From an uncultured Flavobacteriaceae bacterium (GTDB taxonomy: Bacteria > Bacteroidota > Bacteroidia > Flavobacteriales > Flavobacteriaceae): DNA of 64,000 nt. Of this stretch, positions 1 through 64,000 are shown one piece after another. Each line of letters opens with the position of its first letter. Within the stretch, counting starts at the first letter, position 1. The translations under genes were made by a program, and so were the position numbers. The stretch covers positions 1-64,000 of the forward strand of contig CALDYU010000010.1 of the NCBI GenBank assembly GCA_937944485.1. The letters run 5' to 3'. The notes beneath the pieces were generated by a model, which saw nothing but the letters and a program-made list of their open reading frames with translations, was not told the DNA's origin and did no database searches.

Positions 1-25
1 CCGACCCCTGACGTGTAGAAACAAG

Positions 26-59
26 AAACCGTTCATTTTTTACTGAAAATGAACGGTTT
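26..59 (-). terminator. Terminator hairpin after tRNA-Pro
   Basis: A perfect 14-bp inverted repeat (26-39 against 46-59) with a 6-nt loop lies just downstream of the minus-strand tRNA-Pro. It is followed by a T-rich stretch on the minus strand, as expected of an intrinsic terminator for the tRNA transcript. Confidence 0.7.
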
Positions 60-66
60 AACTTTG

Positions 67-141
67 TCGGGGTGGCAGGATTCGAACCTGCGACCTCCGC
101 GTCCCAAACGCGGCGCGATAACCGGGCTACGCTACACCCCG
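67..141 (-). tRNA. tRNA-Pro (anticodon UGG)
   Basis: The minus strand folds as a standard cloverleaf. It has a 7-bp acceptor stem (CGGGGTG with CACCCCG), a T-arm containing GGTTCGAATCC, and an anticodon stem CCGCG/CGCGG around the loop TTTGGGA, giving anticodon TGG. The discriminator base is A at 67, and no CCA is encoded. It lies 82 bp from tRNA-Ser on the same strand, so the two may be co-transcribed. Confidence 0.95.
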
Positions 142-223
142 TAGCATAAAAACTTCAAATTAATAAAATACCAATTCCTTAAAAAGAAGGTAAATACAAT
201 ACTGTCTGCCCTCGCAAAACTAG

Positions 224-312
224 CGGAGAGACAGGGATTCGAACCCTGGGTACCCTTGTTAGGGTACGACGATTTAGCAAACCGCTCCTTTCGGCCACTC
301 AGGCACCTCTCC
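224..312 (-). tRNA. tRNA-Ser (anticodon GCU)
   Basis: This 89-nt class II tRNA has a long variable arm (the GTACCC/GGGTAC stem seen around 250-265). Its acceptor is GGAGAGG, paired with TCTCTCC through a terminal G-T wobble. The T-loop is GGTTCGAATCC-like, and the anticodon loop centres on GCT. The discriminator base is G, typical of tRNA-Ser. Confidence 0.95.
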
Positions 313-473
313 TATTTTTTTAAATGAACATCGCTCTAAAGCGGTTGCAAATGTACATTTTTACAATAGTACAAAGCAAGATTTATCGACTTTTTTTACA
401 CTAAACAAAACTAAATTTAACGAACGGAATTGTAACTTATATAAATGCTATATTCCTAGATATTTACATATTA

Positions 474-2519
474 TCATTCAGGGTATTCTACCCTTAAATG
501 ATAAATATTAGTCAACTTTTGCTTGAAGATTTTTTTTACGATTTGAATTTCTTTAAAAGTAATGTTCGCATTTAAAAATTGTTCTGCAGCCATTTGGCTT
601 GCTATTATCCTATCTACAAATTCATCAATCATTAAAAAAGTGGGATTTTTTAAGCTTTTAGACGCGGCCTCTACGGCATCTGCCATCATTAATATTGCAG
701 TTTCTTTGGAGAACGGGATGGGCCCTGGATATTTATAATCATCTTCTTGAAGGTCAGATTCAATTTCTTGTTGTTTCTTATAAAAATAGTACACCAATGA
801 AGTCCCGTGATGTGTTCGAATAAAGTCTATAACACGATCAGGTATGTTATTTTTTCGCGCCAGTTCAATACCTTCAATAACATGCTTAATGATAATTGCA
901 GCACTTTCTTTAGAACTTATTTCATCATGAGGATTCACATTAGTAATTTGATTTTCTGTAAAATAAGTGGGATTGGTCATTTTACCTATATCATGATACA
1001 ATGCGCCGACACGTACCAACATGGCATTTGCTCCGATTTCATTTGCTGCTGCCTCTGCCAAGTTTGACACTTGTAATGAATGATGAAATGTGCCTGGCGC
1101 CTTATCGGAAAGTTCTTTTAGCAATTTTGAATTCGTATCAGATAATTCTAACAAAGAAACATCTGAAACCAAACCAAATAGTTTCTCATAGATATAAATC
1201 AATGGTTGTACAAAAAGCGTTATCATTCCATTAAGCAAAAAAATACTTAAAGTTATCCATTTGATATTCTCTAAATTACCTTCGTGAATAGTATGAAATG
1301 CCAGATAACCTACAATATATATTGTGGTAATTTGCGCCACAGAAATAAACAAGTTAGCTCTCTTATATAGTTCTGACACCGTTAACACCGTAACAATACC
1401 TGCAACGATTTGTAGAAACACGTACTCAAAGCTATTCGGTACAACAAACCCTAAAATTAAAACAGTTAAAACATGAACAAAAAGCCCTAAGCGGGCATCA
1501 AAAAATGTCTTAACGATTAGCGGTAATATGCATAGAGGTATTGCAAAAACATAACTTTCATCATACTTTACGATCAAAGTGGTTATAAAAACCATTAGTA
1601 CAATATTAAATACTAAGAAAGTTACTTTGGTATTATTATGATAAATGTCAGCGCGATATTTCTTTAAAAAAAGAAATAGCATCATTAATACTAATGCTAC
1701 TAATACCGCATACCCCGCGAGAATAAAATATTGATTTTTAGAATTCCATACTTCCGACTGGTATTCCGATTTAAGAGAATTAAGTGCATTATAATTTTCT
1801 GCTTCGACAACTTCTCCCTTTGCAATAATCAAATCACCTTCTTCTATAGTACCTCTTGTATGAGAAATCTTCGAAAGCTCATCATTCAAGGCTTTGGTTG
1901 TCAATTCACGATCATAGGTAACATTTGGCAATGACAAACTCAAAAACAGCTCTTGGTATTTATTGTTCAAAGATTCTAGCCGGCGTTGTTTTAAAACCCC
2001 ATCGATTACCATAGCAAGATCTGAAAGTTGATAGATCTCCTTTTCACTTACTTGTTTTGCTTCGTTACCCGTAATTAAGTAAAAGTGCTTTCTCGGTTCT
2101 TTGGTTTCACTTTCGAGAACCCCTTTTTTATAGAGCTCATTAAGTACCAACTTACCTAAATTCAAAAGTATACTGAGCTGATCTTCATCATATTGATCAG
2201 AAGAAAAAATCGTTTTGAACTTATTTTCATATTCTAGGTATACAAAATCTCTTTGGTCAACATTGTACTGATAGAAGTCTAGTTGCGCGTCTTTGATACG
2301 TTGTTCTTCTTCGGCAATTTGCGAAGCTTGTTTTTTTATGGAAAAATCAAAAGTAGCTCTTAAATTTTCATACTGCCAGGGCTTTCCTTTTTGAAATTCG
2401 TATTTAAATTGACCTCCTTTAGGAAAGAAGTAAACAATGCAGCATAATGAGATTATGTATAAACAATATTTATAAATAAGTGATTGATTTTTATACAGCG
2501 GATCTAAAGATGAACTCAT
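474..2519 (-). CDS. pgpH: 7TM-HD family phosphohydrolase, PgpH-type cyclic-di-AMP phosphodiesterase
   Basis: This is a 681-aa membrane protein. There is one N-terminal membrane helix (about residues 18-36) and an extracytoplasmic region rich in charged residues (40-265). A block of about seven membrane helices follows (265-460), then a C-terminal cytoplasmic HD domain. The HD domain shows the metal-binding signature: FHHSLQV, then ALYHDIGKM, then RTHHGTS, then MADAVEAASKS. This 7TMR-HDED plus HD layout is that of PgpH, which hydrolyses c-di-AMP to pApA; activity here is inferred from the family. The gene is transcribed toward the two tRNAs. The ATG at 2519 is the only reasonable start, because the membrane helix follows directly. 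Confidence 0.85.
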   Translation of the reverse strand: MSSSLDPLYKNQSLIYKYCLYIISLCCIVYFFPKGGQFKYEFQKGKPWQYENLRATFDFSIKKQASQIAEEEQRIKDAQLDFYQYNVDQRDFVYLEYENKFKTIFSSDQYDEDQLSILLNLGKLVLNELYKKGVLESETKEPRKHFYLITGNEAKQVSEKEIYQLSDLAMVIDGVLKQRRLESLNNKYQELFLSLSLPNVTYDRELTTKALNDELSKISHTRGTIEEGDLIIAKGEVVEAENYNALNSLKSEYQSEVWNSKNQYFILAGYAVLVALVLMMLFLFLKKYRADIYHNNTKVTFLVFNIVLMVFITTLIVKYDESYVFAIPLCILPLIVKTFFDARLGLFVHVLTVLILGFVVPNSFEYVFLQIVAGIVTVLTVSELYKRANLFISVAQITTIYIVGYLAFHTIHEGNLENIKWITLSIFLLNGMITLFVQPLIYIYEKLFGLVSDVSLLELSDTNSKLLKELSDKAPGTFHHSLQVSNLAEAAANEIGANAMLVRVGALYHDIGKMTNPTYFTENQITNVNPHDEISSKESAAIIIKHVIEGIELARKNNIPDRVIDFIRTHHGTSLVYYFYKKQQEIESDLQEDDYKYPGPIPFSKETAILMMADAVEAASKSLKNPTFLMIDEFVDRIIASQMAAEQFLNANITFKEIQIVKKIFKQKLTNIYHLRVEYPE

Positions 2520-2708
2520 AAAGAAAGTATCTTGCCCAAAAATAGAAAATTATAAAGGAATACAGGTTCGCCTTTGGAATTTTGATCCTTAGAAATCTAA
2601 TGAACGAGTGCATATATAGTGCCATAGGAACTAGTCAACAACTAACATTCAAAATAATTTCAGGTTTATTTCATTATTTTTGTAGTCTCAAAAACTAAGA
2701 TTTTTTTT

Positions 2709-3884
2709 ATGAAGGAAGTAGTAATAGTATCAGCTGTACGCACACCCATTGGTAGTTTTATGGGATCTTTATCTAATATACCTGCGCCAAAGTTAGGGGC
2801 AATTGCCATAAAAGGTGCTTTAGATAAAATTAGTTTAGTTCCTGAAGCTGTCGAAGAAGTTTTAATGGGTAACGTAGTTCAGGCAGGAACTGGACAGGCT
2901 CCAGCTAGACAAGCGGCCATTTTTGCAGGAATTCCTGATACTGTTCCTTGTACTACTATTAATAAAGTATGTGCTTCTGGGATGAAAACTGTTATGCAAG
3001 CTGCGCAATCAATCGCATTAGGTGACGCTTCTATTATTGTTGCTGGTGGTATGGAAAACATGAGTTTGATTCCTCATTATGTACACCTACGAAAAGGACA
3101 AAAATTTGGAGCCACCTCCCTGATAGATGGTATGCAGAAAGATGGACTTGTTGATGTTTATGACCAAAATGCCATGGGTGTCTGTGCTGACGCCTGTGCG
3201 GTTGAACATGATTTCAGTCGTGAAGATCAAGACAAGTATGCCATACAATCATACGAAAGATCAGCTGAAGCTTCTAATACCGGAAAGTTTAAAGAAGAAA
3301 TAATTACTGTTGAGGTACCACAACGAAGAGGAGAACCTATATTATTTTCTGAAGACGAGGAGTTTAAAAATGTGAAAATGGAAAAAATTCCTGCATTACG
3401 ACCTGCTTTTACTAAAGAGGGTACCGTAACTGCGGCAAATGCCTCTACTATAAACGACGGAGCAGCGGCTTTAGTGCTTATGAGTGCCGAAAAGGCAAAA
3501 GAATTAAATCTAAAACCCTTAGCCACAATCCGAGGCTATGCTGATGCTGCTCAAGAACCCAAATGGTTTACAACAGCTCCGGCTAAAGCCCTACCCAAAG
3601 CATTAGCCAAAGCGAATATTTCGATTAATGATGTCGATTACTTTGAATTCAATGAAGCCTTTGCTGTAGTAGGTTTAGCAAATATGAAGTTATTAGGTTT
3701 GAAGGATGATAATGTTAATGTTAATGGTGGAGCCGTTTCTTTGGGCCACCCTCTTGGGTGCTCAGGTGCTCGAATATTGGTTACATTAATTCAAGTGCTT
3801 CATCAAAACAATGCAAAAATTGGTGCAGCAGCTATATGCAATGGTGGTGGTGGTGCTTCAGCAATTGTTATAGAGAAAAGCTAG
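2709..3884 (+). CDS. Acetyl-CoA C-acetyltransferase (thiolase)
   Basis: At 391 aa this is full length for the biosynthetic/degradative thiolase family, which condenses two acetyl-CoA to acetoacetyl-CoA or performs the reverse thiolysis. The nucleophilic Cys88 sits in NKVCASGMK, the catalytic His347 in [12 protein letters not shown] and the second catalytic Cys377 in CNGGGGAS. The region NEAFAVV is also present. The enzyme is cytoplasmic. A TATTTTTG element at 2675-2682 fits the Bacteroidota -7 box and lies 26 bp before the ATG. The gene stands alone and ends at a strong hairpin. Whether it acts in isoprenoid supply, ketone metabolism or fatty-acid breakdown cannot be told from context. Confidence 0.92.
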
Positions 3885-3900
3885 ATACTTCTTTGTATTA

Positions 3901-3935
3901 AAAAACCTCTTCAGTTAAACTGAAGAGGTTTTTTA
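3901..3935. terminator. Bidirectional terminator between thiolase and TPR genes
   Basis: A 15-bp inverted repeat (AAAAACCTCTTCAGT and its complement) is separated by a 3-nt to 5-nt loop. It carries A and T runs on its two sides and sits between two convergent genes, so it can end transcription from both. Confidence 0.85.
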
Positions 3936-3955
3936 ATTTAGAATAAAATTAAATC

Positions 3956-5218
3956 TTATTCACCGAGAAGTTTCTTTATTCGCATGAAATTATCATTATC
4001 TCCCATAGCACCATAAATATTTTTTAGCTGAGATAATACCCCTTGATTATCAGGATTTAATTTTAACGCATCTTCAAGTATTTGCGCACCCTGAGCAAAC
4101 AAATCATCTTTCTTTTGTTTCAATGCGTCATATTTCGCAGCGTCTGACCGAGAATTTCCTAAAGTATTCATCTCATCAATTAAGCTATTACCTTCATTTA
4201 CATATGTGGTCGATAAATTTAATTGTGCATTCGTATAATTAGGATTTGCCTCTAAAGCCTTTCGATAAGCAGCTCTCGCTTCTTCTATATTGCCTTGCTC
4301 CATATTAATTACCCCTATATTATATAAGAGGTCAGCATTATCCGGCTCCATTGCTGAGGCTTTTGCCATCAAAGTTTTGAACTTTTCTTTATCCCCTAAC
4401 TTATAATGAAGATTGGCCTCTTGCAAAATTAAGTTTACATCATCTGGGTTATTAGCTCTTGCCACTGCGTAAGCCTCTAAAGCCTTATCATCTTGACCTA
4501 GTTGGCCATAAATAAGAGCAATATTTTTTACTATTTCAGCACTTTTAGATTCTGTCTTTTCATCAAGCGGATCTTTATGAGTACCTGCTTTTACATATAG
4601 GTCTCTTGTAGTTTTATCCATTGTTTCAACTTCACCAGACTCAATATTAGTTGCCTTAAAAAGCTCTTCACTACCATTATACCCCAATTTTTGTAATTCA
4701 TTGTAGTACCCTAGCGCTTGTTCATAATGCGCTCCGTTTACTGCACTACTCGCGGCATAGTACAAATAAATAGTGTCTTTGGGGCTTAATTGATAGCCCA
4801 TATAAAGTTTATTAGCAGCTGATTCAAATTCTTTTTTACCATTGTCTTCAATAGCAGAGTTAACTAAATCACCTGTTATGACTGCCATTCGTTGGTTTGT
4901 GTCAGTAGTATATTTAGCTTTTCCACTTTCTTCTTCAAGGGCAACTACTTTTTTAAATGAAGCAACAGCTTCTGCAAAAGCGGTATTATCACCTCCCTTA
5001 GCTATTTCTGAATATGCTTTACCTCTCACATAATAATACTGAGCTTGATATTTCGCCTCGGCCCCATCAATCATTCCAGCAACACCTTCTAAAGCTGTTT
5101 TAGCTGCCATTGCATCACCACCTTTTAAGGCTTTTTCAGCAGCTTTCAATTCATTTTTCTGAGCAAATCCGACCATAGTAAAAGACATGGCTGCCAGAAT
5201 AAACATTTTAGTTTTCAT
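3956..5218 (-). CDS. Secreted tetratricopeptide-repeat protein
   Basis: This 420-aa protein has an N-terminal signal peptide (MKTKMFILAAMSFTMVGFAQ). Many TPR units follow, recognisable around AEALYNIGVINMEQGN-like and AYRKALEANPNYTNAQLNL-like segments. TPR arrays are protein-protein scaffolds, and this one is probably periplasmic. I chose the ATG at 5218 because the signal peptide starts there. The frame stays open to 5317, but that extension overlaps the 3' end of gyrA and would put 33 charged residues before the signal peptide. The gene lies 37 bp downstream of gyrA on the same strand. Its partner is unknown. Confidence 0.8.
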   Translation of the reverse strand: MKTKMFILAAMSFTMVGFAQKNELKAAEKALKGGDAMAAKTALEGVAGMIDGAEAKYQAQYYYVRGKAYSEIAKGGDNTAFAEAVASFKKVVALEEESGKAKYTTDTNQRMAVITGDLVNSAIEDNGKKEFESAANKLYMGYQLSPKDTIYLYYAASSAVNGAHYEQALGYYNELQKLGYNGSEELFKATNIESGEVETMDKTTRDLYVKAGTHKDPLDEKTESKSAEIVKNIALIYGQLGQDDKALEAYAVARANNPDDVNLILQEANLHYKLGDKEKFKTLMAKASAMEPDNADLLYNIGVINMEQGNIEEARAAYRKALEANPNYTNAQLNLSTTYVNEGNSLIDEMNTLGNSRSDAAKYDALKQKKDDLFAQGAQILEDALKLNPDNQGVLSQLKNIYGAMGDNDNFMRIKKLLGE

Positions 5219-5255
5219 TTCAATGTATTTAAAATTAGTGTTAATTATATTTAAA

Positions 5256-7805
5256 TTATTCTTCCTCAGAGCTTTCGTTTTCTGCTCCATTACCCTTCTT
5301 ATCAAGAGCCGTGCCATCTTCTGTATTTACCTCAATATCAAGTATATCAACCTCATCTAAATCATCCTCTTCCTTCATTACTTTTGCAACTGCCGCAATT
5401 GAATCATCACCCTTAATATTGATCAATTTAACTCCTTGGGTGGCTCTACCCATGACACGTAGATCTTCTACACTCATTCGAATGGCAATGCCAGATCTAT
5501 TAATAATCATCAAATCATCCGAATCGGAAACATTTTTAATGGCCACCAATCCGCCTGTTTTTTCTGTAATTGAAATAGTCTTTACACCTTTACCTCCACG
5601 ATTAGTTACGCGATAATCATCAATGCTGGATCTTTTTCCATAACCATTTTCTGAAACTACTAGTATTTCATCTTCGAAATTATGCACTGAAACCATACCA
5701 ATCACTTCATCATTATCATCCGCCAATCGAATTCCACGTACTCCAGATGCATTACGACCCATAGGTCTCGTTTTACTTTCCTCAAAGCGAATGGCTTTAC
5801 CTGATTTTAGACCTAAGAAAATTTGACTTGTCCCTGTGGTTAATTTTGCCTCTAATAATTCATCATCTTCCCTTATTCCTATAGCATTAATTCCATTTTG
5901 CCGAGGTCTAGAATATTGCTCTAAAGAAGTTTTCTTAACTGTTCCTTTTTTAGTAGCCATTATAACATAATGACTGTTTACGTATTCCTCATCTTTCAGA
6001 TCTTGGGTACAAATGAATGCTTTTACCTTATCATCACTCTCTATATTAATCAAGTTTTGAATAGCTCTACCCTTCGATGTTTTGCTTCCTTCAGGAATTT
6101 CGTAAACACGCATCCAAAAACATTTCCCTTTTTGGGTAAAGAAAAGCATGTACTGATGGTTCGTACCAACAAACAAATGTTCTAAGAAATCTTCATTTCG
6201 GGTTGAAGAAGCCTTTTGACCAACCCCACCTCTATTCTGGGTTTTATATTCTGTCAGTGGCGTCCGTTTAATATAGCCCGCATGAGAAATAGTAATTACT
6301 ACTTGTTCATTCGGAATCATATCTTCCATGCTCAAGTCGCCTCCCGCAAAATTGATTTCAGATCTTCGTTCATCACCATATTTATCCTTAACCTCAAGAA
6401 GTTCCGTCTTAATTATATCCATTCGACGCTCTTTCCGATCTAGAATATCTTTTAAATCAGCAATAGTCTTTATTATTTCATCATATTCTTCACGAAGTTT
6501 GTCTTGTTCTAAACCAGTTAATTGACGCAACCGCATCTCCACAATAGCTTTCGCTTGAATTTCAGAAAGTTTAAAGCGTTCCATTAAATTCGCTCGGGCC
6601 TCCTCAGCATTCGATGATGCTCTGATGATTTTAATGACCTCATCGATGTTATCAGAAGCAATTATTAATCCTTCTAATATATGAGCTCGATCTTCGGCCT
6701 TCTTCAGTTCAAATTTTGTACGCCGCACCACTACTTCATGACGATGCTCAACAAAATAATGAATCATCTCCTTTACATTAAGGAGTTGTGGCCTGCCATT
6801 TACTAGAGCAATATTGTTTACACTAAAAGATGATTGAAGCGCTGTGTATTTATAGAGGGTGTTTAATACTATGTTCGGTATTGCATCGCGTTTTAAAATA
6901 TATACGATACGCATTCCTTTTCTATCTGATTCATCACGAATACTAGAAATACCTTCTATTTTCTTCTCATTGACCGCATCAGCCGTCTTTTTAATCATGT
7001 CTGCCTTATTCACCTGATAAGGAATCTCTGTCACTATAATACACTCTCTTCCTTGAACTTCTTCGAAAGTCGCTTTGGCACGCATCACCACTCTACCGCG
7101 ACCAGTATGAAATGCATCTTTTACGCCGTCATAACCATATATGATACCCCCAGTTGGAAAATCGGGTGCTTTAATATGGGTAATCAGCTCATCAATTTCA
7201 ATATTATTATTCTCAATATAGGCCACAGTACCATCAATCACCTCAGAAAGATTATGTGGCGGCATATTGGTCGCCATACCCACAGCAATACCAGAAGCGC
7301 CATTTACTAACAAATTGGGCACTCGAGCTGGAAGAACGGTTGGCTCCTCTAAGGAATCGTCAAAATTGAGCTGGTGATCTACGGTATCTTTATCAATATC
7401 TGCCAACATGTCGTCAGCAATCTTTCGCATACGCGCCTCAGTATAACGCATTGCCGCTGGACTATCACCATCTATAGAACCAAAATTTCCTTGACCATCA
7501 ACTAACATATACCGCAAACTCCATTCTTGCGCCATTCGCACCATTGAATCATATACAGAGGTATCACCATGTGGATGATATTTACCTAAAACCTCACCAA
7601 CGATACGCGCTGATTTCTTATGAGAACTATTTGATCTAACACCTAATTCATGCATACCATAAAGCACGCGTCGGTGTACAGGTTTTAGTCCATCCCTGAC
7701 ATCTGGTAGGGCACGTGACACAATGACCGACATTGAATAATCAATGTAAGCAGATTTCATCTCGTCTTCGATGTTAATCGGAATCAATTTTTCACCTTCT
7801 GCCAT
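5256..7805 (-). CDS. gyrA: DNA gyrase subunit A
   Basis: The product is 849 aa. With GyrB it introduces negative supercoils; GyrA breaks and rejoins DNA through a tyrosine. The N-terminal breakage-reunion domain includes [11 protein letters not shown], the quinolone-resistance region [17 protein letters not shown] and the catalytic Tyr121 in [12 protein letters not shown]-terminal six-bladed beta-pinwheel begins near residue 500 and contains the GyrA-box-like QNRGGVG. An acidic tail ends the protein. Thr82 and Asp86 occupy the positions of E. coli Ser83 and Asp87; Thr at this place is normal in flavobacteria. The acidic C-terminus and GyrA box favour GyrA over ParC. Confidence 0.95.
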
Positions 7806-8065
7806 CTTATAAAATCTATTGTTTTTATGTGTTAAAAAAGTATGCCAATATACGCAAAATCGATACCTTCAAAGCATATATCAAATTCTTTAGTGAACAA
7901 TTTATCAACACTTTTAACGTTGTAGATAGTTCATGATTACAATGTTAAATATTTTGTAATTAGAAGCTTTTTTTCTCATTTCAATAAAGTTTATCAAATT
8001 AGGGTATACTATTTGCTTACTGTTTACCTGATATTTATTAATTTTAGTGCTGATACGAACAATTT

Positions 8066-10615
8066 ATGGACGATAATTTTTCTCCTAGGGTAAAAGACGT
8101 AATTGCTTATAGTAAAGAAGAAGCATTAAGGCTGGGTCATGATTTTATAGGTACAGAACATTTAATGTTAGGTCTTTTGAGAGATGGAAATGGCAAAGCA
8201 ATAAGTATACTTGATGCCCTTGATGTTGATTTAGATCACTTGAGGCGTAAAGTAGAAATTCTGAGCCCCTCCAACCCAAATCCGAGCAGCCTTCAAAAAG
8301 ACAAGAAAAACTTACATCTTACTAGACAGGCCGAACGCGCTTTAAAAACAACATTTTTAGAGGCAAAACTCTTTCAGAGTTCTTCGATTAATACGGCTCA
8401 CTTATTACTTTGTATTTTGAGAAATGAAAACGATCCGACCACCAAACTCTTACACAAGTTAAAAGTAGATTATGATGGTGTCAAAGAGCAATTTAAATTT
8501 ATGATTACAAGTGATGATGACATCGTTGATGCTCCGAGTGCAGAATCTTTTCCAAGTGAAAATGAAGATTCAAATGAATCAAAAGAAGGCACTTTTGGTA
8601 ACACATCAAATCAAAAAGGAAATAAAAAATCAAAAACTCCTGTACTCGATAACTTCGGACGCGACCTTACTGCAATGGCGGAGGAAAATAAACTCGACCC
8701 AGTTGTTGGCAGAGAAAAAGAAATCGAACGGGTTTCTCAAATTTTGAGTAGAAGAAAAAAGAATAATCCACTTTTAATTGGTGAACCTGGGGTTGGTAAG
8801 AGTGCCATTGCCGAAGGTTTGGCACTTCGTATTATCAACAAAAAAGTATCTCGCATTCTCTACGGAAAACGTGTAGTAACTCTTGATCTTGCTTCCTTAG
8901 TAGCAGGCACAAAATATCGTGGCCAGTTTGAAGAACGCATGAAAGCAGTCATGAATGAACTTGAGAAAAATGATGATGTCATTTTGTTTATTGATGAGAT
9001 ACATACCATCGTGGGTGCTGGTGGCGCTACGGGAAGCCTTGACGCTTCAAATATGTTTAAACCTGCTCTAGCAAGAGGTGAGATTCAATGCATTGGTGCA
9101 ACCACCTTAGATGAATACCGACAATACATCGAAAAAGATGGTGCTTTAGAAAGACGATTCCAAAAAGTGATTGTCGAGCCTACCTCCGTAGATGAAACCA
9201 TAGAAATACTTCAAAATATTAAAGGCAAATATGAAGAGCATCATAATGTTGATTATACAGATGATGCTATTGTTGCCTGTGTAAAGTTAACGAACAGGTA
9301 TATGACAGATCGCTTCTTGCCAGACAAAGCCATTGATGCTTTAGATGAAGCAGGTTCAAGAGTTCATATAGTGAATATGGATGTTCCGAAACAAATCGTG
9401 GAGCTTGAAAAACAGTTAGATGATGTTCGTGAATTAAAAAATAGCGTTGTAAAAAAACAGAAGTATGAAGAAGCTGCAAAGCTTCGTGATGATGAAAAAC
9501 GTATCGAAAAAGAACTTTCTATTGCACAAGTAAAATGGGAAGATGATAGTAAACTTCATAAAGAAACAGTAACTGAAGACAATGTTGCTGATGTAGTTTC
9601 TATGATGAGTGGAATACCTGTTAATCGAATTGCGCAAACTGAAAGTAATAAACTTGCGGAATTACCAGAATTGATTAAGGCCAATGTAATTGGTCAAGAT
9701 GAAGCCGTTGCTAAAGTTGCTAAGGCCATTCAAAGAAATCGAGCTGGTTTAAAAGACCCGAACAAACCTATCGGATCATTTATTTTTCTTGGTCAAACAG
9801 GAGTTGGAAAAACACAATTGGCTAAAGTTTTAGCAAAAGAATTGTTTGATTCTGAAGATGCACTCATTCGTATTGACATGAGTGAATACATGGAAAAATT
9901 TGCCATATCTAGATTGGTTGGAGCACCCCCAGGCTATGTTGGCTATGAAGAAGGGGGGCAACTAACTGAAAAAGTTCGCAGAAAGCCTTATTCAGTAATT
10001 CTTTTAGATGAAGTTGAAAAAGCACATCCAGATGTATTTAATATGCTGCTTCAAGTCTTAGACGATGGTTACCTTACGGATAGCTTAGGGCGAAAAATAG
10101 ATTTTAGAAATGCGATAATCATAATGACATCAAATATTGGCGCGCGTCAGTTGAAAGATTTTGGTCAAGGTGTTGGCTTTGGTACGGCAGCCAAAAAATC
10201 GCAAGCCGATGCGCATCAAAAAGGCGTTATTGAAAATGCCTTAAAAAAAGCTTTTGCACCTGAATTTTTAAATCGCATTGACGATGTCATTGTATTTAAT
10301 GCCTTAGAGCGTGAAGACATTCATAAAATTATTGATATCGAATTGGCAAAATTATTTAATAGAATTAAAGATATTGGCTATGACTTAAGTTTATCGGAAG
10401 CAGCTAAAGATTATATTGCTGAAAAAGGTTTCGATAAGCAATACGGTGCTAGACCTCTAAAAAGAGCCATTCAAAAGTATATTGAAGACGCACTAGCAGA
10501 AGAAATTGTGAATGCTAAACTTGATGAAGGGGACAGTATACGTATGGATCTAGACAAGAAAAAAGAGGAGCTTACAATTAAGATTAAAAAAGCGCCAAAA
10601 TCTACTAAAGCATAA
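8066..10615 (+). CDS. clpC: ATP-dependent Clp protease ATP-binding subunit (ClpC type)
   Basis: This is an 849-aa AAA+ unfoldase. A Clp-N double repeat occupies residues 1-145, followed by an acidic and polar linker (about 150-200). AAA domain 1 carries Walker A GEPGVGKS and Walker [13 protein letters not shown]-like coiled middle segment ([21 protein letters not shown] region) identifies ClpC rather than ClpA or ClpB. AAA domain 2 carries GQTGVGKT and [15 protein letters not shown], and a ClpB-type D2-small domain follows. It feeds unfolded proteins to ClpP in the cytoplasm. It is divergent from gyrA across 260 bp. The short M-domain distinguishes it from the disaggregase ClpB. Confidence 0.93.
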
Positions 10616-10641
10616 CTGCATTTAAGTAAGAAAAAAACCTC

Positions 10642-10673
10642 AAAGGAGTTCTGAAAAATGGATTCCTTTTTTT
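10642..10673 (+). terminator. Possible weak terminator after clpC
   Basis: AAAGGA (10642-10647) can pair with TCCTTT (10664-10669), followed by a T run to 10673, 27 bp after the clpC stop codon. The stem is only 6 bp, so the call is tentative. Confidence 0.4.
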
Positions 10674-10818
10674 ATACTTAAAAATCAGATGTGTAAGAAA
10701 AAAATACAAGGGCGATTAAATAAAAGTAGTATACACGATATTTTAGTTGTTCATCTAATATTTTTCAAATAATTATAAGGTCTCCATACTTTCGTTTCAG
10801 ACACTATTATTAAGTGAA

Positions 10819-11220
10819 ATGAACGTGAGTAGACAGAAAAAGACAGTCATTGTCAAAGAATACATATTAGAAATTGGTACCGTTCAAGTGTACGACAATT
10901 TTATGGTATCAACTTTTGAAGAAGGATCAACCTTAACTTTAGAAAGAGCCTATCAAATTATTGGTATTGCTGAAATTCATTTTAGAAATAAAGACTTCGG
11001 TTATATCAGTATGCGCAAAAACTCTTATGCCGTTGACCCTACAGTATATACCTATCTCAGAGGTCTAGAGAATTTAAAAGCATTTGCTATTGTTTCGGTT
11101 AAGGAAATTGACATGCATAATTTCAAAATCGAGAAATTATTTTATAAAAAGCAGATGAAGTTTTTTATTAAATATGAGAATGCTCTAGCTTGGGTAAAAA
11201 GGCGAGTTAAAGGAAAATAG
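10819..11220 (+). CDS. Uncharacterised small cytoplasmic protein
   Basis: I do not recognise this 133-aa protein. It has no signal peptide or membrane helix. The pattern is alternating beta strands and short helices, starting with KKTVIVKEYILEIGTVQVYD and ending in a basic tail (WVKRRVKGK). The length and the strand-rich start followed by a helix resemble SpoIIAA/STAS-like small domains seen in marine flavobacteria, but that is only an impression. The ATG at 10819 opens directly into the first strand. It stands alone, 200 bp after clpC and convergent with nnr. Confidence 0.55.
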   Translation: MNVSRQKKTVIVKEYILEIGTVQVYDNFMVSTFEEGSTLTLERAYQIIGIAEIHFRNKDFGYISMRKNSYAVDPTVYTYLRGLENLKAFAIVSVKEIDMHNFKIEKLFYKKQMKFFIKYENALAWVKRRVKGK

Positions 11221-11256
11221 CAACCTTCTTCTCAATACCTTAAAACACAAAATTAA

Positions 11257-12804
11257 TTACTGCTGGTTCTGTTCTTGCTCTTGCACCTTTTGTTGTTCAG
11301 GCACTTTAAACAAATCAATAAAGGCGTCTCCAATTCCATCAATAATATCAGAAGTCGTAAGCGCCTGATACCCTGTTTGCTCTATTGCAATATCCCCAGC
11401 CTTTCCATGTAAATAAACACCGAAAATTGCCGCTTTTAAAGGTTCATAACCTTGGGCAATCATTCCAGATATAATTCCGGTCAGAGCATCACCACTACCA
11501 GCCGTCGCCATACCCGGATTTCCTGTGGTATTGATATAACCGCGGTCGCCATAAATTGTAATAGAATGTGCACCTTTAATAACAATAATACAGTTGTATT
11601 TTTTTGAAAAAACCTTGACCTTTTTTAGCTTATCAAAATCATCTTTCCATTTGCCAATCAATCGTTCTAGCTCTTTCGGGTGCGGTGTTAAAATAGTTTG
11701 TGATGGCAGCCTCTCAAGTATTTCTTTATTTTTCGAAATGATATTTAATCCATCTGCATCAATAACTAGCGAGGTTTTGTTTTTTTCTATAAAATCAGCA
11801 AACGAATTGCTTGTTTCAGAGTCCGTTCCGAGACCCATTCCAATGCCTACTACTGAAGGTTCAAAATCGTAGCTTATTTTCGTAATTCTATTTTCACCTT
11901 GGGTAAGCACCATGGCCTCAGGTAAGGCAGTTTGTAAAGTGTTATATCCACATTCAGGAATATATGCTGTTACCAAACCAACTCCAGAATTTAAACAAGC
12001 TCGCGATGCTAAAGTCACTGCCCCTATCTTGCCTTTACTCCCACCAATTATCAAAGCATGACCATAAGTGCCTTTATGAGAGAATTTTTGTCTAGGAATA
12101 TAAAATGGTAGTACATCATGTTTCCCAATCAATTCGTATTCTGTTTCTGTGCTCATTAAATATTCCGGATCCAGACCAATATCTAACACCTCCCACTGCT
12201 CCATATAACTTCCTGTTTCTGGAAGGAAGAAAACCAACTTCGGAGTTTGAAAACTTAGCACAAAGTTTGCCTTAATAGCCGTGTTTTCAGCGGTAGGCAC
12301 CTTATCTGTAAACAATCCCGAAGGAATATCAACCGAAAGTATAAAAGCTTCTGTTTTTTGAAGATGATGCATCAAATTCAACACCCAAGGGTCTGGTGGT
12401 CTGTTCAATCCGATTCCGAATATGGCATCAACAATAATGTCGTCTCTACCAATAACGGGCATTTCACAATCAGAATCTAAAAACTCTGGCCATACTTTTC
12501 GTTGCTTTAAGCGTTCTAAATTGATTAAAAAATCTTTTGAACGTTTCTTACTATAATTAACCACATAAACCGCAATATTATAGCCATGTTCTTGTAAGTG
12601 TCGCGCCAAAGCGATCCCATCACCGCCATTATTTCCTATCCCACAGAACAAATGAATCTTTACAGGAGCTCCTTGCATTCGGGTATGAATCCAGTTAAAA
12701 ATTTGAACAGCAGAACGTTCCATTAGAACATCACTAGAAATTTGCTGCTTTTCAATTGTAAATTTATCGGCAGCGTATATTTGTTCTCCACTAAAAAGTT
12801 TCAT
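11257..12804 (-). CDS. nnr: Bifunctional NAD(P)H-hydrate repair enzyme
   Basis: This 515-aa cytoplasmic protein fuses two enzymes that repair hydrated NAD(P)H. The N-terminal YjeF/NnrE domain (about 1-215) epimerises NAD(P)HX; it shows FCGIGNNGGDGIALARHL and VDIPSGL. The C-terminal ribokinase-like NnrD domain (about 225-500) is the ADP-dependent dehydratase; it shows HALIIGGSKGKIGA, VIDADGLN, TPHPKELERL and GNPGMATAGSGDALTG. A low-complexity Q/E tail ends the protein. The length matches E. coli YjeF. It is divergent from the thr operon across a 307-bp gap that holds the thr leader. Confidence 0.93.
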   Translation of the reverse strand: MKLFSGEQIYAADKFTIEKQQISSDVLMERSAVQIFNWIHTRMQGAPVKIHLFCGIGNNGGDGIALARHLQEHGYNIAVYVVNYSKKRSKDFLINLERLKQRKVWPEFLDSDCEMPVIGRDDIIVDAIFGIGLNRPPDPWVLNLMHHLQKTEAFILSVDIPSGLFTDKVPTAENTAIKANFVLSFQTPKLVFFLPETGSYMEQWEVLDIGLDPEYLMSTETEYELIGKHDVLPFYIPRQKFSHKGTYGHALIIGGSKGKIGAVTLASRACLNSGVGLVTAYIPECGYNTLQTALPEAMVLTQGENRITKISYDFEPSVVGIGMGLGTDSETSNSFADFIEKNKTSLVIDADGLNIISKNKEILERLPSQTILTPHPKELERLIGKWKDDFDKLKKVKVFSKKYNCIIVIKGAHSITIYGDRGYINTTGNPGMATAGSGDALTGIISGMIAQGYEPLKAAIFGVYLHGKAGDIAIEQTGYQALTTSDIIDGIGDAFIDLFKVPEQQKVQEQEQNQQ

Positions 12805-12905
12805 GGTGTTTTTCTTGCGTTTTGATTAGCAATTAAAGCTGAAATCTAATAATTAATAATTGAAATTCGGTTTTACTACTGAATCCGTAAAAATTCAAAT
12901 GATCA

Positions 12906-12936
12906 TTTGATTGAGAAGCCAAAAGTACTACTTTTA
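12906..12936 (+). promoter_or_regulatory. Predicted Bacteroidota promoter of the thr operon
   Basis: TTTG (12906-12909) and TACTTTTA (12929-12936) are separated by 19 bp. This matches the TTTG - 19 bp - TAnnTTTG consensus of the primary sigma factor except for the last base. It lies just upstream of the candidate leader peptide and 176 bp before thrA. Confidence 0.5.
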
Positions 12937-12952
12937 CCACTTTATTAGACTC

Positions 12953-13042
12953 ATGGTTTTTAATATAACGAACATAGCATCTAATTTTTCTATTCCTAGT
13001 GGCTGCACATATACTGCAGGTACCACAACCCCTTTGGGGTAA
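12953..13042 (+). CDS. Candidate threonine/isoleucine leader peptide of the thr operon
   Basis: This 29-codon frame starts MVFNITNIAS and ends TAGTTTPLG before TAA. It holds six Thr codons, three of them consecutive near the end, and three Ile codons. E. coli thrL is likewise rich in Thr and Ile. The peptide lies between a good promoter and thrA, a position expected for ribosome-mediated attenuation. A small hairpin ACCCC-TTT-GGGGT (13028-13040) overlaps its end. A second short stem, GCCT/AGGC (13066-13077), is followed by TCTTTTC and could be the attenuator, though it is weak. The coding call and the mechanism are inference. Confidence 0.5.
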   Translation: MVFNITNIASNFSIPSGCTYTAGTTTPLG

Positions 13043-13111
13043 TTTGAACTATTTCACATCCGAATGCCTATTTAGGCTCTTTTCAAGAAAATTTCACTCT
13101 AATTTACGATC

Positions 13112-15556
13112 ATGAAAGTCTTAAAATTCGGTGGTACTTCTGTTGCCAACGCCAATAATATTAGTTTAGTAAAAAATATAGTAGCAGCTAACATAGCCCC
13201 TAAAACTATAATTGTTGTTTCTGCTTTTCACGGTGTAACAGATAACTTATTGTTAGCCATTCAGCTTGCTTCAAAGCAAAATGATTCTTATAAAACGATT
13301 CTAAAAAGAATTGAAGAACAACATATAGATACGATTAAAAGCTTAATTCCTGTACAAGCTCAAAGCACCGTTTTAAGTAAAATCAAAAGTGAACTAAATA
13401 CTCTTGAAAACCTATTGGAAGGTGCTTTTTTAATTGGCGAGAATACCCCTCAGTTATCTGACAAGATTGTTAGTTATGGCGAAATGCTATCTTCTTATAT
13501 CATTAATGAATATTTCAAGCATGAACAGTTGGATGCTACTCATATAGATAGTCGTCAACTTATAATTACGAATGATGTTAATGAAAAGGCAGCTGTTAAT
13601 TTTAATATCACTAATGCCAATTGTCGTAAATTTTTCAAAGAAACTTCACATAAAATAATAGTTGCAGGTGGATTCATTGCGTCTTCAGAAAACGGCAACC
13701 CTACAACGCTTGGTCGTGGCGGATCTGATTATACTGCCGCAATATTTGCTGCAGCCCTTGATGCTGAAGTATTGCAAATATGGACGGATGTCAGTGGTAT
13801 GTTTACGGCTAACCCCAAATTAGTAAAACAGGCAAAGGCAATTTCACGTATCTCGTACGAAGAGGCGATGGAATTATCTCATTTTGGGGCCAAGGTTTTA
13901 TATCCACCGACCATTCAACCAGTATTGGTGAAAGAAATTCCAATTGAAATAAAAAACACCTTTAATCCTGATGATGCTGGCACGATCATAACCAAAAATC
14001 AAAATGAAAATGGTAAGACGGTACGTGGTATCAGTCATATAGAAAACATTGCATTATTATCTTTAGAAGGCCCAGGAATGGTGGGAATACCAGGAATTTC
14101 AAAACGATTTTTCGAAGTGCTTTCACAAGCTGAAATAAGTGTGGTTCTAATCACGCAAGCCTCATCAGAACATTCGATTTGTGTGGGTATTTCTTCCGAT
14201 GATATTGACAATGCAGTTACTATTGTAAATGCTGCATTTGAATACGAAATTTTACGCAATCAAATAAAACCAGTTATTGCTGAAAGAAATCTTGCTATTA
14301 TTGCCCTTGTTGGTGACAATATGAAAAGCCATCAAGGACTTAGCGGCAAAATGTTTAGTACCCTCGGAAAGAACAATGTTAATATTCGAGTAATTGCACA
14401 AGGCGCTTCTGAGCGCAATATTTCGGCAGTTATTGATAAAGATGATGTAAAGAAAGCCTTGAACGCCTTACATGAGGCCTTTTTTGAAGAAAATATCAAA
14501 CAACTCAATCTTTTCGTGATGGGTGTGGGTAATGTTGGTGCCAAATTCTTAAACCAAGTTGTTCAGCAGCAAAACTATCTTATAGAAAATTTAAAGCTCA
14601 ATCTTCGAGTGATTGGTTTATCAAACTCGAGAACTATGGTTTTTGATGAAGATGGAATTCCTCTTAAAAATTGGAAGACCAGCTTGTCAGAAGGAAATGA
14701 AGCCAACAAAGAGCAGTTTTTCAAAAAGGTAAATCAACTCAACTATCGAAATAGCATTTTTGTTGACAATACTGCGAGTCCTGAAGTATCTGAAAGCTAT
14801 AATAACTATCTCAAAAATAGTATTTCTGTAGTGACTTGTAATAAAATTGCTTGTTCTTCAAATTTTTCCAATTATAGAGAATTAAAAGAATTAGCACGTA
14901 CCTATAATGCTCCTTTTCTTTTCGAAACTAATGTTGGAGCAGGCCTACCCATTTTAGATACCTTAAAGCATTTGATTACTTCAGGAGACAAAGTTCTAAA
15001 AATTCAAGCCGTACTATCTGGCAGTCTTAATTTTGTTTTTAATAATTTCAATAGTCAAACAACATTTCGCGATGTGGTGAAGCAAGCGCAAGAAGAAGGC
15101 TATACCGAACCTGACCCAAAAATTGATTTGAGTGGTGTAGATGTTATGCGAAAGATTTTAATTTTAGCCCGTGAAAGTGGTAACGAACTAGAAATTGATG
15201 ATATTGAAAACAAATCTTTTCTTCCACAAGAAAGTTTAGACACCAATAGCAATGATGATTTCTTTGCTTCTTTAATTAAATATGAAGCTAGCTTTCAAAA
15301 ATTATATTCTGATGCTAGTAATAACAATAGTAAATTGAAGTATGTTGCGCGATTTGAAGACGGTAAAGCAAGTGTTGGTTTACAGCAAATTCCGGAAGGA
15401 CATGATTTTTACAATTTAGAAGGAAGTGATAATATTGTTCTATTTTATACAGAACGATATCCCAACCAACCTATGATCATAAAAGGTGCAGGTGCAGGAG
15501 CAGACGTTACGGCTTCAGGTATCTTTGCTGATATCATTCGAATCGGAAATTTTTAA
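13112..15556 (+). CDS. thrA: Bifunctional aspartate kinase / homoserine dehydrogenase I
   Basis: This 814-aa fusion catalyses the first and third steps of threonine and methionine synthesis from aspartate. The N-terminal kinase opens with MKVLKFGGTSVANA and includes GRGGSDYTAA. A pair of ACT regulatory domains occupies about 310-460 (LSLEGPGMVGIPGISKRFF; LVGDNMKSHQGLSGKMFS). The homoserine dehydrogenase part starts near 465 with the NAD(P)-binding LFVMGVGNVGAKFL and includes TNVGAGLPILDTL and the GAGAGADVTASGIFADI end. Its length matches E. coli ThrA (820 aa). It heads thrA-thrB-thrC. Feedback inhibition by threonine is expected from the ACT pair. Confidence 0.96.
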   Translation: MKVLKFGGTSVANANNISLVKNIVAANIAPKTIIVVSAFHGVTDNLLLAIQLASKQNDSYKTILKRIEEQHIDTIKSLIPVQAQSTVLSKIKSELNTLENLLEGAFLIGENTPQLSDKIVSYGEMLSSYIINEYFKHEQLDATHIDSRQLIITNDVNEKAAVNFNITNANCRKFFKETSHKIIVAGGFIASSENGNPTTLGRGGSDYTAAIFAAALDAEVLQIWTDVSGMFTANPKLVKQAKAISRISYEEAMELSHFGAKVLYPPTIQPVLVKEIPIEIKNTFNPDDAGTIITKNQNENGKTVRGISHIENIALLSLEGPGMVGIPGISKRFFEVLSQAEISVVLITQASSEHSICVGISSDDIDNAVTIVNAAFEYEILRNQIKPVIAERNLAIIALVGDNMKSHQGLSGKMFSTLGKNNVNIRVIAQGASERNISAVIDKDDVKKALNALHEAFFEENIKQLNLFVMGVGNVGAKFLNQVVQQQNYLIENLKLNLRVIGLSNSRTMVFDEDGIPLKNWKTSLSEGNEANKEQFFKKVNQLNYRNSIFVDNTASPEVSESYNNYLKNSISVVTCNKIACSSNFSNYRELKELARTYNAPFLFETNVGAGLPILDTLKHLITSGDKVLKIQAVLSGSLNFVFNNFNSQTTFRDVVKQAQEEGYTEPDPKIDLSGVDVMRKILILARESGNELEIDDIENKSFLPQESLDTNSNDDFFASLIKYEASFQKLYSDASNNNSKLKYVARFEDGKASVGLQQIPEGHDFYNLEGSDNIVLFYTERYPNQPMIIKGAGAGADVTASGIFADIIRIGNF

Positions 15557-15615
15557 GAGTACCACCCCTTAATCCCTTCTCCAGAGAGAGGTGGTAACTT
15601 TAAATAAATGTAACA

Positions 15616-16539
15616 ATGAGCGATGAAATAAAAGTATTCTGTCCTGCAACTATAGCCAATATCTCTTGTGGATTTGATGTACTGGGTGTTGCTTTAGACG
15701 CCGTTGGTGATGAAATGACTGTTCGGAAAACCTCAGAAAAGGGTATTCGTATTACAAAAATTGATGGCCAAGAATTACCCATGGCAACCTTAAAAAATGT
15801 AGCTGGAGTGGCAGGATTGGCTTTTTTAGCCGCCAGTGATTATAAAGGCGGATTCGAAATTGAAATCTATAAAAAAATAAAAGCAGGTAGTGGAATCGGA
15901 AGCAGCGCAGCAAGTTCGACAGGTGCGGTTTGGGCAATGAATGAATTACTAGATAAGCCTTTTTCAACTCTAGAATTAGTACAGTTTTCAATGGAAGGCG
16001 AACGCTTGGCCAGTGGCGTGGCCCATGCCGATAATGTTGCCCCTGCCCTATTTGGAGGTTTTACACTAGTTCGTAGTTATAAGCCTTTAGATATTATTCC
16101 TATTCCAAGTCCGAATGAATTATACGCTACCATTATTCATCCGCAGATTGAAGTAAAAACATCTGATTCTAGAAAAATATTAAAAACGACCATCAGTTTG
16201 TCAGATGGCATAAAACAATGGGGTAATGTTGGCGGATTAATTGCTGCACTTTTTACCAATGACTATGATCTCATTGGTCGCTCTCTAGAAGATCACATTG
16301 TAGAACCCATTCGTTCTATTTTAATTCCTGCATTTGATGATGTAAAAAAAACCGCTATTCAATCAGGAGCATTAGGATGTGGTATTTCAGGCTCTGGCCC
16401 ATCCATTTTTGCGTTTAGCAAAGGGCTTGAAATCGCTGAAAAAGTAGAACAAGCGATGAAAGAAATTTATAAGAATATTGGGATTGATTATGATATTCAT
16501 GTTTCAAAGGTGAATTTAGAAGGGGTACGAAAAATATAA
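15616..16539 (+). CDS. thrB: Homoserine kinase
   Basis: The 307-aa GHMP-family kinase phosphorylates homoserine to O-phosphohomoserine, the substrate of ThrC. The ATP-binding loop is GSGIGSSAASSTGAVWA (about residues 92-108). The N-terminal substrate motif is PATIANISCGFDVLG and the C-terminal GHMP motif is GCGISGSGPSIFA. The start at 15616 gives MSDEIKVFCPATIAN, the usual family beginning. It lies 59 bp after thrA. The inverted-repeat element begins one base after its stop codon, which suggests that element was inserted at the very end of the gene. Confidence 0.95.
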   Translation: MSDEIKVFCPATIANISCGFDVLGVALDAVGDEMTVRKTSEKGIRITKIDGQELPMATLKNVAGVAGLAFLAASDYKGGFEIEIYKKIKAGSGIGSSAASSTGAVWAMNELLDKPFSTLELVQFSMEGERLASGVAHADNVAPALFGGFTLVRSYKPLDIIPIPSPNELYATIIHPQIEVKTSDSRKILKTTISLSDGIKQWGNVGGLIAALFTNDYDLIGRSLEDHIVEPIRSILIPAFDDVKKTAIQSGALGCGISGSGPSIFAFSKGLEIAEKVEQAMKEIYKNIGIDYDIHVSKVNLEGVRKI

Positions 16540-16540
16540 A

Positions 16541-16567
16541 ATTGACTGATGACTGATGACTGATGAC
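16541..16567 (+). repeat. Left arm: 7-bp tandem repeat and inverted repeat around the four-helix-bundle gene
   Basis: The unit TGACTGA is repeated three times, with a fourth partial copy (16543-16567), directly after the thrB stop. Bases 16541-16560 are inversely complementary to 16950-16970: ATTGAC with GTCAAT, GATGAC with GTCATC, and ATGAC with GTCAT. That makes 17 pairs with one mismatch and one small internal loop. Confidence 0.85.
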
Positions 16568-16582
16568 TTAAAGATTAATAAA

Positions 16583-17002
16583 ATGGAAAAGTTCAAATTT
16601 GAAAAATTAAATATTTGGCAAAAAGCGATGGATTTTGGGGAAGCAATCGACAAAATCGCGCGTAGTTTTCCAGATAGAGAAAAATTTAATTTAGCTTCTC
16701 AAATTAGTCGAGCATCTGATTCCGTAGCTTTGAATATTTCCGAAGGCTCTATTGGTCAATCAAATCCTGAACAGAAAAGATTTATAGGCTACTCAATTCG
16801 TTCCTTAGCTGAAGTTGTGACTTGTTTATTCAAGGCAAAAAGAAGAAATTATATTACAGAAAAAGAATTTGAAAAATTATATGACGAAGCATTTCATTTA
16901 ATGAATATGATGAATGTATTTAAAAAAATATCAGATAAATTAATCTTCGGTCATTCTGTCATCCGTCAATCAATGAATAATGAACTTTTACAGTCTCAAT
17001 AA
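16583..17002 (+). CDS. Four-helix-bundle protein (23S rRNA intervening-sequence family)
   Basis: The product is 139 aa from the ATG at 16583. It belongs to the S23/IVP family of small four-helix-bundle proteins, first found inside intervening sequences of 23S rRNA genes and related to the Avd accessory protein of diversity-generating retroelements. Family marks are FEKLNIWQKAMDF, the long helix SQISRASDSVALNISEGS and GYSIRSLAEVVTCL. The frame is also open from an ATG at 16556, but that lies inside the left repeat, and family members start at the M-E-K-F type position. Its last 23 bases overlap thrC, and the right repeat arm is inside its coding end. The biochemical role is unknown. Confidence 0.85.
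   Translation: MEKFKFEKLNIWQKAMDFGEAIDKIARSFPDREKFNLASQISRASDSVALNISEGSIGQSNPEQKRFIGYSIRSLAEVVTCLFKAKRRNYITEKEFEKLYDEAFHLMNMMNVFKKISDKLIFGHSVIRQSMNNELLQSQ
16950..16970 (+). repeat. Right arm of inverted repeat around the four-helix-bundle gene
   Basis: This segment (GTCATTC..CGTCAAT) is the imperfect reverse complement of the left arm at 16541-16560. It lies 9 bp before the thrC start and inside the 3' coding end of the four-helix-bundle gene. In the thr mRNA the arms could form a long-range stem enclosing almost the whole small gene. Confidence 0.8.
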
Positions 17003-18275
17003 ACAAGCCCCACAAGTATCTTTCAAAGATGCTGTTATTCAAGGAATAGCACCTGATAAAGGTTTATACTTCCCTGAGTGTATAAGTCCTTTACCGCCTT
17101 CTTTTTTTGAAAAAATTCAAGAGCTTTCTAATCAAGAAATTGCATTTAATGCCATTCATCAATTTGTAAGTGATGACATTCCGAATGAGAAATTACGAGG
17201 AATTTTGACCAATGTATTAGATTTTGATTTTCCTGTAGTTGAAATTGAAGAAAATGTAGCAACTCTCGAATTGTTTCATGGCCCTACTATGGCCTTTAAA
17301 GATGTAGGGGCTCGTTTTATGGCAAATTGCTTAGGATATTTTTCGGGAGGAGAAATGAAAGAAGTTACGGTTTTAGTCGCCACCTCAGGTGATACGGGAG
17401 GAGCTGTGGCTAACGGATTTCTCGGTGTAAAGGGGGTAAATGTAGTCATTCTTTATCCAAGCGGAAAAGTAAGTGATATTCAAGAAAGACAATTGACTAC
17501 TTTAGATCAAAATATTACCGCTTTAGAAGTTGATGGCACTTTTGATGATTGTCAAAAAATGGTAAAGACAGCTTTTTTAGATGAAGAGCTATTGCATAAT
17601 ATGCAGCTTACTTCGGCAAATTCTATCAATGTTGCGCGATGGTTGCCGCAACTGTTTTACTTCTTGTTTGCCTATAAACAAGCGGCGTCATTTGGCAAAG
17701 AAATTGTATTCTCCGTTCCCTCAGGCAACTTTGGCAATATATGTGCGGGTATGGTAGCTCAAAAATTGGGCATGCCAGTCAAGCATTTTATTGCTGCCAC
17801 GAATAGTAATGATACCGTACCTGAATTTATGAAAACTGGCAAATATCTTCCAAAACCATCAACGGCTACTATTTCTAATGCCATGGATGTGGGCGACCCT
17901 AGTAATTTTATCAGAATTAGACATTTATGCAATGATGATTTTGAAAATCTAAAACAAAAGCTCTTTTCCTTTACCTTCTCAGATGCAGAAACTAAAGAAG
18001 CAATGAAATCAATATACAAGAATTCAAACTACATCGCCGATCCTCATGGCGCAGTAGGTTATTTAGGTTTGAAAAAATATCAAGAAGCGCATTCTGACAC
18101 CTACGGCATTTTCTTAGAAACTGCGCATCCTGTCAAATTTTTAGACGTTGTTGAAAAAACAATTAAAGAGAAATTACCTATTCCTCCTCAAATTCAAAAA
18201 GTTATGAAAAGAGAGAAAAAATCTATTTCTATTGCCACCTATAGTAATTTAAAGGACTTCTTACTAAAAAATTAG
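16980..18275 (+). CDS. thrC: Threonine synthase
   Basis: This 431-aa PLP enzyme converts O-phosphohomoserine to threonine, the last step of the pathway started by ThrA. The PLP lysine is Lys107 in GPTMAFKDVGARF. The phosphate-binding loop is ATSGDTGGAVANGFLG, and SANSINVARWLPQ and VPSGNFGNICAG are further family motifs. The N-terminus MNFYSLNKQAPQVSFKDAV is typical. The start codon lies inside the end of the four-helix-bundle gene (23-bp overlap). It may therefore be translationally coupled to it, or may simply have kept its original start after the insertion. It overlaps the pepP-like gene by 4 bp tail to tail. Confidence 0.96.
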   Translation: MNFYSLNKQAPQVSFKDAVIQGIAPDKGLYFPECISPLPPSFFEKIQELSNQEIAFNAIHQFVSDDIPNEKLRGILTNVLDFDFPVVEIEENVATLELFHGPTMAFKDVGARFMANCLGYFSGGEMKEVTVLVATSGDTGGAVANGFLGVKGVNVVILYPSGKVSDIQERQLTTLDQNITALEVDGTFDDCQKMVKTAFLDEELLHNMQLTSANSINVARWLPQLFYFLFAYKQAASFGKEIVFSVPSGNFGNICAGMVAQKLGMPVKHFIAATNSNDTVPEFMKTGKYLPKPSTATISNAMDVGDPSNFIRIRHLCNDDFENLKQKLFSFTFSDAETKEAMKSIYKNSNYIADPHGAVGYLGLKKYQEAHSDTYGIFLETAHPVKFLDVVEKTIKEKLPIPPQIQKVMKREKKSISIATYSNLKDFLLKN

Positions 18276-19888
18276 TCTAGGCTTGGCAAGATAAAATCGT
18301 CTAATGGACTTGGTTGTTTCATCATTTCCTCAATAGCTTCAGTTGTTCTTGGAGCCATTGCTGAAAGATTCACCGGACCTTCATCAGTTATCAAAATATC
18401 GTCTTCGATTCGAACGGCAATACCCCACCATTTTTTATCACAGTCACTTCCTTCAGGGATATAAATTCCCGGTTCTACAGTAATTACGGTATTGGCCTTA
18501 TAAGGACCATAAGTACCCCTATCATGAACATCCAATCCCAAATAATGAGAAGTACCATGAGGAAAATATGTTCTTGCTTCTGAAGTCTCCTTTATAATTC
18601 CTAAAGATATCAAGCCCTCCGCGACTACTTTGCTTGAAGCCTCACCAGGCGCGCGAAAAGGAGCACCGACAATACTTGCTTTAATTCCTGCTTCTTGAGC
18701 CTTGTAAACAATATCATAAATCTGTTTTTGTTCAGGAGTGAACTTGCCATTCGCAGGTATTGTTCTAGTAACATCAGCAGTGTAACCGTGATATTCAGCA
18801 CCCAAATCCATCAAAACTAAATCGTTACCCACTTTAGTTTTATTATTTTCTATATAGTGAAGAATGCAGCCGTTATTTCCACCTCCAACAATTGATGGAT
18901 AGCCCTCATACTCAGCTCCGTATTTTTTATAAACATATTCATGAACCCCTTGAATTTCGACTTCAGACATATTGGGGTGCATGGCCTTCATAACTTCATT
19001 TTGACCAACTGCGGAAATCTCAATTGCTTTTTTTAGAAGCACCATTTCCTCCTCTGTTTTGGTCTCACGTAAAGTGTTCATGATTTCAGCAATTACATTA
19101 GAATCTAGATTATGAGCCTCTAATTTCAAAGAAACCTTTTCTTTTATATCACTAATCACTTTATCATCTTTGGCCTCAACAAAATTTCGTAGAAGTTCAT
19201 CATCCTTCAATTCTTCATAGTAGTTAAGGTATCTTCCCAAAGTTTGCGCAACATTGGCCCTGTTTTCAACCGTAGTTGACTTTATCATACTGTACAATTG
19301 TTGTTTAGTCACATTATAATCTGAGGGATAGTTGGTCTTTTCCTTGAAGCTTTTTATCAAGTCAAAAAGATCTGCATCTCCTCTTTTATCTCTATAGTCA
19401 TGCTTAAAATCAAAAAAAGTGACCATATCAAAAGTCTTAAAGTCAATCGGAATTTTCGAAAACTCGTCTCCATTAAAAGCCATGTCAAAGCCCAATTGTT
19501 TTTTTGCTCCTTCAATCCCCAAACGTTTTCCATTCCATTGTTCTGCGCTCGCATCACGCTTTTGAACATACAACATCTCATTAAATTCTTTACCCTCGGT
19601 ATTTACTTGATTTTCAGAAAATATAACCAAAACTGCATTGGGTTCTTTATAACCTGTTAGGTAATAAAAATCTGGATCCTGATGGTAAATATAATCCACA
19701 TCATTGGCCCTATTTCGCTCAGCATTTGCAAAAAATACAGCCACACTATTATGGGGTAACATTGCTCGAACAGCCTCTCTTCGTTCTTTATGAAAATCTG
19801 CTGTTAAAAAATCTGTTGGCGTACCTTGACTACTTAATTGAATTGAAAAAATTAGTAGTCCTGTAAAAAGTAAAATTTTTCTGAACAT
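18272..19888 (-). CDS. Secreted Xaa-Pro aminopeptidase (M24B)
   Basis: The 538-aa protein removes N-terminal residues that precede proline. It has a signal peptide (MFRKILLFTGLLIFSIQLSS), so it is probably periplasmic, unlike E. coli PepP. The aminopeptidase P N-terminal domain spans about 30-190. The pita-bread catalytic domain (about 275-520) shows the dinuclear metal ligands: DLGAEYHGYTADVTRTIP (two Asp), HGTSHYLGLDVHD (His), VEPGIYIP (Glu) and AVRIEDDILIT (Glu). The gene stands alone, between convergent thrC and divergent gcvT. Confidence 0.9.
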   Translation of the reverse strand: MFRKILLFTGLLIFSIQLSSQGTPTDFLTADFHKERREAVRAMLPHNSVAVFFANAERNRANDVDYIYHQDPDFYYLTGYKEPNAVLVIFSENQVNTEGKEFNEMLYVQKRDASAEQWNGKRLGIEGAKKQLGFDMAFNGDEFSKIPIDFKTFDMVTFFDFKHDYRDKRGDADLFDLIKSFKEKTNYPSDYNVTKQQLYSMIKSTTVENRANVAQTLGRYLNYYEELKDDELLRNFVEAKDDKVISDIKEKVSLKLEAHNLDSNVIAEIMNTLRETKTEEEMVLLKKAIEISAVGQNEVMKAMHPNMSEVEIQGVHEYVYKKYGAEYEGYPSIVGGGNNGCILHYIENNKTKVGNDLVLMDLGAEYHGYTADVTRTIPANGKFTPEQKQIYDIVYKAQEAGIKASIVGAPFRAPGEASSKVVAEGLISLGIIKETSEARTYFPHGTSHYLGLDVHDRGTYGPYKANTVITVEPGIYIPEGSDCDKKWWGIAVRIEDDILITDEGPVNLSAMAPRTTEAIEEMMKQPSPLDDFILPSLD

Positions 19889-19977
19889 CTCTCTGGATTT
19901 TAAAGAAGAAAAATAGTTTATTTGAGCAACATTCTAGCAAATAAAATCATAAAAAATATATGAAACATAGTAGTTCG

Positions 19978-20012
19978 TTTGCATGGTATGCCCAATTAAT
20001 TCAATAAATTTG
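19978..20012 (+). promoter_or_regulatory. Predicted promoter of the gcvT operon
   Basis: TTTG (19978-19981) and TAAATTTG (20005-20012, a full match to TAnnTTTG) are separated by 23 bp, 22 bp before the gcvT start. The spacing is slightly longer than the usual 19-21 bp. Confidence 0.5.
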
Positions 20013-20034
20013 CTGCACCTAAAATTGAACAACA

Positions 20035-21123
20035 ATGAAGAATACCGCATTAACCGAAACGCATGAGTCTCTTGGAGCTAAATTAGTTCCGTTTGCAGGG
20101 TACAATATGCCTGTTTCTTACGAAGGTGTAAATATTGAACATGAAACCGTTCGCAAAGGCGTAGGCGTTTTTGACGTTTCTCATATGGGTGAGTTTTTGA
20201 TAAGTGGACCTAATGCCCTAGCATTAATCCAAAAAGTCACTTCGAACGATGCGTCTAAATTAAGCATTGGCAAAGCTCAGTACAGTTGTTTCCCTAATGA
20301 AAATGGCGGTATTGTTGACGATCTAATTGTCTACAGAATAAAGGAAGAGCAATATCTTTTAGTGGTAAATGCCTCTAATATTGAAAAAGACTGGAATCAC
20401 ATTGCGAAGTACAATGCAGAATTTAATGCCGAAATGCGCGATATTTCTGAAGGCTATTCTTTACTGGCAATTCAAGGGCCGAAAGCTGTTGAGGCTATGC
20501 AAAGTCTCACCTCAGAAAATTTATCAGCTATCAAATTTTACAATTTTGTGGTAGGAGACTTTGCTGGTATTGAACATGTGATCATTTCTGCAACAGGCTA
20601 TACGGGCTCAGGAGGCTTTGAAATTTATTGCAAAAACGAAGAAGTAAAACAAATCTGGGACAAGGTTTTGGAAGCCGGTGCTGACTTTGGCATCAAACCC
20701 ATAGGATTAGCGGCAAGAGATACCTTGCGTTTAGAAATGGGATATTGCCTTTATGGAAATGACATTAATGATGAGACATCCCCTTTTGAAGCAGGATTAG
20801 GTTGGATAACCAAATTCACCAAAGATTTTGTCAATAGTGAGGCACTATCAAAAGAAAAAGCCCGTGGACCTGAACGAAAACTGATCGCTTTTGAATTGGA
20901 TGAGCGCGGAATTCCCAGAAATGATTACGATATTGTAGATGGACAAGGAAAAAAGATTGGTGTTGTCACTTCGGGTACCATGTCTCCGTCGATGGGCAAG
21001 GGAATTGGTTTAGGATACGTTCCTAGCATTTTCTCTGAAATTGGAAGTAAAATAAATATACAAATACGCAAAAATGCGGTTCCAGCTACCGTTGTTAAAT
21101 TACCGTTCTATAAAGTAAATTGA
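20035..21123 (+). CDS. gcvT: Glycine cleavage system aminomethyltransferase (T protein)
   Basis: The 362-aa T protein transfers the aminomethyl group from lipoylated GcvH to tetrahydrofolate, releasing ammonia. Family motifs are VFDVSHMGEFLISGP, a folate-binding region with GGIVDDLIVYR, SATGYTGSGGFEIYC and GLAARDTLRLEMGYCLYGND. The length is normal. It is first in a tight plus-strand group (gcvT, glutaminase, SDR) with 3-bp gaps. The partner genes gcvH and gcvP are not in the window. Confidence 0.96.
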   Translation: MKNTALTETHESLGAKLVPFAGYNMPVSYEGVNIEHETVRKGVGVFDVSHMGEFLISGPNALALIQKVTSNDASKLSIGKAQYSCFPNENGGIVDDLIVYRIKEEQYLLVVNASNIEKDWNHIAKYNAEFNAEMRDISEGYSLLAIQGPKAVEAMQSLTSENLSAIKFYNFVVGDFAGIEHVIISATGYTGSGGFEIYCKNEEVKQIWDKVLEAGADFGIKPIGLAARDTLRLEMGYCLYGNDINDETSPFEAGLGWITKFTKDFVNSEALSKEKARGPERKLIAFELDERGIPRNDYDIVDGQGKKIGVVTSGTMSPSMGKGIGLGYVPSIFSEIGSKINIQIRKNAVPATVVKLPFYKVN

Positions 21124-21126
21124 TGG

Positions 21127-22038
21127 ATGGATTACCAAAAAATTCTGAACACGATTTTTTTAACCTGTTCTTCATCAAAGGACAGAGGCGAAGTGGCCAG
21201 CTACATACCTGAACTGGCCAACATAGAACGTTCAAAATTCGGAATACATTTAATTGACTCGGGTAAGAATAATTATCAGGCAGGTGATGCCGAACATAAG
21301 TTTTCTATCCAAAGTATCTCAAAGGTATTATCCTTAGCTCATGCAATAGGTCTAGTCGGAAAAACTATTTGGAAAAGATTGAATGTAGAGCCTTCTGGTG
21401 ACCCATTCAATCATTTATCACTGCTAGAAATGGAAAATGGCATACCTCGTAATCCATTAATAAATGCTGGCGCTATTGTAATTGCAGATATACTTGTATC
21501 AAACTTGGAAAATCCGAAAGCTGATTTTCTTAATTATGTTCGAAAACTAGCCAATGATACGAGTATTGATTTTAATCTAGATGTGGCTAATTCAGAAAAA
21601 AAATCAGGATTTAGAAATTATGCAGCCGCAAACTTGCTAAAATCTTATGGAAATTTAAAGAATGATGTCGAAACTGTTTTAGATTTCTATTTTCATCAAT
21701 GTGCTATTGAAATGAGTTGCTCACAATTAGCCAAAACCTTCTTTCTTTTTATGAATCATGGCACCTGTCAACAAGGTCGAACCTATCTCAATCTATCTCA
21801 GGTGAAACGCATTAATGCCCTAATGCTTACTTGTGGGTTTTACGACGAGGCCGGTGAGTTCGCATTTGAAGTAGGTTTGCCTGGCAAAAGTGGTGTAGGA
21901 GGAGGCATTGTAGCCTTACTGCCAAACCGCTACTGTGTGGCAACATGGTCTCCTGGGTTAAATATTAAGGGTAATTCGAAACTTGGAATGAAAGCGTTAG
22001 AAAAACTAACTACTGCAACAAAACAATCCATATTTTAA
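21127..22038 (+). CDS. glsA: Glutaminase
   Basis: This 303-aa enzyme hydrolyses glutamine to glutamate and ammonia. It has the serine beta-lactamase-like fold, with the Ser-x-x-Lys motif in FSIQSISKVLSLAHA. NPLINAGAI, NYAAANLLKSYGN and GKSGVGGGIVALLP are family blocks. The length equals E. coli YbaS/YneH (about 308). It starts 3 bp after gcvT, so co-transcription is very likely. Confidence 0.95.
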   Translation: MDYQKILNTIFLTCSSSKDRGEVASYIPELANIERSKFGIHLIDSGKNNYQAGDAEHKFSIQSISKVLSLAHAIGLVGKTIWKRLNVEPSGDPFNHLSLLEMENGIPRNPLINAGAIVIADILVSNLENPKADFLNYVRKLANDTSIDFNLDVANSEKKSGFRNYAAANLLKSYGNLKNDVETVLDFYFHQCAIEMSCSQLAKTFFLFMNHGTCQQGRTYLNLSQVKRINALMLTCGFYDEAGEFAFEVGLPGKSGVGGGIVALLPNRYCVATWSPGLNIKGNSKLGMKALEKLTTATKQSIF

Positions 22039-22041
22039 TAT

Positions 22042-22869
22042 TTGGAAACTAAATCAAAAAAAATACTTATTCTCGGTGGAAGCGGTTTTATAGGTAGCGC
22101 TATTTACAAAGAACTCTGCAACTATTACGATACCTACGCAACCTACAATGCGGCTCGTAGAAGTTTGGAGAGCAATAAACAGTTCTTTCATTACAATATG
22201 GAAGATGATGATATTATTAGAATTCTAGATAGGGTAGCTCCTCAAATTATTATTTCAGCAGTTCGCGGAAAATTCGCCGCTCAAGTTCAAACACATCTGC
22301 ACCTTATCGAGTATATCAATAAACATAAGTGTAAACTTCTTTTTATTTCATCTGCTAATGTTTTCGATGCATACAGTAAATATCCCTCTTATGAAAATGA
22401 CAAAACGCTTTCTGAAAGTATTTATGGTCGCTTAAAAATAAAAATTGAGAACATGTTGCTTCGATTGCCTAAAGAAAAAATGGCAATACTTAGAGTGCCT
22501 ATGGTTTTTGGAAATGCATCTCCACGAATTAAAAATATTAAAAACAATATATGGACTAATGAACCCGTCGAAGTCTTTCCAAACCTTATATTAAATGTAA
22601 CTAATGACGATAAACTGACCCAACAAGTACATTATCTCATCAATCGAAACAAATCAGGTATTTTTCATTTGGGCAGTAAAGATTTAGTACATCATGAAGA
22701 TTTTATAAAAGCTATTGTAGAACGTATTGGAGATTTTTCTCCTATTTACAAAAGGGTATTTACAACAAATAATGATCGTTATTTGGCGGTTTTACCAAAG
22801 GACAATACCTTGCCTAAAAATCTACAATTTACACATCAAGACATTGTCGACCATCATATGGCAACTTAA
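22042..22869 (+). CDS. NAD-dependent epimerase/dehydratase-family sugar reductase (RmlD-like SDR)
   Basis: This 275-aa extended SDR protein has the nucleotide loop ILGGSGFIGSAIYKEL at the N-terminus and a catalytic-type YGRLK (Tyr-x-x-x-Lys) in the middle. A Ser stretch, LLFISSANVFDAYSKYPSY, precedes it, as in dTDP-4-dehydrorhamnose reductases and related enzymes. The substrate is unknown. The start appears to be TTG at 22042, 3 bp after the glutaminase stop, since no ATG occurs before the Rossmann loop. It belongs to the gcvT group by spacing. Confidence 0.75.
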   Translation: METKSKKILILGGSGFIGSAIYKELCNYYDTYATYNAARRSLESNKQFFHYNMEDDDIIRILDRVAPQIIISAVRGKFAAQVQTHLHLIEYINKHKCKLLFISSANVFDAYSKYPSYENDKTLSESIYGRLKIKIENMLLRLPKEKMAILRVPMVFGNASPRIKNIKNNIWTNEPVEVFPNLILNVTNDDKLTQQVHYLINRNKSGIFHLGSKDLVHHEDFIKAIVERIGDFSPIYKRVFTTNNDRYLAVLPKDNTLPKNLQFTHQDIVDHHMAT

Positions 22870-22933
22870 ACTTATTAAAAACGTATTGTTAAAGATGACT
22901 GCATTTGCGGGAAATAAAATAAAGTATTTATAT

Positions 22934-23221
22934 ATGGAAAAATTATCGGAACAACAGATTTTAGAATATTTAAGTAAGTTAGACGGCTGGGAGTATGTAG
23001 ATGGAGCCATCGAAACATCTTTCGAGTTTGCCAATTTCAAAGAAGCTTTCGCAACAATGACGCGTATTGCTTTTGAATGCGAAAAGCAAGAGCATCACCC
23101 CGACTGGAGCAATGTTTATAAAAATCTACATATTCGTTTAAATACCCACGATGCTGGGGGTGTGACTGAAAAAGATTTCAAACTAGCGCATACTATTGAA
23201 GATATTATAGAAGGAGAGTGA
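22934..23221 (+). CDS. 4a-hydroxytetrahydrobiopterin dehydratase (pterin-4a-carbinolamine dehydratase)
   Basis: At 95 aa this matches the PCD/DCoH family length. The active-site motif is EHHPDWSNVYKNLHIRLNTH, with the catalytic His pair and the following Asp-Ala-Gly-Gly segment. It recycles the hydroxylated pterin formed by aromatic amino acid hydroxylases. I chose the ATG at 22934. The frame is open upstream to 22727, but that part overlaps the SDR gene and has no family similarity. It lies 64 bp after the SDR gene. Confidence 0.92.
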   Translation: MEKLSEQQILEYLSKLDGWEYVDGAIETSFEFANFKEAFATMTRIAFECEKQEHHPDWSNVYKNLHIRLNTHDAGGVTEKDFKLAHTIEDIIEGE

Positions 23222-23270
23222 AAAATACAAATGCAAAAAACACAACCAAATTCAGAATAGCACATCAAAG

Positions 23271-23308
23271 AAATTTGAGTTTGTATTTGAAATTTGAGTT
23301 TATATTTG
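23271..23308 (+). promoter_or_regulatory. Tandem 19-bp repeat with promoter elements before yebC
   Basis: Two adjacent 19-bp units (23271-23289 and 23290-23308) differ by one base. Each ends in a -7-like box: TGTATTTG in the first, and TATATTTG (a full TAnnTTTG match) in the second. A TTTG at 23274-23277 stands 23 bp before the second box. The yebC start follows 40 bp later. Confidence 0.5.
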
Positions 23309-23348
23309 ATTTTGGTAATTTAGATTTTAAGTTAAACACAATATAATT

Positions 23349-24059
23349 ATGGGAAGAGCTTTTGAATTTAGAAAAGCACGAAAAATGAAGCGTTGGTCAG
23401 CGATGTCCAAAGCTTTTACGCGCATTGGAAAAGATATTGTTATTGCGGTAAAAGAAGGTGGCCCTGATCCGGATTCTAATTCAAAATTGCGGGCTGTTAT
23501 ACAGAATGCCAAATCTGTTAACATGCCTAAAGACAATATTGAGCGGGCAATCAAGCGAGCTAGTGATAAAAATCTAGGAGATTTTAAAGAAGTTTTATTT
23601 GAAGGCTATGCCCCCCATGGTATTGCCATACTTATTGAAACAGCTACAGACAATAACACCCGTACGGTAGCTAATGTGCGAAGTTATTTTAATAAATGTA
23701 ATGGTAATTTAGGGACTTCTGGTTCCGTTGAATTCATGTTCGATCACACTTGTAATTTTAGAATTCCTACGGAAGGAATTGACCCAGAAGAACTGGAATT
23801 AGAAATGATCGATTATGGTGCTGAAGAAGTGTTCGTTGACGATGATGGTATTTTAATTTATGCGCCTTTCGAAAGTTTTGGTGCCATTCAAAAAGAATTA
23901 GAATCACGTGATATTGAAATACTTTCTTCTGGCTTTGAACGTATACCTCAAGTGACTAAACAACTCACTGAAGAACAAGTGGCCGATGTTGAAAAACTTT
24001 TAGAAAAGATCGAGGAAGATGATGATGTGCAAAACGTTTATCACACGATGCAGGAATAA
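23349..24059 (+). CDS. yebC: YebC/PmpR (TACO1) family DNA-binding / translation-associated protein
   Basis: The 236-aa protein has the family N-terminus (MGRAFEFRKARKMKRWSAMSK region), KEGGPDPDSNSKLR, NMPKDNIERAIKRA, EGYAPHGIAILIE and a C-terminal acidic domain. Members bind DNA as regulators or, as TACO1/YebC, help ribosomes through proline-rich stretches. The last 41 coding and stop bases belong to a 42-bp sequence that recurs at 39292-39333. The gene is therefore complete here but sits at the left edge of the apparent island. Its likely original terminator is now at 39361. Confidence 0.95.
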   Translation: MGRAFEFRKARKMKRWSAMSKAFTRIGKDIVIAVKEGGPDPDSNSKLRAVIQNAKSVNMPKDNIERAIKRASDKNLGDFKEVLFEGYAPHGIAILIETATDNNTRTVANVRSYFNKCNGNLGTSGSVEFMFDHTCNFRIPTEGIDPEELELEMIDYGAEEVFVDDDGILIYAPFESFGAIQKELESRDIEILSSGFERIPQVTKQLTEEQVADVEKLLEKIEEDDDVQNVYHTMQE

Positions 24060-24060
24060 T
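24019..24060 (+). repeat. Left direct repeat (attL-like), yebC 3' end
   Basis: These 42 bp cover the last codons and stop of yebC and match 39292-39333 at 41 of 42 positions. The single difference is a synonymous CAG/CAA. Flanking bases outside the 42 bp do not match. This is the pattern left by site-specific integration into the 3' end of a gene. Confidence 0.85.
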
Positions 24061-24513
24061 TCCTTAAATTCCCAAAAACAAGTCTAAAGTACTCTATTTT
24101 AATATTCCTTTATAATTGTTTATATCATGGTATGATTACAAACTAATATTGAACTAATCGGATGAATTTCAACTATTATTTATCCTCTTAATTAAAAGTG
24201 AAAGGTACCCAATTGATCAGGCTCTAATTGGAGACCTCGCAAAAAGAGATGCAATACGTGGATTCAAGGATTTCAGTTAAAAAAGAAACAAGGGAACGAC
24301 ATGAAGAAAAAAATGAAAAGGCACCCTTTTTTACCAAAAACTGACAGCCAGCTCGAAATTCCTAACGATTTAAGTTCAGAAGTTCAACTTCAACAATAAA
24401 GAAGGTTCTACAAAACGTCTTCTCTTTCTAAAAAAACAAAAAAAGATTCATTAACCTCTGATAAAATTATAACGCTTTCAGAATTGGAAATCCTATCAAG
24501 ATCAAAGGAATGA

Positions 24514-24639
24514 CTAAAAAAAGGAACTGTGCCAGGAGTTAAAATGATTGGTTCCGCCTATTGTATTTTCCCCAAACTCTTCAAAATAGTCTTCATTTAT
24601 TACTAAGGTTTTTTGTTTCAAATCAAATTCGTTATTCAT
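24514..24639 (-). CDS. Small open frame, possible precursor-like peptide or remnant
   Basis: This is 41 codons from the ATG at 24639 to TAG, downstream of the DsbD gene on the same strand but beyond its terminator hairpin. The product is acidic in its first half (VINEDYFEEFGE) with a Gly-Gly and an aromatic, Ser/His-rich end. I do not recognise it. The codon pattern looks plausible for a protein, but the length gives little statistical support. Confidence 0.25.
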   Translation of the reverse strand: MNNEFDLKQKTLVINEDYFEEFGENTIGGTNHFNSWHSSFF

Positions 24640-24656
24640 AAAAATTAGTATTTATC

Positions 24657-24689
24657 AAAAGGGTCTATGCAACCCACTCAGACCCTTTT
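24657..24689 (-). terminator. Terminator after the DsbD gene
   Basis: The 10-bp stem AAAAGGGTCT / AGACCCTTTT lies 22 bp past the DsbD stop, with a T run on either strand. It could also stop read-through from yebC. Confidence 0.7.
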
Positions 24690-24711
24690 CATCAATCAAA
24701 TAATCAGGTGT

Positions 24712-26721
24712 TCAATGGGTACCGGGGTTCTTAAACTCTTCAATTCCATTTATCAGCCAGTTATAGTACTCATCGACATCTGGAGTATAGGCAACGGGAT
24801 CTATCAGGTTTTCTTCATCATGATCCATTAGTACGTAGAACGGTTGCGAATTTGCTCTGTATTTGATGGTCTGTAATTCACTCCATTTTTGACCAATAAA
24901 CTTCAACTTTTTACCAGGTCTTAATTTGGACTCCTCTATCTCATCTTCATTCAAGGGCCTTTTATCATCAACATAGAGAGATATTAATACCACTTTGTTC
25001 TTCAAAATGTCCAGTATCTTAGGTTCTGGCCATACATTTTGTTCCATCTTTCTACAGTTTACACAGGCCCAACCGGTAAAGTCAATCATAATAGGCTTTT
25101 TCACCTTTTTAGCATAGGCCAACCCCTTATTATAATCATTGAAAACAAGAATATCGTGAGGAGGTAGTAAATGCCCACCATCTGGTAGCTCCCCGTGGTC
25201 AGTGCTCAATAAATTCCCGCCAGTTTTGGAGTAACCGACACCATAAGGCGACTCACTATATTCCAATGGTGGAGGAAAAGCACTTATCAGTTTAAGTGGA
25301 GCGCCCCAAAGCCCAGGAATCATATAAACTGTAAAGGCCAAAGTCAGCAAAGCCAATCCCAATCTACCAACCGAAATATGGGTCAATGGTGAATCGTGGG
25401 GCAATTGAATCTTACCCAAAAGATAAAAAGCAAGTGCCCCGAAGATTGTAATCCAGATTGCAATAAACACCTCCCGCGTCAACAAATGTAATTGAAGCAC
25501 TAGGTCAGCCTGAGATAAGAACTTGAATGCCAATGCAAGCTCTAAAAAACCCAAAACTACCTTGACAGTGTTCAACCAACCACCTGATTTTGGCAAGGAG
25601 TTCAACCACCCTGGGAATGCGGCAAAAAGACCAAATGGTAGGGCTATCGCCGATGAAAATCCCAGCATTCCAATTATTGGAGCAATACCTCCCTTGGAGG
25701 CGGCTTCCACCAATAAGGTTCCTACAATAGGTCCTGTACAAGAGAAGGAAACTATGGCTAGAGCCAGCGCCATAAAAAAGATACCTATTAAACCTCCATA
25801 TTTATAGGATTGGGCATCAATTTTATTAGCCCATGAACTTGGTAAACTTATCTCAAATGCACCCAAGAACGAGATAGCGAAGATTACCAACAATAGAAAG
25901 AAAATGATATTAAACCAAACATTTGTGGCCAGAGCGTTGAGCGAGTCCGCACCAAAAATCGCAGTCACAGCTGTTCCTAGAAGTACATATATAATAATTA
26001 TGGATATCCCATAGAATATTGCGTTGCGGATACCCACCGCACGATTTTGACTCTGTTTGGTGAAGAAGCTTACTGTCAATGGAATCATTGGGAATACGCA
26101 AGGTGTTAATAAGGCCGCAAAACCAGAAATGAAAGCAATGAAAAATATGCCAAACAAACCTTTAGTATCATCGTCATGCGGTACTTCATCAGAGATTTCA
26201 GTTATCGCATTCTGCGAATTCCCATTGCCCAAAATAGTTTCCGTGGATTCACCATTAATTTCAGATTTATCCCTGAGACCAAATCTCAGCTCTTCTTCCT
26301 TTGGAGGAAGACATTTTTGGTCATCGCAAGCCATAAATTCAACGTAACCAAACACCAAATCAACCTCTTCAGAAACAACCACCTTTTGTTCAAAAATCGT
26401 CTTGTTTTCGAAATACTTGATTTGCATTTGAAAAACTTTGTCAAAAATTGTGATCCCTTCCTCCTCTTTAGTGGAATCGACCAATTCTATGATCCCTTCC
26501 TTAACATCAAACCAGAACATGGTTGGAAGTGGGCCTTTCTCTGGAACATTTTGAGAATATAAATGCCAACCTGGCTCAATAAGGGCAGTCGCCTTTAGCA
26601 CATATTCGCCGTTGGAAATCTCCTCTACCGATGTAAACCATTTTACGGGATCATATGTCTGTGATTTACTTTGAAAAAAACCAAGAAACGCAATAAAAAA
26701 AACAAAGAATTTTAGTTTCAT
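24712..26721 (-). CDS. Thiol:disulfide interchange protein, DsbD family
   Basis: This 669-aa inner-membrane protein passes electrons from cytoplasmic thioredoxin to periplasmic partners. It has a signal peptide (1-20). A DsbD-alpha-like N-terminal domain follows (about 21-150), with its Cys pair in CDDQKCLPPKE. The membrane domain of about eight helices (185-480) contains LLTPCVFPMIPLTV and SFSCTGPIVG, the two membrane cysteines. The C-terminal thioredoxin-fold domain has the CxxC motif in GWACVNCRKMEQNVW. All six redox cysteines are present, so it looks intact. Nearby TlpA- and thioredoxin-like proteins are plausible clients. A paralogous lone alpha domain lies at the other end of the island. 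Confidence 0.92.
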   Translation of the reverse strand: MKLKFFVFFIAFLGFFQSKSQTYDPVKWFTSVEEISNGEYVLKATALIEPGWHLYSQNVPEKGPLPTMFWFDVKEGIIELVDSTKEEEGITIFDKVFQMQIKYFENKTIFEQKVVVSEEVDLVFGYVEFMACDDQKCLPPKEEELRFGLRDKSEINGESTETILGNGNSQNAITEISDEVPHDDDTKGLFGIFFIAFISGFAALLTPCVFPMIPLTVSFFTKQSQNRAVGIRNAIFYGISIIIIYVLLGTAVTAIFGADSLNALATNVWFNIIFFLLLVIFAISFLGAFEISLPSSWANKIDAQSYKYGGLIGIFFMALALAIVSFSCTGPIVGTLLVEAASKGGIAPIIGMLGFSSAIALPFGLFAAFPGWLNSLPKSGGWLNTVKVVLGFLELALAFKFLSQADLVLQLHLLTREVFIAIWITIFGALAFYLLGKIQLPHDSPLTHISVGRLGLALLTLAFTVYMIPGLWGAPLKLISAFPPPLEYSESPYGVGYSKTGGNLLSTDHGELPDGGHLLPPHDILVFNDYNKGLAYAKKVKKPIMIDFTGWACVNCRKMEQNVWPEPKILDILKNKVVLISLYVDDKRPLNEDEIEESKLRPGKKLKFIGQKWSELQTIKYRANSQPFYVLMDHDEENLIDPVAYTPDVDEYYNWLINGIEEFKNPGTH

Positions 26722-26761
26722 CTTATTCGAATTATTACGTTAAGAATTATCTGTTTTCACA

Positions 26762-26787
26762 AAAGGGACTGCCAATGGCAGCCCTTT
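26762..26787 (-). terminator. Hairpin between the TlpA pseudogene and DsbD
   Basis: AAAGGG-A-CTGCC pairs with GGCAG-CCCTTT around an AAT loop (11 bp with one bulge), and TTTTG follows on the minus strand. It would end transcripts coming from the susCD/TlpA side before dsbD. Confidence 0.55.
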
Positions 26788-26830
26788 GCAACTAACTCAA
26801 ATAACATAAGTTTTAACAAAACCTATATAA

Positions 26831-27156
26831 CTATTTATATAACGGATCAGTTTCGTTAGACCCTATGTCTAAGAAAGCCAAATTTTTACTTTTTGATTGA
26901 TTCGCAATGGCTACCCGATTTATCTAAGGAGTCTAATTTAATGACTATGAGTTGGTCACCACCACAATTTCAAATCCTTTGGGTCTATATTTGTCATACG
27001 CTTTTATAAATGAGGATAGAACTTACGCCAAGCCATATACCAACGAGCCTAAAAATCTATCAATACTATTTTCTCATTCTTTAGTGACGATAAAGTGAAG
27101 TCTTCACCCTTGTTAGTTTTGAGGGTAAATTCAGGAGCAATTTCATCTATGGCCAT
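26831..27156 (-). pseudogene. Decayed TlpA/thioredoxin-like gene
   Basis: Reading the minus strand from the ATG at 27156 gives MAIDEIAPEFTL, then a strand-helix run ending KIVLIDF. An in-frame stop falls where TlpA proteins have Trp of the WxxWC motif, and the CxxC region is replaced (ARWYMAWRKF). After a frameshift the next part reads YDKYRPKGFEIVVVTNS, matching the TlpA segment after the active site. More stops follow, and a tail ends LYK. The intact TlpA at 35746 has SDFRGKYLLIDFWASWC and KGFEIVGVSDDD at the same places. Both cysteines and the frame are lost, so it cannot be functional. Confidence 0.75.
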
Positions 27157-27423
27157 TTTGTTGAAGCGTTTTCAATTCAAAATATATCCACCAAGTTATA
27201 TTCTACTGTTATCGTTTTATAGAAAATAAATATGTTTTCAGTAAAGGGTTGTTATTGCGTGAATTTGAACTTTTGCGAAATATCAGAACAACCAGTACGT
27301 ACCTACACTCTTCCTACAAAATTTAGAATCGACATGCTTGCAGGTAATGACTGCAATTCACATGCTTATAAAATATAACATTGGGCCATTGAAAAAAGTC
27401 TCTTCTTCTGACAATCTGATAAG

Positions 27424-27473
27424 AAATAAGGATCAACCATTTAAAAAAATCAAATCAAGATCAATCCTTATTT
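27424..27473 (-). terminator. Possible terminator after susD
   Basis: AAATAAGGAT (27424-27433) is the perfect complement of ATCCTTATTT (27464-27473) around a 30-nt A/T-rich loop, 9 bp past the SusD stop. The loop is long for an intrinsic terminator. Confidence 0.35.
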
Positions 27474-27481
27474 CGCTACTT

Positions 27482-28945
27482 CTAATAACCTGGGTTTTGA
27501 ATTTCAACACCATTGGAGGCATTTATAGATTGAACAGGTATAGGTGAAATATATTTATTTATGTCAGTTGCCGTTGGTTTTACTGAACTTATATCAAAAC
27601 CATCAACAAAACTGTAGCGCACTAAGTCGAACCAATCCTCTCCAATCTCACCGCCAAGTTCAATAAGTTTTTCTATTCTAACCGCTTCTAAAAATTGAGT
27701 TAACGAAATCGTGGCCGGATAAGTTTCAAAACCATCTGCACCTGTTGTAATTGCACCTGCTCTAATACGAACTGCGTTTAATGCGTTCAAAGCATCCGTA
27801 GTAACACTTCCATTAGCCCGAGCATGCGCTTCCGCGAAAATCAGATAGAGTTCTGCCATCCTCATATGGTAAATCAATTCATAAGTTTCCGTAAAATCCG
27901 AAACATACTTGCCATTATCAAATAAAAATGGGCCTTGAGGTATGGAAATCGAGGTTACTCTATCACCATCGTGAGAAATATTTTGTCCATTCAAATTCAG
28001 CGCTCCTGTAGTTGCAAAATCTACGTAACTCGGTGGCACGGATGCATAAAATCCCCAGAAGTTACCTATTCCAATAAATTCATTGTTGATATTATCACCT
28101 TGAGTCCCAAAAAGTAGCTCACTGTTACTGAAAAGAGCTTGTGAACTACCATCAAATATCTCGGAATAGGTAGGTGCCAAAGCAAAATCTCCATTCGGGT
28201 TATCCAAGACTTCTCTAGCAAGGGCAGCCGCGTTAGAATAATCACCTTGATAAAATAGTACTTTAGCCTTAAGTGCCCTGGCAAAAGTTTGATTGGCTAC
28301 TATTTTATTAGAAGTTACGGGAGCCATCATAATTGCGTCATCCAAATCCTGTATAATTTGAGCATATGTCTCCTCCACTGAATTACGAGGCTGTGCTTCA
28401 GGAGATCTTACAGGCTCTGTTCTAATGTTAATACCAAACTCAGACTCTAAATCGTAAAACTGTCCCCACTGTCGGAGCAAATAGAAATGGGCTAATGCCC
28501 GTAGCGCTTTTGCCTCTCCTATGATTTCATCTCGCCGACCGGGGTTTTCAAAATCCGCTTCTGATAGATTTGAGATTCCAAAAAGCACCCAATTGGTTCT
28601 ATTAATCAAATCATACATTCTAGTATAAGCACCTAAGTTTATGCGTCCATCAACAATTGGATCATTTGCTACAAAAGAAATGGCCTCGTTATCGTTACCA
28701 GGAGTTATTGCCTGTCCACTGAAAAGCGAAGGTATAATAAAGAGCTCCGGTGTTCCTCTATCAAAGCTTGATTGCCTAAAGGTGGCATAAGCACCTATTA
28801 ATGCCAGTTCTGCTGTATTAGGATCAGATATTCCTTCTTCAGCATCTAATGCAAATAATGGTTCAACATCTTCTATCTTTTCACAACTCACATAAGTGAA
28901 GAAGGTAATTGTGATTAGTCCTAAAATTTTTAAATATGTTTTCAT
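27482..28945 (-). CDS. SusD/RagB-family outer-membrane lipoprotein
   Basis: The 487-aa protein forms the lid and substrate-binding subunit over the SusC transporter. A lipoprotein signal peptide ends at the lipobox TYVSC (Cys21). SusD-like TPR helices run through the protein, with blocks such as EAKALRALAHFYLLRQWG and RMAELYLIFAEAHARANG. The usual C-terminal stretch is ALNAVRIRAGA followed by AVRIEKLIELGGEIGEDWFDLVR. It starts 25 bp after SusC, the standard susC-susD order. The ligand is unknown; no glycoside hydrolase or polysaccharide lyase is nearby, so a glycan substrate is not implied. Confidence 0.93.
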   Translation of the reverse strand: MKTYLKILGLITITFFTYVSCEKIEDVEPLFALDAEEGISDPNTAELALIGAYATFRQSSFDRGTPELFIIPSLFSGQAITPGNDNEAISFVANDPIVDGRINLGAYTRMYDLINRTNWVLFGISNLSEADFENPGRRDEIIGEAKALRALAHFYLLRQWGQFYDLESEFGINIRTEPVRSPEAQPRNSVEETYAQIIQDLDDAIMMAPVTSNKIVANQTFARALKAKVLFYQGDYSNAAALAREVLDNPNGDFALAPTYSEIFDGSSQALFSNSELLFGTQGDNINNEFIGIGNFWGFYASVPPSYVDFATTGALNLNGQNISHDGDRVTSISIPQGPFLFDNGKYVSDFTETYELIYHMRMAELYLIFAEAHARANGSVTTDALNALNAVRIRAGAITTGADGFETYPATISLTQFLEAVRIEKLIELGGEIGEDWFDLVRYSFVDGFDISSVKPTATDINKYISPIPVQSINASNGVEIQNPGY

Positions 28946-28970
28946 TCTCTTCTATTCTTTGAATTGTTAA

Positions 28971-31900
28971 TTAGAAACTTACATTTAATCCGATGGTAAA
29001 TGTTCTTGTCTGTGGATATGCAAGAGAATCTTCATCATTTAGCAAGTCGACACTGCTACCACCTCTTTGGGGGCCAACACTTTCAGGATCAATTCCCGGA
29101 TAATCGGTAATTGTAAAGATGTTATTACCACTTACGCTTAGACGTGCTGCAGAAACACCTAATTTCTTCATGACAGATTCGGGAAAGCTATACCCAATGG
29201 AAGCCGATCTCAATCGAATATAGGAGGCGTCAAATACAGATCTTGAACTTTGGGAGTGTGAAAATGAACCAAATCTTGCATATCTCGCATCTGTATTGTT
29301 TGGTGTCCAAGTGTCGTTTACCAAGTCCGTATAATTTGTAGCAAATCCATCTATTCCAAAAAGGCCATCAATACGACTCCAGTATCGCTCAACTCCTTCA
29401 ACCATCTGCAAGTTGAAAGAAAAATCTAAGTTCTTATAGGTAACGGTGTTGTTCCAACCAGCAAAATAGTCAGGATTAATATCCCCCACACCTATTTGAT
29501 CTTCTGCATTAGTAATTTGACCATCGCCATTGACATCCTTATAGATATAATCACCTGGTTGTCGAAGAGCAAAATGATAAGTTCCATCTGGTGATCCGGC
29601 ATTAAGCGCATCTATTTCCTCCTGAGTTTGTGCAATTCCAATTACATCGAAAACAAAATTAGTACCGATGGGAGAACCCTCTCTGATTCCTCGGCTTCCA
29701 AACGAATTAACCTGCGATCCATTTAAACTATTGACATTATTGTCAACAAAGGTTATATTAAAGGAAGAGTTCCATCTAAAATTGTCAGTGCGTAAAATAT
29801 CTCCGCTCAAAGTGAATTCAAACCCCGAATTGGAAACATCAGCAATATTTGAGTTGAAACGAAGTTCCCCTGTCTGCGATGGAGCTGGTGTCAATAAAAT
29901 AATACCTGAAGTGTTCTTTTCAAAATAAACCGCTTCAGCGTTAACCCTATTATTGAATAATCCGAACTCAAGACCAATATCTAATTGATCCGTTTCTTCC
30001 CAGCGAATATTTTCATTGACTACACCATCAACCACAATACCGTTTTGTCCATTATAAAATGAATCATTATTATCCAAAGTACCATAAAGAGCTCTATATG
30101 TGAAGTCAGGCAAATTATCCGATCCTGTCCGGCCGAGGCTTGCTCTTAATTTTAGTTGACTGATAAACTTACTGTCCTTCAAAAATTTCTCATTATGAAC
30201 GTTCCAAGCAATTGCTCCTGATGGAAAAAAACCGTATCGATTTCCTGGTCCAAATTTTGTTGAACCATCCTGGCGAGCGGTGAAGGTCAATAAATATCTA
30301 TCATCAAACCCGTAGTTGATCCGTCCAAAAATTGAATTCAAAACACTCTGGGTAGCATCACTTCGGAACCTAAAAACGTTAGTGGCATTTCCAGAGTTAA
30401 TTAAATCAGAATTATCAGGGAAACTAGCAAAAGCTTGTTCATCCAAATCCAGTCGGTTCTTGTTATACGAAACACCTACAACCGCATTAATATTATGCTT
30501 ATCACTAAATACTTTGTTATAATTCAAGGTGCTTTCCCATGCTGTGGTATAACCTGAATTGTTTTGTCGAACCAGCTCGGCTCTGTCTGGAATACCCTGA
30601 AAAAAGTTATTTAATCTAGTTGTCGAGCTGAAGGAAGGAGAAAAATTCGACGACCTATCATAAGTTATACCAGCGCTGAATTGCGACCTTAATTTTAACC
30701 CATCAACAATTTCATATTCTCCAAAAATAGATCCTAAAAAATTTTGGGAGACGGCTTTATTCATGTCTTTACCGTAGCCTTCAACGGGATTTAAAACATT
30801 AATCCGACCAAAAAATATATTACTAGAGGTAAATGACCCATCTTCATTGAGTAAACCTAAATCTGGTCTAAAATTTCCCCGCCCCAAGCCACTTATACCA
30901 GAAGTCTTGTTAACGGCATAGTTGTAGAGAATCGAAGAGCCTACTTTAAATTTTTTAGAAGTATTAGTTTCTACATTACCAGAAAAACTATACCTCTGGA
31001 ATTTATTCCCCAAAAGAACTCCTTCCTGATCGTTAACAGTCGCAGAAATTAAATAATTGGTACTTTCCGAACCACCAGTATAACTCAAGTTATAATTACT
31101 CCATAACGCATTGTTATTTGTAAGTAAATCTTGCCAATCCGTATCTGCACTTCTAAAAAAACTATCTGGATCATTGACAATAGCTGACTCATTTGGAAGT
31201 ATTATCGGTATAAGTCCAGCTGGGCCTGCGAAATTATCTATAGCTATCTGTGCTTGCTCAGAAGCGAAAGCCCTGTATTGAGATGCATTTAAAAAATTTA
31301 GTTCATTAATGGGGTTTTGAATTGTTGAGTTGATAGAGAAACTTAATTTTGGTTCTTGAAACCTCCTTCCTTTTTTGGTGGTGACTATTATTACTCCATT
31401 TGCAGCTCTTGAACCGTATATGGCTGCAGCTGATGCATCTTTTAGTACATCAATTCGTTCGACATCATCTGGATTAATTGACAACAATGGGTTTTCTCTA
31501 TTACCCAAAACCCCAAGACCCAAACCATCAAAATTTGGATTTACTACAATAGGTACCCCATCAATAACGTATAGCGGTTGGTTATCACCCCGTATTTGAC
31601 TAAGTCCTCTAATATTGACAGTCGCTCCACTTCCAGGCGCACCTCCGTTTCCAGAAACAAAGACACCAGAAATTTGACCAACCAAAGCCTGATCGATTGT
31701 TTGAGTCCTAATTTGCTTTATCTCTTTTGCTTTTACCGAACCAACTGTACCCGTAAGATCCTTCTTAACAGTACTACCATAACCAACAACAAGTACTTCA
31801 TCCAAAATGTTCGCCTCTTCCAGCAATGTAATGGTATAATATTCTTGCTTACTTGAGATTTGTTCATAGTAAAACCCATACCCTAATGTTGATACGGCCA

Positions 31901-32477
31901 AAAAATGATTCAAAGTTGCAACAATAGTAAATTTACCGTCGAAATCGGCGGATGTACCCCTAACAATGTAGTCTGTAGAGGGGTTGACTCCCGCTATAGG
32001 TTCCGTGCTTGAAATAAAAACTGTTGCCCCCGGAATTGGCACCCCATTCTTGTCTGTTACAATTCCCTGAACAGTAAATGTTTCTTGCAGCGGAACACCC
32101 AAAGTCGGGTGCATCTTTTGCTTTACGATTACGGTATTGCCAGTAAACTCAAAAGTGCAGAATATCGGCGATAGACCTTTTTGCAATAAGGTCCCGGCTT
32201 TTACGATTCCTTCCTTCAATTCCATAAGCGGAGCGTCATTTATCAGCTCAGAGTTATAAACAAATTCATAACCTGTCTGTTGGCTGATTAGTTCAAAAAC
32301 CTGTTCCAAAGAAACAGTTCTATCCTCGTCTATAATGATATTTGCATTCTGGGCAAGCCCAACCTTTGGGCCGAGACCAAATACAGAAGTCATAAATAAG
32401 AAAACGAAAGTTCGCATGATCAATTTTAGTAATCTTTGTTTGCAGAAAACAAAGATTTTTTTGCATTCAATTATCAT
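28971..32477 (-). CDS. SusC/RagA-family TonB-dependent transporter with STN signalling domain
   Basis: The 1168-aa outer-membrane receptor imports bulky nutrients with SusD. The long signal region (MIIECKKIFVFCKQRLLKL then MRTFVFLF) is typical for STN-bearing flavobacterial SusC proteins, so I keep the 32477 start. After it come an STN domain (about 48-105; VSLEQVFELISQQTGYEFVY), a CarboxypepD_reg-like domain (130-220), the plug with LDEVLVVGYGS and YVIDGVPIV, and a 22-strand beta barrel ending FTIGLNVSF. The STN domain is the part that contacts a FecR-type anti-sigma factor, and FecR is encoded directly upstream. Confidence 0.94.
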   Translation of the reverse strand: MIIECKKIFVFCKQRLLKLIMRTFVFLFMTSVFGLGPKVGLAQNANIIIDEDRTVSLEQVFELISQQTGYEFVYNSELINDAPLMELKEGIVKAGTLLQKGLSPIFCTFEFTGNTVIVKQKMHPTLGVPLQETFTVQGIVTDKNGVPIPGATVFISSTEPIAGVNPSTDYIVRGTSADFDGKFTIVATLNHFLAVSTLGYGFYYEQISSKQEYYTITLLEEANILDEVLVVGYGSTVKKDLTGTVGSVKAKEIKQIRTQTIDQALVGQISGVFVSGNGGAPGSGATVNIRGLSQIRGDNQPLYVIDGVPIVVNPNFDGLGLGVLGNRENPLLSINPDDVERIDVLKDASAAAIYGSRAANGVIIVTTKKGRRFQEPKLSFSINSTIQNPINELNFLNASQYRAFASEQAQIAIDNFAGPAGLIPIILPNESAIVNDPDSFFRSADTDWQDLLTNNNALWSNYNLSYTGGSESTNYLISATVNDQEGVLLGNKFQRYSFSGNVETNTSKKFKVGSSILYNYAVNKTSGISGLGRGNFRPDLGLLNEDGSFTSSNIFFGRINVLNPVEGYGKDMNKAVSQNFLGSIFGEYEIVDGLKLRSQFSAGITYDRSSNFSPSFSSTTRLNNFFQGIPDRAELVRQNNSGYTTAWESTLNYNKVFSDKHNINAVVGVSYNKNRLDLDEQAFASFPDNSDLINSGNATNVFRFRSDATQSVLNSIFGRINYGFDDRYLLTFTARQDGSTKFGPGNRYGFFPSGAIAWNVHNEKFLKDSKFISQLKLRASLGRTGSDNLPDFTYRALYGTLDNNDSFYNGQNGIVVDGVVNENIRWEETDQLDIGLEFGLFNNRVNAEAVYFEKNTSGIILLTPAPSQTGELRFNSNIADVSNSGFEFTLSGDILRTDNFRWNSSFNITFVDNNVNSLNGSQVNSFGSRGIREGSPIGTNFVFDVIGIAQTQEEIDALNAGSPDGTYHFALRQPGDYIYKDVNGDGQITNAEDQIGVGDINPDYFAGWNNTVTYKNLDFSFNLQMVEGVERYWSRIDGLFGIDGFATNYTDLVNDTWTPNNTDARYARFGSFSHSQSSRSVFDASYIRLRSASIGYSFPESVMKKLGVSAARLSVSGNNIFTITDYPGIDPESVGPQRGGSSVDLLNDEDSLAYPQTRTFTIGLNVSF

Positions 32478-32574
32478 ATATTTGCTTATGATTGGTTAAA
32501 CATTGGTTTAATTAATTCTAATCTTTACAAAGGGATTTAGCCTGCGCTGTGGAAGGTTAGGGCTTTATCCTTTT

Positions 32575-33741
32575 TTATTTTACAATTATTTTTCCTTTAC
32601 TTATTTCAAATTCTACCATTCTGGTTCTTTCTATTTTGTTTAAAAGATTGGTTATGTCTTCCGTTCTTCTGAGAACTCCAGAAAATCTCAAGTGCTCTTT
32701 ATTAGAATCACGAAATTCAATTTTAACATCATACCATCTGCCCAAAATCTCCATCATATCGTCGAGAGGTTTTTCATTGAACCTGAAATATCCATCCTTC
32801 CAGCCCGTAACGTGCGCCAGATTCACCTTCTTCAATTCTATATTATCCTCCTTGATGTTTACTAGGGATTGTATTCCAGGTATTAAGGTTTCATCAAAAA
32901 CGCCATTGCTCACCAATACTTTTCCTTCGACCAAAGTTGTAGAAATATTTTCACTTCCCTGATAGGCCGATATGTTAAACTCGGTTCCCAAAACTTCTAC
33001 ATTCTGAACTTGCGTACGCACTTTAAATGGGGTATTATTATTCTCAGTATGTGGTGTCACATCAAAATATGCCTCACCATAAACCAATTCAACCTCTCTT
33101 GTGGCATTGGGATTAAAACCTACAGGGAATTTTAGCTTAGATTCAGAATTTAACCATATTCTAGTTCCATCTGAAAGCTGTATGTAAAATTGCCCGCCAC
33201 GAGGTACAGTGAGGTAGTTATAGCTAATTTCAGTCTCATGTGGTGTCTCTGAATTATTGTACAACAAACTTTCACCATCGCTCTCAACACCTCTAGCACT
33301 AAATTGTGAGCCCTTTTCTAGAACAACTTGGTTTCCGTTTTCCAGGGTCAATACGGCCTTATCGGTTCCAGGAACAATAGCCGACTCCGATAAGGTATTA
33401 GACTTGTGGTTATCCCAAGAATTGTGATAAAGGAAGAAAAAAGCAAAGCCAAGGAGCACTAAAACTGCCGCTGCCGAGGCATACTTATAGAAAATTCGTG
33501 TACTTCGGTATCCCGATTTGAAGGACTTACCGTCCATTTGTACTCGAAGTATCAATTTGGTTTTTTCTATTTCAAAGTCCATTAAATTGAAGTCCAAAGC
33601 ATAGTTGAGATGTACATATCTTTTGAACAACTTCTCATTTTCAGGAGATTCCAAATAATCGCAAAGTTTATCCAGTTCTTGCTCTGTGATGGATTTTGAA
33701 ATGAACTTAATTATTAACTTCTCAATATTTTTATCAATCAT
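32575..33741 (-). CDS. FecR-family anti-sigma factor
   Basis: The product is 388 aa from the ATG at 33741. An N-terminal cytoplasmic sigma-binding part (ITEQELDKLCDYLES region) is followed by one membrane helix (YASAAAVLVLLGFAFFFLY). The periplasmic FecR domain (TVPRGGQFYIQLSDGTRIWL, then EVLGTEFNISAY) and a C-terminal DUF4974/STN-like domain (GYFRFNEKPLDDMMEILGRWY) complete it. The frame is open to 33834, but the first 31 residues lack family similarity. It senses SusC occupancy and controls the ECF sigma factor encoded divergently 110 bp away. Confidence 0.9.
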   Translation of the reverse strand: MIDKNIEKLIIKFISKSITEQELDKLCDYLESPENEKLFKRYVHLNYALDFNLMDFEIEKTKLILRVQMDGKSFKSGYRSTRIFYKYASAAAVLVLLGFAFFFLYHNSWDNHKSNTLSESAIVPGTDKAVLTLENGNQVVLEKGSQFSARGVESDGESLLYNNSETPHETEISYNYLTVPRGGQFYIQLSDGTRIWLNSESKLKFPVGFNPNATREVELVYGEAYFDVTPHTENNNTPFKVRTQVQNVEVLGTEFNISAYQGSENISTTLVEGKVLVSNGVFDETLIPGIQSLVNIKEDNIELKKVNLAHVTGWKDGYFRFNEKPLDDMMEILGRWYDVKIEFRDSNKEHLRFSGVLRRTEDITNLLNKIERTRMVEFEISKGKIIVK

Positions 33742-33851
33742 TATATCATCAATATTCTTATTTAAATAACGATCTAGAAAATAGAAACCCCATGTATCAT
33801 TAACTTTTTTTTTTAATATTGTTAATAAATCCAAAGTTAATTTTTGATTAA

Positions 33852-34430
33852 ATGAAAGACTTTAGCGACAATTCATATCTCATTAATAATCTGCGAAAGG
33901 GAAATAAGGATGCCTTTACCTTCTTGGTGGATTTATACCACCATCAACTTTGTGTGTATGCCAATAATTTAGTCAAAAGCAATATGGAAGCAAGTGATAT
34001 TGTACAAAATGTATTCGTATGCACGTGGGAAAAAAGAGAAAAGTTAAATCCCGATCATTCCATGAGAAATTTTCTTTACAAATCGGTATACAATGAGTTC
34101 ATTGATCAGTACAGAAAAAAACAGTCGGTAATGAAGATTGAAAAAAAATACATCGAATATCTCGATGCCTTGGTTGTCGACAAGGATAATGAAACTCGTG
34201 AACAACTAATAGCTTTGGTCAAACAGGGTATATTAAATCTCCCACCAAAATGCAAACAGGTATTCGAACTAAGCAAAACAGAAGGGCTTACCAATATTGA
34301 AATATCCGAACATCTCAACATATCGGTAAAAGCAGTCGAAGCTCAAATAACCAGAGGATTCCGGTTACTTCGCAAGAGTATTGCTAACAGAATAAAATTA
34401 ATATTGTTTTATTTATTTCGAACCGCTTAG
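33852..34430 (+). CDS. ECF-type RNA polymerase sigma factor (sigma-70 family)
   Basis: At 192 aa it has sigma region 2 (DAFTFLVDLYHHQLCVYANN then EASDIVQNVFVCTWEKRE) and region 4 with its helix-turn-helix (LPPKCKQVFELSKTEGLT then IEISEHLNISVKAVEAQI). This is the Bacteroidota ECF class that works with FecR and SusC. It is divergent from the fecR-susC-susD arm and co-oriented with the truncated FecR, TlpA and thioredoxin genes. In most such loci sigma and FecR genes are co-directional, so the layout is unusual. Confidence 0.92.
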   Translation: MKDFSDNSYLINNLRKGNKDAFTFLVDLYHHQLCVYANNLVKSNMEASDIVQNVFVCTWEKREKLNPDHSMRNFLYKSVYNEFIDQYRKKQSVMKIEKKYIEYLDALVVDKDNETREQLIALVKQGILNLPPKCKQVFELSKTEGLTNIEISEHLNISVKAVEAQITRGFRLLRKSIANRIKLILFYLFRTA

Positions 34431-35174
34431 CAATTCGGAATTTATGAAAATGTGCAATGCTTAAGATTAGTAAACCAAATAGGTAAGGTTTGCTCCACAT
34501 AATCTAGACTGAACATCCTGATATAACTGCTAAATCATAGTGTTTCAAATTTTCAAACAACAGAATGCACTTTTGTAGTCTATAATTCTGTATTCTATAA
34601 AATTGTTGCTACTTGCAAAAAATGGATAAAGTACACCGCCTGCAGCGGCTTAAAGTGAACCATCCTATCCGTTCTGGCTCCAACCGTTTTAAAAAGTACA
34701 TCACAGGTAGAGTTATCATAATAGTCCATAGCTTAACCGTTATAAAAAACTCTTGCCACGGTAACTATTTGGCCTCACCTAGTATACCGAACTTCTTCCT
34801 TACTTTGACAGTCAACCGATCTAATGAGTTACATTCTCTTTCCTGACACGATTTTCGAAGCTATAGATACGCTAGAAGAGATATGAACTAAAGAAATATA
34901 TAAAGGTGAAAATCACTGACTATCATCGATTTCAAACTAAATGTACGATACAATCCTTCATGTATACGCATGATACCCCCGAAAAACAGAAACCCGCTAG
35001 TATTGCCCAAATATTATTCAGTAAGTTCTAAAGGTCGGATAGCGCGTTGAAAATCCTTCATCCTTGTCTAAGAACCTAAAAAACAACATACTTCAAAAAA
35101 TACAATCATAAAAAGTAAGATTGAACTAGGGTTATTATAATTGGCTTCGTAATAATAATTAGATATTCTACAAA
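34431..35174. other. 744-bp gap, apparently decayed sequence
   Basis: No convincing gene. On the minus strand a 44-codon frame (34729-34595, MDYYDNSTC start) overlaps another open stretch (up to about 34795) in a different frame. Both look protein-like but match nothing I recognise, and neither continues past scattered stops. This may be a remnant of an insertion sequence or of the missing half of a FecR/SusCD cluster. Confidence 0.4.
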
Positions 35175-35627
35175 ATGAGGGAAAACAAAATTGAAAACTT
35201 AAAGGTTAAGCATATAATTAATTCCATATCTGCCAATGCCCAAGAACTTTCGTCAGAATGGGCAAAAGCTGAAGGTAATCAGAAGAATTTTATAGAATTA
35301 GATAAAGTAAATTATGCTGTAGCTTTCGATATTTCAAAATTTAATTCTGCAAGAACTAAGTTTTATTTTCTAAACCATATTACCGAAGATCAAGAAAAGC
35401 TTAAGAGATATAATCCCATTTCTCACTGGAGGAGATTGGCTGTGGTAGCAATAATTGTTTTATCAATTTTCTTACCTCTTATATTTAAAAAAAGTGACAT
35501 GTTGAGTACTAATTTCAAAGCCAAACAACAGATAATTTTTCCAGACTTAGACAAAGCAATACTTGCTGTACAAAATGGTAAAAACATTGCATTAAAAAAA
35601 GTAGAAAACTTATTAAAATCATCATGA
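35175..35627 (+). pseudogene. Truncated FecR-like anti-sigma gene
   Basis: The 150-aa product has a cytoplasmic N-terminus (about 1-85), a membrane helix (LAVVAIIVLSIFLPLIF) and then FPDLDKAILAVQNGKNIALK, after which it stops. That last segment corresponds to PGTDKAVLTLENGNQVVLEK in the intact FecR at 32575-33741, directly after its membrane helix. The whole periplasmic FecR domain and the C-terminal domain are missing (family length is about 330-400 aa). It could still bind a sigma factor through its N-terminus, but it cannot sense a receptor. Confidence 0.65.
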
Positions 35628-35745
35628 TAGCGATAGAAAAAGTTTTACTTATACAAGTTTTTTCAAAATCTAATAAAGTAAGATTTAATTATCTAATCAG
35701 GTCTTGAATCACTTATGTGCGAGACTTCATACAAATCAATTAAAT

Positions 35746-36954
35746 ATGAAAATGTTAAAATTAATATGTGTACTCATTGCAATCACAAGTATTTACAGTT
35801 GCGAAAAGCAATTAGAGCCAGGCACATACCGTATAAATGGCAGAGTAAATGACCTTAATGAACAAGGAGAAATATATTTGATGAAATTTCCTGTTATTGA
35901 TACAATTAAAGTCACTAACGGAGAATTTCAACTTGAGAAGAAAATATTAGAACCCGTTCAGGTCGTTTATTTAAGCAAAGAGGCCAACGGAAATATGAAT
36001 CCAAAAACAGGAGTACTTCTTTATTTAGAGCCTTCTGTTATGGAACTTAGCTTAGACTATACCAATTTTTCCAATTCCAGATTAACAGGGTCAAGGACCC
36101 AAGAAAATCAGTACAAACTAGATGAAATCAAGGACAAAATTGCTGAAGATTTTATAACGGAAAGAGAGAGGTTTTTTGCTGTTGGTAAAGAATATGACAG
36201 CGTTGTTAAAGCTGGCGACAGTAAAGATAAGTTAGAAAAAATTAAGTATAAATATAATGATGCTCGTGAAGGATTAGCGCCAATGTGGCAAAAGCAAAAG
36301 GCAGCTACACTTGATTTCATTAAGAAAAACCCAAAAACATATCTTGGCGTGGAACTTTTAGGCTCTCTTCTAAGTGACATGACCTATGATGAAGCAAAGA
36401 CTATTGTTAGTCAATTTAATCCTGAGTATTTAAAAACTGAGTCTGGTGCTAGATTGCTTAAAGAAATGGAAAATATGAAAAAAGGAATACCAGGTGCCAT
36501 TGCGGGTAATTTTGATACTATCGACATCAATGGAAAACCCATAAAACTATCTGATTTCAGAGGAAAGTATTTACTTATAGATTTTTGGGCTAGTTGGTGT
36601 GTTCCGTGTAGAAAAGGCAACCCGCATCTTATTGAGCTTTATAAAAAATACAACTCAAAAGGGTTTGAAATAGTCGGTGTTTCAGATGATGACCGCGATC
36701 ACGATGCTTGGCGAAAAGCCGTAGAAAAAGACCAGATAGGAATTTGGCATCATGTATTGAGAGGACTTAAAATTAAAGATGGAAGAATTGATTTCAACGA
36801 CAAGTCTACTGATATCAGTGATGGTTACAACATAGAATCTTTACCAACCAAAATACTCATGAATCCTGATGGAGTTATTATTGGTAGATACGGCTCAGGA
36901 AGAGGAACCGATACTGATTTAGACATGGATTTAGCTAATTTATTTGAAAAATAG
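35746..36954 (+). CDS. TlpA-family thiol-disulfide oxidoreductase lipoprotein (DUF4369 + thioredoxin)
   Basis: The product is 402 aa from the ATG at 35746, chosen because the lipoprotein signal starts there (MKMLKLICVLIAITSIYSC). A DUF4369 domain follows (about 25-125; YRINGRVNDLNEQGEIYLMK), then a charged helical linker. The C-terminal TlpA/AhpC-like thioredoxin domain (265-400) has the active site LIDFWASWCVPCRKGNPHL and the cis-Pro loop IESLPTKILMNPDG. It is probably anchored in the periplasm or on the outer membrane and reduced by a DsbD-type protein. It precedes the thioredoxin-like gene by 11 bp, so the two are one transcript. Confidence 0.9.
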   Translation: MKMLKLICVLIAITSIYSCEKQLEPGTYRINGRVNDLNEQGEIYLMKFPVIDTIKVTNGEFQLEKKILEPVQVVYLSKEANGNMNPKTGVLLYLEPSVMELSLDYTNFSNSRLTGSRTQENQYKLDEIKDKIAEDFITERERFFAVGKEYDSVVKAGDSKDKLEKIKYKYNDAREGLAPMWQKQKAATLDFIKKNPKTYLGVELLGSLLSDMTYDEAKTIVSQFNPEYLKTESGARLLKEMENMKKGIPGAIAGNFDTIDINGKPIKLSDFRGKYLLIDFWASWCVPCRKGNPHLIELYKKYNSKGFEIVGVSDDDRDHDAWRKAVEKDQIGIWHHVLRGLKIKDGRIDFNDKSTDISDGYNIESLPTKILMNPDGVIIGRYGSGRGTDTDLDMDLANLFEK

Positions 36955-36965
36955 AGTTTACCATT

Positions 36966-38273
36966 ATGAAAAAGATAAAAAACACATTTCTAGTTTTTGC
37001 AGTTTGCTTTTTGAATACGTTCTTAACCACTAATGCCCAAGGAATTGATTTTGAAAAAGGTCGATTAGACAGTGTTCTGAATGTAGCTAGGGCGCAAGAT
37101 AAGTTGGTTTTTGTAGATATTTATACAAAATGGTGCATTCCTTGTAAACAAATGGAGAAGAATGTTTTCTCACTTAAAGAAGTAGGTGACTTTTACAATA
37201 AAAACTTTATTAATTATAAAATTGACGCAGAAGATACAACGTACAATGGACCTAATGTTGCCGAAAGGTACAAAGTTGGAGCGTTTCCAACATATTTATA
37301 TTTAAACTTTAAAGGTGAGCTGGTTTCAAAGTTTGTCGGTTTCATGATTGAAGATGTGTTTATAAAAGCGGGAAAACAAGCTATGGGAACTGATATGACT
37401 TCAACGTTCACGTCTGTATTAGAAAAATACGAAAAAGGTGATACTTCTTTACCTACGCTGAGGTCAGTTATTCTCTTGGGAAGTGAAGCAATGGGATTAA
37501 TAGAAGATAAAGAAAAGAGACAACAAGCCGATAAGCTTCAAAATAAAGCCATATCACTTTTTATGAATCGTTCACCAAGTTCATTTGTCAATACCAAAGA
37601 TATTGAAGTACTTAAGCAAGAATCTGTTTTTTGGTCTCAAGAGCTTTATAGGGGGCATGCTTTAACAGAGTATATTATTGAACACTATAACGATTTTAAA
37701 GATGTAGCTTCTAATGAAGAAGATTTAGGAAAATTCTTAATGAACGCTAACTATATGGGAATTCGAAAGGCAGCCAGTCTTGGCAATGAAAGCCTTTATC
37801 AAAGTTATTTAGATGATATTAATGGTATACTTAAAAGAGCCTATTCGTTCAACGACGAAGAAGAATTACCAGCAATTGCATTTCTAACCGCTTTTGGCAA
37901 ATCAGAATATGCAATTAGTCAAGGAGATTATGATGGTTATTTGATGGAATACGAAAAAATACTAAAGCTTAAAAAAAACGAACTTAGTGCTATAGACTAC
38001 TTAATGCCTGCAAGAGTAATGCTGAATAAGGATAGGGGCACCCCGTCTATTGAGGAATTGAAAAAATGCATAAAATATAACGAAATAGCCTATAAAGATT
38101 ATAAGAATGCCTATGTGGTTACTGATTTTGGGATGCTTATGGCAAAACTTGGAAACAAAGAAAAGGCAAGAGAATATTACACAGAAGCATTAGAAATGTT
38201 TAATGAAATGGGTAAAAGAGGAGAATTTATGATTGAACGGTTTAAAAAGGAGATGATAGAACTTGGTTTGTAA
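36966..38273 (+). CDS. Periplasmic thioredoxin-family protein with helical C-terminal extension
   Basis: The 435-aa protein has a signal peptide (MKKIKNTFLVFAVCFLNTF region). An N-terminal thioredoxin domain (about 30-150) carries the active site DIYTKWCIPCKQMEKNVF and the cis-Pro loop KVGAFPTYLYLN. Residues 150-435 are helical and end in TPR-like units (YVVTDFGMLMAKLGNKEKAR region). Similar two-part proteins are common in Bacteroidota redox loci. The partner is unknown. It is translated just after the TlpA lipoprotein. Confidence 0.85.
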   Translation: MKKIKNTFLVFAVCFLNTFLTTNAQGIDFEKGRLDSVLNVARAQDKLVFVDIYTKWCIPCKQMEKNVFSLKEVGDFYNKNFINYKIDAEDTTYNGPNVAERYKVGAFPTYLYLNFKGELVSKFVGFMIEDVFIKAGKQAMGTDMTSTFTSVLEKYEKGDTSLPTLRSVILLGSEAMGLIEDKEKRQQADKLQNKAISLFMNRSPSSFVNTKDIEVLKQESVFWSQELYRGHALTEYIIEHYNDFKDVASNEEDLGKFLMNANYMGIRKAASLGNESLYQSYLDDINGILKRAYSFNDEEELPAIAFLTAFGKSEYAISQGDYDGYLMEYEKILKLKKNELSAIDYLMPARVMLNKDRGTPSIEELKKCIKYNEIAYKDYKNAYVVTDFGMLMAKLGNKEKAREYYTEALEMFNEMGKRGEFMIERFKKEMIELGL

Positions 38274-38455
38274 AAATGTAAGAATTGCTTCTATTCTTTT
38301 CAAAAATCACTATTGCTCTTTACTTAATAGTTATACGCTTTTAAACGAATCATTGCCCTATGGTCGTCTTAAGTTAGTTTATTATAAATTTTACCTTAAG
38401 TATTTTGGGCCGAAACTTTAAAAGAATTCAGCTATTTAAAATTAAAAGATTTTTT

Positions 38456-38899
38456 ATGAAAAAATTAATACCAATTTTAGTGTTAACTATAAGTTTTAGT
38501 GCTTTTTCGCAAATATATGACCCCGTAAAGTGGGACACTTCAATAAAGAAAATTTCATCCAAAGAAGTTGAATTGATAGTTACAGCTACTATTGAAGATG
38601 ACTGGCACCTGTATTCGCAATTTGTGCCCGAAGATGGCCCAATACCGACTATATTTACTTTTGAAAATAATCCAAATTATTTAAAAAAAGGTAATACTAG
38701 AGAAGAAGAGGGAATTACTATCCATGATAAAATATTCAATATGAAAATTAAATATTTTATAGAAAAAGCTACTTTTAAACAACGGATTAAATTAAAAAGT
38801 GAAAATGCAACTAGTATAAAGGCAGCTGTTGAATTTATGCTGTGTAATGACTCTCAGTGCTTACCACCAAAAGAAGTAGATTTATTATTTGATATTTAA
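38456..38899 (+). CDS. Stand-alone DsbD N-terminal (alpha) domain protein
   Basis: The 147-aa product has a signal peptide (MKKLIPILVLTISFSAFSQ) and then a single DsbD-alpha-like domain. It is clearly paralogous to residues 20-150 of the full DsbD at 24712-26721. Both share YDPVKW, WHLYSQ, VPE.GP, EEEGITI.DK and the Cys pair in CNDSQCLPPKE. No membrane or thioredoxin domain follows. It may be a periplasmic redox shuttle, or the surviving first part of a second dsbD. I chose the ATG at 38456, because the upstream open frame to 38405 precedes the signal peptide. Confidence 0.8.
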   Translation: MKKLIPILVLTISFSAFSQIYDPVKWDTSIKKISSKEVELIVTATIEDDWHLYSQFVPEDGPIPTIFTFENNPNYLKKGNTREEEGITIHDKIFNMKIKYFIEKATFKQRIKLKSENATSIKAAVEFMLCNDSQCLPPKEVDLLFDI

Positions 38900-39291
38900 T
38901 AATAAATTAAATATGATGAAATCATTTACCTGTTACTTACTATTTGATTAGTATTATAATATGGAGTGATAAACAAGGTTCCCTAGGATTAGAATCTATG
39001 AAAATTAGAGTTTTATGTTCAGATTTGAGTGAAATAAAAAAGTAAATCCGCTAGAACACATAATATCAGAATTCTCTCTGTACAGGAATAAGAAAAGGCA
39101 CATAGAATAAAGGGGCATGCCATTTTGGGACATCAATTTATTTAACTTAACCGCTGTGCGACGATATCGATGAGGCCTTCTATCACGATGTTCTTTGTGT
39201 CGTATAGAATTTCCGCTAAATTCGAACAAATAACAAACTAATTTGTTTTTTGAATTTATAAATAGATATAAATCAAATTGTTAAAGTAATT
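38900..39291. other. Right end of the island, decayed coding sequence
   Basis: On the minus strand around 39070-39215, fragments in different frames look protein-like: YDTKNIVIEGLIDIVAQRL in one, then DVPKWHAPLFYVPFLIPVQR in another. A 74-codon frame (39229-39005) overlaps them but reads as low-quality protein. This looks like a frameshifted remnant that I cannot name. Confidence 0.4.
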
Positions 39292-39333
39292 ATGATGATG
39301 TGCAAAACGTTTATCACACGATGCAAGAATAAT
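39292..39333 (+). repeat. Right direct repeat (attR-like), second copy of the yebC 3' end
   Basis: It is 41/42 identical to 24019-24060, including the stop codon of yebC, but has no yebC body upstream. A strong terminator hairpin follows 27 bp later, as would be expected after the original yebC. Confidence 0.85.
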
Positions 39334-39360
39334 AATTTTTAATTTAGATATATTAAAAAA

Positions 39361-39388
39361 AATAGCCTCTTCATTTTAAGAGGCTATT
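39361..39388. terminator. Bidirectional terminator (probably the ancestral yebC terminator)
   Basis: AATAGCCTCTT (39361-39371) pairs perfectly with AAGAGGCTATT (39378-39388). A and T runs flank the stem on both sides. It now serves the minus-strand T9SS gene at 39409. Confidence 0.85.
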
Positions 39389-39408
39389 TTTATTTATTTA
39401 TTGCCGCG

Positions 39409-42400
39409 CTATTTTTTAATCACCATTTGCTTTTGGTATTGCTGCCCCTGAGCATCTTGAGATTTCAAAAAGTAGGTGCCCGCGGGTAAGGCATTTACAC
39501 TTAAAATATAGGTGCCTTGATCTTGACCTTCCATACCCTTATAAGAATGCACTAATCTACCTGTAATATCATAAACGTTAATTTTTGTCAAGTTAACAGG
39601 TTGCTCAAAACTTAAAGTGGTCGTATTCACAACAGGGTTTGGAAACAAACGTGATGGGTTCGCAACAAAACTCCTCGCACTTAGGTTAGAACTACAATTG
39701 GTACCTGATTGACCAAAATCAGAAGGTACTGTATCTGATTTGGTAATAAAAATCTTGTCTAATCCCGCGCCATCTTCGCGGTTGGCAAATTCAAGGGTAT
39801 TTCCACCCTCTTGTAAAACAAAAGTTAATGGCACATTGACCAATTCTCGATCGTGAATTTGATTCCATTGAAAATTATTCACTTGAGGAATATTATTCCA
39901 GCGTCGCCATGCACCTCCATTTACGCGCACATAAAAACTATCATCAGTTGTTGTAGGCGTTTTTGTGCGTACATATATTTTATATACATCTGAGGTAGCA
40001 TCAAACTCAAACTTTACGATATTAGCTGGGTCATTAGAAGCACTAGCCTTAAAACCAGCCGGTGGCAAAACAAATGCTCCGTTAGAAGCTGAAGCATCAT
40101 TGGTGCTACTCCAGTTCGCTCCTACTATGGCACATTCGGCTTCAAGCCAGATATCGTCTGAATTTGTACACTCGTTAGTTGAACCTATACTATATTCTAA
40201 AGTTTTAGCACATAATGGAAAGCGATCAATATAAACCGTATAGTCACCTGGAGCTAAATTTTCTCTTTTATATTTACTAATTGAAGAATCATAAACAAAT
40301 CCATCGGGTACCATAAAAACAGAATCTTCGTCTATTAATGCAATACCATCAGAATTTGTATCACAAGTAGCATCTATTGTTTCTATAATGATCTGATCGA
40401 TACTCTCTATGCAACTATTATACATTTCATAATTAATGCGATATATTTCTCCAGCATTATCAAATTCGTCAAAAGGGGTTACTTCTAATAAATATTTTCC
40501 AGTTATTGCCGTTCCAAAAAATTCATAAAGCACATCATTAGAATCAAATGGAGCTTCGTAATCATTTTTTTCATACATATTGCCCGATTCAATATCTGTT
40601 ATTTTAAAATTCACTTTTACAGTTTGGCTATTAACAACTGCAGTAATAACAAGCGTTGGAAAATAGGAAATTTCATCATTAATAATCCTCAACCCGTCAG
40701 TCATAATAATTTCTTCTGTAAATTGCGATCCTCCAACTATGGTTAAATAAGAAACCACGGCACTTTCAGGTTCTTCGCAATCATCAGTTTTACCACCGTC
40801 AGTGATCACCCAGCTAAAATCATCAATTAGTTTTTGACGGGCTTCTTCGCCTTGGCAGTATTCGCTATTGCCTCCATCGAAGATAACCCCATTTTGTAAT
40901 TGTTGGTTACTCCACCCCTGCAAAATGGCATCATAGTTTTCTTTAGATAACCTTACTTGGTCAAACATTACATTTAAATCACTAACATTACCCATATTCC
41001 AATTTCCCAAATCTTGGTCAAAAGAAGTTGCCAATTGAAACATTCCTGACATTGTTTCGACTGAACTTGTATCCCAACTACTAATATCTTGATTAAAGGC
41101 ACTTGCATTGCTAAACATATCACTCATAGCAATTACTGCACTGGTGTCCCAATTGCTTAAATCTTGATTGAAAGAAATAGCCACAGCAAACATATTACTC
41201 ATGTAATTAACTTTACTAGTATTCCAATTACTTATATCTTGATTAAAGGATAACGTACCAAAAAACATACTTCTCATGTCAAGCACTGAAGATACATCCC
41301 AATCTGAAATATCTTGATTAAAGGATTCTGCTTCAGAAAACATGCTTGAGATGTCGACTAAGGTTTTAGTTTCCCAATTTTCGAATGAATCATTACCTAC
41401 CAGCGAATTACAATGAGCAAACATTCCAGCAGCACTATTTACATTCAAAAGGTCAGGAGTATCGCTCGCCAGTACATTCATTTTCTTACAGCCATAAAAC
41501 GCCCCTTCTGCCGATTCCCAATCTATATCTCCCCATTGATCAACTGAAATTAACTTTTCATTATCTCCTCCTGATTGAAAATAGATTCTCGGAAAATCTC
41601 CTGATATTGAAACTTGATACGATCCAGGAGTCGCATAGGTATGGGTTATGTCACCCGTTACACCAGAATTTGATGTGCTATCACCCCAATTCACGGTATA
41701 GTTATAGGTTTCTCCAGAAAATGTAGGAATCGTAATTTGGTTATCATTAGAAGAACCAAGGTTATCTGTTTTCCATGTAGTAATAAACGGCCGCTCTTCG
41801 GGTTCGGCAGTCTGTCCCAAAATCTCAATCGCATTGATAACGGGGTGCCTTTCACCACCCACTACGTCTCTTGAATCAAAATCAATATTCAAAATACCAC
41901 CTGTTACTGTGACTGTATGCGATTTCACGAGCATTGCATCTGCCCCGACCTCGGCGACAATATCGAGATTGTCTTCTGTTAAAATTCCTTCTATAGTGAC
42001 ATCAAAAACACGATTTCCAACGCCTCCAGAGCCTCCACCTGTTGCTCCGAACCACAATTCCGCAAAATAAAGGTTCACAGTATATTCTCCATCTGGAACT
42101 GGAATTTCATAACTCATTTGCTGTGATCGACTAAAACGAAACGTTTGAAAGGGTTCTGGCAATCCGGTTTGCGGTCGATCTAATGTATTACCTGTATTTG
42201 CGTATTGATCGCCTATAAAATTTTCGCCTTGATAATTGGTTGCTGTTCCTCCAGCATTTATTCTCAGTGCAAAATCAGGCACGATAGCTTCTTCATTTAC
42301 AGTTACTTGTACTGTATCGACTACAGAATTGTTTTCATCATCTATTACTGTCAAACTAAAGGTATATACGCCTTCTATTAAATTTGATACGGTAATATCT

Positions 42401-44328
42401 TCTCTATACAAACTAGAAAGGCTTGCTTGATTCGGCCCATTTACCTGTGACCATCTAAAAATCACTTCACCACCATCTGGATCTGTACCAAAACCATTTA
42501 GAGTGACACTATTATTAGGTATAGTGATGGTAGTATCGTCTCCTGCGTTTACTAATGGTAGCTGTGATATATTCGGTTCTAATTGCAGCCATTTTGTTTC
42601 TTTTAGCATTACATTAGCGTCTTTTACAGGCCTACCACCTGCTATATAAAGTCGATCTCCAATCGCTTGGGCAGCAGCTTCTTCTAATCCTTCACCTGGT
42701 AGTTTACATAGTTCTTTCCAAGCATTGGTCTGCGGGTCATATTCCGTGATATCACTTACAATAGGACCATTATCGATTCCACCAACAATTATAATTTTAC
42801 CGTTATGAACAGTAGTAGCGGCTTTAAAGTGTGAACGGGGTCTTGTTAAATCGGCTAAGCGGGTCCAAGTGTCTGTTGTAGTATCATAAGCATGTACCAA
42901 TTGTGTATCTTCTTTTTCGATGTCGTGCCCCGTTTGACCACCAATCGCATAAATAATGTCATTAACAGCAATACCGCTATGGTGATTTCTCGGGTTTGGC
43001 ATTGGGGCAGCTGCGACCCATCCTGCATTTACATTTTCTAAATCCAACACCCAATGATCTTCTACATCTGTTTGACGATCAGCAAGCAAACCACCGAAAA
43101 AGTGTATTTTATTACCAACACGAGCACCAGCACCTGAACCTATTTCTTTTGGTAGCATAGGACCAACACTCCAACTATCTGAAATCGTATGGTACACCTG
43201 AACAGCATCAGTAGCAACACCAGGGTTATCGCCTGCGAAGCCACCAATTATCCAAATATCATTACCAGCAGCAACTGCAGCGGTATGGGTTACGGGGATT
43301 GGCATTGATGCGCCAATCGACCAAGTATCTGTAGACGCGTCATATATTTCAGTTTCGGGTACTACGGCTACCTGGAATGTAAAACCGCCTAATACATATA
43401 TTTTATCTCCTATTTTTTGACTTATCGCTTCAAAACGTTCAATATTTGCGTCTGCTACGGCATTAAAATCACAAAGAGAACTATCAATAACATACCATTG
43501 AAAAGCAATAGAAACGCTTTGCACCCCAGTTTTGCTAACTACGACAGTAACATCATGTACTCCATCGCCATTTGTTCCACCAGTAACACCACTAGGATCA
43601 ATAGTTCCGCTAAATTCGCCTGTTGTTGCATTTATAGTAACACCCGACGGTTGTCCGGAAATACTATATACAAGTCCTTCACTCGATCCGCCTTCATTTG
43701 CATTAATGCTTAAATTTACAAGCTGACCAATTTCATTGGTTTGATCATTAATGTCTTCAACAACAATCATTGGTTCTGAAGCACTATTACCAATAATTTC
43801 AATGGCATTTATAACGGGGTGACGTTCGCCACCTACTTCATCTCTTGAATCAAAGTGAACATTCAAAATACCACCTGTTACTGTGACTGTATGTGATTTC
43901 ACCAACATAGCATCAGGCCCAACCTCAGCGAATATATCGAGATTGTCTTCTGCTAAAACTCCTTCCATAGTGACATCAAAAACACGACTACCTACTCCGC
44001 CAGAGCCTCCACCTGTTGCCCCAAACCACAATTCTGCAAAGTATAATTTTACCATGTATTCTCCATCAGGTACAGGAATGTCATAGTTCATCTGTTGCGA
44101 ACGACTGAATCGAAATGTCTGGAATGGCTCTGGCAATCCGGTTTGAGGTCGATCTAAAGTAAGACCTGTATCAAAATAAGAATCTGCAGCAAAGGTTTCT
44201 CCTTCATAATTTTGTTCTGAACCTCCGGTATTAATTCGGAGCTCTAGCTCTTGTGCAGAAAAAAGAAATGGAGTAACTAAAAATAAAAACAATAAAAAAA
44301 ATCCAGGACTTTGAGTGTTCTTTCTCAT
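39409..44328 (-). CDS. Giant T9SS-sorted surface protein with malectin-like, kelch and BspA-type repeats
   Basis: The product is about 1639 aa from the ATG at 44328, where a signal peptide begins (MRKNTQSPGFFLLFLFL). In order: malectin-like domain 1 (about 30-190), an Ig-like putative domain (200-290), five or so kelch repeats (300-590; IYVLGGFTFQ, IWIIGGFAGD, IYAIGGQTGH, IIIVGGIDNG, LYIAGGRPV) and a PKD/REJ-like domain (600-690). Then malectin-like domain 2 (690-855), a PKD-like segment, and DUF285/BspA repeats (950-1150; repeated FNQDISxW). A carbohydrate-binding-like module (1400-1540) and a T9SS type A sorting domain (last 80 residues) end it. It is probably cell-surface or secreted, binding glycans. 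An upstream in-frame ATG at 44352 is less likely. Confidence 0.88.
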   Translation of the reverse strand: MRKNTQSPGFFLLFLFLVTPFLFSAQELELRINTGGSEQNYEGETFAADSYFDTGLTLDRPQTGLPEPFQTFRFSRSQQMNYDIPVPDGEYMVKLYFAELWFGATGGGSGGVGSRVFDVTMEGVLAEDNLDIFAEVGPDAMLVKSHTVTVTGGILNVHFDSRDEVGGERHPVINAIEIIGNSASEPMIVVEDINDQTNEIGQLVNLSINANEGGSSEGLVYSISGQPSGVTINATTGEFSGTIDPSGVTGGTNGDGVHDVTVVVSKTGVQSVSIAFQWYVIDSSLCDFNAVADANIERFEAISQKIGDKIYVLGGFTFQVAVVPETEIYDASTDTWSIGASMPIPVTHTAAVAAGNDIWIIGGFAGDNPGVATDAVQVYHTISDSWSVGPMLPKEIGSGAGARVGNKIHFFGGLLADRQTDVEDHWVLDLENVNAGWVAAAPMPNPRNHHSGIAVNDIIYAIGGQTGHDIEKEDTQLVHAYDTTTDTWTRLADLTRPRSHFKAATTVHNGKIIIVGGIDNGPIVSDITEYDPQTNAWKELCKLPGEGLEEAAAQAIGDRLYIAGGRPVKDANVMLKETKWLQLEPNISQLPLVNAGDDTTITIPNNSVTLNGFGTDPDGGEVIFRWSQVNGPNQASLSSLYREDITVSNLIEGVYTFSLTVIDDENNSVVDTVQVTVNEEAIVPDFALRINAGGTATNYQGENFIGDQYANTGNTLDRPQTGLPEPFQTFRFSRSQQMSYEIPVPDGEYTVNLYFAELWFGATGGGSGGVGNRVFDVTIEGILTEDNLDIVAEVGADAMLVKSHTVTVTGGILNIDFDSRDVVGGERHPVINAIEILGQTAEPEERPFITTWKTDNLGSSNDNQITIPTFSGETYNYTVNWGDSTSNSGVTGDITHTYATPGSYQVSISGDFPRIYFQSGGDNEKLISVDQWGDIDWESAEGAFYGCKKMNVLASDTPDLLNVNSAAGMFAHCNSLVGNDSFENWETKTLVDISSMFSEAESFNQDISDWDVSSVLDMRSMFFGTLSFNQDISNWNTSKVNYMSNMFAVAISFNQDLSNWDTSAVIAMSDMFSNASAFNQDISSWDTSSVETMSGMFQLATSFDQDLGNWNMGNVSDLNVMFDQVRLSKENYDAILQGWSNQQLQNGVIFDGGNSEYCQGEEARQKLIDDFSWVITDGGKTDDCEEPESAVVSYLTIVGGSQFTEEIIMTDGLRIINDEISYFPTLVITAVVNSQTVKVNFKITDIESGNMYEKNDYEAPFDSNDVLYEFFGTAITGKYLLEVTPFDEFDNAGEIYRINYEMYNSCIESIDQIIIETIDATCDTNSDGIALIDEDSVFMVPDGFVYDSSISKYKRENLAPGDYTVYIDRFPLCAKTLEYSIGSTNECTNSDDIWLEAECAIVGANWSSTNDASASNGAFVLPPAGFKASASNDPANIVKFEFDATSDVYKIYVRTKTPTTTDDSFYVRVNGGAWRRWNNIPQVNNFQWNQIHDRELVNVPLTFVLQEGGNTLEFANREDGAGLDKIFITKSDTVPSDFGQSGTNCSSNLSARSFVANPSRLFPNPVVNTTTLSFEQPVNLTKINVYDITGRLVHSYKGMEGQDQGTYILSVNALPAGTYFLKSQDAQGQQYQKQMVIKK

Positions 44329-44462
44329 TATTAAAAATATTAACGCCTTCAAATATAATAGGTCAGAATTTCCTTATTTTTAATTATCGTTGAAGCGTCC
44401 ATATATTCCTTCAAATAACATCAAACGGTGATACATTAATCGAAGGTTTAATTCTAAAACAA

Positions 44463-44495
44463 AAAACGGCGATCTGCTTTGCAGACCGCCGTTTT
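44463..44495 (-). terminator. Terminator after the second T9SS gene
   Basis: A 15-bp stem with one mismatch (AAAACGGCG.TCTGC / GCAGA.CGCCGTTTT, TTT loop) is followed by a T run on the minus strand, 18 bp past the stop at 44513. Confidence 0.85.
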
Positions 44496-44512
44496 CAATA
44501 CTCAAAGAACTA

Positions 44513-47500
44513 TCATTCTTTTTTTATAATCAATTGTGCATAAGATGATTTACCATTTTTATCTATAGTTGTAATATAGTAGTTGCCCGTTTGTAAGGCC
44601 TTAATTTCTAAACTGTAGGTATCAAGGGTCTTAACCGAGTCACCATCATAGGTTCTTACAAGGCGACCCTGCGCATCATAAATTGTAATTGTACGCACTA
44701 ACGTAGGTAATTTGAAACTTAAATTGGCTCGATTATTTGCCGGATTAGGTGATATTACCATTGCGTTTGCTGATTTACTATCAAGCGTCGAATCAATAAG
44801 TTCAAAATTCAACGATGAGGAGTTGCCCATTTCTCCTAGCAAACTATCCCCAGAATAAGGTGTCGCCGAAACTGTATAATTACCTAAAACAAAGGTGATT
44901 CCCTTATAATCGCCAATTGGCAAATCTTGATATAATGCATAAGGCACAAGACTTTCTGTGCGTGCTGTGGTCAACGCTCCCACTAAAGACAAACGAACAC
45001 TTTCTACGTCTGCTGTCGTATTTGCGCGGATGTCTAAATGGCTTGTTGGTAAATTATTAATATCAATGACCATCCCCTCTTCTAACAAAAATAAATCTTC
45101 ATTTGTATCTGCATTTACCAATACAAAATTGGTAATCGCTAAAGTACTATCGAATAGTTCAAAATTTAAACTAAATGTATCACCTGCGCTACCTTGTAAG
45201 CTATCTTCACTATAAGGAACTGCAGAGACCATGTAATTTCCTAATTGAAAGTCCGCACCTATATAATCACCAATAGGTAAATCTCTAAAAAAAGCATACG
45301 GCAATAAGCTTTCCGTACGTGAATTGTTTAATGCTCCTTCAATGCTTAATCGGACACTTTCTACAGCTGTTGTTGTATTAGCCCGAACATCTAAATGCAA
45401 TGTAGGTAAGGTATTTATATCAATGCGCATACCTTCTGCTAATTCGAAAAGAGCCTCATTAGTATCTGCATTTATCAAAGTGTAACTTTCTACAATTAAT
45501 TCTTGTGTGGCAAACACCTCTATCTGACCAGTGACGCTGTTCTCGCATTGCGTAATTTCATCAGTATACGTATAGGTGATTTCATAAAGGCCTGGACCTA
45601 AGGACGGATCAAACTGCCCGTCATTTACACCTATTCCACTATAAATTCCGTCTGCTGGCGATCCTTCAATTAATACTATGGGTTCATCTGTATCAAATAT
45701 CGCTTCAAAAGGCAGCAAGTTTACTTCGGGTAGCTCTGGGTTTTTCAAATTTAGTATCAGTTCTGCAGAACAATTATTGGCATCTGTCGCAGTTATTATA
45801 TATTCACCTTGACCCAAACCAGTTGCTGTATCACTATCTAAAGAAACATCATGGCTCCAGGAATAGTGAATTGGCTCAACTCCATTGACAACTGTTACTG
45901 TAATAGCACCATTCGCGCCATCACAAGTTTGTATTTCAGAAATAAGCTCTGGCTGAATTCTAAAATTCTCACAAGGATCAAACAATTCAAAATTCAAACT
46001 GAAGGCTTCGCCCATTTCTCCTCTCAAAACATCTATAGCGTAAGGAGTAGCCGTTACTTCATAACTACCAACTACAAAATTGGCTCCCATGTAGTCACCT
46101 ATAGGCAAATCTTGAAATAAGGCATAAGGAATAAGACTCTCTGTTCTGGAACTGTTTAAAGCTCCGCTAATAGCTAAACGAACACTTTCTACAGCATCAC
46201 TTGTATTTGCTCGAATGTCTAAACGCATTGTCGGTAATTGATTGATATCAATACGCATACCCGACTCTATGTCAAATAAATCTTCATTCGTATCCGCATT
46301 AATTAATGTAAAACTTTGAACAATTAATAGGGGTACTTCTTCAAATGGAAGAACAGTGACCAGTGCATTACATGACGTCTCATTTCCAGAATTATCAGTG
46401 GCTGTCAGCGTTACTTGATTTTCTCCAATATCTTCGATTGCAAACTGTAATTTGCTTGCTTCAATTTCGGTAACTTCACAATTATCTGTATTACTTTCAA
46501 TTAAATTTTCAATCGCAACAGTGGCGGTATCGTTAGCATCTAATTGAATCGTAAGATCTTTACAAACTAATATTGGTGGTGTAGCATCTTCTACCGTAAC
46601 AAGAAATTTACAGCTGCTAGTATTTCCACGGGTATCAGTTACCGTGGCCAAGACCTCAGTTATTCCTATTGGAAATAAAGAACCAGATTCGTGAGAAGTT
46701 TCTAAAGTTGCTTCAGATTGATTGTCAGAAAATACAATTTCAAATTCAACTATTGCCCCACAGGCATCAACATCATTTTGAACCACAATATTACTCGGAC
46801 ATTCAATCGTAGGATCTGTATTATCGTCTTCAACAACCACCACTACAGTCCATTGTTCAAAAGAACCATCTTGCGCTGTAACTGTATATACAAACGGATC
46901 ACTAAAATCTTGAATCACCCCTGAACTTGGTGAAACGGTTGCATCGTCAGAAATAGAAAACATAGGAATCAGTCGACTAGTATCCGTGCCAAATGGCATC
47001 GTTAACGATATGGTTTGATTAGCCAAATCGATATTTGTTTCACCTATTTGATTGGCAATGGAAAATGCCGTTATCGCATTCTCATCTGAAGGATTGAAAT
47101 CAACCGTTATCGTTTGTCCACATTCAGCTGTATTATTTGCGGCGTCAATAGCTTGCCACAGTATTGTAGTTACGCCGATAGGGTAAGGAGCATCGATTGC
47201 CAGTTGATCATTTCTTTCACCGCGAACTGTTAACTCTCCCTCACAAACATTACTGGCTTGAGGAGGTATCACCTCAACGAGAATAGCATTTCCATCTTCA
47301 GTGATTGTTGCAATATTGTCGGCGCAAATTATTTCTGGTGCCACATCGTCATTAATCAGTATACGCTGAGTACATGGTTCGGAAACATTTCCTGCTTCAT
47401 CAATCGCCACCCAAGTAATTATAGTTTCTCCTACTGGAAATGGAAATATCAAATCTAAATTATCACTACGTACGCCTTCAAATACTATAATACCATCACT

Positions 47501-48250
47501 ATTATCTGTGGCTGTTGGCAGTTCTGGAGGAAAAGTAGCACCGCAATTATCGACATCAGACATCATCATAACATCTTCTGGACATGTAATTAAAGGGCTT
47601 TCTGTATCATCGATATTCATTCCATTACCAGGAGACCCAACATCTACACCTGAATTACCATGTAAGGGCATGCTGACATAGACCGTATTTAAAGGGGTAT
47701 CAAGGCCTGCAATACTAAGAGACCAATTTGAACCGATACTATTATCGGCTTCGAGGTCGGTTAAAAAAACAGAAGCTTTACCATCATCATTTGGCCATCC
47801 GTTATCTGTATTATCATAAGTCAATTGTTCAATAGCATTTGTTTGCTGTTGATTATCACCTTGATAGCTTTCAAAGCTATCCCATATACCAATGGAATCA
47901 CCACCATTTCCCAGCGTTGGCCAAACGCTTACGGCAATTGCATTCACGTCACCCCATACCTCCTTAAATTGTTCTATTGAAATATTTTTGCCATTAAAAA
48001 ATACCGCTGAACTTTGTGCATCAATACTTCCGTTCGTAATATTAGCTTCAGCTAATGGGGTTGCTGCGCTATCATCAAAAACGTAACCGTTTAAATTGAT
48101 AGTTGCCGTACTTGAATTATATATTTCCACCCATTCCCAATTCGTATCAGTGCCGCTAGGGTTGTACATTATTTCTGTGATTATTAAATCTTGGGCAGTT
48201 CCAATTAGGGTAAAAAAAAGTGTAATTACTAAAATTTTTATTTGTTTCAT
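44513..48250 (-). CDS. T9SS-sorted surface protein with lamin-tail, HYR and SprB-like repeats
   Basis: The 1245-aa protein has a signal peptide (MKQIKILVITLFFTLIGTAQ). A lamin-tail domain follows (about 20-195; DLIITEIMYNPSGTDTNWEW). Several HYR domains (220-640) carry DNCGATFPPELPTATDNS and TIWVAIDEAGN-type motifs, with a DUF5018-like segment (ITAFSIANQIGETNIDL) between them. A module of about 115 residues occurs three times (SFTLINADTNEDLFDIESGM and variants). A SprB-like repeat (GAITVTVVNGVEPIHYSWSH) lies between the first and second. A T9SS type A sorting domain ends it (NPANNRANLSFKLP...YAQLIIKKE). It is probably secreted or surface bound, with an adhesion-type build and no catalytic domain seen. 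Confidence 0.87.
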   Translation of the reverse strand: MKQIKILVITLFFTLIGTAQDLIITEIMYNPSGTDTNWEWVEIYNSSTATINLNGYVFDDSAATPLAEANITNGSIDAQSSAVFFNGKNISIEQFKEVWGDVNAIAVSVWPTLGNGGDSIGIWDSFESYQGDNQQQTNAIEQLTYDNTDNGWPNDDGKASVFLTDLEADNSIGSNWSLSIAGLDTPLNTVYVSMPLHGNSGVDVGSPGNGMNIDDTESPLITCPEDVMMMSDVDNCGATFPPELPTATDNSDGIIVFEGVRSDNLDLIFPFPVGETIITWVAIDEAGNVSEPCTQRILINDDVAPEIICADNIATITEDGNAILVEVIPPQASNVCEGELTVRGERNDQLAIDAPYPIGVTTILWQAIDAANNTAECGQTITVDFNPSDENAITAFSIANQIGETNIDLANQTISLTMPFGTDTSRLIPMFSISDDATVSPSSGVIQDFSDPFVYTVTAQDGSFEQWTVVVVVEDDNTDPTIECPSNIVVQNDVDACGAIVEFEIVFSDNQSEATLETSHESGSLFPIGITEVLATVTDTRGNTSSCKFLVTVEDATPPILVCKDLTIQLDANDTATVAIENLIESNTDNCEVTEIEASKLQFAIEDIGENQVTLTATDNSGNETSCNALVTVLPFEEVPLLIVQSFTLINADTNEDLFDIESGMRIDINQLPTMRLDIRANTSDAVESVRLAISGALNSSRTESLIPYALFQDLPIGDYMGANFVVGSYEVTATPYAIDVLRGEMGEAFSLNFELFDPCENFRIQPELISEIQTCDGANGAITVTVVNGVEPIHYSWSHDVSLDSDTATGLGQGEYIITATDANNCSAELILNLKNPELPEVNLLPFEAIFDTDEPIVLIEGSPADGIYSGIGVNDGQFDPSLGPGLYEITYTYTDEITQCENSVTGQIEVFATQELIVESYTLINADTNEALFELAEGMRIDINTLPTLHLDVRANTTTAVESVRLSIEGALNNSRTESLLPYAFFRDLPIGDYIGADFQLGNYMVSAVPYSEDSLQGSAGDTFSLNFELFDSTLAITNFVLVNADTNEDLFLLEEGMVIDINNLPTSHLDIRANTTADVESVRLSLVGALTTARTESLVPYALYQDLPIGDYKGITFVLGNYTVSATPYSGDSLLGEMGNSSSLNFELIDSTLDSKSANAMVISPNPANNRANLSFKLPTLVRTITIYDAQGRLVRTYDGDSVKTLDTYSLEIKALQTGNYYITTIDKNGKSSYAQLIIKKE

Positions 48251-48450
48251 TTGATGGTTGTTATTTGTTTGTAAGATTTTTCTGATTTTTTAACAACGTC
48301 TTCAAAATGAAAAAAGTATGACGTAGTATCGATAAAATGTATTATTTCATCGATGAATAACCAAAATTGACTATGTAATAGTCATATCGAGATAGTTCTA
48401 GTTCTTTTGTAAATAGTTCGTAACTGCTACGACTTAAATAAAAAACAATC

Positions 48451-48954
48451 ATGTACAAACGAACCTGTTTCTTTATATTTCTATGCCTTTGCCTATCATC
48501 TAACTTATGGTCGCAAGCAATGAACTCAGAAAAGTTATCTACCCTCATCACTCAGGTTTCCGATACCGTAATTACAAATGGTAATTCGTTGCATTTTTTT
48601 TACAAAGAGCGCCCCTTGATTTGTGTTTATGATGAAAATTCAAATCGTATGCGAATCATTTCACCGATTGTGGAAACTAAAGATTTAGAAGAAGAGCAAC
48701 TATTAAATGCTTTGGTTGCTAATTTTCATTCAGCATTAGATGTCAAGTATGCTCTCAGTGATGAAATTATGTGGTCGGTTTTCATTCATCCTCTTCAAGA
48801 ATTAAGTGACCACCAAGTATTAGATGCGATCGAACAAGTATACGCGGCAAGTATAACTTTTGGAAGCTCTTACTCCAGTACTCATTTGGTATTCCCCGGA
48901 AATACGAAGAAAAAAGAAGCTCCTAAATCAAAAAAGTTGATAAAAAGAGATTAG
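48451..48954 (+). CDS. Uncharacterised small secreted protein
   Basis: I do not recognise this 167-aa protein. It has a signal peptide (MYKRTCFFIFLCLCLSSNLW) and a mixed alpha/beta body, with RPLICVYDENSNRMRIISPI and LLNALVANFHSALDVKYAL. A short lysine-rich tail (KKKEAPKSKKLIKRD) ends it. The strand-helix order is reminiscent of YbjN/chaperone-like folds, but without clear motifs. It overlaps the acyltransferase gene by 4 bp tail to tail. Confidence 0.6.
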   Translation: MYKRTCFFIFLCLCLSSNLWSQAMNSEKLSTLITQVSDTVITNGNSLHFFYKERPLICVYDENSNRMRIISPIVETKDLEEEQLLNALVANFHSALDVKYALSDEIMWSVFIHPLQELSDHQVLDAIEQVYAASITFGSSYSSTHLVFPGNTKKKEAPKSKKLIKRD

Positions 48955-49493
48955 AAACTATTTTCAGGTATTTTGCCTTTTACATTTTTATAAAAAGCTT
49001 TGTAGCTATTAAAATCTGCAATTCTATTGTTTGTTGTATAAAGTGGTTTTGATAATTTAACTTGCTTGTTACCAAAATCAAAAGCCACTAAAACGATAGG
49101 GACTTTTGCGGCCTTTGCGATAAAGTAAAATCCTGTTTTCCATGCTGTAACTTTTTTACGAGTACCTTCTGGTGCCAGAGCTAGACGGAATATTTTACGT
49201 TCTTTGAATAAAGCGGCGGTGGCACTAACAGTGTCGTTATTCTTGGTACGGTCAATAGGCGCACCTCCCCACCATCTGAATAACCATCCATAAGGAGCTT
49301 TAAACAAGCTCTTTTTACCAATCCAATTAATTTGTTCATTCCAGAGTTTACGAATTAATAATCCCAAGAAAAAATCTAAATTACTCGTATGCGGAACAAC
49401 AATAAACACACACTTATTTATATGAAAGGGAAAATCACCAACAATCTTCCATCTCATAATTTTAAAATAAATAAACTTTGCTAATCGCTGCAC
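48951..49493 (-). CDS. 1-acyl-glycerol-3-phosphate acyltransferase-like protein (PlsC family)
   Basis: This 180-aa, rather short member of the LPLAT/PlsC superfamily carries the acyltransferase HxxxxD motif in VVPHTSNLDFFLG and the glycerolipid-binding EGTR motif in LALAPEGTRKK. There is no clear membrane helix beyond the first hydrophobic stretch. It may acylate lysophosphatidate or another membrane lipid. It is last in the minus-strand cluster kdsB-HAD-KdnB-like, 36 bp after the latter, which hints at a role in outer-membrane lipid or LPS assembly. Confidence 0.85.
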   Translation of the reverse strand: MQRLAKFIYFKIMRWKIVGDFPFHINKCVFIVVPHTSNLDFFLGLLIRKLWNEQINWIGKKSLFKAPYGWLFRWWGGAPIDRTKNNDTVSATAALFKERKIFRLALAPEGTRKKVTAWKTGFYFIAKAAKVPIVLVAFDFGNKQVKLSKPLYTTNNRIADFNSYKAFYKNVKGKIPENSF

Positions 49494-49529
49494 GCGAGGA
49501 ATATACGGAAGAATATCAAAGTACGCCTA

Positions 49530-50657
49530 TTATAGTCGCCGATAAATTGATTTTAGTTTCTCGGGAGTTATCGTATCACGCCAATTTTTCCCCAAAGCAT
49601 TTTCCCACAAGGGCTCCATACTAAGGGCAACTTCTATCATTTTATCAAAACCTTCTTCACATAACGTATTGCAAATTCCTGTTGGGAGTTCAATATTATG
49701 TCTTGCTTTCATTTCATGAAACAACAAAACTCCCTCAGGATAAAATTCTTCTAAATGTTGAAAAACGATACAATTACCAATTCCGTGTTTGATACCAAGA
49801 CTAAAGGATAATCCATAACTTAATGCATGAGCTACACCCACCTGAGAGTAAGCAATACTCATTCCTCCATGCCATGAGGCCATCATTAATTTATCACGAG
49901 CATCAACGTCAGAAAGATCATTTAAATACACTTCTTTACATAAAGCTAAGGCCTTCTCGCCATAACTTTGACTGAAGGCATTCAGAAAAGTTCCGTGAAG
50001 AGATTCTATACAATGTATATAACAATCCATGCCTGTATAAAACCATTGCTCTTTTGATACGCCTATAGTTAAATCTGGATCTAAAATCACTTGATCAAAT
50101 GTGGTGTAATCTGAATTAATGCCAAGTTTCTTATCAGGTCCTAAAAGCACTGTTGTACGAGAAACTTCTGCTCCGGTTCCACTAATTGTTGGTATGCCAA
50201 CATGATAAATCGCTGGCTTTTGAACCAAATCCCAACCTTGATAATCCGCAGCATCACCCTTATTATTCAGCATTATTGCAACGGCTTTGGCTAAGTCTAA
50301 TAAAGTACCCCCACCAATACCTACAATACCTGATGGTAATTCAGTAAACTCTTTTAAAATTTGCTTTACCAGTGCATCAACCTGCAATGTTTTAGGTTCT
50401 TCATCAGCGGAAATAAAAACAATTTTATCATTAAAAATAGCAGGTATCCTTCTGGCTACATCATGACCTTCAAAAACATCGTCAACCAAAAAAATAATGG
50501 GAGCGTCTGAATGACGTCTTTTTGTGAGCAAAATATCACCCAATTGGTCAAAGCTACCTTTTCCAAATAAAACACGCGGCACCATGGGAAAGTTCCTAAA
50601 AATTTCCTTTTTTGTATTTTTTAGTTCGACGTTTTTATGTTCTCTACTTAGATCCAT
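49530..50657 (-). CDS. Iron-containing alcohol dehydrogenase, KdnB-like (Kdo 8-oxidase candidate)
   Basis: This 375-aa group III metal-dependent dehydrogenase has a GIGGGTLLDLAKAVA nucleotide loop, PTISGTGAEVSRTTVL and metal ligands in MDCYIHCIES, VAHALSYGLS and IKHGIGNC. The N-terminal part (FPMVPRVLFGKGSFDQLGDI) resembles KdnB. In Shewanella, KdnB oxidises C8 of Kdo before the aminotransferase KdnA makes 8-amino-Kdo. The gene is 8 bp from the HAD gene and two genes from kdsB, the Kdo cytidylyltransferase, which supports the reading. No kdnA is in the window. A generic alcohol dehydrogenase remains possible. Confidence 0.7.
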   Translation of the reverse strand: MDLSREHKNVELKNTKKEIFRNFPMVPRVLFGKGSFDQLGDILLTKRRHSDAPIIFLVDDVFEGHDVARRIPAIFNDKIVFISADEEPKTLQVDALVKQILKEFTELPSGIVGIGGGTLLDLAKAVAIMLNNKGDAADYQGWDLVQKPAIYHVGIPTISGTGAEVSRTTVLLGPDKKLGINSDYTTFDQVILDPDLTIGVSKEQWFYTGMDCYIHCIESLHGTFLNAFSQSYGEKALALCKEVYLNDLSDVDARDKLMMASWHGGMSIAYSQVGVAHALSYGLSFSLGIKHGIGNCIVFQHLEEFYPEGVLLFHEMKARHNIELPTGICNTLCEEGFDKMIEVALSMEPLWENALGKNWRDTITPEKLKSIYRRL

Positions 50658-50665
50658 AATTCATA

Positions 50666-51364
50666 CTACAAGTAGTTCAACACTTCTTTTAAAGCATTTA
50701 TTTTTAGATAATTAACCTCACTTTTATTTACCGCAACTTCTTCATGTTTCCAAGTGGTATGAAAAGGCACATGAATCGCGTGACCACCAATATTGACAAT
50801 GGGTAAAACATCAGATTTTAGAGAATTACCTATCATTAAAAATTCTTTTACATCTATTTCTAAATGATCTAGTAAATTTAGATAGTTTTCTTCTTTCTTA
50901 TCACTTAATACCTCTATATGGTGGAAGTACTTTGTCAAGCCAGAGTTCTTAATTTTTCGTTCTTGATCTAACAAATCGCCTTTAGTCAAAACTATAAGTT
51001 TATACTTTTTTTTAAGAACTTGCAATACCTCCTTTACTCCATCAAGTAATTCTACAGGCTTGAGAATCATATCTTTTCCAAGATTCAAAATTTTCGAAAT
51101 CGTTGCTTGCGAAACACTATTATTTGAAATTTCTAAGGCCGACTCAATCATAGAGAGCGTAAAACCTTTGATTCCATATCCATACGTCGCTAAATTTTTC
51201 ATTTCCATTTTAAATAGTTCTTGATCAATCTTATTTTTTGTTTCAAAACTATCTAGAAGGGAAGCAAACTCTTCCTCGGCATTTCTAAAATACGTTTCAT
51301 TAACCCATAAGGTATCATCAGCATCAAAAGCAATAACCTTAATATCACTAAAATCTAACCCCAT
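50666..51364 (-). CDS. HAD-superfamily hydrolase
   Basis: The 232-aa enzyme has motif [10 protein letters not shown], motif II LTKGD and a C-terminal motif with [18 protein letters not shown] helical cap sits between motifs I and II, so it is the YjjG/haloacid-dehalogenase type, larger than the cap-less KdsC. It is probably a phosphatase of unknown substrate. It overlaps kdsB by 10 bp and is 8 bp from the KdnB-like gene, so it is translationally coupled in a Kdo-related operon. Confidence 0.85.
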
Positions 51365-52083
51365 GCTTCTTGCGCCCGTTTTAAATCTTCAGGAGTATCA
51401 ATTTCAATGCCACTAACGGTAGTTTCTACCATTTTTATTTTTTTTCCATATTCCAAATAACGAATCGCTTCTATTTTTTCGGCCTCTTCTAATACTAACA
51501 TGGGTAATCTCTTAAAAGCCATCAATGCACTTTTTCTAAATGCATATACACCTTTGTGCTTGTAATAAGTGATTATCTTTTCTTTTGCCCTAGGATAAGG
51601 TATTGGTGAACGTGAAAAATACAAGGCGAAATTTCTATGATCTACTATAACCTTCACCGTATTCGGGTTAGCAATTTCATCTTTATCAGTAATCTTAACC
51701 ATTAAGGACGCTAGGTCAATTTCTTTATTGGTATCGTTCTCAAACACCCTTAAAACGCTAGCTAAACTTTCCTGATCAGTAAATGGTTCATCGCCTTGAA
51801 CATTAACAATGATATCAACGTTCATTTCGGCGACCGCTTCTGCAATGCGATCACTACCACATTCATGTTCTTCTATACTCATGATAGCTTTACCTCCTGC
51901 TTGAACAATTACATCAAAAATAACAGTGCTATCCGTTACTACATAAACCTCATCAAATAGATTGGTGCGTACCGTAGCTTCATAAGTTCTTAGAATTACA
52001 GGTTTACCCGACAAATCTTGCATCAATTTTGCAGGAAATCTTGACGCTGCATAACGAGCCGGGATCATCGCAATTGTTTTCAC
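51355..52083 (-). CDS. kdsB: 3-deoxy-manno-octulosonate cytidylyltransferase (CMP-Kdo synthetase)
   Basis: The 242-aa enzyme activates Kdo with CTP to CMP-Kdo for lipopolysaccharide inner-core assembly. Family motifs are [16 protein letters not shown], the metal-binding VNVQGDEPF and [16 protein letters not shown], and the C-terminal [15 protein letters not shown]. The length matches the family (about 245-250). It is cytoplasmic. It follows the DUF4126 gene by 20 bp. Confidence 0.96.
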
Positions 52084-52103
52084 TATGTTGTTTTTATAAA
52101 GAG

Positions 52104-52673
52104 TTAACTATTTCTCTTCGGTCTTAATTTTCGATAAATACTAAATATGATCACAAGTATTAGAATTACTAAAATAATTCCTAATACTGGTGCAAATATT
52201 GAGGCCGTTGTTACCGCAACTGCAGTACCTGTTTCAACGGTGGAGACTATCGGGTTGGCCACACCACCAGTAGTAGCCGTAGAGGCTAATCTGCTTGTTG
52301 CGCCGGCTCCTTTAATTGCAGTTGCCGTACCACCGCCAGCTATTATAGCCAATGACCACGTTACAACGGGGTCTAAACCGGCGACTGTACTTACCATTAC
52401 CGCAGTACCTGCAACGGCAGCAAGTGGCACAGCCAAACTGTCTAAAACATTATCTACCCAGGGAATGTAATACCCAAAAATTTCTACCAGAGTGGCAACC
52501 CCTAAAGTAATTACTGCAGCGAGGCTTCCAATCCACTGCCAACTTTCATTAAGATCAAAATCGGTAAAATAAGATGTAAGACTTAAAGCAAATAAGGGTA
52601 AAAACACGCGGAAGCCAACGGATGCTGCAAGTCCGATTCCTAGAAATATACTGAGTACTGTTTCGGTGGTCAA
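52104..52673 (-). CDS. DUF4126-family membrane protein
   Basis: The 189-aa protein has about five hydrophobic segments, Gly/Ala/Thr-rich, starting [21 protein letters not shown] repeated small-residue stretch follows ([39 protein letters not shown]), with a final helix [14 protein letters not shown] and a basic tail. DUF4126 proteins are small inner-membrane proteins of unknown function. It may be the first gene of the kdsB cluster by spacing. Confidence 0.8.
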
Positions 52674-52733
52674 GCCTTATGTTTTAGTTCTTTGAGGAAT
52701 GCGCTATAAAACGCCTTAAAGCTCAAATTTAAT

Positions 52734-54224
52734 CTATTCTGCATCAAGAAAAAAATCATCTTTAAATCCGATAAGATACAACTGCTGCTTGGCTCTAGTT
52801 ACTGCGGTATATAACCACCTTAAATACTCTTTATCAACCCCATTGGGCAAATAAGGCTGTTCTACAAAAACGGTATTCCATTGCCCACCTTGAGATTTAT
52901 GACATGTGATCGCATATGAGAACTTAACCTGTAAAGCATTAAAATACTTGTTAGATTTTACACCTAAAAACTTTTTATATTTTGAAATCTCGCTTGCATA
53001 ATCTTCCATCACGTTTTGATACAAACGATTTCCATCTTCGTACGATAAAGAAGGCGTAACTGCCTGTATCGTATCTAAAAGTAAAACCGTTTCAAAAGGT
53101 TTAATATTTGGGTAATCAACCAATTGCACTTTTACTTCGGCAAACTTGAAACTATATAATTCTTTAATTGAAAAAATTTCTAAGATTTCAATGATATCAC
53201 CATTGGCAATAAAACCGGCTTCAGACTTCGGTTGTAACCAAAAATAATTATTCTTAACAACCATCATAAAGTCACCAACAGCAATTTCATTTTCTAAAAA
53301 TAAAATACGTTGCCTAATATTTTCATTATACAGGTTTGCACGCTTATTTGAGCGTACTATAAAAGCGGTTTCCTCTTTCCCATTTTTAGCATAAGAAGTA
53401 TCTATAGCTTCTTGAATTTCGTTACCATCAATTAGACGTACTATATCCTTAAAAGTGTTGACATTAAATTGAAAGCTTTCATAAAATTCTTCTTGTAACT
53501 GCTCTCGCAATAGCGTAGCATTCATTAGTATTCCTGAATTTTCAGATTGGCGCACAACCTCGTCTAATTCTAAGCGTATAACTTGTTTGTTATAATTCAG
53601 CTCTAACTTATCTGCATCGAGTGCAGGACTCAAATTTAATCGTATCGGAGGTAGTTGAGCTGTATCTCCAATTAATATGAGTTTGCAATTGTGACCTGAA
53701 TAAATAAACATTAAAAGATCATCTAATAACGATCCGTTTTCAAAAAGCTTAGAATCTGCGGGTGTATCTGGTATCATTGAAGCTTCATCAACAATAAACA
53801 CAGTATTTCTATGCTTGTTAGGCGCCAATACAAATTGAACCCCACCACCACTTTGTTTTTTTGGAAAATATATTTTTCTATGGATGGTAAAGGCCTGCGC
53901 ATTTGAATAATTTGACATCACCTTAGCGGCTCTACCCGTTGGAGCCATCAAGACCGATTTCATTGTGGTTTTCCAAAGACTATTCACTAAAGTTCCAACT
54001 AAAGTCGTTTTACCAGTTCCGGCGAAACCTTTTAAAAGAAAAATGGCATCTTTTTTGTTGCTTAAAATGTAAGAAGCTAATTGCTTTAATGCTACCTCTT
54101 GTTTGAGTGTAGGATCATGCGGGAATTTATCTGATAAAATGGCGTAAAATGACGCGTCTGAAAGCGAATTCATAGATGCGCTAAGATAATCAGTATTTTT
54201 GGGCAAAAACCTTTTGCGATTCAA
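52734..54224 (-). CDS. RecD-like superfamily 1 helicase / AAA ATPase
   Basis: The 496-aa protein has Walker A KGFAGTGKTTLVGTL, motif Ia MAPTGRAAKVMS, Walker B VFIVDEASMI, motif III LILIGDTAQLPPI and the C-terminal UvrD_C_2 block YAITCHKSQGGQWNTVFVEQ followed by YTAVTRAKQQLYLIG. It is shorter than RecD2 and lacks the N-terminal extension, matching the small RecD-like helicases of flavobacteria. A role in DNA repair or replication is inferred. An in-frame internal ATG at codon 18 is an alternative start. Confidence 0.85.
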   Translation of the reverse strand: MNRKRFLPKNTDYLSASMNSLSDASFYAILSDKFPHDPTLKQEVALKQLASYILSNKKDAIFLLKGFAGTGKTTLVGTLVNSLWKTTMKSVLMAPTGRAAKVMSNYSNAQAFTIHRKIYFPKKQSGGGVQFVLAPNKHRNTVFIVDEASMIPDTPADSKLFENGSLLDDLLMFIYSGHNCKLILIGDTAQLPPIRLNLSPALDADKLELNYNKQVIRLELDEVVRQSENSGILMNATLLREQLQEEFYESFQFNVNTFKDIVRLIDGNEIQEAIDTSYAKNGKEETAFIVRSNKRANLYNENIRQRILFLENEIAVGDFMMVVKNNYFWLQPKSEAGFIANGDIIEILEIFSIKELYSFKFAEVKVQLVDYPNIKPFETVLLLDTIQAVTPSLSYEDGNRLYQNVMEDYASEISKYKKFLGVKSNKYFNALQVKFSYAITCHKSQGGQWNTVFVEQPYLPNGVDKEYLRWLYTAVTRAKQQLYLIGFKDDFFLDAE

Positions 54225-54272
54225 AAAAAAATGTAAATTTGTGTTTATGCCAAACTTAAAAATTATATAGAT

Positions 54273-55010
54273 ATGATAATGATGATATTAATGGTAATTG
54301 CCATTGTGCTTGTTACTATTGGGGTTGTAATGTTAGTGGATAAATTTTTACCACAAAAAATGAAACCTATTGTTTCAATTGTTTTTGTTCTTTTATCTAT
54401 TCTATTTGCTTATCTGATTTATCAATCTATCAATGCACCTATAGTTTTTAAAGAAATAAAAGAAAAACGTTTTGCAAAAGCTATTAACAATCTAAAAGAT
54501 ATTAGACGCTCACAAGAAGCACATAAAAGTGTTAAGGGGCAATATACAAGTAGTTTTGACCAACTAGTGAAATTTGTTGAAAACGGAAAGTATACCATTA
54601 CGCAGCAAAGAGATTCTTCATTCATGCGTTTGGATAAGGCTTATGGAATTACTGTACAAGTTGATACCATTCTTATAGATACCCTTGGACAAGTCGCTGT
54701 GATTGATTCTTTATTTAAAAAAGATACACGTTATAAAACCATGATGAATGTTCCTGGTGCTGCCAATGGAGAAAAGTTCACTATGAAAGCAGATATTATT
54801 GACAAAGGGGGGTATAAAGTGCCTGTATTTGAGGCCAAAGTTGACAAAAAAGTGATTTTATATGACCAACCTAAAGATTTACAATCTCGTGAAAATGCGC
54901 AAATTGGTGTTGATGAGGTGAATGGTAAGTTCATAACCGTTGGCTCATTAACTCAAGTTAGTACAAGTGGAAATTGGCCTCCAATCTACGATAGAAAAGG
55001 TGACCAATAA
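54273..55010 (+). CDS. Uncharacterised membrane-anchored protein
   Basis: The 245-aa product starts with two membrane helices (MMILMVIAIVLVTIGVVMLV and VSIVFVLLSILFAYLIYQSI). A helical segment follows (AKAINNLKDIRRSQEAHKSV, GQYTSSFDQLVKFVENGKYT), then a beta-rich extracytoplasmic part. The HKSVKGQYTSSFDQLVKFV region resembles the start of type IV pilin/general-secretion pseudopilin bodies, where a similar phrase occurs, but no prepilin peptidase site is seen. It is conserved-looking and its function is unknown. It overlaps the DUF3822 gene by about 11 bp if that starts at GTG 55000. Confidence 0.75.
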   Translation: MIMMILMVIAIVLVTIGVVMLVDKFLPQKMKPIVSIVFVLLSILFAYLIYQSINAPIVFKEIKEKRFAKAINNLKDIRRSQEAHKSVKGQYTSSFDQLVKFVENGKYTITQQRDSSFMRLDKAYGITVQVDTILIDTLGQVAVIDSLFKKDTRYKTMMNVPGAANGEKFTMKADIIDKGGYKVPVFEAKVDKKVILYDQPKDLQSRENAQIGVDEVNGKFITVGSLTQVSTSGNWPPIYDRKGDQ

Positions 55011-55818
55011 TAGTCAAAACACAAAAACAAACCACGAATACAATAAACTGTCCGTTCAAGTTAGCTTGAATGGACTTTCTTTTTGTATTGTAGACACTAT
55101 TAAAAATACCGTTGTTTCCTTTGATCATCTAGTTTTTGAAAAAGAACGGACTCCATATGGCCTTGAAAAAGGTTTAGTTGCCCTATTCAAAAAACACAAC
55201 CTTTCGCATCAAACCTTTTGTGAAATTGTTGTTATACATCGAAATAGATTTTTTTCACTAGTACCAAAGCCTCTTTTTAATGAGGACGAATTGGCTAACT
55301 ATTTAAAGTTTAATACTAAGATATTAGCTAATGATCATTTGGCTTATGACGAGCTAGATAATTCAGATATCGTCAATGTATATGTGCCGTTTGCGAATGT
55401 GAACAATTACATTTTTGAACTTTTTGGAGCTTTTACTTTTATGCACTCTGGCAGCGTAATGATTAATTCTCTACACGGTCAGCGACATGATAAAAATCAA
55501 ATGTGTTATGTTTATGTTGCCGATAGTCAGCTAGAAATTACTATTATTTCTCAGAAAAAATTAATCTTTTATAATAGCTTTACTTTTTCATCAAAAGAAG
55601 ATTTTATCTATTATGTTCTTTTCACATTTGAACAGTTACAGCTTGATAATGAAAGTATAAAACTTAAGCTTTTTGGAGCCATTAAAGAAGATGACATCTA
55701 CTACAAGACATGCCATAAGTATATAAAAAATGTAAGTATTCATAAACCACCATTATCGGCTTATCCTATAGATCATCAAAACGCACCAATTGATTTTACT
55801 GTGCTAAATACACTTTAA
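55000..55818 (+). CDS. DUF3822-family protein
   Basis: The product is about 272 aa from a GTG at 55000. An upstream GTG at 54967 is also in frame but overlaps the preceding gene more. The protein is soluble, with an actin/ribonuclease-H-like strand order: LSVQVSLNGLSFCIVDTIKN, then DHLAYDELDNSDIVNVYVPF, then CYVYVADSQLEITIISQKK. This matches the Bacteroidota DUF3822 family, which usually sits next to rsmD, as here (the stop codon abuts the rsmD ATG). Function is unknown; an ATPase-type fold related to pilus assembly proteins has been suggested for similar folds. Confidence 0.8.
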   Translation: MTNNSQNTKTNHEYNKLSVQVSLNGLSFCIVDTIKNTVVSFDHLVFEKERTPYGLEKGLVALFKKHNLSHQTFCEIVVIHRNRFFSLVPKPLFNEDELANYLKFNTKILANDHLAYDELDNSDIVNVYVPFANVNNYIFELFGAFTFMHSGSVMINSLHGQRHDKNQMCYVYVADSQLEITIISQKKLIFYNSFTFSSKEDFIYYVLFTFEQLQLDNESIKLKLFGAIKEDDIYYKTCHKYIKNVSIHKPPLSAYPIDHQNAPIDFTVLNTL

Positions 55819-56358
55819 ATGCGCATCATTTCTGGCATCTATAAAAGTAGACGTATTCTTGCCCCATCGAAACTTCCTGTTCGCCCAACCACAGACATGG
55901 CGAAAGAAGCTCTTTTTAACATCTTAAATAATCGATACTATTTTGATGAAATTGCGGTACTAGATCTTTTCTCAGGCACTGGTAATATTAGCTATGAATT
56001 TGGATCTCGAGGAACAACAAAACTAACAGCCGTTGATGCTGATTTCGGCTGTATTCAGTTTATTGATAAAACGGCAATAGAACTTAGTTTACCTATCACT
56101 ACTATAAAAAGTGATGCTTATTTATTCCTTGAAAAAACGAATGCGCGTTTTGATATTATTTTTACCGATCCGCCTTATGATATGAGTTTAGAAGATTTTC
56201 AACGACTTCCAGATTTAATATTTGAAAACAAATTATTAAATAAAGGAGGACTCCTAGTCATCGAACATGGTAAACAAACCGATCTTTCTTCGCTACCCAA
56301 CTTCTCTGAAAAACGAAAATATGGAAGCAATGTATTTAGTTTTTTTGAGTCCGTTTAA
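55819..56358 (+). CDS. rsmD: 16S rRNA (guanine(966)-N(2))-methyltransferase
   Basis: The 179-aa SAM-dependent enzyme methylates G966 of 16S rRNA. It has the family start MRIISGIYKSRRILAP, PTTDMAKEALFNIL, SAM motif I VLDLFSGTGNISYEF and the catalytic motif TDPPYDM (NPPY type). The length is normal. It follows the DUF3822 gene without a gap. Confidence 0.95.
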   Translation: MRIISGIYKSRRILAPSKLPVRPTTDMAKEALFNILNNRYYFDEIAVLDLFSGTGNISYEFGSRGTTKLTAVDADFGCIQFIDKTAIELSLPITTIKSDAYLFLEKTNARFDIIFTDPPYDMSLEDFQRLPDLIFENKLLNKGGLLVIEHGKQTDLSSLPNFSEKRKYGSNVFSFFESV

Positions 56359-56394
56359 ATATTGCGAAATAATTTTAATCCACACTAAAGAGCT

Positions 56395-58074
56395 ATGAAG
56401 TATTTCGATAAAAAAGTAATAGCCTTAGCATTCATTTTTATACTTTATGCCCTAGCTTCTTGTAAAAAGAATATAGGAATAGCCGATCTTATTATAACCG
56501 ATGCTACCATTTGGACAGGTACAAACCCATCGCATACTGTGCAAGCTTTAGCCATTGCAGGAGACACTATTCTTGCTATTGGAACAAATGAAGAAATTGA
56601 AAATTTGAAAAGTACTTCAACTAAAGTAGTTAATGCTAAAGGTAAGTTTATAGTACCTGGGTTTATAGATACCCATGTTCATTTAATGATGGGTGGTAAT
56701 GCACTTTTAAGTGTTGAACTTAGAGATGCTAACACACCGCAAGAATTCGCAAAACGTATTGCTAACTATGCAGAAACTTTAGAAGTTGGTCAATGGATTC
56801 TGGAAGGTAATTGGGATCATACTCTTTGGGGTGGAGAATTACCAAATAAGGTATGGATAGATAAGTATACTAAAGATAAACCCACAGCCCTGTACCGTCT
56901 TGATGGGCATATGATTTTAGCGAATTCAGCAGCCCTTAAAATTGCAGGTATTGACAAAAACACTTTAAAATTAAATAGTGGTGAAATTGTACGTAATGCT
57001 GATGGCTCTCCGTCGGGAATCCTGAAAGGAAGTGCTATGAATCTAGTTTTGAATAAGATTCCTCCAATGCCCGAAATGCAAAAATTCACTGCTCTAAAAG
57101 CTGCACAGAATTACCTACTTAGCAACGGAGTTACTTCTGTTCATGATGTAGATAGTTTAGGAACCTATAATGCGGCAAAAAAAATAATGGCATCCGGGGC
57201 ATTGAAAATTCGTATGTATCTAGCTAAACCACTAAATCGGTGGAATCAAGACTTCGGAATGAGCACCGAAAATAATAAATGGATCAAAACAGGACTCCTT
57301 AAAGGTTTTGTAGATGGGTCTTTAGGTTCTCATACCGCAGCATTTCATTCAGATTATACTGATGTGGATGGAGATAGCGGTTTTTTTATCACCTCGGAAG
57401 AAAATTTAAATCAATGGATTTCAGAAGCTGATAAGACTAAGTTTCAAATAACAGTTCATGGTATTGGAGACAGAGCCATTCATACATTATTAAATATATA
57501 CGAACACGTCAGCACAAAAAATGGAATAAGGGATCGAAGATTTCGAGTTGAACATGCGCAGCATCTCGCGCCTGAAGATATTCAACGTTTTTCTGAATTA
57601 AATGTTATTGCTAGTATGCAGCCTTATCATGCAATTGATGATGGCCGCTGGGCAGAAAAATTAATAGGTGCCGAGCGTATTAAAACCACATATGCCTTTA
57701 GATCTTTATTGGATGCCAATGTTAAGATCGCCTTTGGTAGTGATTGGCCCGTAGCCCCAGCCTCACCTATTGATGGAATTTATGCCGCCGTCACACGTAG
57801 AACGTTAGATGATAAAAATCCTAATGGTTGGGTTCCGGAACAAAAAATAACTGTTGAAGAAGCATTACAGGCGTATACCAAAGATGCTGCCTATGCCTCA
57901 TTTGAAGAAAATAGAAAAGGAACCTTAGAAGTAGGTAAGTTAGCCGATTTCGTTATTCTAAGTGATGATCTTACTAAAATTGATCCTGTTGAGATACGTA
58001 ATGTTCAAGTTTTACAAACGTATGTAGGAGGCGAAAAACGCTATGAAAAAGCCACGAAAACTAGTGGGAAATAA
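56395..58074 (+). CDS. Amidohydrolase of the YtcJ type, lipoprotein
   Basis: The 559-aa protein has a lipoprotein signal (lipobox ALASC, Cys23), so it is membrane-anchored outside the cytoplasm. The metal-dependent hydrolase fold shows GFIDTHVHLMMGGN (HxH), VHGIGDRAIHTLL, VEHAQHLAPED and FGSDWPVAPASP. The C-terminal beta part holds KLADFVILSDDLTKI. The substrate is unknown; relatives act on amides, formamides or cyclic imides. It overlaps the pseudouridine synthase gene by 32 bp. Confidence 0.9.
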   Translation: MKYFDKKVIALAFIFILYALASCKKNIGIADLIITDATIWTGTNPSHTVQALAIAGDTILAIGTNEEIENLKSTSTKVVNAKGKFIVPGFIDTHVHLMMGGNALLSVELRDANTPQEFAKRIANYAETLEVGQWILEGNWDHTLWGGELPNKVWIDKYTKDKPTALYRLDGHMILANSAALKIAGIDKNTLKLNSGEIVRNADGSPSGILKGSAMNLVLNKIPPMPEMQKFTALKAAQNYLLSNGVTSVHDVDSLGTYNAAKKIMASGALKIRMYLAKPLNRWNQDFGMSTENNKWIKTGLLKGFVDGSLGSHTAAFHSDYTDVDGDSGFFITSEENLNQWISEADKTKFQITVHGIGDRAIHTLLNIYEHVSTKNGIRDRRFRVEHAQHLAPEDIQRFSELNVIASMQPYHAIDDGRWAEKLIGAERIKTTYAFRSLLDANVKIAFGSDWPVAPASPIDGIYAAVTRRTLDDKNPNGWVPEQKITVEEALQAYTKDAAYASFEENRKGTLEVGKLADFVILSDDLTKIDPVEIRNVQVLQTYVGGEKRYEKATKTSGK

Positions 58075-58966
58075 AAACCAAATCCATATCGCTAAAGCCC
58101 AAAAAACTCCTGTTAGGTTACAAGAATACGGGGTTGGTATTTTTCCTACTATTACTACAAAATCGGCGTTAAAAAAGGCATTAAAAAAAGAGCTAATCTC
58201 AATTGATGGTAAACTCGCTAAAACGGCAACCTTCATTTATGGCGGTGAGGTCATTAGGTTTAATACGCCGCCAGAAGAACGATTGAAAAGACCCTTTGTT
58301 CTGAAGCTAGAGATCATTTATGAAGATGATTACCTAGCGGTTATTCATAAACCTTCGGGAATTTTAGTAAGCGGAAATAGGTTTAAAACAATCGCCAACG
58401 CCTTATTACAAAATCTCAAAAAAAGTAAGCAGGTCGATGCCATTAAACCACAACCAGCACATCGATTAGATTTTGGAACTAGTGGCCTTTTGCTTATTGG
58501 AAAAACGAGCAGCTCGCTTACAGCACTAAACAGGCAATTTGAAAACAAAAAAATAGAAAAGTGCTACTACGCCATTGCCATCGGTACTATTAATAATCAC
58601 GGTACCTTAAACACGCAAGTTGATCACAAAGAAGCTATTGCCAACTTCGAAGTATTACAAACCATACCATCAGAAAGATTCAACTATCTGAACCTTGTAA
58701 GGCTCAAACCCGAAACGGGGCGAAGGCATCAGTTACGTGAACAATTATCAGCCATTGGAAACCCAATACTTGGTGATGCAAATTACGGAATCGATCAATT
58801 CTTATTAAAAGGCAAGGGTTTGTATTTACATGCTTTTTCTTTAAAATTTATACATCCGATCACAGCTGCTTCACTGTATTTTGAAAAAGAACTTCCATCA
58901 AAATTTAAGAAATTATTTTCTCGAAAAACATACAAATACAATATCGACCTATCTTCTCAGGAATAA
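58043..58966 (+). CDS. RluA-family pseudouridine synthase
   Basis: The 307-aa protein has an S4-like N-terminal part (about 30-80; SALKKALKKELISIDGKL). The RluA catalytic domain follows, with the active-site Asp in AHRLDFGTSGLLLIG and the block LKPETGRRHQLREQLSAIG. It isomerises uridine in rRNA or tRNA; the exact target is unknown. It is the last gene of the plus-strand group and convergent with the RNase P RNA gene. Confidence 0.88.
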   Translation: MKKPRKLVGNKNQIHIAKAQKTPVRLQEYGVGIFPTITTKSALKKALKKELISIDGKLAKTATFIYGGEVIRFNTPPEERLKRPFVLKLEIIYEDDYLAVIHKPSGILVSGNRFKTIANALLQNLKKSKQVDAIKPQPAHRLDFGTSGLLLIGKTSSSLTALNRQFENKKIEKCYYAIAIGTINNHGTLNTQVDHKEAIANFEVLQTIPSERFNYLNLVRLKPETGRRHQLREQLSAIGNPILGDANYGIDQFLLKGKGLYLHAFSLKFIHPITAASLYFEKELPSKFKKLFSRKTYKYNIDLSSQE

Positions 58967-58987
58967 CAATAAAATGATTTAAAAAAA

Positions 58988-59344
58988 GCAGGTCATAAGC
59001 CGGATTCTGTATCTCACTACTGAGCTCCTTATCATTTATCTCGCCTTTTAGTTGCCCAAAAGTTCTAACCGCCTACCCTTCGACTCGGGCGTACTACCCT
59101 CAAACATCGATTTACATGACGTTTCACCGCATAGAGTTTACCTGGTTTCACTACAGCCGAACTGTACTTGCTTTCTGTTGCACTTGTCCGCATCTTTCGA
59201 CGGACGGGTGTTACCCGCTATGCTGTACTTTGGTGTCCGGACTTTCCTCCTTGTCCCGAACTTGATTCGGGCGCTGAATGTATATTCGAAAATACACAAC
59301 AGTTACTGAAACTAGTTCAGTACACGGCGATAAGGTGACCTGCT
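58988..59344 (-). ncRNA. rnpB: RNase P RNA (bacterial type A)
   Basis: Read on the minus strand, the 5' part has AGCAGGTCACC and GAGGAAAGTCCGGACACC, the universal P4/CR-I hallmark. The 3' part ends with ACAGAATCCGGCTTATGACC followed by a T run. The two ends pair as P1 (AGCAGGTCA with TGACCTGCT). The length of about 357 nt fits. It is the catalytic RNA that trims the 5' leaders of tRNAs. A TACCTTTG box at 59350-59357 (minus strand) fits the -7 promoter element, 6 bp before the 5' end. Confidence 0.93.
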
Positions 59345-59349
59345 GAAAG

Positions 59350-59357
59350 CAAAGGTA
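59350..59357 (-). promoter_or_regulatory. -7 promoter element of rnpB
   Basis: TACCTTTG on the minus strand matches TAnnTTTG and lies 6 bp upstream of the expected RNase P RNA 5' end. No convincing TTTG -33 box was found at the normal distance. Confidence 0.5.
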
Positions 59358-59474
59358 GCTCAATACGCCATAATTGTTGATAAAAAGTCATTCAAACCTC
59401 TAGATTATTCTAAAATAGTAGGTAGCTATTTTTATATTTGTAAGCACTCATTTATGAGATAAAGAACAGGCTAT

Positions 59475-61460
59475 TTGGAACCCTTCATTGTATCAGCTCG
59501 AAAGTATAGACCCCAAACATTCAAAGATGTAGTTGGGCAACAGGCGATAACAAATACGCTGTTAAATGCAATCGAAAATAATCACTTAGCTCAAGCACTT
59601 TTGTTTTGTGGTCCCCGTGGCGTTGGCAAAACAACTTGCGCGCGAATTTTAGCGAAGCAAATCAACCAAGATGGTTCTCAAAATGACGATGAAGATTTTG
59701 CCTTCAACATTTTCGAATTAGATGCTGCTTCAAATAATTCTGTAGATGATATTCGCAACTTAATTGATCAGGTACGCATTCCGCCTCAAGTAGGAAAATA
59801 CAAAGTTTATATTATTGATGAGGTTCATATGCTCTCAGCATCAGCTTTCAATGCCTTTTTAAAAACATTAGAAGAGCCACCGAAACATGCCATATTTATT
59901 CTAGCTACAACGGAAAAGCATAAGATTATTCCGACCATATTATCGCGTTGTCAAATATTTGATTTTAAACGAATTACCGTCAATGACGCGGCTAATTATT
60001 TAAAGTATATTGCTAAAGAGCAAGGTATTGAAGCAGAAGACGATGCCCTACATATTATGGCTCAAAAAGCTGATGGCGCGATGCGTGATGCGCTATCTAT
60101 TTTTGATCGTGTTGTTAGTTTTTCTGGCAAACAATTAACTCGAAAAGCAGTTACAGAAAACCTCAATGTTCTTGATTTTGAAGTTTATTTTAATGCTACA
60201 GATCTCATTCTTAACCACCAGATTCCTAATCTTTTACTTTTATTCAATAAAATATTAGCATTAGGTTTTGAAGGCCATCACTTTATTAATGGTTTGGCCT
60301 CACATTTTAGAGATTTGATGGTTTGCCAGCACCAAAGCACCATCACCTTATTAGAAGTAGGTGAAGCTGCTAAAAAGAAATACTTCGATCAAGCCCAAAA
60401 AACTTCTCAATCCTTTTTATTGGAAGCGCTAAACATCGCAAATGATTGTGATTTAAAATATAAAACAAGTAAAAATCAACGTCTTTTGGTTGAGTTGACT
60501 TTAATGAAATTAGCGTCCATCAATTTTGATGGCGAAAAAAAAAACCTTGAGTCAATAAAATCTACTACTGATTTCATTGCTCCGGCATCTTTTTACGCGA
60601 ATGTACCTCCACCGAAATTAGAAGAAATATCGGTATCCGAAGAAAAAAAAGAAATACAGAGCGAGGCAAGTATATCGAGTTCTTCGAGCCAAGAAGTAGT
60701 TGCAACTCCTAAAGAAAATTATGACCACAGTAAAGAGATGATTGAAGCTTTGACAGCTGAAGAGCTTAAGGAAACCGGTACGCATCAAGAAGTCAGCCAA
60801 ACAAGCCGTGAAGCGGTACTACCAATTTCTAAAACTCCAGCTTTAGATACTGATACATCAACAAAATTAGCTGAAGATCAATCGGAAATAGCAGTTGTAA
60901 ATCCGATAACTTCTAGTACAGAAACGCAGGAAATACCGAAACCGATTAACATTGAGAAACCGATAACACCCAAGCCTCCTGCTATTAGTCTTGCTGAAAA
61001 AAGAGTTTCTGCCTTATCCATATCCAGTTTGAAGGCAAAAAAAGCGCACGAATTAAATCGAAAAGATGATTCGGTTGATGAAAGTAAATTACCTAAACAG
61101 GTCTTTACTGAGGCGTCTATGCAAGAACACTGGGCTGATTTCGTTCAAAAATTAGATGACGCCGGAAAAAAAATATTAGCATCTAATTTGAATGCAGATG
61201 TGCCGAAATTAAGAAATGAGACTACGATATGGATCGAACTGCCCAATGACACCATGAAAAAAGAGGTGGAGCGAGAGCAGTATGATTTAATGGAGTATCT
61301 AAAATCGAAATTGAACAATTATTTTATTGTTTTACAGATAACCGTAAACGAAGCGACAGCTAAAAAATTCGCATTTACTCCAGAGGAGAAATACCAAAAA
61401 TTAAAAGAAAAAAACCCGGCGATTGATCTGCTGCGAAAAGAATTTGATTTAGACCTTTGA
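59475..61460 (+). CDS. dnaX: DNA polymerase III subunit gamma/tau
   Basis: This 661-aa clamp-loader ATPase has a start FIVSARKYRPQTFKDVVGQQ, Walker A CGPRGVGKTTCARI, YIIDEVHMLSASAFNAFLK (Walker B), a sensor block TTEKHKIIPTILSRCQIFDF and ADGAMRDALSIFDRVV. Domain III and a long charged tau tail follow. The start is TTG at 59475. The usual zinc module of four cysteines between Walker A and the DAASN motif is absent: only KQINQDGSQNDDEDFAFNIF lies there. A TATATTTG box at 59433-59440 is the likely promoter. Confidence 0.95.
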   Translation: MEPFIVSARKYRPQTFKDVVGQQAITNTLLNAIENNHLAQALLFCGPRGVGKTTCARILAKQINQDGSQNDDEDFAFNIFELDAASNNSVDDIRNLIDQVRIPPQVGKYKVYIIDEVHMLSASAFNAFLKTLEEPPKHAIFILATTEKHKIIPTILSRCQIFDFKRITVNDAANYLKYIAKEQGIEAEDDALHIMAQKADGAMRDALSIFDRVVSFSGKQLTRKAVTENLNVLDFEVYFNATDLILNHQIPNLLLLFNKILALGFEGHHFINGLASHFRDLMVCQHQSTITLLEVGEAAKKKYFDQAQKTSQSFLLEALNIANDCDLKYKTSKNQRLLVELTLMKLASINFDGEKKNLESIKSTTDFIAPASFYANVPPPKLEEISVSEEKKEIQSEASISSSSSQEVVATPKENYDHSKEMIEALTAEELKETGTHQEVSQTSREAVLPISKTPALDTDTSTKLAEDQSEIAVVNPITSSTETQEIPKPINIEKPITPKPPAISLAEKRVSALSISSLKAKKAHELNRKDDSVDESKLPKQVFTEASMQEHWADFVQKLDDAGKKILASNLNADVPKLRNETTIWIELPNDTMKKEVEREQYDLMEYLKSKLNNYFIVLQITVNEATAKKFAFTPEEKYQKLKEKNPAIDLLRKEFDLDL

Positions 61461-61811
61461 TTGACGGGCTACCCACCAACCTCTAATACCTAATATCAAA
61501 AGTACGATTGCTATTATTAGAAGTCCGAAAGCTTCACGACCTTCTTCTACATTTTTAATTTCACCAACACCAATTGTAAAACCTTCAAACTCCTCAGGAT
61601 AGGTGTAAAAAAAACCAATTAAAGCTGCCACACCAGCGATTAAGGGTATTGAAAAAGAAATTCCTTTTAAGCCGAAAGTAAGTGAAATAACACCTGCAAT
61701 GCCCCATATAATCATCCAGATTAAGGCATCGGGATCATTATACTGTAAAGCGGCGGAAACTATAAATAGAATTCCGAATATAATGGCTAAAAAGTTAAAC
61801 AAGGCTTTCAT
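61449..61811 (-). CDS. TMEM220-like small membrane protein
   Basis: The 120-aa protein has four hydrophobic segments, starting MKALFNFLAIIFGILFIVSA. LQYNDPDALIWMIIWG, the conserved N-D-P-D phrase of the transmembrane 220 family, follows. Function is unknown. It overlaps dnaX by 12 bp tail to tail and follows the phosphodiesterase gene by 18 bp. Confidence 0.85.
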   Translation of the reverse strand: MKALFNFLAIIFGILFIVSAALQYNDPDALIWMIIWGIAGVISLTFGLKGISFSIPLIAGVAALIGFFYTYPEEFEGFTIGVGEIKNVEEGREAFGLLIIAIVLLILGIRGWWVARQSKV

Positions 61812-61829
61812 ATATTTTGATTTATTTTT

Positions 61830-63206
61830 TTATTCTGAAGTAACGTGTTTTCGAAGGAGTTGAAATACCGCTGTTGGCTTGATCATTTCATTAGTAATTA
61901 ACTCTGCAGTATTTGTAATAAAAACTGGATAATCTTCTTTAGATTCAGGAATTCTTCCATGTGAACCTTTAATCAATTCTGCCTTTAAAGGTATAATATC
62001 TAAAACTGTTCTGAAACCAAGTTTCTTTTTTAGCAACTTTCCTATCACCTTAGGCATCACAAAAGGATCTCTCGGGTCTGTTAACATTTCAACAGGATCA
62101 TAACCCGGTTTCTTATGTATATCAACCATACGCGCATAGTCTGGTGCTACACTATCATTAAGCCAAAAATAATACGTAAACCACGATTTTGCATCAGCTA
62201 CTGCAACCAAATCACCACAGCGTTCATGATTTAATTTAAATTTATCTAATTCTGAATCTGACAATACCTTTTCGACACCGTCAACTTTTTCTAGTAATGC
62301 TTTAACTTTAGAAAGCAAACGCTTATCATTTAAATAAATATGTGCAATTTGATGATCGGCAACTGCAAAGGCTTTACTTGCACCAGCATCGAGCAGTTCT
62401 AAGCCTCTTTCTAAACGAATATTCAGCAAGCCTTCCTTACGTAAAACACGATTCAAGTGAATCGGATTAGTTACATCGGTAATGCCGTATTCAGAAAGTA
62501 AAATAACCCGTGCATCTTGATGCTCATAATAATTCACCAACTGCTTTACAACCGTATCGATCTCTTGTAAGTCTTTCGAAATAATATCAAAATTAAGTCC
62601 GTGACGCTGTAAATTATAATCAAGATGGGGTAAATAAATTAAGGTCAAGGTCGGATCGTGTAATGCATCGGTTCGTAGGGCAGCATCTGCAATCCACTGA
62701 CTCGATTTTATGGATGTTTTAGGGCCCCAAAAATGAAATAACGGAAATTCACCTAAATCTTCTCGTAATGTATCCCGTAGTGCTGCTGGATGCGCATAAA
62801 AATCAGGAATTTTGCGGCCATCAGCTAAATAATTTGGTCTTGGTGTAAGGCTAAAATCGGCAGAAGAATACATGTTATACCACCAAAAATGATTCGCACA
62901 TGTAAATTCAGGATTTTCTTTCTTCAAGGCATCCCATATCTTTTCACTTTGAACTAATTTATTCGATTGTCGCCAAAATTTAACCTCGCACTCGTCTTTA
63001 AAATACCAACCATTACCAACGATGCCATGTTCTTGAGGGTACTTCCCTGTTAAATAAGTGGACTGCGCAGAACAAGTAACCGCAGGTAATACAGGTGTAA
63101 TATAGCTCGAAGAACCTCTTTTAAGAAAAGAAGCAATAAATGGCGTATAATCACCTATCAAACGCTTTGTTAAGCCAACCACGTTAATGACAACTGTCTT
63201 TTGCAT
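61830..63206 (-). CDS. Alkaline phosphatase / nucleotide pyrophosphatase family protein, EboF-like
   Basis: The 458-aa protein has the type I phosphodiesterase fold: Thr nucleophile region PAVTCSAQSTYLTG, GIVGNGWYF, LIYLPHLDYNLQRHG, VILLSEYGIT and KGSHGRIPE. No signal peptide is seen, so it may act in the cytoplasm. It sits 6 bp after an EboE-like gene. In Bacteroidota and cyanobacteria this type of protein is part of the ebo cluster, thought to help prenylated or scytonemin-type precursors reach the periplasm. The substrate here is unknown. Confidence 0.8.
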   Translation of the reverse strand: MQKTVVINVVGLTKRLIGDYTPFIASFLKRGSSSYITPVLPAVTCSAQSTYLTGKYPQEHGIVGNGWYFKDECEVKFWRQSNKLVQSEKIWDALKKENPEFTCANHFWWYNMYSSADFSLTPRPNYLADGRKIPDFYAHPAALRDTLREDLGEFPLFHFWGPKTSIKSSQWIADAALRTDALHDPTLTLIYLPHLDYNLQRHGLNFDIISKDLQEIDTVVKQLVNYYEHQDARVILLSEYGITDVTNPIHLNRVLRKEGLLNIRLERGLELLDAGASKAFAVADHQIAHIYLNDKRLLSKVKALLEKVDGVEKVLSDSELDKFKLNHERCGDLVAVADAKSWFTYYFWLNDSVAPDYARMVDIHKKPGYDPVEMLTDPRDPFVMPKVIGKLLKKKLGFRTVLDIIPLKAELIKGSHGRIPESKEDYPVFITNTAELITNEMIKPTAVFQLLRKHVTSE

Positions 63207-63212
63207 ACGAAT

Positions 63213-64000
63213 TTATAACCTTTCTTTTAACCAATTAATTTCACGAATTATTGAACTAGAAAGGTCTTTTTTTAGTTCGATGGGCAACACTTCCCATGTA
63301 TACGTTTCAATTTCTAAGTGTTCTGAAACAACATATTCTTTCAACAGTGCTATCACTTTCAAAATATGATCTTGGGTAGAATGGAGTTTCCCAAATTTCT
63401 CTAAAAATATAGGAACATGAAAATGGGCCCTTAATTCTGAGAAGTCATTCTTATTAGCCAAAACTATGGGTAAATCATTATACGTTTTTACCTTATAATC
63501 AACAAGTTCAGTAACCTGATGCAGATAGGTAGGTTCGTCAAATTGAGCCAGAGTATTCCAAATTTCATCTTTATTATTTGCATCAAATAAAATTTTCAGA
63601 GCCGCACTTACCTGAATCTTTCCAATTTGAATACCAGCATTTTTAAATTTTTGAAATGTCAAAGAAGGCTCTTCATAAGCTAAAGAAAAATGACAAATAT
63701 CATAACATACCGCGATGTGTCTTTTTATTAGTTTTTCAGTTATGGTGGCCGTTAGCCCCAACTTCAATTGTAATAGTTCATTAGCAATTGGTACTAGATA
63801 ATCTTCAAAAAAAGAAATAAGTTCTTCGCTGTTTTCAATAAGTCCGTCAGGCTCTGGCTCTATATCAAGATGCAAATATTGCCCCGTCTTTTGTTCTATT
63901 TGATGCAATTGCAAGGCTATTTCGGCCATCTGTTTAGCTGCCGAGATAAAAGCTTCCTTTTTTTGACTATCACTTGTGTACCCTGGTTTATAACCAATTG
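63213..64000 (-). CDS. EboE-like TIM-barrel protein (partial, runs off the right edge)
   Basis: The frame is open to the window end, and codons before the internal ATG at 63929 still read as protein (GYKPGYTSDSQKKEAF), so the true start lies beyond 64000. The visible 260 or so residues show a sugar-phosphate-isomerase/xylose-isomerase-like barrel: LHLDIEPEPDGLIENS, HIAVCYDICHFSLAYEEP, ELRAHFHVPIF and the end IETYTWEVLPIELKK. These fit EboE, called a metabolite traffic protein. It is followed by the EboF-like gene, matching the order of ebo clusters. Confidence 0.8.
   Translation of the reverse strand, partial: IGYKPGYTSDSQKKEAFISAAKQMAEIALQLHQIEQKTGQYLHLDIEPEPDGLIENSEELISFFEDYLVPIANELLQLKLGLTATITEKLIKRHIAVCYDICHFSLAYEEPSLTFQKFKNAGIQIGKIQVSAALKILFDANNKDEIWNTLAQFDEPTYLHQVTELVDYKVKTYNDLPIVLANKNDFSELRAHFHVPIFLEKFGKLHSTQDHILKVIALLKEYVVSEHLEIETYTWEVLPIELKKDLSSSIIREINWLKERL

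Follow-up and report, generated by a model that had tools for sequence, protein, structure and literature searches.

A probable decayed integrative element at the 3′ end of yebC and its relatives in Flavobacteriaceae

The yebC locus and the island behind it

We analyzed a stretch of 64,000 nucleotides from an uncultured Flavobacteriaceae bacterium (hereafter the window). On its forward strand lies yebC (23349–24059, +), a housekeeping gene encoding a translation factor; its open frame of 236 aa shares 97% identity with the best yebC of the same genus. The original prediction held that the end of this gene recurs some distance downstream with a single synonymous change, and that the match breaks off abruptly on both sides. 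Both points were borne out: the 42-bp copy at 24019–24060 (+; the attL side) and that at 39292–39333 (+; the attR side) are identical at 41 of 42 positions, the sole difference (G at 24053 vs A at 39326) leaves glutamine in both (CAG/CAA), and similarity ceases sharply at the left and right ends of the repeat. A 181-bp query spanning the yebC end has just these two hits in the organism's own assembly (3.41 Mb in 35 contigs, 93% complete); the 42-mer is absent elsewhere in that assembly and is thus not a dispersed repeat.

Beyond the right copy, the sequence resembles what stands behind yebC in other genomes. An inverted repeat followed by a T-run (39348–39401, +; fold −18.4 kcal/mol) is probably yebC's own terminator, and similar hairpins, as judged by eye, occur immediately 3′ of yebC in several relatives. 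The flank that follows (39409–48948) carries genes at 39409–44352 (−), 44513–48250 (−) and 48505–48948 (+), whose homologues are found behind yebC in relatives G005, G004, G013 and G007, with their order kept in the first two. Same-genus genomes thus show the empty site that had been anticipated, with yebC followed directly by homologues of the genes to the right of 39333. Neither the repeat nor any island protein was found behind yebC in the 19 relatives examined (0/19), and we therefore rejected the idea that relatives share the island as part of their common gene order.

The nine larger genes of this island of about 15 kb are all accessory, as had been claimed. A DsbD-like thiol:disulfide interchange protein (24712–26721, −; PF02683, PF13899, PF11412) is followed by SusD (27482–28945, −; PF07980, PF14322), a SusC TonB-dependent receptor (28971–32477, −; PF07715, PF13715) and a FecR anti-sigma factor (32575–33834, −; PF04773, PF16344). 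The forward strand then encodes an ECF sigma factor (33852–34430, +; PF04542, PF08281), a 150-aa protein that matches no Pfam family (35175–35627, +), a TlpA-like protein with DUF4369 and thioredoxin-like domains (35704–36954, +; PF14289, PF13905), a 435-aa thioredoxin-like protein (36966–38273, +; PF13899) and a lone DsbD N-terminal domain (38405–38899, +; PF11412), which is 50% identical to that of the protein at 24712–26721. As predicted from these domains, the cargo combines a SusC/SusD uptake system under ECF/FecR control with proteins of thiol-redox function. GC content gives no island signal (35.6% vs 36.0 and 36.4%).

A broken integrase and its relatives behind yebC

The original prediction saw no recognizable integrase in the island, and in this it was wrong. 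Directly behind yebC we found a degraded tyrosine-recombinase gene (24162–24507, +), comprising an N-terminal part with two in-frame stops and then frame-shifted pieces. Its first portion (24162–24338) is the best match, with 59% identity over 59 aa (E = 1.2e-14); pieces up to 24445 match with E of about 1e-3, the last piece (24424 to 24507) matches weakly (E = 0.05–0.12), and a deletion lies behind the N-terminal part. An intact member of the same integrase clade was not found in the window's assembly, and the Pfam domain scan of the nine larger island proteins detected no recombinase.

The integrase led to 22 distinct related elements in Flavobacteriaceae, all of which begin directly behind yebC, whereas none of 13 more distant integrase homologues does. 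The 21 yebC integrases placed in a tree form one clade (support 100/99). The search of viral contigs returned no relative. Matches in plasmid and phage collections all fall below 60% identity, with 25–30% among the ten matches listed for each, and the 375 phylum genomes searched yielded eight matches of 30–33% identity, none with yebC in the surrounding 2.9–4.2 kb stretch. The element bodies range from 10 to 171 kb and contain conjugation genes, uptake systems or CARF-type genes. Of the 12 elements whose two ends share a contig, seven hold an integrase and the conjugation ATPase TraG between the att sites, so that the family probably includes integrative and conjugative elements (ICEs) of 71–171 kb. 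One element, G250, encodes a coupling protein and TraJ-, TraK-, TraM-, TraN-, TraO- and TraQ-like proteins, of which the TraJ, TraK, TraM and TraN matches lie below NCBIfam cut-offs and TraO and TraQ pass those of Pfam. Apart from G250 itself, the gene behind its right copy occupies that position only in the window and in G441 among the stretches tested, which were mostly about 3 kb or less.

The broken gene also bears on the suggestion that the insertion agent is missing or acted in trans, which does not simply hold, as a remnant persists beside yebC. Insertion by a different host integrase could be envisaged, given that the assembly carries six other tyrosine recombinases. However, over longer matches these are only 21–27% identical to the yebC integrases, two of them give only short matches (32–47% over 49–55 aa with at least one query), and the five that were placed in the tree all fall outside the yebC clade, whereas the broken gene is of yebC type by both sequence and place. 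On the low identities and the tree positions we rejected this highly improbable explanation, and we infer that the integrase now seen as a remnant performed the insertion.

Crossover core and end motifs

The original prediction proposed that the element entered yebC at its 3′ end and made the gene whole again with a tail that it carried itself; the related elements support this, the same pattern recurring in all 22. A second yebC tail is present for 20 of the 22, which together with the window gives 21 left/right pairs. Twelve pairs lie on one contig, and pairing is inferred for the other nine because the second copy sits on another contig. G170 and G026, with a single copy found, were excluded, as was G247, where the repeat extends over the terminator and no integrase is present. 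Across the 21 pairs, left and right tails agree best within eight bases, CARAAYGT, the probable crossover overlap as judged from this alignment; all eight bases are identical in 17 of 21 pairs. In the window, the core CAAAACGT lies at 24030–24037 (+) on the left and, again as CAAAACGT, at 39303–39310 (+) on the right. Agreement at wobble cells is 38/42 inside the core and 80/147 outside it (p = 9e-6), or 26/30 and 56/105 when six near-copies are removed (p = 0.001), in a test made on the very data from which the core was derived.

The window's own two tails are alike at 36 of 38 positions of the compared stretch, against 24–34 in the other 20 pairs, a degree of likeness that is unexpected beside a decayed integrase.

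Both ends of the elements also carry pairs of GAACWAAT sites at 11 bp spacing, and the window keeps both pairs. The left pair (AAACTAAT and GAACTAAT, 11 bp apart; 24140–24158, +) stands in the same place in 17 named relatives, and the right pair (GAACAAAT and AAACTAAT, 11 bp apart; 39224–39242, +) matches the same pattern. The pair pattern has no other match in the 64 kb, where 0.01 matches would be expected; it was likewise drawn from the data on which it was tested. Further, the right end of the island matches the end of the G434 element at 81% over 79 bp (E = 1e-15). The paired sites may be bound by the N-terminal arm-binding domain of the integrase.

These ends weigh against the view that the yebC end was simply duplicated as a segment, with no site-specific recombination involved. 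Such duplications do occur: in G247 the yebC end is duplicated 2.9 kb apart, terminator included, with no integrase. The window repeat, however, excludes the terminator, and the island holds an integrase remnant and both family end motifs; we rejected this reading, whose probability we regard as close to negligible.

We conclude that the island is very probably a decayed integrative element from a tyrosine-recombinase family whose target is the 3′ end of yebC. This conclusion draws on the repeat, the empty sites seen in relatives, the integrase remnant, end motifs that match those of the family and an anatomy that related elements share. The incoming element would have brought its own copy of the yebC tail, and its integrase would have recombined the core CARAAYGT of that copy with the core in the host gene. 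The element's tail would thereby have completed yebC at the left and displaced the host tail rightward to 39292–39333; the last codons of the window yebC are the element-borne copy. Later the integrase would have broken and any transfer genes been lost while the cargo stayed. Elsewhere in the family, exchange of the tail would alter the protein: on integration, the YebC tail would change from NVYHTMEESA to NVFHNLDA in G385 and from NVFHSMKE to NVYHTMQE in Allomuricauda profundi.

The history of the cargo admits a different account, in which an older yebC element left the remnant and end motifs as its scar and the cargo came into this scar independently, for instance through homologous recombination or with a transposon. 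The deletion behind the N-terminal part of the integrase would fit this, as would the cargo being unlike that of the relatives examined and without a close relative in the genomes sampled, which we counted against arrival with the element. In 397 family genomes (E = 1e-50) and in 306 phylum genomes (E = 1e-40), both sets including the window's genome, the 435-aa thioredoxin-like protein, the sole cargo protein searched this widely, had a match in that genome alone. Against separate entry, the nine proteins scanned include no transposase or second recombinase, and SusC- and FecR-like genes, albeit only 28–30% identical, are also present in the yebC element of a Pricia MAG (L083). We consider separate entry unlikely.

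Relation to known elements and significance

The decayed element is best filed as a cis-mobilizable element (CIME), a derivative of an ICE or IME that keeps attL and attR and has lost integration and transfer functions (PMC5704250, PMC7563491). Like a CIME, the island keeps both att sites, each end retaining its core and end motif; its integration gene is lost to stops and frame changes; and it lacks transfer genes in profile and backbone-protein comparisons. It differs in its target, yebC, and in that no tandem functional element lies in the window. The working integrase, relaxase and conjugation apparatus of an ICE are not found in it. No conjugation domain was detected among the nine larger proteins, and searches with backbone proteins from three relatives (HTH, relaxase, MobC-like, 161-aa and 236/262-aa) gave no island match at E = 0.1; the TraG of the window's assembly sits on another contig (C32). 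Since no relaxase, MobC or excisionase-like trace is left in the island, its putative descent from an ICE or IME is read from the integrase and the ends. Probable ICEs occur among the relatives that share these ends and this type of integrase; the window keeps no transfer gene.

The kind of element is already known. Tyrosine-recombinase IMEs enter the 3′ ends of protein genes such as guaA, rplL, rpmE, rpmG, rpsI and trmE (PMC5704250), and the yebC family likewise combines a tyrosine integrase with insertion at the 3′ end of a protein gene that is conserved. It differs in that yebC is absent from PMC5704250 and in that the family belongs to Flavobacteriaceae and some of its members are probably ICEs. 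The TraG (TIGR03783) type of Bacteroidetes conjugative transposon resembles it in that TraG lies between the ends of seven relatives of the window element; the island differs in lacking Tra proteins and in its yebC target. We found no account of yebC as an integration target in the literature searched, mostly titles and the starts of abstracts with few subscription papers, nor in the available portions of PMC9453066, PMC7232370, PMC5704250 and PMC7563491. The yebC-targeting family was thus not found in the searchable literature.

Both island ends retain the look of substrates, so that the island could in principle be moved by an intact element of the yebC type, should one enter the cell. A broader proposition, which we put forward tentatively and regard as rather doubtful in its entirety, is that Flavobacteriaceae harbor a family, as yet undescribed, of ICEs and smaller elements for which the yebC tail is the only door, that each integration edits the host YebC, possibly affecting the host, and that the window island is still a substrate for intact members.

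From one repeat, a family has been mapped that is defined by a single integrase clade and a single target gene, together with end motifs and a core where crossover probably takes place. The yebC tail is accordingly a place to seek horizontally moved genes in Flavobacteriaceae. The window would represent an end stage, in which an uptake cluster remains after the death of the engine, and the family raises the question of whether exchange of the YebC tail matters to the host.

Insertion behind yebC

The 42 bases around the yebC stop codon (24019–24060) are present again at 39292–39333 with one synonymous difference, and identity ends abruptly on either side of the repeat, both as the original prediction had described. 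Across the window's 35-contig assembly (3.41 Mb, 93% complete), the yebC-end sequence occurs only at these two places, not in the many dispersed places that were named as grounds for rejecting an insertion. Nine proteins are encoded between the copies: a DsbD-like protein, SusD, SusC, FecR, an ECF sigma factor, a 150-aa protein, a TlpA-like protein, a thioredoxin-like protein and a lone DsbD N-terminal domain. Pfam identifies no recombinase among these nine, and GC content does not mark the island. Judged by the Pfam matches, the cargo is most likely a TonB-dependent uptake system under ECF/FecR control, with thiol-redox partners. The DsbD N-terminal domain is encoded at both outer genes (24712–26721 and 38405–38899), the two versions being 50% identical. 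Genes for tRNA-Pro and tRNA-Ser lie at the window start (66–312), ~23 kb upstream of yebC.

We took the DNA downstream of yebC from 19 relatives (3.3–20 kb each). None of the 19 repeats its own yebC end there (best 27/42); the window reaches 39/42 in this test, where the frame is offset by a few bases. In two relatives (G005 and G004) yebC is followed, in the same order, by homologues of all three genes that lie to the right of 39333 in the window; in G013 it is followed by homologues of the first and third, and in G007 of the second and third, with some of these matches covering part of the protein. This is the empty arrangement that the prediction had anticipated. Island proteins were found behind yebC in none of the 19, which runs against the opposing idea that all relatives carry the same genes there without repeats. 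Further, a 435-aa cargo protein is absent from 13 other searched genomes of the genus. Because the 19 relatives lack the repeat and the island proteins there, and four of them carry right-flank homologues behind yebC, the island is an insertion in the window's lineage.

A broken integrase and its intact relatives

The coding pattern of the yebC tail is matched in 256 of 397 Flavobacteriaceae genomes (the window's own counted), and twice in four of them: the window's genome, G247, G250 and G322. A 396-aa tyrosine recombinase starts ~120–141 bp past the yebC stop in both G250 and G322. Comparison with this protein reveals a broken tyrosine recombinase in the island at 24162–24507, a remnant overlooked by the original prediction, which had recognised no integrase inside. 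The segment 24162–24338 contains two in-frame stops and matches at 59% identity over 59 aa (E 1.2e-14); frame-shifted pieces continue to 24445 (E about 1e-3), and one more piece, to 24507, is weak (E 0.05–0.12). None of the assembly's six further tyrosine recombinases resembles a helper, but the assembly may lack 7% of the genome.

The intact 396-aa proteins have SAM-like, catalytic and arm DNA-binding domains. Matches at E 1e-80 or better occur in 11 of the 397 genomes, and scanning named genomes turned up 22 loci, of which 17 are 75–96% and 5 are 25–29% identical. With six elements seen in both searches counted once (judged partly by position), 22 distinct elements encode an integrase at least 45% identical to the G250 protein, in genera that include Maribacter, Pseudozobellia, Muricauda/Allomuricauda/Flagellimonas, Pricia, Euzebyella, Gelidibacter, Croceivirga and Sediminicola. 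The integrase lies directly behind yebC, in the same direction, in all 22; in the genome G026 its gene is broken into three frames. No yebC was found in the sequence examined around any of 13 distant homologues (loci L097–L101 and L122–L129). In a 39-integrase tree, a branch with support 100/99 separates the 21 yebC integrases included from all the rest. Identical yebC integrase proteins are found in different genera. The elements of Maribacter polysiphoniae (L081) and a Muricauda MAG (L082) share an identical integrase and, behind it, the same large genes, probably through recent transfer between genera.

Element ends and probable crossover core

Among the 22 elements, pattern searches located a second yebC tail for 20. 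Together with the window's, this gives 21 left/right tail pairs; in 12 both tails lie on one contig, and in 9 the pairing is inferred. Agreement is best in CARAAYGT, all eight bases of which agree in 17 of 21 pairs. Wobble cells agree in 38/42 cases inside this core versus 80/147 outside (Fisher p 9e-6), and in 26/30 versus 56/105 once six near-copies are dropped (p 0.001), p-values that flatter the core because it was selected from the same data. Such agreement would be expected from strand exchange within a shared overlap. The window's tails are 36/38 alike, versus 24–34 in the other 20 pairs, despite its decayed integrase; a same-genus donor or gene conversion would explain this likeness. 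Insertion has altered the YebC tail in some hosts (G385, Allomuricauda profundi). The yebC-end duplication in G247 (L059, G247:C33:133500-142500), with copies 2.9 kb apart, terminator included, an 810-aa protein between and no integrase, is a different event.

Copies of GAACWAAT, 11 bp apart and putatively arm sites, lie just ahead of the integrase and about 68–80 bp before the right core. With one mismatch allowed, at least one copy is present at all 18 left ends (17 named plus the window), and the pair is found at 20 of 21 right ends but not at that of the distant G385. Exact matches total 24 at left ends and 38 at right ends, versus shuffled means of 0.4 and 0.3. The pair pattern, loosened after the window's own copies were seen, has exactly two matches in the window's 64 kb (24140–24158 and 39224–39242; 0.01 expected). 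The window's right end also matches the right end of the element in Maribacter sp. ACAM166, with 81% identity across 79 bp. By these pair matches and this right-end likeness, both island ends are ends of the yebC-integrase element family. In loci L085–L089, the element end just past the yebC stop shows, by eye, a hairpin with T's after it, apparently a substitute terminator for yebC.

Element bodies and the status of the island

Behind the integrase in the 17 named loci (at most 10 kb each; domains scanned in one element, L085), an 81-aa-type HTH protein is encoded in 13, a relaxase-cluster protein in 11 and a NikA/MobC-like-cluster protein in 11. The HTH protein is excisionase-like by its place, HTH_17 falling below its cut-off in the one scanned. 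A TraG ATPase lies between the ends of 7 of 12 one-contig elements (G250, G207, G115, G293, G438, G434 and G431; 71–171 kb) and is absent from the other five (G381, G345, G322, G385 and the window). Around TraG, G250 encodes TraQ-, TraO-, TraN-, TraM-, TraK- and TraJ-like proteins, a coupling protein and a ParA-like ATPase; TraG alone passes its NCBIfam cut-off, and TraQ, TraO, TraM, DUF4138, TrbL and coupling-protein matches pass in Pfam. Similar modules are present in G207 and G293. This family thus comprises both probable integrative conjugative elements (ICEs) and small islands, for example the 10-kb island of G322.

That G322 element (Flavobacteriaceae bacterium R38, L060:6187-12198) encodes SIS/HAD-type, PRTase-CE, ORC-CDC6-like and CARF6 proteins in a row, perhaps a defence cluster. 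Four genomes have another TraG gene that is not part of the yebC element and lies ~29–46 kb upstream of yebC (G293:C20:168996, G438:C2:203306, G431:C3:374357 and G381:C12:145242); a second ICE site may be nearby. SusC- and FecR-like genes are also present in the element of a Pricia MAG (L083).

With both att sites retained, no functional integrase and no trace of its relatives' mobilization genes, the window island appears to fit the definition of a cis-mobilizable element (CIME) in PMC5704250. Its cargo may have entered apart from the element, since the single cargo protein that was searched for widely is without close relatives among the sampled genomes. Insertion into the 3′ end of a conserved gene is well known (PMC5704250), as are CIMEs (PMC5704250, PMC7563491); yebC as an integration target was not found in the literature searched, whose coverage mostly excludes subscription papers. 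The yebC-targeting element family seems undescribed, and we file the window island as an example, from that family, of an already known kind of element.
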